A DNA stretch of 64,000 bases, taken from the NCBI RefSeq assembly GCF_036711975.1, contig NC_091975.1:9922501-9986500 (forward strand), given 5' to 3'. Positions 1-64,000 of this stretch are shown here, piece by piece (position 1 is the first letter of the stretch; every line of letters starts with the position of its first letter). The DNA comes from Onthophagus taurus (lineage: Eukaryota; Arthropoda; Insecta; Coleoptera; Scarabaeidae). The notes below the pieces were generated by a model. That model was not told the DNA's origin and did no database searches. It saw only the letters and a program-made list of their open reading frames with translations. The position numbers and the translations under genes are program-made.

Positions 1-1425
1 CATGATACTTTAGTGGCTGCGCTCCATTATATAGGTTTATCTTTAGGTTCGATTCATTTAGTACAAAATTATTTGTCTGGACGAAAGCAGTTGGTTAAAC
101 TTAATGGTGGTACATCCAATACCGCAGATGTTATATCGGGTGTCCCACAGGGCTCTATTTTGGGTCCTCTGTTATATCTGATATCTACAATTGGGTTCGC
201 CAATGTTTTGGATCACTGTATGCCATACTTTTATGCTGATGATACTCAACTGCTCTACTCCTTTAAACTGTGTGATATGGAAGACGCTGAAAGCAAAATT
301 AATCATGATTTAGTTAAGGTCGAAGAACTTCCTGGCAAGCTTTGTCTACGGATTAATTCTAGTAAGTCATCGGTTATGGTTTTTGGGGATAGAGCTTCAT
401 CCGAGTTTGTAAAAACTAACTTGCAATTGGTGATGGGTGGAAGTCGTCTTAGCTTTGGAGAAAATGTAAAAAATTTGGGTATATGTTTCGATGAGCGCCT
501 TCGCTTTGATGGGCATGTTCTACGGCGAGCTTACTCTACATTAAGGTTGCTTTACAACAACAGATACATTTTGAACCAGAACCTTAGAACGCATCTGTAT
601 GATGCCTTGGTGTTGTCCATCTTCAATTACGGTGACGTAATATATCACTCCTGCCTTGACAGCGTTCACAGTGCTAAAATTCAAAAGTTACAAAACTCTT
701 GTCTGCGTTTTATATATGGTATCCGTAGAAGGGAGCGCATATCACATACGCTGGCATGGGCTGGTTGGTTGAGCATGACACGGCGAAGGACTCTTCACTG
801 CTTATGTCTCTACCACAAAATTATCTTACACAAAAATCCGCCTTACGTTTATGATAAAATTAGATTTCGCACAGATATCCATAATATTAATATTAGGCAT
901 AAACATACGCTAACGATACCTCACCACCGCTTAGAAATTTTCAAACACAGCTTTACGTATTGTATGCCTAACTTATACAATTGGCTACCTGATTCCTTCA
1001 AGAGTCTTTCTCTGATTTCCTTTAAGGCAAGGGTTAGGGCTTATTTAAGTGAGCGGCAAGTTGACTGAGCACTCTTCTTCTTTGTTTATTTTGAAATAGT
1101 TTCATAGCTGGAGGGAGGATTGAGGGCTAACAGAGATTGAGATTTATATATGTATGCTTGTTATATGTAAGTATGCTTCTTATTGTGTATTTTAAGTTTG
1201 TTAATTTTTTTTGCGCTTATAATCGGCTTGATTTCATTTAAATTTTCTTTTTCAATTTTTGTCTTATTATTTTGCTGAGGGTCATTGAAAAACAGTGCGA
1301 CAAAGGGGCCTTGGTCACTTGGTCGACCTGACATGACCCTCTTTAATCGGAACTGCCTTTTTATAATTTTTTCTATTGTACATATATTATGTCTTATCCG
1401 ATTAATAAACATTATTATTATTATT
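1..1425 (+). mobile_element. 3' part of a non-LTR retrotransposon (reverse transcriptase)
   Basis: An open frame runs from base 1 to the stop at 1066-1068, so the 5' part lies outside the window. It reads as a LINE reverse transcriptase. The motif GVPQGSILGP is at about residue 48 and the catalytic YADDTQLLYSF at about residue 78, followed by a thumb-like C-terminal region. After the stop there is about 340 bp of untranslated sequence ending in a run of ATT repeats, a common LINE tail. The motif style fits the Jockey/CR1 group (family knowledge; clade not proven). The frame has no internal stop, so the copy may be fairly young. Confidence 0.85.
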
Positions 1426-1443
1426 ATTATAATAATAATAATC
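1410..1443. repeat. (ATT)n/(ATA)n microsatellite tail
   Basis: Six or so ATT units switch directly to ATA/AAT units, making a near-palindromic trinucleotide run. It sits at the 3' end of the upstream LINE and is probably its tail, extended by slippage. Confidence 0.7.
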
Positions 1444-1455
1444 ATTTTATATGTA

Positions 1456-1859
1456 TATACAGGTTGATTCAAAAAACCGCTGACAGACTTCTAGAGTAGA
1501 TAATACGTGAAAAATTAAGATGAATAGTTTATTAAAACTATTTAAACGTTTGTAGAAAATTTGTTAATTCAATCAAAAACTGTTGCTTTAATCAAAGTTT
1601 TGTAAGAGACCAATTGATAGATAATTGATCACTTTGCACGAAAATACTGCCCATTTGACAAAATTAGCAGTGGAGTTGAAAATATTTTTAAAAAAGGGCT
1701 TTTTATTGCAGATAATGTTTAATTTTAAAGAAACTTTGACCTGCTATATCTCGTTAAGGAGGCATTTGCGACCCCATGTATATTAAGACTTTTCATCTTA
1801 ATTTTTGATGTATTACCTGCCCTAGAAGTCTGTCAGCGGTTTTTTGAATCACCTGTATA
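1456..1859. mobile_element. MITE with ~68-bp inverted ends and TA duplication
   Basis: The first and last ~68 bp are inverted repeats with a few mismatches; the outer bases read TACAGGT at the left and ACCTGTA at the right, each flanked by TA. The interior has no long open frame. TA flanks and ACAGG-type ends point to the Tc1/mariner superfamily, and the 400-bp length marks it as a non-autonomous MITE. It abuts the LINE tail. Confidence 0.85.
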
Positions 1860-2001
1860 AGCTTTGCTATTACAATATCAATAGGGACTAAATACTGATG
1901 ATATAAGCGAGTCACATAACATTAATTTAGCGTCTGTAGTTAATAGATGACGATTAAGATAAAGTAATTTTAGCTTTGAATATGATTTTTTTAATAATTT
2001 G

Positions 2002-4800
2002 TTAACATGACAGCCAAAATTCATCAATCAGACCCAAAACCTTAACTTGTTCCACACGAGGTATTCGTGCCTCATTTATTTCAATACCTAGATCTCGCTC
2101 AATATTCACAATGCCCTTAGCCATACTACCAAATACAATCATTGAGCATTTAGAGGGATTATTAGAGCTCAGAGTACTTTGATAAACTTGCAAGATCAAG
2201 GTTGATCAGTTGAGCCGACTCCCTAATCAATAGAAAAAGAGTAACACACTACAGTGTCATCAGCATATTGATGATATTTACAAGTTTTCATACTCTCATG
2301 CAGTTTAGATGTATAGATAGAGAACAAAATAGGTCCAAGTATTGCACCTTGCGTTACTCCTGTGCTTATATTTATGAATTCTGAGGTATTCTGATTTAAC
2401 TTAACATTAGCCTGCAAATAACTATTCATTAATCTTATTGATTTATCACTCAAATCTCCTATATAATGCAGAACAGCCAATAAAATTTCATGATTAACAG
2501 TGTCGAATGCTTTACTATAATCCAGTGTAATTAACACCGTCAAATAACCATTGTCACAAGCAGACAAAATATCGTCTTAAATACACGCTAAAGCACTGTC
2601 ACAACTATAACCCGTTCTGACCCCAGATTGATACACTGTTGGAAATAATTCACGAGCACACCCTGTATAATCTGAACGCGTGGGTCTAGTGTAATAAAAT
2701 TTGGTATGGAAGTAGTACTAAAGTAGTGTAACTTACTCTCACATGGAGAGCGGCACAACTCTGCTGGAAGGAGAAACATCAATAGCGAGAGCATCCCCCG
2801 TGAGATACATGACGTGGCATGGAGTCTATAAGTCGCTGTATTGTAATGATAGGGATGGCCAACCATGCCACCTCAACTCGCCTTCATAGCTCCTCAACGT
2901 TAGCGGGGGTAGCCGGATAAAGTTGAAGTCTTAGACCAGTCATGACCCAAACGTGTTCGATCGGATTCAGATCCGGAAAACGAGCTGGCCATGGCAGCAT
3001 TCGTATACGGTGCTCTTCCACAAAGGTCTGTACAACACGCCCGATGTCCGATAAAACTGCGGTCGGACGTTATCGTGCATGTATAGCAGACCTGGGCGCC
3101 GTCGAACGTAGGGAAGCACAACGGACCGTAGCACCTCATCTACGTATCGTTGACACGTCATGGTCTGCTATACACGCAGCAGACATGTACGTCCACCATA
3201 TGTAATCGCACCCCATACTATAATGCTCGGTTGTCGGTGGATAGGGCGTTCTTGCACACACCGCTCGAGTAGACGACCCACTAATGCCTAGCGTCGACCC
3301 ACTCGTGACGTATGCTGCGGTGCTCGGGCTTTACTGGAATCCACTGTATCGCACGACGCGCGCGCAGTCACAGAACGATACACCCTCAATGTGCATACCC
3401 ACAAACATTCCTCGCTCAAACTCGCTTAAGTCGCTCATCCATTGCGCACAGAGTGCGATAACAATATGGTCCCTCACACCACACTAAAAACGACCGGTAT
3501 TTTCCATCCACTTCGGTCTCCATAGCGACGGAATGTTCCACTTGGAAGGGCGGCTCAGTCAACAATGCCGCGACGGAACAACTCGTAACTCACTGAATAA
3601 ACTCGTCTACAGTAAACCTTTGCGCTCCGCAAATATTATGGATTTATCTTCACGCGTTCAGATTATATAGGGTGTGATCGTGAATTATTTCCAACAGTGT
3701 ATTTAGGAAAGATATCAGACTCGACAACATGTTTTTGCAGCTAAGATGCTATTATTTTTTCAAAAATTTTTGATAGTATTGGTAATATATTAATCGGTCT
3801 CAATTTCGACAAGCGATCAGGATGGGTTACCTTTGGGATTGGAATTACAACCGATTGCTTCCAACACTCAGGGACCTTAGCCTCAGTTATGCATGCATTA
3901 ACTATGTGCCTAATTTCTGGAATTATAAAAGGGCAGCAAAGGTTTATCAATTTTAAATGAATACCATCCACTCCACAAGAACCCGACCTCAGGCTGCAAA
4001 TCACCTCATGAATATCACTATCACTTATTTCATTGAAATTTAATATTACTTGCACTGTGGATTTAACACATGAATTGTATCCAACTATAATGTTATTATC
4101 AGGTTGAAAATGAGATTGCTTTGGAGAAATTTCCATTTCTCAGCATTTGTTCTATTAGATAACTCCTGAGAAAAGTATGCTTGTTTTTCTGATCTAATTG
4201 CAGTGGTTGTGAAATTTCTCAAGGATCTGTAATAGTTACCGCCACTCTCTCTGCACATACACTTGTATCTCTTCAAGGCATCATTTCTTAATTTGATCAG
4301 TAATTTTATGTTATCAGTAAACCAAGGTGCCTTACGTTTTTGCGGGAGAATGATGTTTCCCAACGGAGCATGAAAATCTATTATATATCTATTATAATAT
4401 CGTACATAGTAAACCAAGGAATCGCCATCAAATCAGACATAAACATATTGTGTCATATTGGTTCCCTTATTTCTGTTTTTGAATCATATGTACAGTGAAC
4501 CATGCAATGATCCGAAACATTTCTCTCCATAACTTCTGTTTGAACAATGTTTGCATCCTCATATTCAATAATATAATCAATCAAAGTCCGGGAATCTGCG
4601 GTAATTTTGGTAGGTTCATTAATTAACTGTTTTAAGTTAAATGTGCCAATTACATCAAGCAATCGTCTATAATCACAGCATTCACATTAAAATCACCCAT
4701 ACAAAACAATTCATCAGCTACGGAATAAATAAATAAATCCCCGAAGTCTCGGACTTCTATTTGATTCTTTGCTAAGTGCAATTTAAGTGTGTCAAAAAGT
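2002..4800 (-). mobile_element. Degenerate LINE (endonuclease-RT), split by a nested transposon
   Basis: Read on the minus strand, the pieces follow LINE order. The endonuclease C-terminal half comes first (GDFNV near 4700, LIDYI and SDH at 4662-4453). A linker follows at 4417-4085, then the RT start at 4136-3741 (SKLRPINILPILSKIFEK). RT core pieces lie at 2567-2223 with LDYSKAFDTVNHE, GVTQGAILGP and YADDTVV, and a tail piece at 2199-2002. Frameshifts and stops break the frame. The interval 2634-3699 does not belong to it: removing that block joins the two RT halves at a single TA. It is of the same broad RT type as the copy at 1-1425 but clearly diverged. Confidence 0.85.
2632..3701 (-). mobile_element. 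Tc1/mariner transposon inserted in a LINE (decayed transposase)
   Basis: Both ends carry ~50-bp inverted repeats (outer bases CACTGTTGGAAATAATTCAC and its complement) flanked by TA at 2632-2633 and 3700-3701. On the minus strand a broken transposase starts near 3438 (MSDLSEFERGMFVG) and runs to about 2750. It includes the second catalytic aspartate region (MHDNVRPQ) and the third (FPDLNPIEHVW), but frameshifts and a stop interrupt it. The DDE signatures and TA target place it in the IS630-Tc1-mariner group. It is inactive as read. Confidence 0.88.
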
Positions 4801-5730
4801 TTCCATATTTAAAGACGAAAGCTGAAGAGTCCGAAAAATTACTAAATGCGCAAGATTTTCAATATACTTTACCTTTGCTTTAAATCATCACCCGAGTCTT
4901 GCTCTTCAACATTTACTGGTTAAAGATCAGAACGCTTTGTAAAATAGCTTTATCCGTTAGTTCTTCCCCAGATGGTTCGTTCTTATCAATCTCAACCCAT
5001 TCTGCAATTTCCTGATTACACCTAATACTTTATTTATTGTATCTAAGGTCTCTTCTTCACTGATTTGAGATATCCTACCAGTTTCGACAAATCAGCGTTG
5101 TAAAGTTTACTTTACTCGAGACCAAGAGAGTGGGCATTATATTTCTGTTCAAAGTCAAAAATGTTGCAAATATGTTGCCAAAAACCAACTCAGTTATTGG
5201 TGAATAAGCTATGGAGTTATCTAAAAGAATTTGGGCTTTGCTGTCATTTGGCAATTTAAGTTTTTTTAAATTAATCCTTGACGGGTATGACAAAGTGGTG
5301 TAAAAACTAGTCTTTAAATAATCATCTGGCATTTTGTTGGACACTGTAATAAACAGGCAAAGTTTTAATATTCTTAAAAGTCTTTGGTTTTTTAGATTTG
5401 CCAATTACGGAAGTAGTAAAACTGTCAACTTATCTTTGTTTTTTTTTAAAGCCCTTAGCCGACTTTTCTTCTCCTCCAGCTAAAGTTGAAGATGGTAAAT
5501 AACGCCAAAGTAGGCCTCTTTCATCAATTATACACTTAATCAGCTATCAGTTCGTTGTCTTTGGTAATTTTGTCGAATTCTTCCTTGTAGTGGTTTGCAG
5601 AGTCGTCATTTGCTGATTTTGTCTCTCTCGTCATATCAAATTTTCGAATTCCATGTCTTCTTCTTCTTCATGTTTGGACTCTACTCCGCAGATGAGGAGA
5701 ACCTCGGTCTTTTACCGCTGCCAGCACGAG
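4800..5730. other. Unassigned intergenic stretch with one orphan ORF
   Basis: A 109-codon minus-strand ORF at 5075-5404 is the only sizeable frame. It matches no family I recognise; the residues are rich in Leu, Asn and Lys, and no domain is visible. It lies upstream of the minus-strand LINE, so it could be a remnant of that element's first ORF, but nothing in the sequence proves it. The rest is AT-rich with no recognisable gene, RNA or terminal repeat. Confidence 0.3.
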
Positions 5731-5731
5731 A

Positions 5732-7500
5732 CCACGATCAGTTGTCCAGGAGAATATTTGCATCATCACTTTATTGATTTTTATTTACAACTCGGGCAAC
5801 TCTCTAGCCGTGATGATGGCGATAAAATCATTGTCTTCTTATTACACCATCATAGAACATGTTCCAGAGTTTTTGATCAAAAATCTTCATTCAAGAAAGC
5901 TTCCCAGAATCCTCATCAAGTCGGGGTGGAGAAGTCCCGTTGCAAAGCCATGTGCTCTTTCCAACCAAGCTTACAAATGAAATTAAAGTTTCTGGTATTA
6001 TAATTAAGTCGATAACGCTTTTTGTCCACGATCAGTTGTCTAGGAGAATATTTGCATCATCACTTCATTGATTTTTATTTGCAACTCGGGCAACTCTCTA
6101 GTCGTGATGATGGCGATAAGATCATTGTCTTCTTATTACACCATCATAGAACATATTCCAGAGTTTTTGACCAAAAATCTTCATCCAAGAAAGCTTCCCA
6201 GAATCCTCATCAAGTCGGGGTGGAGAAGTCCCGTTGCAAAGCCATGTGCTCTTTCCAACCAAGCTTACAAATGAAATTAAAGTTTCTGGTATTATAATTA
6301 AGTCGATAACGCTTTTTGTCCACGATCAGTTGTCCAGGAGAATATTTGCATCATCACTTCATTAATTTTTATTTGCAACTCGGGCAACTCTCTAGTCGTG
6401 ATGATGGCGATAAGAGCATTGTCTTCTTATTACACCATCATAGAACATGTTCCAGAGCTTTTGACCAAAAATCTTCATCCAAGAAAGCTTGCCAGAATTC
6501 TCATCAAGTCGGGGTGGAGAAGTCCCGTTGGACAAACCTTTTGTGCTCTTTCCAACCAAGCTTACAAATGAAATTAAAGTTTCTGGTATTATAATTAAGT
6601 CGATAACGCTTTTTGTCCACGATCAGTTGTCCAGGAGAATATTTGCATCATCACTTCATTGATTTTTATTTGCAACTCGGGCAACTCTCTAGTCGTGATG
6701 ATGGCGATAAGAGCATTGTCTTCTTATTACACCATCATAGAACATGTTCCAGAGCTTTTGACCAAAAATCTTCATCCAAGAAAGCTTGCCAGAATCCTCA
6801 TCAAGTCGGGGTGGAGAAGTCCCGTTGCAAAGCCATGTGCTCTTTCCAACCAAGCTTACAAATGAAATTAAAGTTTCTAGTATTATAATTAAGTCGATAA
6901 CGCTTTTTGTCCACGATCAGTTGTCCAGGAGAATATTTGCATTATCACTTCATTGATTTTTATTTGCAACTCGGGCAACTCTCTAGTCGTGATGATAGCG
7001 ATAAGATCATTGTCTTCTTATTACACCATCATAGAACATGTTCCAGAGTTTTTGACCAAAAATCTTCATCCAAGAAAGCTTCCCAGAATCCTCATCAAGT
7101 CAGGGTGGAGAAGTCCCGTTGCAAAGCCATGTGCTCTTTCCAACCAAGCTTACAAATAAAATTAAAGTTTCTGGTATTATAATTAAGTCGATAACGCTTT
7201 TTGTCCACGATCAGTTGTCCAGGAGAATATTTGCATCATCACTTCATTGATTTTTATTTGCAACTCGGGCAACTCTCTAGTCGTGATGATGGCGATAAGA
7301 TCATTGTCTTCTTATTACACCATCATAGAACATGTTCCAGAGTTTTTGACCAAAAATCTTCATCCAAGAAAGCTTCCCAGAATCCTCATCAAGTACGTCG
7401 GGGTGGAGAAGTCCCGTTGCAAAGCCATGTGCTCTTTCCAACCAAGCTTACAAATGAAATTAAAGTTTCTGGTATTATAATTAAATCAATAACGCTTTTT
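5732..7500 (+). repeat. Six-copy ~294-bp tandem repeat
   Basis: Units begin with CCACGATCAGTTGTC at 5732, 6026, 6320, 6617, 6911 and 7205, giving periods of 294, 294, 297, 294 and 294 bp. Copies differ by only a few substitutions, plus a 3-bp change in copy 3 and a 4-bp insertion in copy 6. Each copy holds a ~91-codon open frame that stops before the next unit. The 4-bp indel and stop codons argue against a single repeat protein. The array ends about 280 bp upstream of the arginase start codon. No transposon ends were seen. Confidence 0.93.
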
Positions 7501-7729
7501 GTGTGTTCATTATATGAAAATAGACTTTTAGATCATTAATTTAAGTGTTCTACCTCTAATTGAGGTTATGTCAAATTTATGATGTGATAATTTATGATTA
7601 TCACTTAATATTTAAATAATAACCTTGAAAAAACAAAAATTATTTTCTTAAAACTTATCACATTTTAATCGAAAATAGATAACATTTTAAACACTTTGAC
7701 CTAACGACCTGTCCCATAACACCAAAAGA

Positions 7730-7758
7730 TATTTAAAACTTAGTATTAACTCAGTATT
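7730..7758 (+). promoter_or_regulatory. Possible arginase core promoter (TATA-like plus initiator)
   Basis: TATTTAAAA at 7730-7738 is followed 21 bp from its start by TCAGTATT at 7751, which resembles the arthropod initiator TCAGT. The ATG follows 28 bp later. The spacing is a little short for a classical TATA-to-start distance, so this is tentative. Confidence 0.3.
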
Positions 7759-7780
7759 CGTTTTGTATTAATTCATCAAC

Positions 7781-8968
7781 ATGGTTCTCTTAAAAGAGTG
7801 TTTATTGTGTCTTAAAAAATCGTATCCGAAAAGAATTCGTTTCTTTTCTGATAAAATTCGCGAATCTACTTACGTTGGAATTGTAGACGCGCCGGTTGAA
7901 GAGGGCCAAAAGAAACGTGGAGTGTCCAAAGCGCCTCAAGTTTTACGAGAAGCCGGATTGATTCAAAAATTAAAAGAAGATTGTAATGTGAGCGTTAAAG
8001 ATTATGGCGCGATTGGTTTTGATGGGAACATTAAAAGTTCGAGCAAAAAATTACCTGAAAATATGCTCAATTATGAACGAGTCGTTGGGTATAATAAAAA
8101 TCTCTCGGAGATTGTCCAAAAAGTTATTAATGATGGAAGGATTTGTTTGACTTTAGGCGGAGATCACTCAATAGGTTAATCATAAATTAATACTAAAAAA
8201 ATGTGTGTTAATTAATTAACGATTTAAACATTATTTTATAGGATTAGGATCTGTTAGTGGTCATTGTAAAGCAAAAGGAGGTGAAAACACCGCGTTAATA
8301 TGGGTGGATGCTCACGCTGATATCAATACGAATAAAACATCGGATTCGGGGAATATCCATGGAATGCCAGTGGCTCTCCTTGCGCAAGATTTAATCCCTT
8401 ATTGGAGTAATTTACCTTTTATGGATTGGCACCACTCTTTGTTACCACTAAAAAATATAGCTTACATCGGACTTAGATCGATCGATCCTTACGAAGAATT
8501 TCTCATCCAAAAAATGGGGATTGTTTGTTATGATATATATGATGTTCAAAAATACGGTATTGATTCCGTTATTAACGAATCTTTAAGAAAAATCGATCCC
8601 GATGGCACTAAATCGATACATTTAAGTTTTGATATTGATGCTCTTGATCCATCGGATGCTCCGAGTACCGGAACACCAGGTTAATTAATAATTTAATCAA
8701 TATTTATACAAAAAATATAACCTTATTATTTTTTTTTTTAGTTGATGGTGGGTTATTATTAAGAGAAGGAATTTATATAGCATCGACAATCCATAAAACT
8801 GGTAGATTGGGTGCGATGGATTTGGTGGAGGTAAATCCAACTTTAGGAGATGAAGAAGATGTCCAAAAAACGATCAATTCAGCGTTGCAAGTGATTGCGG
8901 CTGCGTTTGGATACGGAAGAAGAGGTTTAAAACCTGGTTTGGAAGATTTAAAACAAGTTCGATTTTAA
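7781..8968 (+). CDS. arg: Arginase, complete three-exon gene
   Basis: Exons are 7781-8174, 8242-8679 and 8742-8968 (1,059 nt, 352 aa), with GT-AG introns of 67 and 62 bp; the length matches insect arginases. Arginase hydrolyses L-arginine to ornithine and urea using two Mn ions. The metal-binding motifs are all present: GGDHSIG across the first splice junction, DAHADIN in exon 2, and SFDIDALDPSDAPSTGTP at the end of exon 2. The C-terminal DGGLLLREG region is in exon 3. The first ~30 residues are rich in Lys and Arg with few acids, which could be a mitochondrial targeting sequence as proposed for other insect arginases (inference). The start ATG is the first in frame. No frame damage is seen, so it is probably functional. 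Confidence 0.96.
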
Positions 8969-9050
8969 AATTTTATAATTTTGTGAACTTCAATTCAAGA
9001 TTTTATTGGTTGATTTAACTGAACTCTATTGTAACACCTAATTAGCCTGA

Positions 9051-9056
9051 AATAAA
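9051..9056 (+). terminator. Polyadenylation signal of arginase
   Basis: AATAAA lies 83 bp after the arginase stop codon. A transposon begins within about 10 bp downstream, so the cleavage site may fall inside that element. Confidence 0.6.
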
Positions 9057-9061
9057 ATTAC

Positions 9062-10305
9062 TATACTCTATTTTTTAATTCGGAGGAGTAAAATGAAAAA
9101 TCGTATAAATTGTTTTTTTATTCTGATTCTTCAACAATATTGGATTCTATCGTCCAAAAGTGTAATCTGCAGAGTGGTATCTAAGTGCGTTAGATGTTTT
9201 CGATGCAAGCCCAAAACTTATACAATATTCATCTCATACAATCTTTCTTCCTGCTAGAGTACCAACATCGAATAATATGGTACATAATGGGAAGGGATGT
9301 CCAAATAGAGATGAGGCATTAATTAGTTTAGAAAATTCTCAAGAATGTTTGACTGACTTCATGGGCAATTTGAATGTTGCAGAATAAAATCAAACCCAAG
9401 TTGACGAACCAGATGAAGATATTGTGGCTAGTATTATGTCAGTCGTAGAATTAGAAAATCAAGAAGATGAGTTATGTACTGAAGATTTAAAATATATTGC
9501 AGGATATATAGCCTTCAAATACAGAGGCAAATATAAATTGGACCTAAATCAAGAAATAAATATTAACAAGGAGGAATTTTCATGGACACATACGTTATCA
9601 AAAGGACACTTGTTCTATTCAAAAGAATTGTTCATATTGGTAAGAGAGATCTGGCAAGCATTTAATAAATATCATGGCAAATCGTAGTCAAAGGAACCAT
9701 TCTTGGAACCAAACTTAAAAATTAGTATAAATAACATAAAAGGAAAAAATAAAATGTAGAAATTTTTAAGATAATAAGCCGGTTTTATTTTACCTTTTTA
9801 CCTATAGAATAGTTATTTATCATATAAATGTTAACAGTAAGATTTTATTTAGAGTGTGGAAATTTTGTCTTCCTTGAATGTTTGTCCAACAGTGAAAATT
9901 TACCAAATTTTACCATGTTCTAACTTTTTGAATTGTTCGTTTTTTCCACCACATACATAATCTTTACCATCTTCAAGTTCTTCAATTATAGAAACCTAAT
10001 TATTAAAAATTATATAATAGAATTAATTTGTTTAACTTACTTTTTTCCTTCTACCATATAGATGCTTCTAACTCCACTAGGTAAGGTAACACTTCTACTT
10101 AAAATAGCGGTTAATTCGCTCATCAGACCGGAACAATTACCCCAGCAAAAAATTTATTGCCGTTATGATAAAATTTTATTCGTCTTGCTTTTTGTGTACG
10201 AAAAGAAATTGAAGAGAGTCTAGAGAGATGTACGGCTAGCTAAACCCGAATGTTTCTAGGCGTCTCAATTTGAAAACACTCCTCCGAATTAAAAACTAGA
10301 GCATA
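9062..10305 (+). mobile_element. DNA transposon remnant with ~30-bp inverted ends
   Basis: The left end (9062-9090, CTCTATTTTTTAATTCGGAG) and right end (10277-10305) are inverted copies with two or three mismatches. Inside, an 87-codon frame at 9424-9687 contains EDLKYIAGYIAFKYRGKY, which resembles the C-terminal part of P-element/THAP9-like transposases (family recollection, weak). Short stretches just upstream look like more of the same decayed protein. The remaining interior up to 10262 has no coding signal. It inserted directly after the arginase poly(A) signal. No target duplication could be defined with confidence. Confidence 0.6.
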
Positions 10306-10796
10306 ACAAAACCTAATTTGCTGAAACTGCAGTAGCTAGTGCTAAGTCGTTTGAAAACAATATCTAGAATGCTAGCATTTAATCGCCAACAATATATGTA
10401 TAGCCCTCTGCCAATAGTATCTAGTCTTCTGGTAGCAGTGTCTACTCCTCTACAAACGGTAGGTAGACTTTTGCAAGCAGTATCTAGTCGCCACAATATA
10501 TAGCTCTCTACCCATAGTGTATTATACTGCCCATAATATAAATATTATGATGTTTTTGGATAGTGGTCCGAAAATAGCCCCTCTTCTTTCGAAAAGAATT
10601 ATTTTAATAAAAATAACATTACTAATTTTAATAATTTTAATTAGTCTTTTTATTAAATTAAAAATATTTAAATAGAATTGTCGAATTATCTCAGGGTCAA
10701 AAGCAGGTTCTGTCAAGACAAACACGTACACAACTTAAGCTGCAATTAAATTGAAATGTTGTCGATAAAATTAACAGAATTTACTGATTATACAAT
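10306..10796. repeat. Degenerate CTAG/CAGTATCTAG-rich repeat, no gene
   Basis: Between about 10320 and 10510 the sequence repeats loose variants of CAGTATCTAG and CTTCTG every 20-40 bp. A similar stretch recurs at 51770-51910. The remaining bases to 10796 are AT-rich with no recognisable coding or RNA feature. Confidence 0.45.
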
Positions 10797-13700
10797 TACT
10801 TTAAAGTTTAACTATACAAATTTACTTAACATGATAAAAATAGCAGCAGCCATGAGTAACTATGGTAACCAATCATTTTAAACAATTTCCTGAGTGTCAA
10901 AAAGTGATTTAGTATAGCTTGTTGAAGTTGTTGGAATTGGGATGAGTAAACATTATCGGAAAATCTGGCTGTTTATGAAAGGAATGATATCGTTTTGAAA
11001 AAATCTAAAAATCTCTTTCCAGTTAAGGTTTTTGCAAAAAAGTAATGACCCAGGACAGTATCTCGTACTATTTCGCTCCACACATTGATCTTTTGCGGAT
11101 ATTGAGTGTGACTTTCTTGTCCAATATGAATTTTGGGTAGCCCAATATTAACAATTTTGCCTATTTGCTTGTACGCTCAATGTAAATGTTCCCTAGTCGG
11201 TAACAATTATGCTTTTGACAAAGTCGTTGTAAAATTGTTGTTGCAAAAACTACGACTAAATGCTCTTGAATGAGGTTTACTTGATAGGAATGATATTAAT
11301 ACCCCTTTTACATGTGGGATAGGGTGGAAAGTTTCAGGGTGGGAGAATCAGTAGAATCGGATCACCAACCGCTGGAATTGGTACTAAGGGGCGCGTGGGG
11401 GAGAGGGAGTTTGAATCGGGAAAGAAAAAGTATAAGGGCTGACTGGTCGGAAAGAGGGATAGAACACTTTAGGGAAAAGTTAGAGGGGTGGCGACGGAGA
11501 GTGGAGATGGCTAGGGGGGTGGACGAGCTGGTGCGGGTGGTGGGGGAAGCGATATTGAAGAAAGAGTACGTTCGAGGGGGCAGTGCAAAGCTAGGCAGGA
11601 ACGAATGGTGGGATGGTGAGTGCATGGGGGCGAAGAGAGAGGCGAGAAGGAAGTTGAGACAGTGGCGGAGAGGGTTGGTGGGGGTGGAAGAATATAGGGA
11701 AGCATTGAGGGGATATAAAGAGATATGCAAAAGGAAAAAGAAAGAATTGAGGGAGAGGGAGGCGGAAGAGATTAGAAGGGTGAGACAAGAGGGTGAAGTT
11801 TGGAAATATATAAACAAAATAAGGAAAGTACAAGAGGAAATTACCAGTGAAATACAAATGACGGAGTGGAGAGATTACTTCAAGGGTCTGCTGGAGGGGG
11901 AAGAGGAGAGGCGGGTAGAGGAGGTAGATACAGGGGGACGGAGAGGAGATGAGATGGCCGGGGAACAAATGGAGGCGGCGTTGGGGGGACTAAAGAGGGG
12001 GAAGGCTCCAGGGGGGGACGGTGTCCAGAATGAGGCATGGCTGGAGGCAACGGGAGAAGTGAGGGGAAAGTTGTTGGAAGCGCTGAACAAAGTTTGGGAA
12101 GGGGAAGGGTTTCCGATTGGATGGAGGACGGCGATAATAAGCCCCTTGTACAAGAAGGGAGTGAAGGGAGTAGTGGAAAATTATAGGGGAATTAGCTTAA
12201 TGGACTCGGCGTACAAGATATATGCGAAGGTGCTGCTGCAGAGGTTGGAGGAAGAGATGGAAGAGAAAGGGATCTTACCGGACGGACAGACAGGCAGGAT
12301 TTAGAAAGGGAAGGGGCGCGATAGATAACGTGTACATTGAAGCACTTGGTGGATAAAAAACTGGAAGGGAAGGGAGGGAAGCTTTACGCCCTATTCATAG
12401 ATCTAAAGGCAGCGTTTGATAAGGTGAATAGAGGGAAGTTATGGGAGGAGATGAGGAGGAGAGGGATTACTGGTGGGACAATAAACAGGGTGAGGGAGAT
12501 ATACGCAGAGACGATAGCTAGGGTAAAGGTGGGGGACGAGTTAACGGATAGGTTCTGGACAACGAGGGGTTTGAGGCAGGGTTGTCCACTTAGTTCCGCT
12601 CTGTTTGCCTTGTATACCGCAGACATGGAAGACAGATTGACCGGTGGGCAGATGGGAGGTGTGGTTGTAGGGAGGAGGAAGGTGCATTCACTGGCTTACG
12701 CGGACGATTTGGTGGTAGTGGCGAGAGAGGCGAAGGAGATGAAGGCGATGATGCGGAGTTTGGAGAGTTATTTTAGGGGGAAGGCTCTGGAGGTGAATGT
12801 AGGAAAGACAAAGGTTATGAAGTTCTGTAAAGGGGGTAGAAGGAAGAGCGAAGACTGGAGGTGGGAAGGGAAGGAGATAGAGGAGGTGAGGGAGTACACA
12901 TATTTGGGGTACAGATTTAGAGAGGACAACAAGGAAGGCGCGCATGTGAGGGCAATGGCAAAGAAGGCGAATAAGGTGATGGGGCAGGTCTGGGGGTGGG
13001 GAGAGAGATTATTTGGAAGGGATATGTTAAAAAGGAAGATGATATTCGAGTGCTTGATTAAAAGTGTTATGATGTACGGGGCGGAGATTTGGGGGTGGAA
13101 AGAGCAAGGGCTGTTGGAAGGCGTACAGGCTAGGTACTGGAGATGGGTTTTGGGGTTGGCAAAAGAGACGCCGGAGTACATAGTCAGAGAAGAGGTGAAG
13201 GTTGATAAGTTAAGAGTGGAGGCGGGTAAAAGGGCGGTACGTTTTGAGGAGAGGGTTGAAGGGAGGTCTCAATGTAAAATTTTGGGGGAGTGCTGGAAAG
13301 AGATTAAGGCAGGGAAAGGGGGTTACGGGCAACGAGGGAGGGAGGAATATTTCAGAAGGGTGGGGTACTCAGTGAAAGCGATAGATGATAGAAGGAGGGA
13401 AGGGATTGAGATGTGGAAAGAGCTGGAGAGCAGGGACAGAGATGTACAGAGGCAAGAGAGAAGGGGGCAGATAAGGGAGAGCAGGTACAACCCTAAGTAC
13501 GAGGAAATAATAACGGAGGGATTGCCGAAGTACCTGTCGGTGGAGGGGGATGAGGAGGGGAAGAGGATGGTGGCAAGATTCAGATGCGGCAATGAGGAGA
13601 GAGCGAATAGGTATTGGATGAGAGATGATGAGAGGGGTTGTAGGCTATGTGGGGGGGAGTGGGAGTCGTTGGAGCACCTACTGAGGGAGTGTGACGAGCT

Positions 13701-14312
13701 AAGAGAGGAGGTGATCGGCTGGAAGCAGGTGCTGGGGGAGGGGGCAGAGGGAAGAGAATGGATGAGGGAGGTGGTGGCGACTAGGCAGCGTAGGGAGATG
13801 CGGGGAGGAGATGGGGAGGGGTAGGATAGGAAATAAAATGTATTGTATTGTAATGTGATATATGTAATTGCAGTATGGTTAAAATTTAATTGTTTGTGGA
13901 ATGTATTGCTGATTTGGTAGCAATAAACTTATTAATTAATACCCCTTTTACAATAAGAAGTAATCTTGCCCACCTAAAACCACGTTTTATTTAACCTCCC
14001 CTAAAACATTTGGTAGGCCAGACTTCGAGAAATGCTTCAAGGGATGATTTTTATTTGCTCACAGCTAGACTCGCCATACTTTGGCTAATGAGTTGACGAT
14101 CAGGATATGTTGTATTAAAGAGGTGTTTAAAATGATTGGTTACCATAATTACTCATGGCTATTGCTATTTCTATCATGTTGTGCAAATTTGAATAGTTAA
14201 ACTTTAAAGTAATTTTTCTCGAAAGTTTTCTTATGTAAAAAAATTTAAATCTTTAGACCCGTTTATAACGATTTTATCGCCTATATCCGTTACTTTACGG
14301 ACACACTGTATA
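10797..14312 (-). mobile_element. Decayed mariner-like element split by a LINE
   Basis: About 85 bp at 10797-10885 (TACTTTAAAGTTTAAC onward) is inverted at 14120-14220. The right boundary near 14312 has the typical mariner end ACACACTGTA. Minus-strand sequence at 11290-10940 reads as decayed DDE transposase (HTQYPQKINVW, LTGKRFLDF). An N-terminal-like stretch at 14130-13951 is also decayed (NHPLKHFSKSGLPN). Stops and frameshifts are frequent. Outer left bases are eroded, so the left limit is approximate. The block 11311-13934 is a later LINE insertion. Confidence 0.65.
11311..13934 (+). mobile_element. 5'-truncated LINE with 16-bp target-site duplication
   Basis: The 16-bp sequence ATTAATACCCCTTTTA is present at 11295-11310 and again at 13935-13950, which defines the insertion. 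The ORF starts inside the endonuclease domain (VESDHQPLELVL), continues to 12304, then resumes at 12337-13824. The break comes from a 4-bp ACAG duplication near 12290 plus a 2-bp loss near 12335. The RT region has [27 protein letters not shown] and YADDLVVV. The C-terminus has a CX2CX8HX4C zinc-finger-like motif (CRLCGGEWESLEHLLREC). The coding strand is strikingly G-rich and C-poor compared with neighbours. The tail ends CAATAAACTTATTAATT. It is dead because of the frameshifts but otherwise well kept. Confidence 0.93.
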
Positions 14313-15403
14313 AACAAAATGATGTGAAATATTAAATTAATTAGGGAAATTGTAATCCCAACCTCAAAATTTTATAGTAAACTTATCAAGAATTTTTCGT
14401 ATTGAAAGTAAGAAGAGTTTTTTGAAATTTGAATCAACAAAACAATAAATTATAAAAAAAATTACCTAACTTAGCCAATTTGTTTTTATGAAAACTTTGG
14501 AGGTCAAACTCAGGATAATATTTTCTTCGTGACAGGAACGGTTGTATTCAAGATTGGGAACCAATTTTTCTCTTCATCAGAAGAATAATTTCTACCAGGA
14601 ACTTGACCAATTGCTTTTTTTTGATCAGGAACAAATTTAATTGTTTTCTTCGATGGTTGTGAACAGGAAAATGCAAATTAGTTTCTTCGATAGGAACAGG
14701 ATCGATTGCTTTTTCAGTATTGAACAGGAACGGATATTTTTTCATTACACTCGTTAAGCGTTGATTTAATTATTGTTTGGAGAGCAAAAAAATGCGTGCG
14801 TCTCCTCGGACAACAGAAACCACTCTTTTTCTAGATAAATCCGTTTTTCGGATGTTAAATTTTCAAATAACGTCTTCTGATTGGTTAAATTCATCGGTTT
14901 GAAATTTGTACTTTAGTTTTTTCAATGTTACCAACTTTGACATTTGAAATATCTCTAATTTAATTTGTCAAATTATTATTTAAAAAATTTAAAATTATTT
15001 ATAATTATGCATGATATTTCGTAATTTTAATGCTCTTTTAAATCAATTTTTAAATATCCATTCATTTTCTTTTAATTTCAACGATAAATTTTCCAATACG
15101 TTCAAATTAATTTTGTAAATTTTCATCCAAATTTCATTATTTGTTACAAATATTGATTATTTTCTTTGTTAACTAAGTTAAGATTATCGTTCTTAATAGG
15201 TTTGAATCGGGTAGATAAAGATTTAAATAAATAATTTAAATTGAGGTTATGTGATATCGACAACTTTTAAAGTTACTTCGTATCGACTTTACAATTGATA
15301 TTTTAGAATTAGAACATTAAAGAACAATAAAATGTATCGAAATTCACTAGTGTATAATATCTAACATTATTTTATTTTATTTTAGTCATATTTAGAAGGA
15401 GGG
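14313..15403. other. AT-rich stretch without a recognisable gene
   Basis: I see no gene here. A 65-codon minus-strand frame at 14548-14745 covers a stretch in which CAGGAAC-like heptamers recur every 20-50 bp, so it is more likely a degenerate repeat than a protein. The remainder is AT-rich spacer. Confidence 0.4.
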
Positions 15404-15860
15404 ATGATTGGGCCTCAAATTAAAAGAGGAGCCCTAGCCTGGTACACCGATGCTTCAAAGACAGTTAGATCGGGAGTAGGCATGGGCATCAGTGGACCAA
15501 ATAGCCACATCAAATTGCTCTTCAGCTCGGACATAACAATTTTCCAAGCAGAAGTTCTTGCTATCAACTTCTGCACCGCTTTGAACCTACAGAAGGGACA
15601 GAAAGGTGCACAATATTGAAGGCAATGAGAAGGCGGACAAGTTGGCCAAAGAGGCAGCGAACACGCCCTTCATTGAACCCCAACCTGGTTGTGGACTACA
15701 AAAAAGCCACCTAAAACAAATAATCAACAACTGGGAGATCTCAAAGGTAGCCTTACTTAAAACCAAAGAGGTTTTATGCCTCAGCAAAGGGGATCTAAGG
15801 ACGCTCTCAGGCTACTTGACCAGCTATGCGCCCCTAAAATGCCACCTCTTCCACATTGGA
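15404..15860 (+). pseudogene. RNase H domain fragment of a retrotransposon
   Basis: Two overlapping frames together give an RNase H fold with its middle missing. The first, 15404-15619, has WYTDASKT and FQAEVLAINFC, typical of the first strands of LINE RNase H. The second, from 15606, has IEGNEKADKLAKEAA, the C-terminal metal-binding motif. About 50 residues between them are lost. A homologous fragment lies on the minus strand at 53650-53930. It overlaps the likely 3' UTR end of MED14. Confidence 0.8.
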
Positions 15861-15927
15861 CAAGCTGAGGATCAATCAAATATGACTAAATTATTGGTTA
15901 TTACAATATATATTATTTACAAAAATC

Positions 15928-15933
15928 TTTATT
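15928..15933 (-). terminator. Candidate MED14 polyadenylation signal
   Basis: TTTATT on the plus strand is AATAAA on the MED14 strand, about 130 bp after its stop codon. Another AATAAA-like hexamer lies nearer, at about 15953. Either could serve; the choice is not decidable from sequence. Confidence 0.4.
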
Positions 15934-16059
15934 ATGTACAAAAAAAAACATTTTTATTTTAACACTAATTCGAATATAAAAATGTACATTAAAGACAAAA
16001 ATATCTTTACACATTCACTACCACAAGTTGTAATCGTCGTGGTCGTGAAACGCCAACCA

Positions 16060-19000
16060 CTATTGAGGCCCCATCATCCCCATTTGCAGATTAACGGGCG
16101 GATACGGGGATTGTCCTTGTTGCGCTAATTGCATCGCGGGGGATTGAATCTGCGGTACTCCTGGTCCAGGCCCTGGACTTGGTTGTTGCGGCTCCGAAGG
16201 TAAAACCAAATTAACCAACAATTCCCTCACAGCTGGAAACAAGGAACACTCAGCGTGATTAGTTTGGAACTGCGAAAAATGTTTTAATAATTGACTCGCA
16301 GCTGCAATCGCAGGCGCCGGGCCGGGATCTCGTTTTTCCGCTAATTGCGTAATATTTGTAGTCACATCATAAACTAGTGGAAGCACTAAAGTAGGAGGTT
16401 CTATTTGTCCCGCGTATTGTTGGTTTAATAACCTCGTTATTTGTAACTAAAAAAATTATTTAATAATTTTCATAATTAATTAATTATTTAATAACTTACA
16501 AATATTAAAATTTTATTTCTATAAACGTGAACACCCGACATTCCCGTTGGGACGATTGGGAGGGCAGAAGGTGGGACTCTCAACATCCATTGGACGGCCC
16601 ATTTGCAACCTTGTTGTTGCGCGAGACTTGGTAACATATCCAACCTCATTATTTGAACGAAATCTTTTAAAACGTTCATTGGGACGTTTAACATACAAGT
16701 GAAACCCCCTAATCCCAACGGTTTATACGGGGGCGAAGCCACTCGGGTATCAAAAAATTTCTCGATAATCTGCAACTCTTCCCCCGTCCAAACATCTTTA
16801 TGTTCCGACAGGGGGGTGATTTTCAAGTGTAATGATTGCAAATGTTGCGGGTTTAATCCAATTCGGCATTGCAAAGTTTCGGCTACTTTGAAATTAATTA
16901 CACCAGGTTCTGATCCAGATAAAGGAGTTAGCTAAAAAAAAGATATTTAATTTTGATTATTTCTTAGTTAGATACTTACATAATGTTCTTGATGTACATA
17001 TCGTTGCAAATGTTTCCTCATATAAACGCACCCTAAAAATCGTTCCAACGGGGCTAACTCAGGTCCAGGAAGACCTTGAGGATGCTGAGATGGGCAACAC
17101 AAAGTTTCCAACGCTTCGTGAGTTAGCAAAGTTGGAATTGCGCCAGCCCAAGAGCGTTGTGGGAGAACTCTAGATAAATGCCCAGCCCCTGCTTTATGAT
17201 CAGCTTGGGGGCTATGCATGATTGGGTGATTTCCGGGGGATTGCCCAGGTCGCGCTGGGGATGGTCTCGGAACACTCGGCGATCCAGGCCAATTAGACGC
17301 AGCGGGAGAAGCCATACTTTGCGAGGAAGGAAACGGACTCCCATCCGTATGAGAAGTTTGCATAAAACTACTAACGGGGGAATGTCCCGGTAAATTAGTA
17401 ACCGGCCCAGGGGAAGGATTCGAAAGCAACCCCCCACCGGGACTTGGAACGTGCGGATTTAACGGAGAATTAGCCACCAAATTACTCGGGCTAGGATGCG
17501 GAAGAATCGGAATTGGACTCGGATTAATATTGGTGGGCAACGAAGTTGGACTAAAAGAAGTCGCGGGACTCGACCCGAAATTAGTATGCCCTTGATTTTG
17601 AGATATCCCAGAAGTATGCGGACTCGCTGGAGTGTGAGGATTCGACCCGGAAGGCGGAGTTAACGGGTGATTAAATCTTAACCCGGGTTCTCGTTGTTGC
17701 GCGGGAGATTGCGGGCCGCGGTGATGCCCCAAAAATCCCCCCCCTTCAATTTCCATGGGAATCGGCGACGGGGGGTTATCATCCTCCGATTGAGATCGCC
17801 TCCGAACAACCGCAGTCTCATCGACGTATTTCGATAAAAACGCTTTTAAACCTTGCGTTGGGAAAAAAACATCCACAACGTTACTCCGATCGAAGCGGCT
17901 ATAAGCCCCATCTCTTAAAGAAACCAATCCACTCCCGCGGATTCGCAACTCCAAACAATACATCCCTTGATAAACGAGTCGTATTAAAGTACAAGATTGC
18001 GCCATTATCGTGAAAGTTTGTACTGGTATTTGTGGACGCTAAATCAAAAAAAATAATTAAAAAAAATCAATAAATTAAACAAAAAAAACAAATTATTTAC
18101 CGGCGTATTAACCCCCATTTGAGGAATAGACGGCAACTTACTAATCGAAATTAACGGTTCATAAGTCTCGTGCAATAACTGCACAATTTGCGTTAAATTC
18201 CGATGTTCGTTTAAATGCGCTTCCAACTGCTCCTTAATCAAAGAATGTGCGTTAATCGAATTATTATTAGCCCCAAAAGCCAATTTAAACATCTTCTCAC
18301 TCCCATGCCAAAAAACGGACACCAAAGCGCCTTTATCCGGCCCATAACACAACACCAACTTATTATAATTATACGATTTAACGTTAAATAAATTTGCAAG
18401 GTTGTATTTTTCGTTATACAGTTGTAAGTATTCGCCTAAATCGTAAACGATCGTGTATAAATGAACGATTTGGGTCCAATCGTTTAATAATGAATCGACG
18501 TTTTTACCGATCGTTTCAACGCTACCCATGTTGTAAAGAAAATAAACTGGGCGACGAGAACCTTGTTCTTTGGGATGCGTGCTTTGTAAAGGTGTCGAAT
18601 AAAAAACGAACTCCACCATCCAACTTTGATTACCTTTGCTGGTATGGACTCGGATTGAGACGCTTAATAAGCGTTTTAGTAACGAATTCCATCCGGCTGA
18701 TTGGCCGATTTCGGGGGTTGGTGCGGGAAGTTGGATTAATTTTAATACTAAACCGGTTGCGTTCGGTTCTACTTGTAATCCTTGATGGAAAACGTTTCGT
18801 TTCGTTAATTCCGATGATAATGTTACGAACGGTAAGCGTTCGTCGCACATCGCTACCACGTGGGCTAATTCCGCTATGAAATAAGCGGGTTGTTTCGATC
18901 TTCGCGATGCAGATTCTGATCCTCCGCTACCTTTTCGTTTTAAAGTACCCGCCTCCGGGGTTGAGTCTGATAAATCAGCACCTCCATCGACGTTAGTAAA

Positions 19001-22000
19001 TGGACCGTGTGTAACAACAAAAGTGTCTAATTCAATTACTGATTGAACCTATAAAAAATAAATTATATAGCAATATTAATAGGGTTTCAAACTCAAAGAC
19101 GGTAGAATCTCAATGGACTACTACATCCCGAATTAGCAAATGCTTAATTTATTCTATTCCCGTTTTGTAATGTTGTGTTTAGTTTGAGACTTAATAAGGT
19201 TCATATGACTGGTTCAATGTGCCTTGGTGGAATAAGAACCTTGAATAACAGCGAGACATGGTTATAAGACTATACAGGGTGTTTCACGTAACTGGTTCGT
19301 TACGGTCTACTTCCGGTCTACCGGAAGTAGACCATAACTTCGTTATTTTAATTGGAGTGCTATAGTTTTTATTGCACCTTTTAATTGTATGTAAAAAATA
19401 TGTTGACTTTCATAAAAGTTTTGGTTTTAAACTTTTTTTGGCAAATTTTAACATGCTCTTTAAAACTCCATATTTGATCCAACGTTCATTCAAAAAAGAT
19501 CTACGTTGGCACGATTACTTTTCAGATGTTGTCAAATAGATTGTCATTTGTTGTATCGGAGTATCTTATACAGCCCGGTAAAAAATTGAATTACTATTTC
19601 TCCATATTCAATGGCGAGAAAGTCGAAAATTTTAAATGGAACGCCCCTTATTTTTTTAACCTATCAGAAAGAGAATTTAATTCTCAACTATGATAAGGTT
19701 ATTGGGTGTAGCGATCGGTATAAGAAAAAAAAGAGAACTAAATTTTTCTTTGCTATATTTCGAAACAAATTGTTTCTTCTACAGGCAAAAAACTGTGAAC
19801 AAATGTATCAAAATTAATAATGTATCAGAAGGGAAAACGGGGTGGTAAATTATGTTATGGAAGTGTCAGGGAGAGTGAGAAGGGAGATTACAAGATTTGG
19901 GAGGGTATATATTGGGTTGTCGTCACTGAGAATTGACGACTTCATAGACGTGAAGAGGTGCTACAGATGCCAGGGTTTCGGACATCTCCAACGTTTCTGC
20001 AAATCGGAGACGGTATGTGGGCATTGTGCGGAAAAGGGCCACGAGTTTAAGAACTGTGGGAATAGGGAGAGAGAGGCGGTATGTGCAAACTGCAAAGCCA
20101 GGGGGAAGGATGACAGACACGAAACAAGGGACAGAAACTGTGGGGAATACCAGATAGCGGCGGAGTTGGTGAAGAGAAGTATTAATTATGACGACATGAA
20201 GAGAGGACAGCAAGGGACTTTATCAAAACACTAGACGGGGGAGGAGAGAAGCCAGAGGGGTTGAAAATGGTGTTCTGGAATGTAGCGGGGATTACGAATA
20301 AGGGAGGGCAGTTCTGGGAATACCTGAAGAGATTTGAGGTGATTTGTATGGTGGAGACCTGGGTTGATGAAGGAGGGTGGGCAAAGATTGAGGGAAAATT
20401 GCCAGAAGGGTATAGATGGGATTGCGTGTATGCAGAGAGAAGAAGTAAGAGAGGAAGAGCGTGCGGGGGTATTATAACAGGAATAGCGAGAGGAATTACG
20501 GAGGAGAGTAAGACGGAGGGGAGATGGAGGCAGAAGGGAATGGTAAAAAGGCAGATCAGCTGGGGGAGAGAGACGGTGCAGATAGTTACTGTGTATAGCA
20601 AGTCAATGAAAGAGACGAGAAAGCAATGGGATGAGATGGCAGGGGATGGGACGGAGGGATATATAATAATGGGAGGGGATTTCAATGCTAGAGTAGGCGA
20701 GGAGGGGGGAAGGGTTGAGATATGGGGAGAGGAGGGACGACGGCGGTCGAAGGATTCTGGGCGGAATGGAGAAGGAACAGAAATGCTGAGATGGGTGGAG
20801 GAGAACGGATGGGAGATACTGAATGGGAATAAAGAGGAAGGAGAGGAAGGGGAGTATACTTACATCGGGGCGAGGGGGACATCTGTGATTGATTATGTAT
20901 TGGTGGATCAGGAAATGTGGGAGAGGGTGGAAAGATTTAAAGTGGGAGAAGCGGTAGAGTCGGATCACCAATCGTTGGAGGTGGAGGTAAAGGGGGTGGG
21001 CGGCAGAAGGCGAGCGGAACTGGGTAGCAAGTTCATCAGGACAGATTGGTCGGAAGAAGGGGTAGCATTCTACAGGGGAAACCTCGACACTTGGCAACAG
21101 AGGATACAAGAGATCAACGGGTTGGAAGAGCTTACCCAGGTAGTGCGGGAGGCAACACTGAAAAGGGAGTGTGTACGTAGGGGGGACAAAGTGGGGAGGA
21201 ACGACTGGTATGATGGCGAGTGCAAGAAGGCGAAGAGGGAGGCGAGAAGGAGGTTGAGGCTGTGGAGACGGGGGAAGATAGGGATGGATAGATATAGGGA
21301 AGCTAGGAGAGAATACAGAGAGTTATGCAGTAGAAAGAACACAGAATTGAGGGAGAAGGAGGCGGCAGAGATTAGGGGGATAACAAGGGAAGGGGAGGTC
21401 TGGAGGTATCTGAAAAAAGGAATGAAGGGTAGGGAGACGATAACCAGCGAAATACACATGACAGAATGGAAGAGTTACTTTATGGGATTATTGGGAGGGG
21501 TTGAAACGAGGCTAACGGGGTTGGGAGGATATGAGGGAGATGGGGGAGAGGAGATAGCAGAAGAGGAGATGGAGGCGGTGCTTAGGAGATTGAAGAAGGG
21601 GAAAATGGGATACATAACGAAGCATGGTTGGAAGCATCAAGGGTGGTGCGAGTGAAGTTATTGGAGGGGATGAATATCGTATGGAGAGGGGGTGGGATTC
21701 CGGAGGGATGGAAAGTGGGGGTAATTTGCCCAGTATATACAAAGGGTAATAAGGGAAGTGTAGAGAGCTACAGGGGAATTAACCTACTAGACTCGGCATA
21801 CAAGGTATACACGAAGATACTGCTGGGAAGATTGGAGGAGGAGATGGAGTTGGGGGGAATTTTGCCGGATGGGCAGGCAGGCTTTCGGAAGGGAAGGGGA
21901 GCAATCGACAACGTGTATGTGTTGAAGCATTTGGCAGATAGAGAGCTGGATAAGAAGGGAGGGAAATTGTACGCCCTGTTTATAGATTTGAAGGCGGCTT

Positions 22001-25000
22001 TTGATAAGGTGGATAGGGGGAAGTTGTGGGAGGAGATGGGGAGGAGGGGGATAACGGAACACCTAATTGCGAGAGTGAAGGAAATATACATGGAGACGAT
22101 GGCTAGGATAAAAGTGGGAGATAAGCTGAGCGACGTGTTCTGGACGACGAAGGGACTGAGGCAGGGATGTCCGCTGAGCCCAAGTCTGTTTGCACTGTAT
22201 ACGGCGGACCTGGAGGAAAGATTGGGGAAGGGGCAGATGGGAGGATTGGTGGTGGGAGGTAGAAATGGAGGGAGCAGGGACCGCTGGAGGACGTGCAGGC
22301 TAGATATTGGAGATGGGTGCTTGGGGTGGCGAGAGAAACACCGGGGTATATAGTGAGGGAAGAGGTAAAGGTGGATAAGGTCAGGGTGGAGGCGGGCAGG
22401 AGGGCAGTGAAATACGAAGAAAGAATAGAAGGGAGGCCAAGCTGCGGGATCCTGGGGGAGTGTTGGAGGGAAATTAGAGAGGGACCGGTCAGATATGGGA
22501 AAGGACACAGAGACAACTATTATAGACGAGCGGGCTACTAGGTAACGGAGATAAATAGTAGACGAAGGGTGGGTAGGGAGATGTGGAGGGAGTTGAGAGA
22601 CAGGGACCGAGATGTGCAGAGACAGGAAAGAAGGACACAAATAAAAGAGGGAAGGTATAACGAAAGATACAGGGACATAATTACGGAGGGGCTGCCTAGA
22701 TACTTGTTATCGGAAAGAGATGAGGAAGGGAAAAAGTTGGTGGCTAGGTTCCGTTGTGGAAACGAGGAGAGAGCCAACAAATACTGGATGGCCGATGAGG
22801 AGAGGTGGTGTAGGCTGTGCAGGGAGGAATGGGAAACGTTAGAACATATGCTGAATGGGTGCAGTGAGTTGAGGAAGGAGGAGATGGACCGAAGGCAGAT
22901 CTTAGGAGAGGGGGGAGAGGGGAAACGATGGATGAGAATGGTGATGGGGGTGAGGAGACAAAGGGATGGGTGAGGGGATGATTGGGCCGAGGAGCCGAGG
23001 GCGTGGAAATGGAGGAAGAGGGCAGAGAGTGAAAGTAATATTTGAATAATGTAAAGAATTGTAAACAATTACTGTATACAATAAACTCTTAAAAAATATA
23101 TGACAATCTATTTGAAAGCATCTGAAGAGTAATCGTGCCAATTTAGAGCTTTTTTCAATGAACGTTGGCTGAGATATAGGGTTTTAAAGAGCATGGTGAA
23201 ATTTGCCAAAAAAAACCTTAAAATCAAAATAACTCGAAAACGAAAAATGCTAGGTACCAATAACTTTTATGAAAGTCAACATATTTTTTTACGTACACTT
23301 AAAAGGTGCAATAAAAATTATAGCATTCCATTTAAAATAACGAAGTTATGGTCTACTTCCGGTAGACCGGAAGTGGCAGTCATCTTGAAAATATTTGAGA
23401 TCGAAAGTTCCGACTGAACAACCCATACTACAACAATTTCAAAACTGCACGAATACTGGAACCTAAAAAAGTTCTAACGAACCAGTTACGTGAGACACCT
23501 GTATACAAAAGACCACAAACACTGATCTAGGCCACCTATGCACAGAAAATGGAAAGTATTAGTACCTCAAAAATCTGTCCTAATGCAGATCTTGAAGTGC
23601 AGTTTCAAGTATATACTACCAAAACAATCTAACGCTGAATAACAACTAAAGCTAGAACAAACATTAGATCTAGAACTACTTAGAAAATTGGGGTTTAGCC
23701 ATAAATCTCTTAAGACGGCTAAGCTGACTGAGCATGACACGTATTTTCAGATACTGACGTCATTTTCTGGATTATGAAAGAACAAAGGATGCAGTAGTCA
23801 TTTTAGATTCTACCGTTTTTAATTTCAACCGAACCAAAATCAAATTTGTACGTTATAATAAATATATTACCTTTAAATAAACCTTTGGTAATTCCGATTC
23901 AATACTTTCATCTTCAAAACCTTCCTCGATACTCGCCGCTTTAACCACAATCAAATAAAAATTGCAATCAATCTCGCACGGATTACTTTCCCTCTCTTTA
24001 AATTCAACCACCAAAACGACATTTTGATGCCTATGCAATTGAATGTACATGCGATGTTTCCCAATTTTAACAATCTCATGATCGGGCCGATGTAGTAACG
24101 GTAATCGATCGTGAGCGCTCGCTGGAAGATGTTGGAGCGTTTTTTCGCACCGCCTCTGAGTGATCCAGTAACGAAGTTCGCTTATATATCTCGGCAATCG
24201 ATTTCGATCTCCGTTTAAACACGCGGATAGATCCGGAATTAACGGCGGGTCGTATTGGGGAACGTGACATTGCAGCATCCCCGTGTGTGTATCAACGGTG
24301 ATTAGAAGCTGCTCGGCGCGGAGGCATGGTTGCAAAACGGCGACTGAGAGAATCGCCGGAGATCCTTGCAGTTGACATTCGACTTGTTTTAGGGCCCCTT
24401 GAAGTTCCGTTTTTAAATCGGTCAAGCGGCTTTTTGTACGTACGTAAATTGTGTGGACTAAAAGGCGTTCCATGGAGAGTAACTCGGAGCGGATTGCTCT
24501 ATCGGCTATTTCACATTCCTAAAAATTACTAAATTATATTTTTGACTCTATAAATAATTTTTTTTATACTTTGTTTCCTAAAGATGGGACGTGAACGACG
24601 GCTAAGGGTCTTGCGGGATCGTGAGTGTCAACTTGAACTGTTAAACGGTACCCTAATTCACTTCGTGGATCTTTACTCGCCGGGTCTTTTCCCTTATTAG
24701 TTAATTCCCTCCAATATGATACAGTTAAACATTTCCCCGGCATGTACTCATCGACATGGATGTGATCGTCTAAACGATCCCTCATTAGTCTTAACGTTTG
24801 CGAGTATAAAACTTCAAGTTGTAACGATTGGCAAAAATAATGCAAACAATTATAAACTTCCGTTAAAGGTGAGGGGTTATCAACCAAACGGGTTTGAATT
24901 AATTGGTGGATATATTGTACTTGAAGCGAATGAACTAAAGCTTTTCCATCTAAAAAATAATTAAAATTAATTAACACGTTCGCTACCGTGTCCTAATGCA

Positions 25001-28000
25001 TATTTAAATGGTGCTTATAACATCGTTTGAAAGTCTAGGCTGTTTCTGATTCGATGATGGGAATAGTATTTTCTCATGTTTAAAATACGAATACGGGGAA
25101 AACCCTTTGCATGTGCATTTATTAGTACACCCAATTATTGTTCTTTACTTAGTTAGTTAGTTGTAGTCGTATTTCTTGTATAAGAACAATGAGTACAAGA
25201 ATTTAGCGAGTTTGGCTGACTCATCACTTAATCTTCGGGCCCTTCTATTGATGATGAAATAAACTCAAATGGTTCTACAACTCCTGCTACACCAACTTTG
25301 TAGTCTGAGTTTGATAATGAGTCGGATTGAGCAATAATGCCAAACCTATTGACTATTTCAGATGATATAATAATATGTGCCGCAGAAAATACGAGAAAAA
25401 AATCTAAGAAATGAAAAGATGTGACTCCACCTGAAATAACTAAATTCATTGGACTCTGTCTTTTATCTGGAACTATACACTTTCCTCGGTTGTCAAAGCA
25501 ATGGAGTACAAATTCCCTTTATTTTCAACCAGTTTTCGGAAAATCTCTGTCCAGGAATAGGTTTTGCGATATCCTGAGATTTTTGCGATTTATAAATCAT
25601 CGCGAGGGGGTACTAACGACCGTTTATATAAAATACGACCTATTTTAGAAAAAAATGAATACCTTGGCTAATTTCGAGCCCAGTCCCAACACCTCAATTC
25701 GAGCTGCCAAAGAAGATTTGGGAATCATACTACGAACTTTGTCGCGCTTTTCATGCATAAAAAATAAATTAAGAATTTCTTGATTTGTGTAAATATTACT
25801 TTCGTTATTGTTATCGATTTTAACTCTTTTCAGTACTAATATTAAGGGACCTAACAGATAATTATTAGCTCACATGCATCAAGTGACGTAAACAAGTGAG
25901 TCTTTGGCAACAACTCATTGAGAAGGCTTGTTTTTCATGGCACACTACGCTAAATATCCATATGATATGTGTGCATTTGGATGGATCTTAAATCCGTTTT
26001 TGAAATGCAACTATAAATGAGGCAAATTTACTAAGCTCAAAGAGAATCTGCTGGAATTATCTGACGATGGGATGTTACACTTGGAATTGAAGTCTGAAAA
26101 TTTGGATACCTTTTGGTTAAAAAGAAGAACAGAACCCCGTTGTTCTGTTGAATTGTTGGCCTAGTTACTAGGCCAACCACAGACCAACAATACAAATTCC
26201 AATATCTGGAGACAGTTCCTTCCACACAGAATGACAAATCCGCGATGAAGAGGTGTCGCCAGTGTAGCAGAGGTGGAGTTTACAAGAAATCCAAATACAA
26301 CTTCAGCTTTATAATCTGGCACAGTGCACAATAATTATGTTTTGTAAAACCTCAGTAATGGGTAATTGTTGATTTTCGAAAATTAACTTAATTATAACTC
26401 AAAAACTAAAAGCGATGGGGAAATATTTTTTATACATAAAACCTTAGTAATGGCCATAAAGACTAAATCCATAACAAGACTGAACCCAATTATTACCATT
26501 TTTTATTTATAAGCTCTAAATCCATTAAACATCAAAATTGTTGATTTTCGAAAATTAACTGAACCATAACTCAAAAACTAAAAGCGATGGGGAAATACTT
26601 TTTATACATAAAACCTTAGTAATGGGCCATAAAGACTAAATCCATAACAAGACTGAATCCAATTATTACCATTTTTTATTTATAAGCTCTAAATCGATTA
26701 AACATCAAAATTGTAGATTTTCGAAAATTAACTCAATCATAACTCAAAACTTAAAAGCGATGGGGAAATACTTTTTATACATAAAACCTTAGTAATGGGC
26801 CATAAAGACTAAATCCATATCAAGATTGAACCCAATTATTACCATTTTTTATTTATAAGCTCTAAATCGATTAAACATCAAAATTGTTGATTTTCGAAAA
26901 TTGAGTGAATCATAACTCAAAAACTAAAAGTGATGGGGAAATGCTTTTTATACATAAAACCTTAGTAATGGACCATAAAGACTAGATCCATAACAAGATT
27001 GAACCCAACTATTACCATTTTTTATTTATAAGCTCTAAATCGATTAAACATCAAAATTGTTGATTTTCGAAAATTAACTGAATCATAACTCAAAAACTAA
27101 AAGCGATGGGGAAATACTTTTTATAAATATAACCTTAGTAATGGGTCATAAAGACTAAATCCATAACAAGACTGAACCCAATTATTACCATTTTTTATTT
27201 ATAACCTCTAAATTGATTAAACATCAAAATTGTTGATTTTCGAAAATTAACTGAATCATAACTCAAAAACTAAAAGCGATGGGGAAATACTTTTTATACA
27301 TAAAACCTTAGTAATGGGCGATAAAGAGTAGATCCATAACAAGATTGAACCCAATTATTACCATTTTTTTATTTATAAGCTCTAAATCGATTAAACATCA
27401 AAATTGTTGATTTTCGAAAATTAATTGAATCATAACTCAAAAACTAAAAGCGGTGGGGAAATACTTTTTATACATAAAACCTTAGTAATGGGCCATAAAG
27501 ACTAAATCCATAACAAGACTGAACCCAATTATTACCATTTTTTATTTATAAGCTCTAAATCCATTAAACATCAAAATTGTTGATTTTCGGAAATTAATTG
27601 AATCATAACTCAAAAACTAAAAGCGATGGGGAAATACTTTTTATACATAAAACCTTAGTAATGGGCCATAAAGACTAAATCCATATCAAGATTGAACCCA
27701 ATTATTACCATTTTTTTATTTATAAGCTCTAAATCGATTAAACATCAAAATTGTTGATTTTCGAAAATTAACTCAAAAACTAAAAGCGATAGGGAAATAC
27801 TTTTTATACATAAAACCTTAGTAATGGGCCATAAAGACTAAATCCATATCAAGATTGAACCCAATTATTACCATTTTTTATTTATAAGCTCTAAATCGAT
27901 GAAACATCAAAATTGTTGATTTTCGAAAATTAACTGAACCATAACTCAAAAACTAAAAGCGATGGGGAAATACTTTTTATACATAAAACCTTAGTAATGG

Positions 28001-30574
28001 GCCATAAAGACTAAATCCATAACAAGACTGAATCCAATTATTACCATTTTTTATTCATAAGCTCTAAATCGATTAAACATCAAAATTGTACATTTTCGAA
28101 AATTAACTCAATCATAACTCAAAACTTAAAAGCGATGGGGAAATACTTTTTATACATAAAACCTTAGTAATGGGCCAGAAAGACTAAATCCATATCAAGA
28201 TTGAACCCAATTATTACCATTTTTTATTTATAAGCTCTAAATCGATTAAACATCAAAATTGTTGATTTTCGAAAATTGACTGAATCATAACCCAAAAACT
28301 AAAAGCGATGGGGAAATACTTTTTATACATAAAACCTTAGTAATGGACCATAAAGACTAGATCCATAACAAGATTGAACCCAACTATTACCATTTTTTAT
28401 TTATAAGCTTTAAATCCATTAAACATCAAAATTGTTGATTTTCGAAAATTAACTGAATCATAACTCAAAAACTAAAAGCGATGGGGAAATATTTTTTATA
28501 CATAAAACCTTAGTAATGGATCATAAAGGCTAGATCCAGAAAACGATTGAACCCAATTACTACCATTTTTTATTTATAAGCTCTAAATCGATGAAACATC
28601 AAAATTGTTGATTTTCGAAAAGTAACTGAATCATAACTCAAAAACCTAAAAGCGATGGGAAAATACTTTTTATACATAAAACCTTAGTAATGGGCCATAA
28701 AGACTAAATCCATATCAAGATTGAACCCAATTATTACCATTTTTTATTTATAAGCTCTAAATCGATGAAACATCAAAATTGTTGATTTTCGAAAATTAAC
28801 TGAACCATAACTCAAAAACTAAAAGCGATGGGGAAATACTTTTTATACATAAAACCTTAGTAATGGGCCATAAAGACTAAATCCATAACAAGACTGAATC
28901 CAATTATTACCATTTTTTATTTATAAGCTCTAAATCGATTAAACATCAAAATTGTAGATTTTCGAAAATTAACTCAATCATAACTGAAAACTTAAAAGCG
29001 ATGGGGAAATACTTTTTATACATAAAACCTTAGTAATGGGCCATAAAGACTAAATCCATATCAAGATTGAACCCAATTATTACCATTTTTTATTTATAAG
29101 CTCTAAATCGATGAAACATCAAAATTGTTGATTTTCGAAAATTAACTGAATCATAACTCAAAAACTAAAAGCGATGGGGAAATACTTTTTATACATAAAA
29201 CCTTAGTAATGGATCATAAAGACTAGATCCATAACAAGATTGAACCCAATTATTACCATTTTTTATTTATAAGCTCTAAATCGATTAAACATCAAAATTG
29301 TTGATTTTCGAAAATTAACTCAATCATAACTCAAAAACTAAAAGCGGTGGGGAAATACTTTTTATACATAAAACCTTAGTAATGCAGTTCCTTCCACACA
29401 GAATGACAAATCCGCGATGAAGAGGTGTCGCCAGTGTAGCAGAGGTGGAGTTTACAAGAAATCCAAATACAACTTCAACTTTATAATCTGGCACAGAGCA
29501 CAATAATTATGTTTTGGAATATTTTGGGGTTGCCCTAGTATTCATTTTGGTTTGTATAGCACATTACATTATATTGAGAAAAAGGAAATAGACACTTTGA
29601 AGAAATTCAGGTCCAGTAAACTGGATTAGGTCTTTTTTTTATAAAAAAACGTCATGTTCAATCCTGAATCACGAAATCAAAGAAATTACTGCAAAAAGCG
29701 CGGTAGCAAACGTGTTAATTAATAAATTAATTTACCTCCTGTTTCTTTATCTTCAACCAAAATATCAATTTCTAATAATCTCCATGGAATATGTAACCCA
29801 TCCCCCATAACAGTCAAGGCAACTTCAAATTCATGCTCAACATGGAAAATAACCCTTCCATTTTCGATTTTTAAGTTTTTCATTTGCGGCAAAAGGTTTC
29901 CAGTGACCAAACGATGTTGGATCACTTGGTTAAGACGTAATAAGGTGGCTCGTTTTTCTGCGTTTGTAATCGGGTCGGGTGGTACGATTTTTTCTCGAAT
30001 GCAAGCGGGTAATCGGCCGTAAGTTCCGGTTGTGAGGACTTCGACGGCAGCCGGGATGTGAAAGTTGGGTAATCGAGCTTGAACGAGCGTTTCGCGAGCC
30101 ATTCTTGCCAACATATCCGCAGTTTCGACGAATAATAAAGATTGTTTATCTAAAAACGCCATTATACGCTAAAAAATTAGATTGTTAGGTTAAGTTTTTT
30201 TTATTATGATTAAATTTACCGCGGATTTTTCGACTTTCGAGGCGCTATTCGCCCATTTAACCAATGCTAATAACCGCACGAAAAGTTGTCTCGTACACGT
30301 AGCAAAGTTGTATATTTGAACTTTACGTTCCATATCGGTTTTTCTAGGTAACCTAAAATCAAATATAATTAATTAAACGTTTCTTTAAAGCAAGCTAAAA
30401 TAATTACAATTCCGCCAATACTGTTAATTCGTGATAAGTTCTTTGAACGATAAATTCGATCAACATTCCCAGCGAAATCATCCCCCCACGGTTTCCTTCC
30501 GCTGTACCCAATCCACCTTGAACCACAGCATTTTGCACGGGGGTTTGTAACCCCTCCAAAGGTACAGGAGGCAT
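16060..30574 (-). CDS. MED14: Mediator complex subunit 14, complete nine-exon gene
   Basis: Exons in coding order are 30574-30408, 30352-30220, 30168-29736, 24949-24570, 24518-23871, 19048-18101, 18038-16980, 16931-16500 and 16446-16060. All junctions are GT-AG and frame-consistent, giving 4,587 nt and 1,528 aa, close to animal MED14. MED14 is the nuclear scaffold joining the Mediator head, middle and tail modules at RNA polymerase II promoters. The N-terminal MED14 signature is intact ([19 protein letters not shown], then [16 protein letters not shown] at about 85-98). Exon 7 carries a Pro/Ser/Gly-rich region at about residues 990-1170, a low-complexity stretch also seen in orthologues, followed by [20 protein letters not shown]. 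Most introns are 48-62 bp; introns 3 and 5 are 4.8 kb because of inserted repeats. Confidence 0.96.
19271..23505. mobile_element. Foldback/MITE-type DNA element with ~270-bp inverted arms
   Basis: The left arm (19273-19548) and right arm (23101-23503) are inverted copies, starting TACAGGGTGTTTCACGTAAC and ending with the matching complement ACCTGTA, each flanked by TA. Each arm itself contains a short palindrome around CTTCCGGTCTACCGGAAG. The original loop is interrupted by a LINE from about 19842 to 23095. The element sits in MED14 intron 5 and explains nearly all of its length. TA duplication suggests the Tc1/mariner superfamily. Confidence 0.82.
19842..23095 (+). mobile_element. LINE copy lacking the RT catalytic core
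   Basis: The 3' end of ORF1 (19842-20234) carries two CX2CX4HX4C zinc knuckles ([14 protein letters not shown] and [14 protein letters not shown]). ORF2 starts at 20261 with an endonuclease domain ([44 protein letters not shown]). A ~13-bp loss near 21610 shifts frame; RT continues at 21628 with [18 protein letters not shown] and [13 protein letters not shown]. Near 22260 about 420 bp present in the relative at 11311-13934 is missing, removing the YADD catalytic box. The C-terminal zinc motif [18 protein letters not shown] remains at about 22810. The copy is therefore dead. It lies in the loop of a foldback element. Confidence 0.92.
26213..26344 (+). repeat. 132-bp direct repeat, left copy (piggyBac C-terminus)
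   Basis: This segment, encoding the piggyBac cysteine-rich tail, recurs at 29385-29516 with only two or three mismatches. The two copies bracket the satellite array exactly. Confidence 0.92.
26345..29384 (+). repeat. ~173-bp satellite array 1 (~17.5 copies)
   Basis: Tandem monomers of about 173 bp carry the landmark AAAAGCGATGGGGAAATAC, spaced 172-173 bp apart, with AT-rich flanks and the phrase CCTTAGTAATGG. Divergence between monomers is a few percent. All monomers point the same way. Both array ends fall in the AAAACCTYAGTAATG phrase. There is no open reading frame of note. The array lies inside the piggyBac element of MED14 intron 3. Confidence 0.96.
29385..29516 (+). repeat. 132-bp direct repeat, right copy (piggyBac C-terminus)
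   Basis: Right-hand partner of the 132-bp repeat at 26213-26344. Downstream, 29517-29714 continues the piggyBac 3' end to its inverted terminus. Confidence 0.92.
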
Positions 30575-31084
30575 CGTAACTTAATCTTATTAATCAGAGT
30601 CAAATTTTAACCTAACCTATACGGCGAAATGGTGGCACTCTAATAATGAATTTAAGGAATATTATTAACGATTTTATAGCGGATAACTACATTTTTAACA
30701 CTTTTTAAGTGTATTTAATGCGTTGTTTAACTTTATTTTTGATTAAATACGAATTTCGTAGAGTTATGCACAACACACCACACCTGATGCTACTCCGAAA
30801 TTGAGCGCAGCGCCATCTCTGAAATTATCAACGAAATTTTATAGAAATAAACATAAAAAAATAAAAATTACTAAAATAAAGATAATTAAAATTAATTTAA
30901 TTATTCATAATTTCAATTTATTTCATTTAATATTAAAGGAATATTTATTTTAATAATAAATTTATTATTAATTTGTTCAAAATTGACATTTGATTCATTT
31001 GACAGCTAAGTGACGTATCTAACCTAAAAGTTTCATCATCACACCTTTTGTAATTTAATATCTATTTAAACATTGTATCGAAAA
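30575..31084. promoter_or_regulatory. Head-to-head MED14/FARSB intergenic promoter region
   Basis: Only 510 bp separate the two divergent start codons, so both promoters must lie here or overlap the neighbouring gene. A motif AGCGCCATCT at 30809-30818 (AGATGGCGCT on the other strand) resembles the insect CTCF core. The phrase AACCTAAC occurs on both sides. No TATA box is obvious. No transposon is seen in this interval. Confidence 0.6.
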
Positions 31085-34000
31085 ATGCCGACTGTTGGTG
31101 TAAAAAGAGACTTATTATTCGATGCTTTAGGAAGAGTATACAGTAAGTTTTATTTGTATCAATAACATTAATTAATTAATTATTGATTTTAAGGTGACGA
31201 TGAGTTTCAAAAGTTATGTTTCGAATTTGGGCTTGAATTGGACGAAGTTGTAAGTAAGCAATAAAATTATTTATTTGTTTAAAGGAATGTAAATAATTTT
31301 TGCACTTTTACTGGTTTAATATATGTATTATTTTGAATAAGATAGATTCGAACAGATTCTAAAATTATACAGCCAAAATGCGCATGTATGTTGGAATTAA
31401 AATGTAAATGTTTAGAATTCTTAAATTTAAATTTACAAAATGTATACTATTATTTTTAAAACTCAGCCATTTCTTCATTAAACATAGACCCACATATCAA
31501 TCAATTCCATTCAAAGACAACTAATCTTTCCAATTTACACAACAAGAATTAAGTTTGCTTAATAAGGGACATAAATATGCACACACACCCATGTTCCTGA
31601 ACCTATCAAATTGGCCAGACATCCAGGACATGATAATGGGCCCACAGGAAGAAGACTCATTAAGAAAAGATTTTATAGAGATCCTCAAAAGAGAAGAGCG
31701 TAAAAAAGGACAATTATCCAATAACAACAATATTAAAAGAGTCAAAGAAGAGGAACAAATTATACATAAGATCAAAACAAAAATTAAAAATAACTCTTTA
31801 ATTATAACAAATGCAGATAAAAATGCAGGTTTAGTTATTTTAGAAAAGAAAAATTATATAGATAAAACTTTGCAATTTGTTGATGATAATAACTTCGTTG
31901 AAATAAAAAGAAACCCTACTCACAGTTTTCATACTAAAGTCAAAAAAGAATAATAAATTATCGAACTATTTCATTTCTTCCTATGAACCCAAAAGTGCCC
32001 CTAGTTTATTCCTTGATAAAACATATCATATGATATCATCTATTAATTCTAGTACATATAACATTTCTAAATTTATGATTAAATTTTTTTTTTTTGTCTA
32101 CTTTTGAACTCATTTTGAACCTAACAACTAATTATGTCATGTTGCTTACTTTCTTTGAATTCTAAATAATAATACGCATTTTGTAAATTTAAATTTAAGA
32201 ATTTTTGAACATTTACATTTTAATTCCAACATACATGCATTTTGGCTTTATAATTTTAGAATCTGTCGATACAAAAAATTGGTTTTTGATTTTTGTAACC
32301 TGTTCATACACTCAATGTCGTATAGCAGTGGTGTCCATAACGTCGATCGCAAAGCATTTTTGAGTCGATCGCCAAGAAAATCATGAATCTGAAATATCTA
32401 TATCTGGGCCTCAGAGCAAAAAATCGAAAATTCGAAAATTAACTCAATCATAACTCAAAAACTAAAAGCGATGGGGAAATACTTTTTATACATAAAACCT
32501 TAGTAATGGGCCATAAAGACTAAATCCATATCAAGATTGAACCCAATTATTACCATTTTTTATTTATACGCTCTAAATCGATTAAACATCAAAATTGTTG
32601 ATTTTCGAAAATTAATTGAATCATAACTCAAAAACTAAAAGCGGTGGGGAAATACTTTTTATACATAAAACCTTAGTAATGGATCATAAAGACTAGATCC
32701 ATAAAAAGATTGAACCCAATTATTACCATTTTTTATTTATAAGCTCTATTCGATTAAACATCAAAATTGTTGATTTTCGAAAATTAACTCAATCATAACT
32801 CAAAAACTAAAAGCGTTGGGGAAATACTTTGTATATATAAAACCTTAGTAATGGGTCATAAAAACAAGATCCATAAAAAAATTGAACATAATTGTTACCA
32901 TTTTTTATTTATAAGCTCTAAATCGATTAAACATCAAAATTGTTGAAAATTAACTCAATCATAACTCAAAAACTAAAAGCGATGGGGAAATACTTTTTAT
33001 AAGATCCATAAATAAATTGAACATAATTATTACCATTTTTTATTTATAAGCTGTAAATCGATTAAACATCAAAATTGTTGATTTTCGAAAATTAACTCAA
33101 TTATAACTCGAAAACTAAAAGCGATGGGGAAATACTTTTTATACATAAAACCTTAGTAATGGGCCATAAAGACTAAATCCATATCAAGATTGAACCCAAT
33201 TATTACCATTTTTTATTTATAAGCTCTAAATCGATTAAACATCAAAATTGTTGATTTTCGAAAATTAACTCAATTATAACTCGAAAACTAAAAGCGATGG
33301 GGAAATACTTTTTATACATAAAACCTTAGTAATGGGAGATAAAGACTGAATCCATAACAAGATTGAACCCAATTATTACCATTTTTTATTTATAAGCTCT
33401 AAATCAATTAAACATCAAAATTGTTGAAAATTAACTCAATCATAACTCAAAAACTAAAAGCGATGGGGAAATACTTTTTATAAGATCCATAAATAAATTG
33501 AACATAATTATTACCATTTTTTATTTATAAGCTGTAAATCGATTAAACATCAAAATTGTTGATTTTCGAAAATTAACTCAATTATACCTCGAAAACTAAA
33601 AGCGATGGGAAAATACTTTTTATACATAAAACCTTAGTAATGGGCCATAAAGACTAAATCCATATCAAGATTGAACCCAATTATTACCATTTTTTATTTA
33701 TAAGCTCTAAATTGATTAAACATCAAAATTGTAGATTTTCGAAAATTAACTCAATTATAACTCAAAAACTAAAAGCGATGGGGAAATACTTTTTATACAT
33801 AAAACCATAGTAATGGACCATAAAGACTAGATCCATAACAAGATTGAACCCAATTATTACCATTTTTTATTTATAAGCTGTAAATCGATTAAACATCAAA
33901 ATTGTTGGAAATTAACTCAATCATAACTCAAAAACTAAAAGCGATGGGGAAATACTTTTTATACATAAAACCTTAATAATGGGCCATAAAGACTAAATCC

Positions 34001-37000
34001 ATAAAAAGATTGAACCCAATTATTACCATGTTTTATTTATAAGCTCTAAATCGATTAAACATCAAAATTGTTGAAAATTAACTCAATCATAACTCAAAAA
34101 CTAAAAGCGATGGGGAAATACTTTTTATACATAAAACCTTAATAATGGGCCATAAAGACTAAATCCATATCAAGATTGAACCCAATTATTACCATTTTTT
34201 ATTTATAAGCTCTAAATCGATTAAACATCAAAATTGTTGAATATTATCTCAATCATAACTCAAAAACTAAAAGCGATGGGGAAATACTTTTTATACATAA
34301 AACCTTAGTGATGGACCATAAAGACTAGATCCATATCAAGATTGAACCCAATTATTACCATTTTTTATTTATAAGCTCTAAATCGATTAAACATCAAAAT
34401 TGTTGATTTTCGAATATTAACTCAATTATAACTCAAAAACTAAAAGCGATGGGGAAATACTTTTTATACATAAAACCATAGTAATGGACCATAAAGACTA
34501 GATCCATAAGAAGATTGAACCCAATTATTACCATTTTTTATTTATAAGCTCTAAACCGATTAAACATCAAAATTGTTGATTTTCGAAAATTAATTGAATC
34601 ATAACTCAAAAACTAAAAGCGATGGGGAAATACTTTTTATACATAAAACCTTAGTAATGAGCCATAAAGACTGAATCCATAACAAGATTGAACCCAAAAA
34701 AAAAGGAACACTGTTTAAGCGAAACATGTAAAACTAGAACTTATTATTCAAAATAATACATATATTAAACCAGTAAAAGTGCAAAAATTATTTACATTCT
34801 TTTAAACTACATTTCGATTACTGGTTAAAATGGATCACATCATCAATTTCGATTTTATTAACTTTAATTCTTTAGACAACAGAGAAGCAAATGATAACGA
34901 AAGAACAAGGTGAAGACAGTCAATTAACAGCGGACGCTTCCGAAGATGTTATTTATCGCATTGATATCCCAGCGAATCGATACGACTTGTTATGTTTGGA
35001 AGGATTAGTTCTTGGATTATTAGTTTTTCAAAAAAAAATGTCCCCTCCGATTTTTAAGGCTTTAAAACCACCAGAAGGTTCAATTCAACGATTAATAATC
35101 CAACCTAACACAGCTAAAATTCGTCCACATGCTGTAGCGGCTGTTTTACGAAACATGTATTTCACTCAAGACTCGTACAACAGTTTCATTGATTTGCAGG
35201 ATAAATTACATCAAAATATTTGTCGTAAACGCTCTTTAGTTGCGATCGGAACCCACGATTTAGACATGATCGAAGGTCCGTTTATTTACGATGCGAAACC
35301 TCCAAATGAAATCAAATTTATTCCTTTGAATCAAACTAAAGAATACACCGCCGTTGAATTAATGGATTTATACTCGACTCATGCCCAATTAAAACAATAT
35401 TTGCATATTATTAAAGATAAACCTTTATATCCAGTTATTACGGATAGTAAAGGTCGCGTTTTATCGATGCCTCCTATTATTAATGGGGACCATTCAAAAA
35501 TTAGTTTAAATACGAAAAATGTTTTCATTGAATGTACCGCTACCGATTTAACTAAAGTAAGTTAAGATGATAATAATAAAGTTAAAAAGTTATTGTTTTA
35601 TTTAAATTTAGGCTAAAATCGTATTGGATACTTTAGTCTGTATGTTTAGCCAATATTGTTCCGATAAATTCTGCGTTGAATATTGCGAGGTTGAGAAACC
35701 GGATGGAAATGTTTCGTTGTATCCAGAATTGGGGTATCGAGATGAAATTATCTCGGCTAAAACAGCAAATGGATTAGTTGGGATAAAGTAATATAATATA
35801 ATTTTTCTTAATTTAGTTTAAAATTATTTTTTTTTAGTGAAAATAGCTCAAAACTGGCTGATCTTCTCTCGAAAATGTGTTTATCATCGGAAGTTCTAAC
35901 CTCAAACGATGCAATTAAAGTTAGTATTCCACCAACACGACATGATGTGATCCATCCATGTGATATTTATGAAGATGTGGCGATTGCTTATGGGTATAAT
36001 AACATAAAACGAACCATTCCAGGGACGAGTACAATTGGGGAACAACTTTCGATCAATAAGTTATCAGATTTATTGAGATATCCGATAGCTGAGGCGGGAT
36101 TTACTGAAGCTTTAACCTTTTCTTTGGTAAATTTGAATTAAAAAGTAGTTTTTCTTCTACTCATCCTTATGTCTGATGGCCTCTTCTTCCACCCCCTCCA
36201 GTTCCTGGGTAATTCCTTTATATCTGCTAGAGTCTTCCCTCTCTTCTTCCCAACTATTCTTTCCTCCCATTTCTTCCTAGGTCTTATCCTTATTCTTTGC
36301 TTCAAATACTTTTTTTACTATTGTGTTATGTTCCATTCTAATTATGTAGTTAGTTACTTTCTCTCTATTTTGCTTGATCTACTTCTAGTCTTTACTTCCT
36401 CATTCTTTATCCTATCCCACTTCATCTTCCCCATTCTTGTTTATCTTATGATTCACTGACATATGTTAATATTGGGATTGCCACCAAGTTGTACACTTTC
36501 AATTTTATCTTCTCATCTATCCTTCCTCCCAAAAATTGTTCTGTTTAGAGTATGATATAGGTTGTTTGTTTTCCTTATTCTTGCATTTATGTCTAAATCT
36601 ATCCTTCCATCTTGTGATATTATACTGCCCAAGTACTCATATTTATTTATTTATTTTACTTCCGAAATTACAGGGTTGCCCCTAATTACAAATTTCAGAA
36701 CTTAAGTCTACTAGTACATAATATAATCAATAAAAACAAACAAAACAACTAAGATCGAAACTGTACCCATTTCTAATGACAAATCCTAAGAGACGCAAAG
36801 CTGTGGCTTTAATATGTTCAGCAAAGAACTGAAATCCCCAACATATCTGATACTGCGTTTTTATAAGAGACGTAATAAAATCTGTTGGACAAATATGAAA
36901 CAAAAAAACTAAGAGTAGAATAAGAAAACCCGTGTTGTACGAGCTTGTGCAGAAGCGTACCTTGATCCACCCTATCGAATGCTTTTTAAAAATCCGTGTA

Positions 37001-40000
37001 GATAACATCTACTTGAGCTCTAGCATCCAATGCTTTGGAAACATAAATCTGATTAACATTCAACGAAAGTTTTACTTGATTGAAAATCCTGCGATAAATC
37101 AATTGTTCGAAAACTTTGATGATTTTTCAAAAGATTTGCAAAAGCAGATGTGATATCTTTGCTAGAAGCAAGAGGAACTCCGTCGAAACAAAATTGGCTC
37201 TGGTTGAAATTTCAAATACTAAAAGCGACGGGGAAATACTTTTTATACATAAAACCTTAGTAATGGGCCATAAAGACTAAATCCATAACAAGATTGAACC
37301 TAATTATTACCATTTTTTATTTATTAGCTCTAAATCGAAAAATATCAAAATTGTTGATTTTCGAAAATTAATTGAATCATAACTCAAAAACTAAAAGCGA
37401 TGGGGAAATACTTTTTATACATAAAACCTTAGTAATGGGCCATAAAGACTAAATCCATATCAAGATTGAACCCAATTATTACCATTTTTTATTTATAAGC
37501 TCTAAATCGATTAAACATCAAAATTGTTGATTTTCGAAAATTAATTGAATCATAACTCAAAAACTAAAAGCGACGGGGAAATACTTTTTATACATAAAAC
37601 CTTAGTAATGGGAGATAAAGACTGAATCCATAACAAGATTGAACCCAATTATTACCATTTTTTATTTATAAGCTCTAAATCAATTAAACATCAAAATTGT
37701 TGAAAATTAACTCAATCATAACTCAAAAACTAAAAGCGATGGGGAAATACTTTTTATAAGATCCATAAATAAATTGAACATAATTATTACCATTTTTTAT
37801 TTATAAGCTGTAAATCGATTAAACATCAAAATTGTTGATTTTCGAAAATTAACTCAATTATAACTCGAAAACTAAAAGCGATGGGAAAATACTTTTTATA
37901 CATAAAACCTTAGTAATGGGCCATAAAGACTAAAGCCATATCAAGATTGAACCCAATTATTACCATTTTTTATTTATAAGCTCTAAATCGATTAAAATCA
38001 AAATTGTTGATTTTCGAAAATTAACTCAATTATAACTCGAAAACTAAAAGCGATGGGGAAATACTTTTTATACATAAAACCTTAGTAATGGGCCATAAAG
38101 ACTAAATCCATATCAAGATTGAACCCAATTATTACCATTTTTTATTTATAAGCTCTAAATCGATTAAACATCAAAATTGTTGATTTTCGAAAATTAACTC
38201 AATTATAACTCGAAAACTAAAAGCGATGGGGAAATACTTTTTATACATAAAACCTTAGTAATGGGCCATAAAGACTAAATCCATATCAAGATTGAACCCA
38301 ATTATTACCATTTTTTATTTATAAGCTCTAAATCGATTAAACATCAAAATTGTTGATTTTCGAAAATTAACTCAATTATAACTCGAAAACTAAAAGCGAT
38401 GGGGAAATACTTTTTATACATAAAACCTTAGTAATGGGAGATAAAGACTGAATCCATAACAAGATTGAACCCAATTATTACCATTTTTTATTTATAAGCT
38501 CTAAATCAATTAAACATCAAAATTGTTGAAAATTAACTCAATCATAACTCAAAAACTAAAAGCGATGGGGAAATACTTTTTATAAGATCCATAAATAAAT
38601 TGAACATAATTATTACCATTTTTTATTTATAAGCTGTAAATCGATTAAACATCAAAATTGTAGATTTTCGAAAATTAACTCAATTAAACTCAAAATTTAA
38701 AAGCGATGGGGAAATACTTTTTATACATAAAACCTTAGTAATGGGCCATAAAGACTAAATCCATAACAAGATTGAACTCAATTATTACCATTTTTTATTT
38801 ATAAGCTCTAAATCGATTAAACATCAAAATTGTTGATTTTCGAAAATTAATTGAATCATAACTCAAAAACTAAAAGCGACGGGGAAATACTTTTTATACA
38901 TGAAACCTTAGTAATGGGCCATAAAGACTAAATCCATATCAAGATTGAACCCAATTATTACCATTTTTTATTTATAAGCTCTAAATCGATTAAACATCAA
39001 AATTGTTGATTTTCGAAAATTAACTCAATTATAACTCGAAAACTAAAAGCGATGGGGAAATACTTTTTATACATAAAACCTTAGTAATGGGCCATAAAGA
39101 CTGAATCCATAACAAGATTGAACCCAATTATTACCATTTTTTATTTATAAGCTCTAAACCGATTAAACATCAAAATTGTTGATTTTCGAAAATTAACTCA
39201 ATCATAACTCAAAAACTAAAAGCGATGGGGAAATACTTTTTATACATAAAACCTTAGTAATGGGCCATAAAGACTGAATCCATAAGAAGATTGAACCCAA
39301 TTATTACCATTTTTTATTTATATGCTCTAAATCGATTAAACATCAAAATTGTTGATTTTCGAAAATTAACTCAATTATAACTCGAAAACTAAAAGCGATG
39401 GGGAAATACTTTTTATACATAAAACCTTAGTAATGGACCACAAAGACTAAATCCATATCAAGATTGAACCCAATTATTACCATTTTTTATTTATAAGCTC
39501 TAAATCGATTAAACATCAAAATTGTTGATTTTCGAAAATTAACTCAATTATAACTCGAAAACTAAAAGCGATGGGAAAATACTTTTTATACATAAAACCT
39601 TAGTAATGGGCCATAAAGACTAAAGCCATATCAAGATTGAACCCAATTATTACCATTTTTTATTTATAAGCTCTAAATCGATTAAACATCAAAATTGTTG
39701 ATTTTCGAAAATTAACTCAAAAACTAAAAGAGATGGGGAAATACTTGTTATACATAAAACCTTAGTAATGGGCCATAAAGACTAAATCTATATCAAGATT
39801 GAACCCAATTATTACCATTTTTTATTTATAAGCTCTAAATTGATTAAACATCAAAATTGTAGATTTTCGAAAATTAACTCAATCATAACTCAAAAACTAA
39901 AAGCGATGGGGAAATACTTTTTATACATAAAACCTTAGTAATGGACCATAAAGACTAAATCCATATCAAGATTGAACTCAATTATTACCATTTTTTATTT

Positions 40001-41979
40001 ATAAGCTCTAAATCGATTAAACATCAAAATTGTTGAAAATTAACTCAATCATAACTCAAAACCTAAAAGCGATGGGGAAATACTTTTCGTACATAAAACC
40101 TTAGTAATGGACCATAAAGACTAAATCCATATCAAGATTGAACCCAATTATTACCATTTTTTATTTATAAGCTCTAAATCGATTAAACATCAAAATTGTT
40201 GATTTTCGAAAATTAACTCAATTATAACTCGAAAACTAAAAGCGATGGGAAAATACTTTTTATACATAAAACCTTAGTAATGGGCCATAAAGACTAAAGC
40301 CATATCAAGATTGAACCCAATTATTACCATTTTTTATTTATAAGCTCTAAATCTATTAAACATCAAAACTGTTGATTTTCGAAAATTAACTCAATTATAA
40401 CTCGAAAACTAAAAGCGATGGGGAAATACTTTTTATACATAAAACCTTAGTAATGGGCCATAAAGACTGAATCCATAACAAGATTGAACCCAATTATTAC
40501 CATTTTTTATTTATGAGTTCTAAATTGATTAAACATCCAAGTTGTAGATCTTCGAAAATTAACTCGATAATCAAATAATCAGTGGTTGTTTCCATTTAAA
40601 AAAACGAAAATTGTCATAATATCTAAAAATCTAAAACCGAAAAAATTTTTTTGACTACGTCATCAGATTCTCTGTAAAAAAGTGTCCATATAATGTCTTA
40701 GTTATAATACTCCACCTATAATAATAACCAAGATCTCCGGATCTATCTTGTCTTTGCTGCAAGCCTTGTCATCATTGCCTCTCCTAATTCTTCCATTGTT
40801 ATCTCTTCTCTAGCTATGTCTGTAGTGTCTTCCCTTATCTTCTCTTCCCTCCTCCATTGTTTGTGTCTGTTTTCCACCCTTGAACTTTTCTGCATAAAAA
40901 TGCTCCCATATGTCCAGAATTTCCCTTGGTATTCGATCTGTATGTTTCATTTCTAACTTTTCTTAGCTACATCTCAGTCCGTTCTATAGTTTGCTCTATC
41001 CTCTTCCGAATTCGTTCTTATGTGTTTCTTCCATAACTCTTTCTTCTCCATTCTACCAGTGAGTTCTCTTTGTCTCATTATTATTTTTCTCATTCCACAC
41101 ACCTCCATAGCTTTATTTCTCTGGTAAATTCTCCGTTTGTTCTAGTTTTTGAAATTCGTTGTTTGTTTTTTCTTGGTATTTTAGTCTTTCTTCCTCCTGC
41201 CTTAGTTTATGGATGTTTATTTTCGTTTATTTTATTTTCCAATCAATAAATCGTTTATTTGACAAAATTCCAGCATTCTTCCCCCATTTCTATTCATCGC
41301 TTATTATACAAATTAAAAAGTACAACTAACCAATAATTTAAATAAATAGTGTTCAAGGGATGATATTTCGAGCAAATTAGGCAAAGCAATCGAAGAAATT
41401 CCTGCTGTACATATTTCGAACCCAAAAACTTTGGAGTTTCAAGTTTGTCGCACGACTTTGCTGCCGGGGATTTTAAAAACGATAGCGGCCAATAAGAAAA
41501 TGCCGCTTCCGATTAAAATTTTTGAGATCTCCGATGTTGTTTTAAAAGATATTAATACAGGTAAACATCATTTACTCGTCATAAACACTTTATTAAAACT
41601 TTTAAATCATTTTAGAAGTAGGGGCTAGAAACGAGCGTAGAATTTGTGCGGTAAATTGCAATAAAACCGCTGGTTTTGAGGTTGTTCACGGATTATTGGA
41701 TAGAATTATGCTTTTATTGGAAGTACCATGGAATCCAAAGAAAGAAAAAACCGGCTATTATTTAAAAGCGATTGAAGGTCAAACAAAAAGACTAAATTAA
41801 CTTAAAAATAACTTCATTTAATTTTAGATCCAGCCTATTTCCCACAAAGATGCGCCGAAATCGTTTGCAATGGAAAGCCAATTGGAAAAATCGGTGTTTT
41901 ACACCCGAATGTTCTCGCAAAGTTTGAATTAACCATTCCTTGCTCTGCACTCGAAATAACCATCGAACCTTTCGTTTAA
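31085..41979 (+). CDS. FARSB: Phenylalanine-tRNA ligase beta subunit, complete eight-exon gene
   Basis: Exons are 31085-31142, 31194-31249, 34876-35556, 35612-35787, 35838-36126, 41350-41560, 41616-41777 and 41828-41979: 1,785 nt, 594 aa, against 589 in human. The protein pairs with the alpha subunit to charge tRNA-Phe in the cytosol. The start [17 protein letters not shown] matches the family. The B3/4 region in exon 3 has [11 protein letters not shown] and [16 protein letters not shown]. The B5 DNA-binding-like fold in exon 5 has [17 protein letters not shown]. The catalytic-fold-like C-terminal part has [17 protein letters not shown] and [20 protein letters not shown]. The intron-7 donor is GAAG/GTCAAA, which is weak. 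Introns 2 and 5 are 3.6 and 5.2 kb owing to repeats; the others are 49-55 bp. Confidence 0.96.
31341..32285 (+). mobile_element. Penelope-like retroelement fragment with inner inverted repeats
   Basis: A 132-codon frame at about 31555-31953 has [12 protein letters not shown] and [20 protein letters not shown], the N-terminal RT region of Penelope-like elements (family recollection). The protein ends early and no catalytic YxDD is present. It is bracketed by ~105-bp inverted repeats at 31341-31445 and 32170-32280 that share CATGTATGTTGGAATTAAAA. From 32286 to 32430 a short stretch with GCAGTGGTGTCC resembles a hAT terminus. Confidence 0.65.
32431..34696 (+). repeat. ~173-bp satellite array 2 (FARSB intron 2)
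   Basis: Same monomer and orientation as the array at 26345-29384. This array also includes shortened monomers (about 130 bp) in which the middle part is replaced by TTATAAGATCCATAAATAAA (33000, 33480). Other monomers lack TTTTCG after GTTGA. The array stops at GATTGAACCCAA next to an A-run at 34697. Confidence 0.95.
36150..36690 (-). pseudogene. LINE reverse-transcriptase C-terminal fragment
   Basis: On the minus strand from about 36640 the frame reads [20 protein letters not shown], then [16 protein letters not shown], the post-catalytic thumb region of LINE reverse transcriptases. Stops and frameshifts follow to about 36150. The plus-strand 96-codon hydrophobic ORF here is its antisense shadow. 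It lies in FARSB intron 5. Confidence 0.75.
36691..37205 (-). pseudogene. Second LINE reverse-transcriptase fragment (Jockey/CR1-like)
   Basis: On the minus strand, from 37200 downwards, decayed sequence includes [35 protein letters not shown] and [15 protein letters not shown], the central RT palm region of Jockey/CR1-type elements. One stop sits in the TDF-KAFD motif. It directly abuts satellite array 3. Confidence 0.75.
37213..40568 (+). repeat. ~173-bp satellite array 3 (FARSB intron 5)
   Basis: About 19-20 monomers share the same landmark and orientation as the other two arrays. Full-length monomers alternate with the short ATAAGATCCATAAATAAA type at about 37757 and 38580. A block that runs from GGGAGATAAAGACTG through the short monomer occurs at 37609 and 38438 and also in array 2 at 33334, so there is a higher-order unit. 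No flanking direct repeats were found. Confidence 0.96.
40740..41230 (-). pseudogene. LINE linker/RT-start fragment
   Basis: Minus-strand frames, broken by several stops, read [14 protein letters not shown], then [15 protein letters not shown], and further on [18 protein letters not shown], resembling the basic linker and the first RT block of LINEs. It could be the 5' part of the element whose RT C-terminus is at 36150-36690, with the satellite array between them. The bases 40569-40739 hold no clear feature. Confidence 0.55.
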
Positions 41980-41989
41980 TTAATTAAAA

Positions 41990-42518
41990 ATTTACATTAA
42001 ATGTTTATTATTTTGATCTTATTGATGTAATAGCGCCATCTATGATTATTAATTCAAATCAATATTCCCAAATATACGATTTTAACAATTAAATAATATA
42101 ATTATTAACTCAAAACGACCAAAAAAAACATTAGTTTATTAATTAATTATATTTAATTAATAAATTAATATTTAAATTTTGATGAAAAAATAGCGCCATC
42201 TTTTAAGAAAGCTCACGAATCATCAACGTCTATTAAAACATAACCTAAAAAAGTTGATTTGACAACAATTTTATAACAAATTAAATAAATAAATAGTATT
42301 TTATAATGTTTATTGAAATAGAATCAGCCGAGTAAGTTAGCTCAACCCAAATAATAAGATACTAACCTCAATTTTATCTTTTAGCGTAATTCGACTTATT
42401 CAGCAATACCTAAAAGAGTCTAACTTATTCCGGACGTTGCAAACGCTTCAAGTAATTAGTTTTAATTATTATTAAAGTTTATTAACGCTCCTTTACGTGG
42501 TTTTTTAGGAGGAAACCG
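41990..42518 (+). pseudogene. Upstream duplicate of SMU1 promoter and exons 1-2
   Basis: This 529-bp block is nearly identical to 42519-43057. It contains a second start exon (42306-42331), a second exon 2 (42385-42451) with intact GT-AG sites, and the first 10 bases of exon 3 (42509-42518, GAGGAAACCG), where it is cut off. The only coding change seen is TCT to TTT at codon 2 (Ser to Phe). Exon 2 here could in principle splice to the intact exon 3 at 43048 and give a full-length protein, so it may be an alternative first exon rather than dead. It begins about 10 bp after the FARSB stop. Confidence 0.9.
42032..42201. promoter_or_regulatory. Paired AGCGCCATCT motifs in the FARSB-SMU1 spacer
   Basis: AGCGCCATCT occurs at 42032-42041 and 42192-42201, and in the duplicated block at 42561-42570 and 42730-42739. 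The reverse, AGATGGCGCT, resembles the insect CTCF core. They lie between the FARSB stop and the SMU1 start exons. Confidence 0.4.
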
Positions 42519-43057
42519 ATTTGCATTAAATGTTTATTATTTTGATTTTATTGATGTAATAGCGCCATCTATGATTATTAATTCAAATCAATATACCTAA
42601 ATATACGATTTTAACAATTAAATAATATAATTATTAACTCAAAACGACTAAAAAAACATTAATTTATTAATTAATTATATTTAATTAGTAAATTAAAAGT
42701 TAATATTTAAATTTTAACTCGAAAAAAATAGCGCCATCTTTTAAGAAAGCTCACGAATCATCAACGTCAATTAAAACATAACCTAAAAAAGTTGATTTGA
42801 CAACAATTTTATAACAAATTAAATAAATAAATAGTATTTTATAATGTCTATTGAAATAGAATCAGCCGAGTAAGTTAGCTCAACCAAAATAATAAGATAC
42901 TAACCTCAATTTTATCTTTTAGCGTAATTCGACTTATTCAGCAATACCTAAAAGAGTCTAACTTATTCCGGACGTTGCAAACGCTTCAAGTAATTAGTTT
43001 TAATTATTATTAAAGTTTATTAACGCCCCTTTACGTGGTTTTTTTAGGAGGAAACCG
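42519..43057 (+). repeat. Second copy of the ~530-bp tandem duplication
   Basis: This copy leads into the intact SMU1 exon 3. Differences from the first copy are scattered substitutions and small indels. Each copy carries two AGCGCCATCT motifs. Confidence 0.92.
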
Positions 43058-46000
43058 GTGTTTCGTTAAATACCGTTGATAGTGTAGACGGTTTTGTCGC
43101 CGATATCAATAACGGCCATTGGGATACCGTTTTAAAAGCGATCCAATCGTTAAAATTACCCGATAAGAAGTTAATTGATTTATATGAACAAATCGTTTTG
43201 GAACTTATTGAGTTACGAGAGTTAGGTGCCGCTCGATCTTTGTTAAGACAAACGGATCCCATGATTATGTTGAAACAAAATGAACCGGAACGATATATTC
43301 ATTTAGGTTTTAATTAATATTTGGGAAAAATTTAAGAATCATCATGGGGCTTAAAAATCGCCCATTAATTTTATTTAATGACTCAAAAAATACATTAAAA
43401 GTTAAAAAAAAGTGTAGAAATTTGTTTTGTATATGTATTTTTTTTTTTAATTTATTCATATTTGTTGTAGCTATTATTTTTATACAGGGTGTATCTAAAT
43501 TGATGTGAAAGATTCAACTTCCCTTCTCCTCCAAGTTATAGCCCTCTAAAGTTAAGGGAAAAAATTTGCAACTTTCTTATCTTTTGACATTTTACAACTA
43601 ACAAATTGTTAGTTTGATCACAAAAAATAAAATAATGGTAAGATCAATTTGATATAACTTCATTTCTTTGACTAATAATAACCAATCTCTAAATTAATTA
43701 ACTTGAACCTATGTATTATTTTATTTTTTTGTGAGCAAACTAACAATTTTAGGAGAAAATGTCAAGAGAGAAAAAAGTTGCGTATTGAATCCCTCTATTT
43801 AAATCAAGTTTTTAAATAGAAAAACGTAGACGCATTAAAAAGTTCTGATGTAAAGTATTATAGGGGTTGATTTTTTCAGCCCCTTGAAATAACATTTTAT
43901 TGTTACAAAAATCGTCAAAACGTGTCACCTTATTAGTAATAGTTATCTGCCAAATTTTATCCTTCCAAATTCCTCCATAATGGATTTATTAAAGAAAAAC
44001 AATTTTCCCCCCTAATTTTAGAGGGCTGTAACTTGGAGGAGAAGTGGTTTTAACCAAAAAGTTATACAGTGTGTCCCCGGATAGGTGAAACGACTCTTAT
44101 AAAACGTAAAATTTTTTTGTTTCGATATTAATTGTCATTTTTTGGGGTTTGGCCCTGCTTGATTAAAGACTAATTTTAAACATATTTTCAAGTTTTAAAA
44201 AACAAGTGAGCTTGGACGGTGAAAGAAAAACTCTTTTTGTGGCAGGTAAACTACCTTTTCTGTTTACAGTACGTGAAAGTATTACTAAGAAGTTTTGTTC
44301 AGAATGAAGAATTATGGCCATATGCAAATTTTCGGAATGATCGGCCTACTTTGGTAAAAATCTCATTACCTGACACACAAGGAGTTTTCGCTTCAGTGTC
44401 AACACTCACTTGTTTTTAAAACTTGAAAATATGTTCAAAATTAGTCTTTCACCAAGCAGGGCTAAACCCCAAAAAATGACAATTAATATCGAAAAAAATT
44501 TACATTTTATAAGAGTCGTTTCACCTATCCGGGGACACACTGTATATATTAAAATCTTTCACATCAATTTAGATACCGTATTTTCTCGAATCTAATCCGC
44601 ACCCTTTTTACAAATTTTGTATGCTCTAAAATCAAATGCGGATTACAATCGGATGTGGATTACATTGGAAAACCAACTTTTTTTACCATCATTGCATTTT
44701 TAAAATCGGGGTGCGGATTAGATTCGAGTGCGGATAAGATTCGAGAAAATACGGTACATTCTGTATATGTATAGGCCCAAATAAATATTGTTCTCTCTCT
44801 CTCTCTCATATTAAAGTTGATTGACGTCACGTTTTGTGACGTCACAAGCAATGTTAATCATGCATTTTTCTATTAAACTTAAAAGTAAAGTTATTTTTAC
44901 TAAACTAGGTGAGATTACAACGTATATTTTCGAATAAAACATCTTTGTTTTTCTTAGGCTTCCGATGCATAATAACTGACTACTAGGTCTTATGGTAGCT
45001 AAATAACATTTAAAACAAGAACTAACACTAGACCCAGAACTAGAAACATTCGGATTTAGCCGCACGTCTCTTAAGACGGCTAAACCCGAATGATTCTAGT
45101 TCCAGGTTTTCTGTTAGTTCTAGTGATAGTGCAAAACTAGAACTAACACTAGACCTAGAACTAGAAACATTCGGATTTAGCCGCACGTCTCTCAAGACGG
45201 CTAAACCCGAATGATTCTAGTTCTAGATCTTGTGTTAGTGCTAGTGTGAACTAGAAATATTTGGGTTTAGGTCTAGTGTTAGTTCTAGTTTTAGTGCAAT
45301 ATAAATATGCAACATAGTGACACCTTATGCTTATCCAAATGTCTCTGTTTTTAGGTTTAGTGTTAGTTCTACTTTTTTTTCAATAAAATTATACCACAAT
45401 CTAACGCTACACAACATTTAAAACTAGAACTAACACAAGAACTAGAATCATTCGGGTTTAGCGGTCTTGACAGACGTGCGGCTAAACACGAATGTTTCTA
45501 GTTCTAGGTCTAGTGTTAGTGCAAAACTAGAACTAACACTAGATCGTAAACTAGAAACATTCGGATTTAGCCGCACGTCTTTCAAGACGGCTAAACCCGA
45601 ATGATTCTAGTTCTAGGTCTTGTGTTAGGTTCTAGTGATAGTGTTAGTGCAAAACTAGAACTAACACTGGACCTAGAAACATTCGGATTTAGCCGCACGT
45701 CTCTCAAGACGGCTAAACCCGAATGATTCTAGTTCCAGGTCTTGTGTTAGGTTCTAGTGATAGTATTAGTGTGAAACTAAAACTAACACTAGATCTAGAA
45801 ACATTCGGATTTAGCCGCACGTCTTTCAAGACGGCTAAACCCGAATGATTCTAGTACTAGGTCTTGTGTTAGTGCTAGTGTGAACTAGAAATATTCGGGT
45901 TTAGGTCTAGTGTTAGTTCTAGTTTTAGTGCAATAAAAATATGCAACATAGTGACATCTTATGCTTATCCAAATGTCTCTGTTTTTAGGTTTAGTGTTAG

Positions 46001-49000
46001 TTCTACTTTTTTTTCAATAAAATTATACCACAATCTAACGCTACACAACATTTAAAACTAGAACTAACACAAGACCTAGAACTAGAATCATTCGGGTTTA
46101 GCCGTCTTGACAGACGTGCGGCTAAACACGAATGTTTCTAGTTCCTGGTTTTGTGTTAGTTCTAGTGGTAGTGTTAGTGCAAAACTAGAACTAACACTAG
46201 ACCTAGAAACATTCGGATTTAGCCGCACGTCTCTCAAGACGGCTAAACCCGAATGATTCTAGTTCTAGGTCTTGGGTTAGGTTCTAGTGATAGTGTTAGT
46301 GCAAAACTAGAACTAACACTAGACCTGGAAACATTCGGATTTAGCCGCACGTCTCTCAAGACTACTAAACCCGAATGATTCTAGTTCTAGGTCTTGTGTT
46401 AGTTCTAGTTTTGCACTATCACTAGAACTAACACAAGACTTAGAACTAGAATAATTCGGGTTTAGCCACACGTCTCTCAAGGCTGCTAAACCCGAATGAT
46501 TCTAGTTCTAGGTCTTGTGTTAGGTTCTAGTGATAGTATTAGTGCAAAACTAGAACTAACACTAGACCTAGAAACATTCGGATTTAGCCGCACGTCTTTC
46601 AAGACGGCTAAACCCGAATGATTCTAGGTCTTGTGTTAGTTCTAGTGATAGTGTTAGTGCAAAACTAGAACTAACACTAGACCGTAAACTAGAAACATTC
46701 GGATTTAGCCGCACGTCTCTCAAAACTGCTAAACCCGAATGATTCTAGTTCTAGGTCTTGTGTTAGTGCTAGTGTGAACTAGAAATATTCGGGTTTAGGT
46801 CTAGTGTTAGTTCTAGTTTTAGTGCAATAAAAATATGCAACATAGTGACATCTTATGCTTATCCAAATGTCTCTGTTTTTAGGTTTAGTGTTAGTTCTAC
46901 TTTTCTTTCAATAAAATTATACCACAATCTAACGCTACACAACATTTAAAACTAGAACTAACACAAGACCTAGAACTAGAATCATTCGGGTTTAGCCGTC
47001 TTGACAGACGTGCGGCTAAACACGAATGTTTCTAGTTCTAGGTCTTGTGTTAGGTTCTAGTGATAGTATTAGTGCAAAACTAGAACTAACACTAGACCTA
47101 GAAACATTCGGATTTAGCCGCACGTCTTTCAAGACGGCTAAACCCGAATGATTCTAGTTCCAGGTCTTGTGTTAGTTCTTGTGGTAGTGTTAGTGCAAAA
47201 CTAGAACTAACACTAGACCTAGAAACATTCGGATTTAGCCGCACGTCTTTCAAGACGGCTAAACCCGAATGATTCTAGTTCTAGGTCTTGTGTTAGTTCT
47301 AGTTTTGCACTATCATTAGAACTAACACAAGACTTAGAACTAGAATCATTCGGGATTAGCCACACGTCTCTCAAGACTGCTAAACCCGAATGATTCTAGT
47401 TCTAGGTCTTGTGTTAGGTTCTAGTGATAGTATTAGTGCAAAACTAGAACTAACACTAGACCTAGAAACATTCGGATTTAGCCGCACGTCTTTCAAGACG
47501 GCTAAACCCGAATGATTCTAGGTCTTGTGTTAGTTCTAGTGATAGTGTTAGTGCAAAACTAGAACTAACACTAGACCGTAAACTAGAAACATTCGGATTT
47601 AGCCGCACGTCTCTCAAGACGGCTAAACCCGAATGATTCTAGTTCTAGGTCTTGTGTTAGTGCTAGTGTGAAGTAGAAATATTCGGGTTTAAGTCTAGTG
47701 TTAGTTCTAGTTTTAGTGCAATAAAAATATGCAACATAGTGACATCTTATGCTTATCCAAATGTCTCTGTTTCTAGGTCTAGTGTTAGTTCTACTTTTTT
47801 TTCAATAAAATTATACCACAATCTAACACTACACAACATTTAAAATTAGAACTAACACAAGAACTAGAATCATTCGAATTTAGCCGTTTTGACAGACGTG
47901 CGGCTAAACACGAATGTTTCTAGTTCTAGGTCTAGTGCTAGTTCTAGTGATAGTACTAGTGTAAAACTAGAACTACACTAGAACTAGAAAGTATTGGGTC
48001 TTCAACCCAACCCGGAATTTACAACCCACCTTCTGCTCCATGCCCAACCCGACATTTTTGAAATTTGTACTAGTTTAAATGTTAATTAACCTAAATCAAA
48101 GTGGAATTTCCACACAAAATGCTGAAATAAATCAATAAATTAGGTGGATTTTTAAGCGACATGATGATTCTTGAATTATGTATACCAAAATTTGATTTTT
48201 TTTTTTAATTTTAAGAAAATTTATTGGCTCGATCTTATTTTGATCCCCGAGAAGCTTACCCGGACGGTAGTAGCAAAGAAAAACGTCGCGCGGCAATATC
48301 CCACGCGTTAAGCGGAGAAGTTTCCGTTGTTCCATCATCTCGTCTTTTAGCTTTGTTAGGACAAGCGTTGAAATGGCAACAACAACAAGGATTGTTACCC
48401 CCCGGAACAACGATTGATTTATTCCGAGGAAAAGCAGCGATAAAAGACCAAGAAGATGAACAATTCCCGACCCAAATGGCCAAACAAATTAAGTTTGGTC
48501 AAAAATCGCATGTTGAATGCGCTCGATTTTCCCCAGATGGGCAATATTTAATCACCGGAAGTGTTGATGGTATCATTGAAGTTTGGAATTTTACGACGGG
48601 AAAGATTCGAAAAGATTTAAAGTACCAAGCGCAAGAAAGTTTTATGATGATGGAGCACGCCGTGCTTTGCATGGCTTTTTCGAGAGACTCGGAAATGTTA
48701 GTAACGGGATCTCAAGCTGGAAAAATTAAAGTCTGGCGGATCACCACCGGGCAATGTTTGAGAAAAATCGAAAAAGCCCACATGAAAGGAATTACTTGTT
48801 TACAATTCTCTAGGGATAACAGCCAGGTTTTAAGCGCGGGGTTTGACCAAATGATTAGAATTCACGGTTTAAAATCGGGGAAGATGTTGAAGGAGTTTAG
48901 GGGGCACACTTCGTTTGTTAATGAAGTGATTTTTACTCAAGATGGACATAACATTTTAAGCGCTTCTTCCGATGGGACCGTTAAAGTTTGGAGCATAAAA

Positions 49001-49501
49001 ACCACGGAATGCGTAAATACAATCAAAGCTTTGGGGGTAAACGACATCACTGTTAATAATATACATAACTTTGCGAAAAATCCTGAACATTTCGTTGTTT
49101 GCAATCGAAGCAACACAGTTGTTATTATGAATTTACAAGGACAGGTTCTTAAAAATAATAATATTAAAAAATCTTTAATTAATTAATAATGAATTTTAAG
49201 ATTGTTCGATCGTTCTCGAGTGGTAAACGAGAAGGGGGCGATTTTGTTTGTTCCACGGTCTCACCAAGAGGCGATTGGATTTATTGTGTTGGTGAAGACT
49301 TGGTTTTATACTGTTTTTCGACTAATTCTGGAAAATTAGAAAGGACTCTCAATGTATTTTATTTCATTTTGATTCATTTAAATCTTAAATTTATGGTTTT
49401 AGGTGCATGAAAATGATGTTATTGGCATCGCTCATCACCCTCATCAAAATTTATTGTGCTCCTATAGCGAGGATGGATTAGTGAGGTTATGGAAGCCTTA
49501 A
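42844..49501 (+). CDS. SMU1: SMU1, WD40-repeat splicing factor, complete six-exon gene
   Basis: Exons are 42844-42869, 42923-42989, 43048-43306, 48216-49144, 49201-49353 and 49403-49501, giving 1,533 nt and 510 aa (human 513). SMU1 acts in the spliceosomal B complex with RED to promote activation and splicing of short introns. The LisH motif is at about residues 8-33 ([20 protein letters not shown]). The CTLH region follows ([20 protein letters not shown]). A conserved [20 protein letters not shown] spans the exon 3/4 junction. WD repeats run from about residue 215 to the end ([30 protein letters not shown]). Exons 1-2 are duplicated upstream. Intron 3 is 4.9 kb of mobile and hairpin repeats. 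Confidence 0.97.
44065..44544. mobile_element. MITE B nested in MITE A
   Basis: Inverted arms of about 190 bp start TACAGTGTGTCCCCGGATAG and end with the complement, with TA duplicated at 44063-44064 and 44545-44546. The short interior has no coding sequence of note. The ends are mariner-like. Confidence 0.88.
44576..44754. mobile_element. MITE C nested in the right end of MITE A
   Basis: The ends CCGTATTTTCTCGAATCTAA and the inverse TTCGAGAAAATACGG bracket a 179-bp element flanked by TA at 44574-44575 and 44755-44756. The phrase AATCCGCACC occurs in both arms. Removing it restores a normal right end for element A. Confidence 0.82.
44990..47990. repeat. Hairpin-dense CTAG-rich higher-order repeat
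   Basis: About 19 copies of a palindrome occur at roughly 120-bp spacing. The stem is CATTCGGATTTAGCC paired with GGCTAAACCCGAATG, and the loop contains GTCTCTCAAGAC, itself a mini-hairpin. Arms outside the stem are runs of CTAGTTCTAGGTCTTGTGTT and the inverse, extending each palindrome. A longer unique segment with ATATGCAACATAGTGACATC and AATAAAATTATACCACAATC recurs at about 45300-45420, 45930-46050, 46825-46945 and 47720-47840, so the higher-order period is 633-894 bp. No protein is encoded. Confidence 0.93.
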
Positions 49502-49558
49502 TTTGACAGGAAAATTTTTTTTTAGGTTAAGTGTATTTCAATTTAAATTTTTTTATAA

Positions 49559-49564
49559 AATAAA
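49559..49564 (+). terminator. SMU1 polyadenylation signal
   Basis: AATAAA lies 58 bp after the SMU1 stop codon, in AT-rich sequence. Confidence 0.6.
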
Positions 49565-49829
49565 TATAAAAAAAGTGTGTGAATTAATCAATTCATGTTT
49601 TGGTAATAATCCTTTATTCTCCATATATTTTTATATTTATTAAACATAAATAATTTTTTTTTTGTTTTTGAAGAATATTCGATAGATGTCGCTTTATGTT
49701 TCAATTAAATTTAAAAGTATTAATAATTTTAGAAGAATTAAAATAAGATAATATATGCTTTTGTATATAAAAGTATAATGTATATAATTAATATCATGTT
49801 AAAAAAAATTAAGTATTTTTAATTTTAAA

Positions 49830-50030
49830 TTATATAGTTGTATAAATTTTGTAATAGATGTCGTTGATGGCGCCGTCGAATCGTTCGTGCACGGAACTCT
49901 CTTTTTCCGATCGGCCATAGTGCAAAATGGCGTCGCCTACTAGATAATCGTAAGGAATGTGCCTGTATTTCGTGCGCGAAGTGTAACAATAGGAAACGAA
50001 GATAAAGGGCGTAGGACCGGAAACGGACAC
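49830..50030 (-). CDS. Candidate terminal exon of an unidentified minus-strand gene
   Basis: A 66-residue minus-strand frame begins right after a possible acceptor (CGTTAG at 50031-50036) and ends in TAA at 49830-49832. Its residues (FIFVSYCYTSRTKYRHIPYD, DAILHYG, HERFDGAINDIYYKIY) look protein-like, aromatic and balanced, unlike the AT-driven ORFs nearby. I do not recognise the family. Its upstream exons would have to lie across or inside mask, and I could not find them. It also overlaps the presumed 5' UTR of mask, so the composition could reflect that instead. Confidence 0.35.
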   Translation of the reverse strand: MSVSGPTPFIFVSYCYTSRTKYRHIPYDYLVGDAILHYGRSEKESSVHERFDGAINDIYYKIYTTI

Positions 50031-50054
50031 CTAACGATTTGATGCTTGTCAAAG

Positions 50055-53000
50055 ATGCAGAATGTGGCGCAGGGCAACGCAGCAGACAGTCCGAAAATAG
50101 CCGAGAACATTACCATTACCAGCAACGGCGAAACCAACGGCGGCCCAACAACCGGCCGTACAACACTAACAACCGCGGCTACTCCCCTATCATCGAATTC
50201 TAGCCCCGCCAAATCTGAAACGGAAACTTATTCGGAACATAGACGATTTATGTCCGACACATCCGAGAGCGAAGAGGACAGCGTATCCGAGGTAGGCGAG
50301 AACAATTTTGTTAACCCCCCAAAAAAAAAACAAAAAAAATGGGGCCTAAACCCACGACGAAACACAATCAAATCATCAAAGATTAAAAAGCTAAACCAAA
50401 TACAAGTCTTCTCTTTATTATTATTTTTTTAATAACAATTCCATCAAAAGAGAACTTTATGTGCAGTATCAATGAACTTACACCTTACAGAGACATCTTG
50501 TGGCTATGTTTTTAACAACATTTAAAGACCGCGACATTTAAATCTCGTTCCTTTGTCTTTTATTAAATCAAAAAATATTTTCATTTCATTCAAATTATGA
50601 ATGAAAAAACCATCAAAACGAAGTTACAATAACAAAAACTGATACGTCTTAAATTTCTTGTTTGTTATTGGTGGAAAGAATCTGCTTTCTCTTTTTGTTA
50701 TTTAATTCTTTTTTTTTACATAGAATTGTTTTGTTTATACTATTTTGATTATTAAGTTTTTTTTTTGATTTTGAGGTTATCTTTGTGATTCATTCTTGAG
50801 AATGTGCGTGTTGGATGATGCAGAAACACGTTTACGATTCTTAGTAGTTTAGAACCGTTCCTCTCAAGGTTCTAGAATTTTTTACAACGATTCAATTGTT
50901 AAAATAGATATTATTAATAAGTTTAAATCGCATTCTTTTGATTATTAATCACAGGAATTAACAAATTATAGGTTGATAAAGAAATCGGAATTGAACGGAA
51001 ATTGACGAATTGCTTAAATTTATCATATTTTTTTATTGATATTGAATAGTGAGTGTTCCTCCCTCGGTGTTTCAACATATTGATTTGTTCAAAAATAAGG
51101 TATTTATATGTTTAAATTTAAATTTTATTAATTGAAAATAAGTTTAAGTAATAAAGTTTATTATTTCCCAACTTCTTCTTTTTTTCAGGTAAATTTTTGA
51201 TTTAATTGATTTGAAAAGGAATTTTCTGTTCTTTCTTTGTTAAAAATATCATTTTAATCACGAAAAATAAAATTGAAATCATTTTATTGTGATTTTTAAT
51301 CTTAGAATTAAAGAATACGATAATAGATGGCACCACAATTCTTGACATTTGTTTATTATTAACCGCGGAAAGATGGCGTTAGTTAGAAATTCCTTAGAAG
51401 CCTAATTTTCCAAATTAAATTTAAAAACATGTTACTAATGATTCAATCAATCAATCATCCCCATGTACATACAAGTATCAACATTTTCGTGATGTGTATG
51501 ATGTTTTGTCTAGTAATTGCAAGACTTTCCAAGTAATAAATGCCTTATTTGGTTCATATACTCAAAGCGACCTCGGCCAAATTAGGCAGAATTCTACAAT
51601 TCTTGAATTTAAGATTAGCTGAGTCTGCTTGCAGCCAAAACGTTGTAATGTGTTGATCATTTTGGATTTATATGGAATTAATTGTAGATTAAATTAACAC
51701 ACTTAATTGTAATTGCGTATCTTCTAGTCATCATTTTCCAGTTTTTAGCCTTTCTTCTGATATCAAGTCTCCTTTTAACAGTGTCTAGTTTTCTGCCAAC
51801 AGTATGTAATCATCTCCTTGCAGTATCTGGTTTTCTGCCAGTGATAGCAACTCCTTCACAAGCACAATTTAGTCTTTCATTGGCAGTATCTAGCCTTCTG
51901 CATAACTCCTTTTTGCGTTGATACTTCAATAAAAAACTAGATAGTACTAGAGAAGAACTAGACAGACAACTACGCAATGGTTGCAGAAGACTAAATACTG
52001 CCTATCGTTGCTGGAAGAAAACGAGATCCTGCTAAAAAAATGTAATAATCAGCAGTCAACAACATCAATGTATTAATAGTGTATTAGTGACGAATTGATA
52101 GTCTACGCGCGATTATAGAAAGATTATTTAAACTGGTTCTATCTATCTGAATATGAAACTTTGATTGAAAGATGGCGGTGAAAAGTGTTGTACAAATCGC
52201 TTATCCGATTGCAATTTTAGTGTCAATCACACCTGGTTAAAGTTAACCACTAAGTTGAATGTGTCTGCAAGTCCGCAAAATATCTGTTTTCGATGGTTTC
52301 CGAAATGAGGAATCCGCGAACGATTAACAATTTAAATGTACGGTTGATACAACAACTGCTCTTTGTTCAAAACATTGAAGAGAGATCGCAGTTTATCTTT
52401 TCTTCGAAGAGACATGATCTTTTTGAGTATTTTGGATAAACTTTTGTGACTCATTTCTGATATTCTTTTTGAATTGCTAGCTTGAATACAAATTGATTTT
52501 TGACATATAAGAACGATCCAACGTAATACAAAAATCTCAAAAATTAAAGTAGATGTATTCAAAAATGTGTCAACATCATTTGTAAGGCAGAACATCAACA
52601 ATATTTGGTTTTATACAATTATTTACAATTTTAAGCAGTTACGGCTAACAATAAGGTGAGGTAATTTGTTAGATACAGTTAATGTCAGTCAAAATTCTCC
52701 AAGAGTAATGTCAAAAGATTCTGAAAATTTTCTGATTCTCCTCTTTTAAATTGGATTGGTTGTAGAGTTGCATAACTTACAAATTTGCAAGATTATATAA
52801 CTAAAATAGCAGGAGAATTAGTACTTCTAGTGCAAACATTAGAACATAGCTTGATAAATAGTTTTATGTTATCACTTCCCTCTTCTTCCTCTGCATTTCT
52901 TGCTTTCACTTCCGTTTCCATACGCATACATATTGCATATTATAAGTATGCGGAAAGGTTGTCTTCTTATTACATGCTCTATTCCAAAACTTTCTCATAC

Positions 53001-56000
53001 TTCATCGCTAGTCTCCTTGTTTTCTCCAACCTCAATTCATTTCTATACATAGGAGTTTTTCTGCTTTATTCCAAAACTAGCAAATCTTTTCCTAATATTA
53101 CTTCCCTCTCTTTTCCATCATTCTGCCTAATCTATTCGTCTTTTTAACTCTTTGAACTCTTCTGGTATAAGATTATCAATTTACAAATTAAAAATCATTA
53201 CTCCCTTCTCTTTAATCTCCCTTCTAAGTCTCCAATATACGCCACAAAAATGATTTGGGTTTAACTGAAGTTTCTGCCAAATTCCTTTGGTCGTCAAAAA
53301 TTCTTCAAGTTTAGCCTTACGTTTGAATTCTGTTCTGGATGTATCTCTTTGTTCCTGCTTCCATAATTTCTTGTTCATCATATCAAATATACCTTTTTGA
53401 TCTACAGATTTGATCCTCTTTGGCTCTACAGCCCTAGTTGGGCCCTGGCCAACCTCAGAATATCCTTCCAGTCTTCTTTGCCATGCTCTTACTCCTATTA
53501 GTTTTAGATTCATCCTCCTTTCAAACACCCTAAGTGTCTCTTCCTCTCGTTTGGCATCCACCCAAGTTTCTGATGCATATGTTAATACCGGTCGTATTAA
53601 TGTATAGTTTACATTTTGTCTGCTGGGACCGATTTCGCGACCTTAGCTGTATAGATAGGTCAAAAAGCCACAAATTGCGAGGTTTCTCAGGTTATCGGTA
53701 CATTCTTTAACCAACATGTATAGGCCTGAATTGCCTTTAGAGCATCCCAACTGTCCCTAAAGATGTTTATTCTGTCCCTTATCAATGTTCAAAACGGCGC
53801 AGAAGTTTATGGCAAGAACTAGAACCTGAAAAATCGTTGCATCCGAGCTTAAAGACATCCTAATGCAGCTTTTTGGCAAATACCTACTCCGGATCCAATT
53901 GTCTTTGAAGTATCGGCGTACCTGCTTCCCTGATTCTGAACATGAACTGGTTAAAATCGTATTTAGTCGGTATAAAATCCGTTTTTATTTGAATTAAGTG
54001 GTTTAGACATGAGGATTTCGAGATGTCCTTTGAGGTTACCTTGACCACTTGAGTTTTACTCGAGTTTTTGACCACCAAACTAATGAAGCATGGGTCTGAT
54101 TATTGCCACACAGACCCAGAGGGCCATTCGTAGTTTAAGAATTTCTGACAGAGTTGTTTGATCACTACAAGATTTTGTAATTATGATTCTTCAACAGCTT
54201 ATTCATCTCATTCCAAATTTACGTTAAGATAATAAACATCTCATATTTACTATATATTTAGAATTTTAAGTTAATCATTAATGCAAACAATTTTATCAGC
54301 TGCTTTGATATCAGTATAATCAAACATAAATATTTTGCCATACTTATGGCGCCATTTAAGCCAACGAGTTGTTGATATTGTTGCGTTGCTTGGTTACGCG
54401 CTGGTATCCATTAGTTACCGCAATCCGCCATGTTTTTTTGGAAGAAACGAATAGGTTATGTTGAATTAAGTGTCAAAAATAATTAAATCTTTATTATCAG
54501 AAATTAATCATAAAATACATGTTTAAGTGCTCTTTTAAATTAAGAGAGAAAGTTTGTGTGGTTAAAAACTTGGTTAAGTGATCGACACTTAGGTTATATG
54601 TAAATTATTTTACCAGATTTCCTTTTTATCACTTTGTTGTTTTTCAGATAAAGAAAATGCTTATTTAATACTCTCTTATAGAAGGGGCTTTACTAGATCA
54701 AAAGAAATGGTTTATTTCTTCAGGAGAGTTTTGTGCCAATAAAAAGAATTTACTAGAAGAGTTCATCGACCCTATTTTTTTCTATTGCACATAATTGGAC
54801 CTTCATTCAATGAGGCATGAAGTGATTCATTACGAATTCAGTTTCATTTTTCCTTCTAAAACAATCAAAAATTTTCAAAAAAAATTTGGTTCAATTTTTG
54901 CGTCACAAAATCAGAATTTTATTAATTGTTTAATTTTTAACCATGAAAGAACAGAAATAAACCTTTCTACGCGCTTAATAAACAATCTATAAATAACCAT
55001 TCGTATCTTAAGAAATCTAACCTTAAAAATATTTGTTTTATATCAATTTTTATTTTTCAATTAATAAAAAGTACCGATGCGTTTATAAGAATGCAATTGA
55101 ATACTTTTCGACTTTGGTAAACGAGTTCAAAGTTCGTTTTATTATAATAACAAATCCGAATGGAAATAAAGTACGCATTTACGAAACGTTTTCTAGGGTT
55201 TTTTGGTTTTTAATGTTTTCAAGTTCGTCCGCTGTCATTATAAAAGTGAGGTTATGTTCGAGCTGTCATTCAGTACTTCCGTAATAGGGGCTGGTTTTAA
55301 CGGTAATTCGCCCGATTTCTAACGTTTTTGCATCGAATTTCGTGCGCCAATCGATTTTTTTTAGTAATTTGCGCGAAAGAGTTGCCGTAAAATGTCTCTG
55401 ATGTATTAAATAAATCGTCCGCGACCAATAACAAACACACCTATTAAAAGTGGTGTAGAATATAAAAGTGGTGTGTCTGGATTTTTTTTTTGGTTCGGAC
55501 GATTTTTTTGCGTTGATTGTGTTTGGTACGTGTGGTAATTTGTGTGTACCGAGATGATGGTGTGATTCAGGTGGAGTCGTTTGTCATTGATCAGGAGTTT
55601 GAGGAGGATCCCCAGGTTGAGGCCGCCAAATTTCTACTCAGCGCCCAAGAGGACCGCTCTGTTGATCCCGAGACCCAGGCTCGATTGGAAGCCCTCCTCA
55701 AGGCGGCAGGTGAGATAATGTTTAAATTATTTGTGTGTTTTGTTGACCTAATTAGAAATTTTTGATTAAAAATGGTTTTTTTGTTTGTTTTTAGGTATCA
55801 GTCAGTTTGCAACAAAGGATGGTAAGCATTTAGCCGATCCCGAAGTATTAAGACGATTGACATCAAGTGTATCGTGCGCCTTAGACGAGGCTGCAGCAGC
55901 ATTGACCCGCATGCGATCAGACAGCACGCGTGGTGGCCAGGCGGAGAAGACCTCTCTGGTGGAGGCGTGCACGGATGGCGACGTCGGCACCGTACGGAAG

Positions 56001-59000
56001 CTGCTGACAGAGGGCCGGTCCGTGCACGAGACGTCCGAAGAAGGCGAGAGTCTCCTATCCCTGGCTTGTAGCGCCGGCTATTACGAACTCGCACAGGTAC
56101 CAACCAACATTATTTAAAACAAATTAAACTAAAAAATGCAATTTCTTAGCCATAAAAAAATTTCTTGGTTCATAAAACGTTGAGATTAGATGATAACTAA
56201 CTTGATTGTGTACTTTTTACGCGAAGCAGGTGTTATTAGCGATGCACGCCAACGTGGAAGATAGAGGCATCAAAGGGGAATGTACCCCTTTGATGGAAGC
56301 AGCGTCCGCGGGACATTTGGACATTGTACGTCTTTTGGTAGTCCATGGAGCTGATGTAAATGCCCAATCAACGTCAGGTAAATTAATAAATCACCCCCAA
56401 ATCGCGTTTTATTACAACTAATTTTTAATAATCAAGGAAATACGCCTTTAATGTATGGATGCGCCGGTGGGCATCAAGACGTCGTAAAATTTCTCTTAGA
56501 AAACGGGGCGAACGTCGAAGACCACAACGAAAACGGTCACACACCCCTCATGGAAGCGGCATCCGCGGGTCATGTCGGTTTAGCTAAGATCCTCTTAGAA
56601 CACGGGGCCGGCATAAACACCCACTCAAATGAATTTAAAGAATCCGCGTTAACGCTGGCTTGCTATAAAGGCCACCTAGATATGGTTAAATTTTTGTTGG
56701 AGGCGGGGGCGGATCAAGAACACAAAACGGATGAGATGCACACCGCTTTAATGGAGGCCTCGATGGACGGTCACGTTGAAGTCGCCAGGCTCCTTTTGGA
56801 CTCTGGCGCGCAAGTTAATATGCCCACCGATAGTTTCGAATCTCCGCTTACGTTGGCCGCGTGTGGGGGGCACGTCGATCTTGCGTTGTTGCTTATTGAG
56901 AGGGGCGCTAATATCGAGGAGGTTAACGATGAGGGATATACCCCGCTAATGGAAGCGGCTCGCGAGGGTCATGAAGAAATGGTGTCTTTATTGCTCAGTC
57001 AAGGTAAAAAATTAAATTGATTTAGTTCAAAATCCATTTTGTTCTCTTTGTACTTATTAACATTTTTACAGTTTTCAATTTTAATTTATTTCTGTCCAAC
57101 TTTATTTTATTGTGAAAAATGTTCATCACTTTAATTTTTCGACATTGCTTCTGAGGATGACTTTAACTGAGGCTTCTGAGGCTGGATATTAAAAACCTAT
57201 TACTTAGTATTCCACCATTCACATGAATTAGTATCTCTTTTAGATGTTGGACACTGCAGATAATAATTAAATTCAACCCTAACAGGACTTTTTTTATTGA
57301 ATACAACTTTATTTATATCAGGTTTGTCATTTGCAACTTCATTGTAACAACTTTCAAAATTCGCTATAAAATTAATTTCTTGAAGGATCCTTCTGGAAAT
57401 GTCACCAATTATTAATTATAGTATCCTCCTTTTAATACAAAAAGCCGTTTTGAAAAATCACCTTTAGTTCTTGAGAAATAAATTTTTTAAATCGAATTTT
57501 GCTATTTCCGCTGATTAAGTTTTAATAATTCGTATAAAATCGATTTCTTGGAATATGAGTATGAAAATTTCTCAAAGTGTTAATAAAAGTGTCCTCTTTT
57601 CAATGAACCAACCCATTTTGAAAAATAACTTTTAGTTTTTGAGAAAACAATATTTGAAGTTTTGATAAAATTTTCGATGTAATCGATAATTTTCAAAATT
57701 CGCTATAAAATTAATTTCTTGAAGGATTCTTCTGGAAATATCACCAATTATTAATTATAGTATCCTCTTTTTAATGCAACAAGCCGTTTTGAAAAATCAT
57801 TTTTAGTTCTTGAGAAATAAATTTTTGAAATAATCGACAATTTTTCGAATTTTGCAATTTCCGCCGATTAAACTTTAATAATTCGTATAAAATCGATTTC
57901 TTGGAATATGAGTATGAAAATTTCTCAAAGTGTTAATAAAAGTGTCCTCTTTCCAATGAACCAACCCATTTTGGAAAATAACTTTTTGTTTTTGAGAAAA
58001 CAATATTTGAAGTTTTGATAAAATTTTCGATGTAATCGATAATTTTCAAAATTCGCTATAAAATTAATTTCTTGAAGGATCCTTCTGGAAATATCACCAA
58101 TTATTAATTAAAGTATCCTCTTTTTAATACAAAAAGCCGTTTTGAAAAATCACTTTTAGTTCTTGAGAAATAAATTTTTGAAATAATCGACAATTTTTCG
58201 AATTTTGCAATTTCCGCCGATTAAGTTTTAATAATTCGTATAAAATCGATTTCTTGGAATATGAGTATGAAAATTTCTCAAAGTGTTAATAAAAGTGTCC
58301 TCTTTCCAATGAACCAACCCATTTTGGAAAATAACTTTTTGTTTTTGAGAAAACAATATTTGAAGTTTTGATAAAATTTTCGATGTAATCGATAATTTTC
58401 AAAATTCGCTATAAAATTAATTTCTTGAAGGATTCTTCTGGAAATATCACCAATTATTAATTATAGTATCCTCTTTTTAATGCAACAAGCCGTTTTGAAA
58501 AATCATTTTTAGTTCTTGAGAAATAAATTTTTGAAATAATCGACAATTTTTCGAATTTTGCAATTTCCGCCGATTAAACTTTAATAATTCGTATAAAATC
58601 GATTTCTTGGAATATGAGTATGAAAATTTCTCAAAGTGTTAATAAAAGTGTCCTCTTTCCAATGAACCAACCCATTTTGGAAAATAACTTTTTGTTTTTG
58701 AGAAAACAATATTTGAAGTTTTGATAAAATTTTCGATGTAATCGATAATTTTCAAAATTCGCTATAAAATTAATTTCTTGAAGGATCCTTCTGGAAATAT
58801 CACCAATTATTAATTAAAGTATCCTCTTTTTAATACAAAAAGCCGTTTTGAAAAATCACTTTTAGTTCTTGAGAAATAAATTTTTGAAATAATCGACAAT
58901 TTTTCGAATTTTGCAATTTCCGCCGATTAAGTTTTAATAATTCGTATAAAATCGATTTCTTGGAATATGAGTATGAAAATTTCTCAAAGTGTTAATAAAA

Positions 59001-62000
59001 GTGTCCTCTTTCCAATGAACCAACCCATTTTGGAAAATAACTTTTTGTTTTTGAGAAAACAATATTTGAAGTTTTGATAAAATTTTCGATGTAATCGATA
59101 ATTTTCAAAATTCGCTATAAAATTAATTTCTTGAAGGATCCTTCTGGAAATATCACCAATTATTAATTAAAGTATCCTCTTTTTAATACAAAAAGCCGTT
59201 TTGAAAAATCACTTTTAGTTCTTGAGAAATAAATTTTTGAAATAATCGACAATTTTTCGAATTTTGCAATTTCCGCCGATTAAGTTTTAATAATTCGTAT
59301 AAAATCGATTTCTTGGAATATGAGTATGAAAATTTCTCAAAGTGTTAATAAAAGTGTCCTCTTTCCAATGAACCAACCCATTTTGAAAAATAACTTTTAG
59401 TTTTTGAGAAAACAATATTTGAAATTTTGATAAAATTTTCGATGTAATCGATAATTTTCAAAATTCGCTATAAAATTAATTTCTTGAAGGCTCCTTCTGG
59501 AAATATCACCAATTATTAATTAAAGTATCCTCTTTTTAATACAAAAAGCCGTTTTGAAAAATCACCTTTAGTTCTTGAGAAATAAATTTTTGAAATAATC
59601 GACAATTTTACGAATTTAGCAATTTCCGCCGATTAAGTTTTAAAAATTCGTATAAAATCGATTGCTTGAAATATGAGTATGAAAATTTCTCAAAGTGTTA
59701 ATAAGAGTGTCCTCTTTCCAATAAACCAACCCATTTTGAAAAATAACTTTTAGTTTTTGAGAAAACAATATTTGAAGTTTTGATAAAATTTTCGATGTTG
59801 CAATTTTCATCGATAACTTTCAAAATTCGCTATAAAATTAATTTCTTGAAAGATCCTTCTGGAAATATCACCAATTATTAATTAAAGTATTCTCTTTTTA
59901 ATGCAAAAAGCCGTTTTGAAAAATCACTTTTAGTTCTTGAGAAATAAATTTTTGAAATAATCAACAATTTTTTCGAACTTTGCAATTTTCGCCGATTAAG
60001 TTTTATTAATTCGTATAAAATCGATTTCTTGGAATATGAGTATGAAAATTTCTCAAAGTGTTAATAAAAGTGTCCTCTTTCCAATGAACCAACCCATTTT
60101 GAAAAATAACTTTTGGTTTTTGAGAAAACAATATTTGAAGTTTTGATCAAATTTTCGATGTTTCAATTTTCATCGATAATTTTCAAAATTCGCTATAAAA
60201 TTAATTTCTTGAAGGATCCTTGTGGAAATATTACCAATTATTAATTAAAGTATCCTCTTTTTAATGCAAAAAGCCGTTTTGAAAAATCACCTTTAGTTCT
60301 TGAGAAATAAATTTTTGAAATAATCGACAATTTTTCCAATTTTGCAATTTCCGCCGATTAAATTTTAATAATTCGTATAAAATCGATTTCTTGGAATATG
60401 AGTATGCAAATTTCCCAAAGTGTTAATAAAAGTGTCCTCTTTCCAATGAACCAACCCGTTTTAAAAAATAACTTTTAATTTTTGAGAAAACAATATTTGA
60501 AGTTTTGATGTTGTAATTTTTTGAAGGGGATGCTGAATATCCGGTATCCGGCTATAATAACCAATATAAGTACAAAGAAAACATCTTTATTTTATTTTTA
60601 TTGTTAAAAAATTAAAAATTTTATTAATTTATTATTTTTGTTGTATCTTAGGAGCAAATATAAACGCCCAAACTGATGAGACCCAAGAAACAGCTTTAAC
60701 ATTAGCATGTTGCGGAGGTTTCACCGAAGTAGCGGATTTCCTCTTAAAAGCAGGGGCAGATATCGATTTAGGCGCCTCAACCCCCCTTATGGAAGCAGCG
60801 CAAGAAGGCCACTTAGAATTAGTGAAATACCTACTTGAGAATAACGCAACCGTTCACGCCCAAACACAAACGGGCGATACGGCTTTGAGTTACGCTTGTG
60901 AGAATGGACACACGGACGTAGCAGATTTGCTGTTACAATACGGGGCCGACCTTGAGCACGAATCGGAAGGAGGAAGAACGCCTTTGATGAAAGCTTGCAG
61001 GGCCGGCCATCTTTGTACCGTGCAGTTTTTGATATCAAAAGGGGCCGATGTGAGAAGGCAGACGTCTAATAATGATCACACGCCGCTTTCGTTGGCTTGC
61101 GCCGGCGGGCATTTAAGCGTTGTCGAATTGTTGTTGACGCATCGAGCCGACCCTAATCACAAGCTCAAAGATAACTCGACCATGCTAATCGAAGCCGCTA
61201 AAGGAGGTCATACAGCCGTCGTCCAATTACTCCTAGATTATCCCCATTCGATGAACTCAATGATGCTGAATCAACAAGGCGCTGCGGCTGCCGCGGCCGC
61301 CACCAATTTATCGATATTACCCGGACAAGTTCGCGATTCGCCGCTTTCATCTACTTCATCCCAACCAGAAATTGATTTCTTTCAACCAACACCCAATATC
61401 TTTGGATCCACTGGTAATAATTAGTTTAGTTGTATTAGTTTCGATTTCGAAGAGTTAATTTGATTTCGAAATTAGTTTTACAAGAAGTTCCTGAAGCAGT
61501 GAGGATCATAACCCAAGAAGAGGCTTCCACATCAGTCCAAGACATGACCAAACTGGTGCACGGCGCTGATTCTTCGGGACGTCTCGCGGACATCCAACAC
61601 CAACATCACCACCAACAGGCGTTCGACGGTAGTTTAACGTCTGCGGAAGCCCAACAAGTTCGAACGCAACCTGTGCCTGTTGCGGAACTTGAAGATCACG
61701 ACGTGTTCGCCACGTCAGCGACCGTTCATTTCCTCTCCAGCGAAACGGAACGATTAAAAGATGATGAAATCGACGAAGGGGGCGATCAGAAAAAGCAACA
61801 GATTTTAGAGGAATTACACGTATGTTATATTTTAATGAAATTATTTGATGTTTATGGGAATAATTTTTTTTAGCAGGTAGATAGAGAGTTCCTTGGGAAG
61901 CAGCAGACGCACAATCACCTGCTGTTGTCGCAGTATGCTGTTCCTCCAGAGCAGTGTCAACAAACTGCTAACACCTCACTGCCACACACTCTCAATATTG

Positions 62001-62944
62001 ATATTGCTATGCAACAACAGCAAGGTAAGAATTAAAGTAAAATTCCTTGACAGGCGATTTGCAGTCTGTCGCTCGTCTCGGAATAGTACCATTATAATAA
62101 TGCAATTAAAAATTATTAAAAAAATGAATTAGGCTTGGGAACAAGCATGCCTGGAACAATGTTTTCAAGTAGTAACCTGCAAGTGCACAACGCCTTCTAT
62201 ACGGGGGCAACTTGTTTGCAATCGCCGGGTGTACCCTTAAAATTAGCCGTCGGAAACGAGTCGAATTCCGGTTTTGCGCCAGCTCAAGCACCGCCAACAT
62301 TCTATTTTGCGCCATTGAATAGTTCGGTGGCGGTACCGCTCTCTTCTGCGACAACAACGAGCCCCGCCGCCGCCGCCGCCGCGCAACCGGTCAAAGTGCA
62401 AACCGTCGCCTCGCACGCCGAAGTCAACCAAAGTACGGCGATTAGCGATCGACCGAAAGCCAAACCCGTCTCGAAGAAAGATTGCAAGAACCTGCGCAAA
62501 CAACCGTATCAGCCGAACTTGTACGGCGCGGCGCAACCTTTGCTCTTCCCACAACCGTTAACGCAAACCCAACCGAATACGACCACTCAAACTCAACAGC
62601 AACCGTCTCAACAAAACGGTCAACAAGACGCTGGGAAATTAAGCGTCGTGGAAACTGTAAACGTTCAACAATTAGATTTGGAAACTTTGGATCAAACGTT
62701 TGATTTGAAAGATGAGGCGCAAGAAAATTTGTTGACGGCTCAGATTTTACATCAGATTCATAATTCTCCACAACTAAATTCTATAAGGGCTGCATTTGTT
62801 GGGTCACCCGTGCAGTCTTATCCAACAACATTAGACGAGACCATGATCGCGACTTTAGCAGCACACCAACAAGAACCCCCACCTACAGATGTATCTCGAG
62901 TGGAATATTTCGCCGTTCCAACCGGAAATACCACTCAATTACAG
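50055..62944 (+). CDS. mask: mask/ANKHD1, N-terminal part (continues beyond window)
   Basis: Exons are 50055-50291, 55571-55709, 55795-56096, 56230-56377, 56437-57003, 60652-61413, 61485-61819, 61877-62024 and 62133-62944; 1,150 codons are in the window. The product is a large ankyrin-repeat and KH-domain cofactor (Hippo/Yorkie and receptor tyrosine kinase signalling in flies). Exon 1 is Ser/Thr/Asn-rich, then acidic (SESEEDSVSE). Exon 2 has SVDPETQARLEALLKAAG and exon 3 has DPEVLRRLTSSVSCALDEAA, both family hallmarks. The first block of about 15 ankyrin repeats spans residues ~175-690 (NENGHTPLMEAASAGH, GADQEHKTDEMHTALMEA). Exon 9 is Gln/Ala-rich. The second ankyrin block and KH domain must lie downstream. 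Introns 1 (5.3 kb) and 5 (3.6 kb) are repeat-bearing. The ATG at 50055 is chosen because its frame joins exon 2 without a stop. Confidence 0.94.
50433..52640. other. mask intron 1, first part: no gene seen
   Basis: AT-rich intron sequence. A motif AGATGGCGTT sits at about 51373. From 51770 to 52010 there is a loose repeat of CAGTATCTAG and TTCTGCCA phrases, like the one at 10320-10510. I see no coding exon, although an alternative first exon cannot be excluded. Confidence 0.5.
53170..53640 (-). pseudogene. LINE reverse-transcriptase C-terminal fragment
   Basis: A minus-strand frame starting near 53620 reads NYTLIRPVLTYASETW, then KREEETLRVFERRM, the conserved post-palm block of LINE reverse transcriptases, and stays open to 53181. 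It lies in mask intron 1. The region 52640-53160 next to it has AT-rich ORFs but no recognisable domain. Confidence 0.75.
53650..53930 (-). pseudogene. RNase H fragment of a retrotransposon
   Basis: On the minus strand, frames broken by indels give ADTSKTIGSGVGI, SSDATIFQVLVLAINFC and DSWDALKAIQAYT. These align with the RNase H fragment at 15404-15619 (TDASKT, GVGMGI, FQAEVLAINFC). It is part of the same LINE family, and with the fragment at 53170-53640 may be one decayed copy. Confidence 0.65.
54130..55570. other. mask intron 1, last part: no gene seen
   Basis: No recognisable repeat or exon. The stretch 55260-55560 is less AT-rich, with CG dinucleotides and phrases such as CGCGAAAGAG, and could be an alternative promoter or 5' UTR of mask. 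No in-frame ATG precedes exon 2 here, so any transcript starting there would need an internal start codon. Confidence 0.35.
57320..60530 (+). repeat. ~353-bp dimeric tandem repeat in mask intron 5 (~9 copies)
   Basis: The phrase ATTTCTTGAAGGATCCTTCT recurs at about 57373, 57712, 58065, 58418, 58771, 59124, 59477, 59839 and 60202, a period of 353 bp in the middle and 339-363 at the edges. Each unit has two related halves of ~176 bp: one with GCCGTTTTGAAAAATCAC, the other with CCCATTTTGGAAAATAAC, both followed by TTTTTGAGAAA. Two adjacent 353-bp units form a 706-bp repeat at 57720-59132. There are no open frames. Confidence 0.95.
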
Positions 62945-63064
62945 GTAATTAAAAATATACAGGATATTTTCCGCATCAGAGCATTATAAGGTTGTAGGAT
63001 AATTTAACTTAAAACGATCTATTTGGGGTGAACGGTCAAATAAAGTACAGGAACAACTTTTTAC

Positions 63065-63116
63065 AATTTGCTAATATATTTCGGTTGTCGAATTACAACC
63101 TTTATCAGAGCGAATT
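63065..63116 (-). ncRNA. Decayed hammerhead-ribozyme-like motif
   Basis: On the minus strand the order is AATTCGCT, CTGATAA, A, GGTTGT-AATTCG-ACAACC, GAAA, TATATT, AGCAAATT. This gives stem I (7 of 8 pairs), a perfect 6-bp stem II, and the GAAA core, as in hammerheads of Penelope-like elements. The core CUGAUAA differs from CUGANGA at one base and an extra A precedes stem II, so activity is doubtful. It lies in mask intron 9. Confidence 0.35.
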
Positions 63117-63479
63117 TACATTTGCTGTTAAAGAGAAAAAATTTCTTAAAATGATAGAAATTTTATAAAATATAATTAAAAACTTAATTGTTTATGAAGT
63201 TGGTAAACTAAAAACGTTATTGAATATATTGCGCTTTTTACGTCGAGCGTATGTGGACAACCTGGTGTGCGATTCGTTTTGACGCATGCGAACATATTCG
63301 TCACACCCATAATCTTTATTTTTAAAATCGTCATGCCCAGTGCGTAAAAAATGAATTACAATTTCTGCTTATTAGGTTTATTTCATTATTAAAACAACAT
63401 AATAACTATCACTAGAACAACACTAGACCTAGAAACTTTCGAGTTAAGTCGTGCGTCTTTGCACTAATATCGTCATTCC

Positions 63480-64000
63480 TTCCTTTTGTTTTTATAACAA
63501 AAGACGCATAGTTTTGTCGGCTTTTGTTTTGTTGTAGGTGGAATGATATCTCGGAAATGTCGCTCTAGTAGCCAAGAAGATCTTGGTGTCCTTGATCGTG
63601 TCATATTTTTCGCCAAGCATTTCACCAAGTTTTCTATGAATTTGGTAACAATTTATGGTAGTTATGTTCAAAAAGTGGCGAAATATTTTCAAGTAAAATT
63701 TTTTTGGGCTCCTGGCAGAGGAATAAAAATATAAGTATTGTCCGCTAGGTCTATTTTACAACTGCTATAGGCTTTTTTTACTGTATGTCCTCTTTTCAAA
63801 ATTACATCTTGAGTGTCGTTGTCGTGGAAGGAGCTTACTATTATCATATCTTTTTTGTCTTTCCATTTCAACATCATCTGCTTCTTTCTAAATTGTTCAA
63901 TTTGTTCACCTCTTACTACTTTTGTGTGTTTAACTTCTTCTGTGATTCCTCTCCTGTTTGATCGGACAGTTCCTACACAGTCAGTCTTACATTTCGCTAG
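63480..64000 (-). pseudogene. piggyBac-type transposase fragment
   Basis: Reading inward from the window end on the minus strand: GTVRSNRRGITEEVKH, then MMLKWKDKKDMIIVSSFHD, and after frame changes RHFRDIIPPTTKQKPTKLC, KLCVFCYKNKRKE. These are the C-terminal half and start of the cysteine-rich tail of piggyBac transposases. It is a different copy from that in MED14 intron 3, and its 5' part lies beyond the window. Stops show it is inactive. Confidence 0.8.

Follow-up and report, generated by a model that had tools for sequence, protein, structure and literature searches.

How did a dense array of hairpin-forming repeats come to lie in an intron of the splicing-factor gene SMU1, and is it a working part of that gene? 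The locus bears on a debated question, the scattering of short satellite arrays through genomes. We analyzed a 64,000-nucleotide stretch of the Onthophagus taurus genome (the window), in which an earlier sequence-only reading had proposed SMU1 as the host gene, an identity that we confirmed. Because the hairpin repeat is carried by several families of jumping elements, it has the look of selfish DNA rather than of a part of a splicing gene. As a joint explanation, we consider it likely (probability, about 0.83) that the array fills a non-autonomous cut-and-paste transposon, E1, which rides in SMU1 as a passenger.

Organization of the array

The array extends from 45011 to 47986 (plus strand) and contains 19 palindromic units, 15 in one orientation and 4 in the other. 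An ungapped scan of the array with the stem motif returned 15 forward cores, each with 40 to 44 matches out of 44, and 4 inverted cores at 45450, 46090, 46984, and 47872, with 38 to 41 matches out of 44. A profile search recovered the identical 19 units, with spacings of 105 to 123 and 285 to 286 bp, in agreement with an initial count of about 19 foldbacks in 3 kb. The start first given for the array, 44990, falls ~20 bp outside it, and the surrounding transposon reaches well further left. Units are ordered in four (F)n-L-R blocks, FF-L-R, FFF-L-R, FFFFF-L-R, and FFFFF-L-R (n = 2, 3, 5, and 5), the final two of which are 894 bp apart. Copies of the linker (L), all on the plus strand, lie at 45295 to 45436 (linkA at 45295 and linkB at 45397), 45929 to 46070, 46823 to 46964, and 47717 to 47858; these are the four longer segments of the higher-order pattern that had been described from the letters, each followed by an inverted unit.

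The consensus unit is ~116 nt long and pairs over 49 positions on the minus strand, making it more palindromic than the 15-bp stem plus arms originally claimed. Two of three suggested lone units were recovered, both degenerate and on the plus strand, one at 23648 to 23722 (preceded by linkB at 23625) and the other, a profile match, at 63400 to 63460. The third, near 10240, scored below the profile threshold in the search of the 64-kb window; reading by eye places a unit remnant at ~10220 to 10258, within an element of a second family, E2 (9062 to 10305), which has a 28-nt terminal inverted repeat (TIR) that is 93% complementary.

Stability and variation of the hairpin

The predicted folds are very stable. 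One unit folded at −48.7 kcal/mol on the plus strand and −52.7 kcal/mol on the minus strand (z = −7.4 and −8.1), and another folded at −45.6 kcal/mol on the plus strand (z = −8.1). None of 200 shuffles equaled any of these three folds, and two flanking segments of the SMU1 intron gave z values of −0.09 and 0.07. For the two units folded, the structure lies far outside what chance would give. Stability of this order (z of about −7 to −8) would suit a conserved structured RNA or a hairpin-siRNA locus serving SMU1 splicing or regulation, as would a small excess of Watson-Crick pairing across units (13808 of 16026 cells versus a mean of 13765 and a maximum of 13803 in 500 shuffles), which may have its source in the relatedness of the units. 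However, changes in the stem were overwhelmingly one-sided (1540 versus 101 two-sided), and 41 of the 101 two-sided changes restored a Watson-Crick pair. Stem mutations are therefore mostly uncompensated, in place of the compensatory changes that mark a structured regulatory RNA, and this is evidence against conserved RNA structure. The repeat is also found genome-wide, and no Rfam family matched within the 64-kb window at the gathering threshold, so that we regard a regulatory RNA or siRNA locus as highly improbable. A conserved RNA function of the hairpin is not indicated; the hairpin would instead be a by-product of the palindromic unit that may ease rearrangement.

Sequence comparisons yielded no name for the repeat, as the sequence-only reading had anticipated: besides the Rfam result, six motif strings of the repeat were absent from the papers searched, and a 201-base query had no match in phage records.

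A transposon accounts for most of the SMU1 intron

The intron, with splice sites and reading frame read by eye, spans 43307 to 48215 (plus strand; 4909 bp). E1 occupies 43324 to 48186, or 4863 of the 4909 bp, and subtraction of E1 and one duplication copy leaves 38 bp. The SMU1 intron hosts the repeat because a repeat-carrying transposon inserted there, and the suggestion that the array is peculiar to a splicing-factor intron is not supported. A transposon can thus turn a very small intron of a splicing-factor gene into a strongly foldable 4.9-kb intron.

The left TIR of E1, which starts with GGAAAAATTTAAGAATCATC, lies at 43324 to 43372 (plus strand), and the right TIR lies at 48134 to 48186 (minus strand; matched from 48134 to 48177, with the outer end placed by reading). 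They are bordered by a target-site duplication, AATATTTG at 43316 to 43323 and AAAATTTG at 48187 to 48194, with a 7/8 match. Such 7/8 matches were present in three of four two-ended E1 copies, and the fourth matched at 0/8; any one pair would reach 7/8 or better by chance with a probability of 0.0009, and among lengths of 2 to 12, only 8 stands out. Since Helentrons and HINEs make no duplication, the 8-bp duplication in three of four copies sets E1 apart from them.

Within E1, the array is set off from the TIRs by a left internal flank (LF; 44874 to 44990) and a right internal flank (RF; 48004 to 48150), both on the plus strand and both dispersed repeats that co-occur around the array in other E1 copies. 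A query covering LF (44820 to 45010) had at least 62 genome matches (best 40 of 171 first-look candidates scored), and one covering RF (47975 to 48300) had at least 44 (best 40 of 286). Because LF and RF separate the array from the ends, E1 does not have the layout of a foldback element (FB, Galileo, or Tetris). The left part of E1 holds further nested inverted-repeat elements (43487 to 44756), for which an inverted-repeat search gave the pairs 43491 to 43514/44553 to 44576, 44063 to 44117/44492 to 44546, and 44574 to 44602/44728 to 44756.

E1 copies with the same two flanks hold from 0 to ~24 units (none in L041, one in L040, and 24 in L047). With its inverted ends, its duplication, and this variable unit number, E1 fits a non-autonomous TIR transposon with an internal array. 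Unit number may shift by unequal exchange or replication slippage, in which the foldback could help. A search for autonomous relatives with the same ends, proposed at the outset, was answered in part: non-autonomous relatives exist, and no autonomous partner was found at the four Merlin-type transposase loci looked at (38 genome matches), where E1 ends were present in 0/4 within stretches of 1.9 to 2.3 kb, a span that misses ends lying farther away.

One cassette in several transposon families

A genome-wide search, the check that had been suggested for the stem motif, showed the unit to be dispersed, with at least 417 matches (best 40 of 3572 first-look candidates scored). The unit and linker also occur within at least two families with different ends, E2 and the mariner-like E3, and E4 is probably a further, third such family, a provisional assignment given that neither matching ends nor a duplication was demonstrated for it. 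For E2, an insertion duplication was likewise not established. E3 ends are present in L010, L021, and L031, with TA on both sides in all three. CAGTG-type ends are typical of Tc1/mariner elements, and E3 has both such ends and a TA target, although the TA before the E3 end in fetched copies was partly chosen, since TA formed the start of the query used for E3. One of these loci, L031, is a hybrid of E3 ends and E1 right-flank sequence. By locus, linkA was present in 11/24 E1, 3/3 E2, 2/2 E3, and 2/5 E4 loci (L037 left out).

Junctions between flank and array were fixed within families. Among copies retrieved only through their flank, 10/10 of E3 had the first unit beginning at one fixed point and 8/10 of E2 had it beginning at unit position 29 to 32, the remaining two E2 copies being a scrambled stub and a copy cut off at the junction. 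Fixed junctions in independent copies mean that the array must have been inside the element before transposition. This opposes, as the whole story, a classical satellite seeded as short arrays (e.g., from extrachromosomal circles), in or beside which transposons landed later. Short dispersed arrays and interior likeness across contexts agree with such seeding, as do the 9 of 20 unit-fetched loci that had no family assignment (L013 to L016, L019, L020, L024, L025, and L028), but no array above ~3 kb was seen among the loci read, and we think a seeded satellite quite unlikely. Fragments of element ends occur at some unassigned loci, and at L024 a second array adjoins an E2 end.

The position of the junction also bears on whether the (F)n-L-R cassette could be a transposon in its own right, a foldback element of the FB/Galileo/Tetris type with tandem-repeat arms as its ends, that inserted into E1 to E4. 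As such an element would predict, F and R units are inverted around the linker, which occurs in all four families, and copy number varies. However, each of the two families tested keeps its cassette edge at one point of the unit, ~45 for E3 and ~30 for E2. A family-specific edge is unlike a transposon with fixed ends, and we judge this origin unlikely.

Likeness of units within and between families

We compared 339 of 415 units, those spanning at least 100 profile positions, after dropping overlapping loci (L001 to L005, L007, L030, L036, and L037, which overlaps L047) and the COX1 locus L009; a shared 150-mer check of all loci gave no overlap beyond those dropped. Family comparisons exclude 113 units without a family label. 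Interior units (loci with at least six units, minus the first and last two units per locus) had identities of 0.896 to 0.919 between families versus 0.893 to 0.936 within them, and so were about as alike across families as inside one, in a sample that favors alike interior units, since the 20 unit-fetched loci were picked for matching the window best. At the junctions, units are family-specific, with an E2-E3 identity of 0.809 (9 of 13 E2 units, without the incomplete or rearranged L072, L074, L075, and L078, and 12 E3 units). The nearest unit at another locus was in the same family for 37/102 E1, 1/40 E2, 14/18 E3, and 8/66 E4 units; the grouping of E3 units by family runs counter to likeness across families.

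In the favored explanation, with E1 as a passenger, each family would have captured the cassette a single time, transposases working on each family's own ends would have spread it, and either exchange or a recent expansion from one shared source would account for the likeness of interior units across families. Family-specific junctions separate capture, apparently once per family, from carriage by the element's own ends, and the presence of one unit in several families makes exchange between them measurable. More tentatively, and with a fairly low probability, the cassette could be a parasite of transposons, a short foldback satellite that moves between unrelated families and uses several transposases one after another while encoding none; template switching driven by the hairpin, or else ectopic exchange, would carry it from family to family, and it would stay alike across them.

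Comparison with known systems

Satellite arrays in MITEs are already known from miDNA4, Tetris, and Cg_HINE. The proposal that the repeat matches no well-described family with a known mechanism was half right: a satellite array in a non-autonomous DNA transposon is a well-described mechanism, and the family is unnamed in the literature searched. One palindromic cassette common to several TIR families was not found in the papers searched.

The Tc1/mariner MITE miDNA4 of Xenopus tropicalis carries anything from one to many copies of an internal satellite, and capture of a pre-existing repeat was proposed for it (PMC9659126, PMC12628747). In O. taurus, too, non-autonomous elements with TIRs hold a satellite in their interior, and E3 has TA-flanked, mariner-like ends. 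In contrast to miDNA4 as described there, the O. taurus unit is a 49-pair foldback found in several families with unrelated ends, and the E1 duplication is 8 bp instead of TA. Tetris of Drosophila virilis is a foldback transposon whose TIR-220 repeats (~220 bp) are part of its TIRs (PMC4079207). Both it and E1 are DNA elements with internal tandem repeats, rearranged modules, and similar duplications (8 to 10 bp in Tetris and 8 bp in E1), whereas the E1 repeats are internal and every unit forms a palindrome by itself. The Cg_HINE Helentrons of Crassostrea gigas have satellite-like central repeats, no duplications, and an oligo-T preference (PMC7492417). They share the LF-array-RF layout and short dispersed arrays; there the repeat cluster is tied to one flank pair, whereas the O. 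taurus repeat has several. In Tribolium castaneum, TCsat23 occurs as short arrays within the terminal repeats of a single element, Rehavkus-1_TC (PMC10218199), and, compared by description, it too is a satellite repeat carried by an insect DNA transposon. Finally, the mollusc satellite/transposon networks involve Helitrons, with non-random junctions in only one of the satellites (PMC5139131). Shared propagation of short satellite arrays and transposons is an idea common to that work and ours, but in O. taurus, junctions are fixed in both TIR families tested, E2 and E3.

Hairpin Array in the SMU1 Intron

An ungapped motif scan found 19 copies of a palindromic unit in the 3-kb region, 15 forward (F) and 4 inverted (R), laid out as four (F)n-L-R blocks (n = 2, 3, 5, and 5), where L is a linker. 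The 116-nt consensus unit has predicted folds of -72.6 and -77.6 kcal/mol on its two strands; the minus-strand fold has 49 pairs. Two single units gave -45.6 to -52.7 kcal/mol (z of -7.4 to -8.1), compared to z of -0.09 and 0.07 for two flanking stretches of the SMU1 intron. Given these strong unit folds against flanks near zero, the sequence-only reading was right to call the units hairpins and even understated them. Its naming of the host gene as SMU1 was also borne out: solved SMU1 chains match the gene product at E = 2.5e-174.

The array is the interior of a transposon, E1. Both internal flanks beside it are dispersed repeats: the left one (44874-44990) has at least 62 matches (40 of 171 first-look candidates scored) and the right one (48004-48150) at least 44 (40 of 286), and elsewhere in the genome the two are paired around arrays of widely differing length. 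Outside these flanks lie the E1 inverted ends, at 43324-43372 and 48134-48186 in the window. An 8-bp target-site match outside the ends reached 7 of 8 positions in the window copy and in loci L054 and L050; in L051 none of the 8 positions matched. Random 8-mer pairs from the window reach 7 of 8 at a frequency of 0.0009, and among duplication lengths of 2 to 12 bp only 8 bp stands out. The SMU1 intron (43307-48215; 4909 bp, with exon bounds from our own reading of the sequence) is nearly all E1, and about 38 bp would be left without it, which is very short for an animal intron. The window E1 is 4863 bp long, enlarged by further nested inverted-repeat elements. Several of these lie in its left part at 43487-44756, e.g., 44063-44546, which starts TATACAGTGTGTCCCC. 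The hairpin array is real and well observed, and its place in the SMU1 intron has an ordinary cause.

Other tandem repeats in the window include a 294-bp unit in six copies (5732-7502; 96% matches), a similar 173-bp unit in three separate arrays (26364-29384, 32431-34697, and 37212-40565), and an array at 57352-60509 that can be read in two ways, with a 353-bp unit (96% matches) or with a 182-bp unit that has diverged (69%).

One Cassette in Several Element Families

The palindromic unit is a genome-wide repeat. A 401-base array query had at least 417 matches in the 290.8-Mb assembly, a lower bound because only 40 of 3572 first-look candidates were scored. All 20 loci fetched by unit similarity contained it, some as mere fragments and others over as much as ~2.8 kb; 9 of them are without a family assignment. 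At L008 (~1871-2127), an array unit is split by an apparent inverted-repeat element with AAGGTTTATAGAACATAAGGTTACC ends, judged by eye. Merlin-type (IS1595) transposase matches occur at 38 places in the genome, several with open frames of >300 aa. Locus L009 (1501-2841; C1:21446788-21448128) holds a full-length COX1-like match with 11 TGA codons inside a 44-Mb contig, either a mitochondrial insertion or a misjoin.

Two further families, and provisionally a third, carry the unit. E2, with 28-nt inverted ends, has a window copy at 9062-10305, and its ends adjoin arrays in L012, L023, and L027. The ends of the mariner-like E3 are CAGTGATACAATAA, preceded by TA, and enclose arrays in L010 and L021. 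A hybrid ~4 kb upstream of the window (L031, 237-2041) has E3 ends enclosing arrays plus E1 right-flank sequence with 96% identity to that of the window. The provisional family E4 (L011, L017, L018, L026, and L029) is a candidate element with two recurrent flanks, one of which was searched genome-wide, with 40 of 795 candidates scored. The first part of the linker (linkA) was found at 11 of 24 E1, 3 of 3 E2, 2 of 2 E3, and 2 of 5 E4 loci, leaving out one duplicate locus (L037).

Junctions were sampled by flanks alone, and so without choice by unit, in 10 of the 40 listed copies each of E3 and E2. The E3 flank met the unit at the same place in all 10 copies (the profile match began at positions 44 to 49 in nine, and at 57 in the tenth, which has a small deletion). 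In E2, the unit started at positions 29 to 32 in 8 of 10; of the others, L075 has only a stub at the junction and L078 ends there. The array was therefore already within each family before the sampled copies spread, and the two families are joined to it at different unit positions. Together with the linker common to the families, this suggests that each family took up the one cassette independently.

Interior units were roughly as similar between families (mean identities of 0.896 to 0.919) as within them (0.893 to 0.936). This comparison is biased towards likeness, since array loci of E2, E3, and E4 had been selected for their high similarity to the window; of the 57 E1 interior units, 25 came from flank-picked loci (L044, L047, and L053) and the others from L022 and the window. 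Whole units gave means of 0.882 to 0.904 between and 0.870 to 0.927 within families. At the junctions, E2 versus E3 identity was 0.809, compared to 0.847 and 0.895 within those families. The closest match at another locus belonged to a unit's own family in 37 of 102 E1, 1 of 40 E2, 14 of 18 E3, and 8 of 66 E4 units; hence, E3 units group by family, and E1, E2, and E4 units mostly do not. One duplicated locus was removed from the unit comparison, which weakens no claim. Units may have been exchanged across families, or may stem from a common source.

RNA Structure

The array gave no sign of a conserved RNA in these sequence comparisons. Across 339 units, 13808 of 16026 cells were Watson-Crick (mean of 13765 and maximum of 13803 in 500 shuffles), a small excess that could be explained by relatedness of the units. 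Stem changes were one-sided in 1540 cases versus two-sided in 101, 41 of which restore the pair. Rfam had no match anywhere in the window at the gathering threshold.

Comparison with Known Systems

Non-autonomous DNA transposons with satellite arrays inside them have been described before, as in miDNA4 (PMC9659126, PMC12628747), Tetris (PMC4079207), and Cg_HINE (PMC7492417). Our literature search found no earlier report of the palindromic unit, and the accessible portions of open-licence literature yielded none of one repeat common to several element families. That several transposon families carry one palindromic satellite cassette is, on the scale of the genome, mildly unusual biology. In oyster Cg_HINE, the repeat cluster is tied to one flank pair (PMC7492417), whereas here one repeat occurs with several flank pairs and the unit is itself a long foldback.
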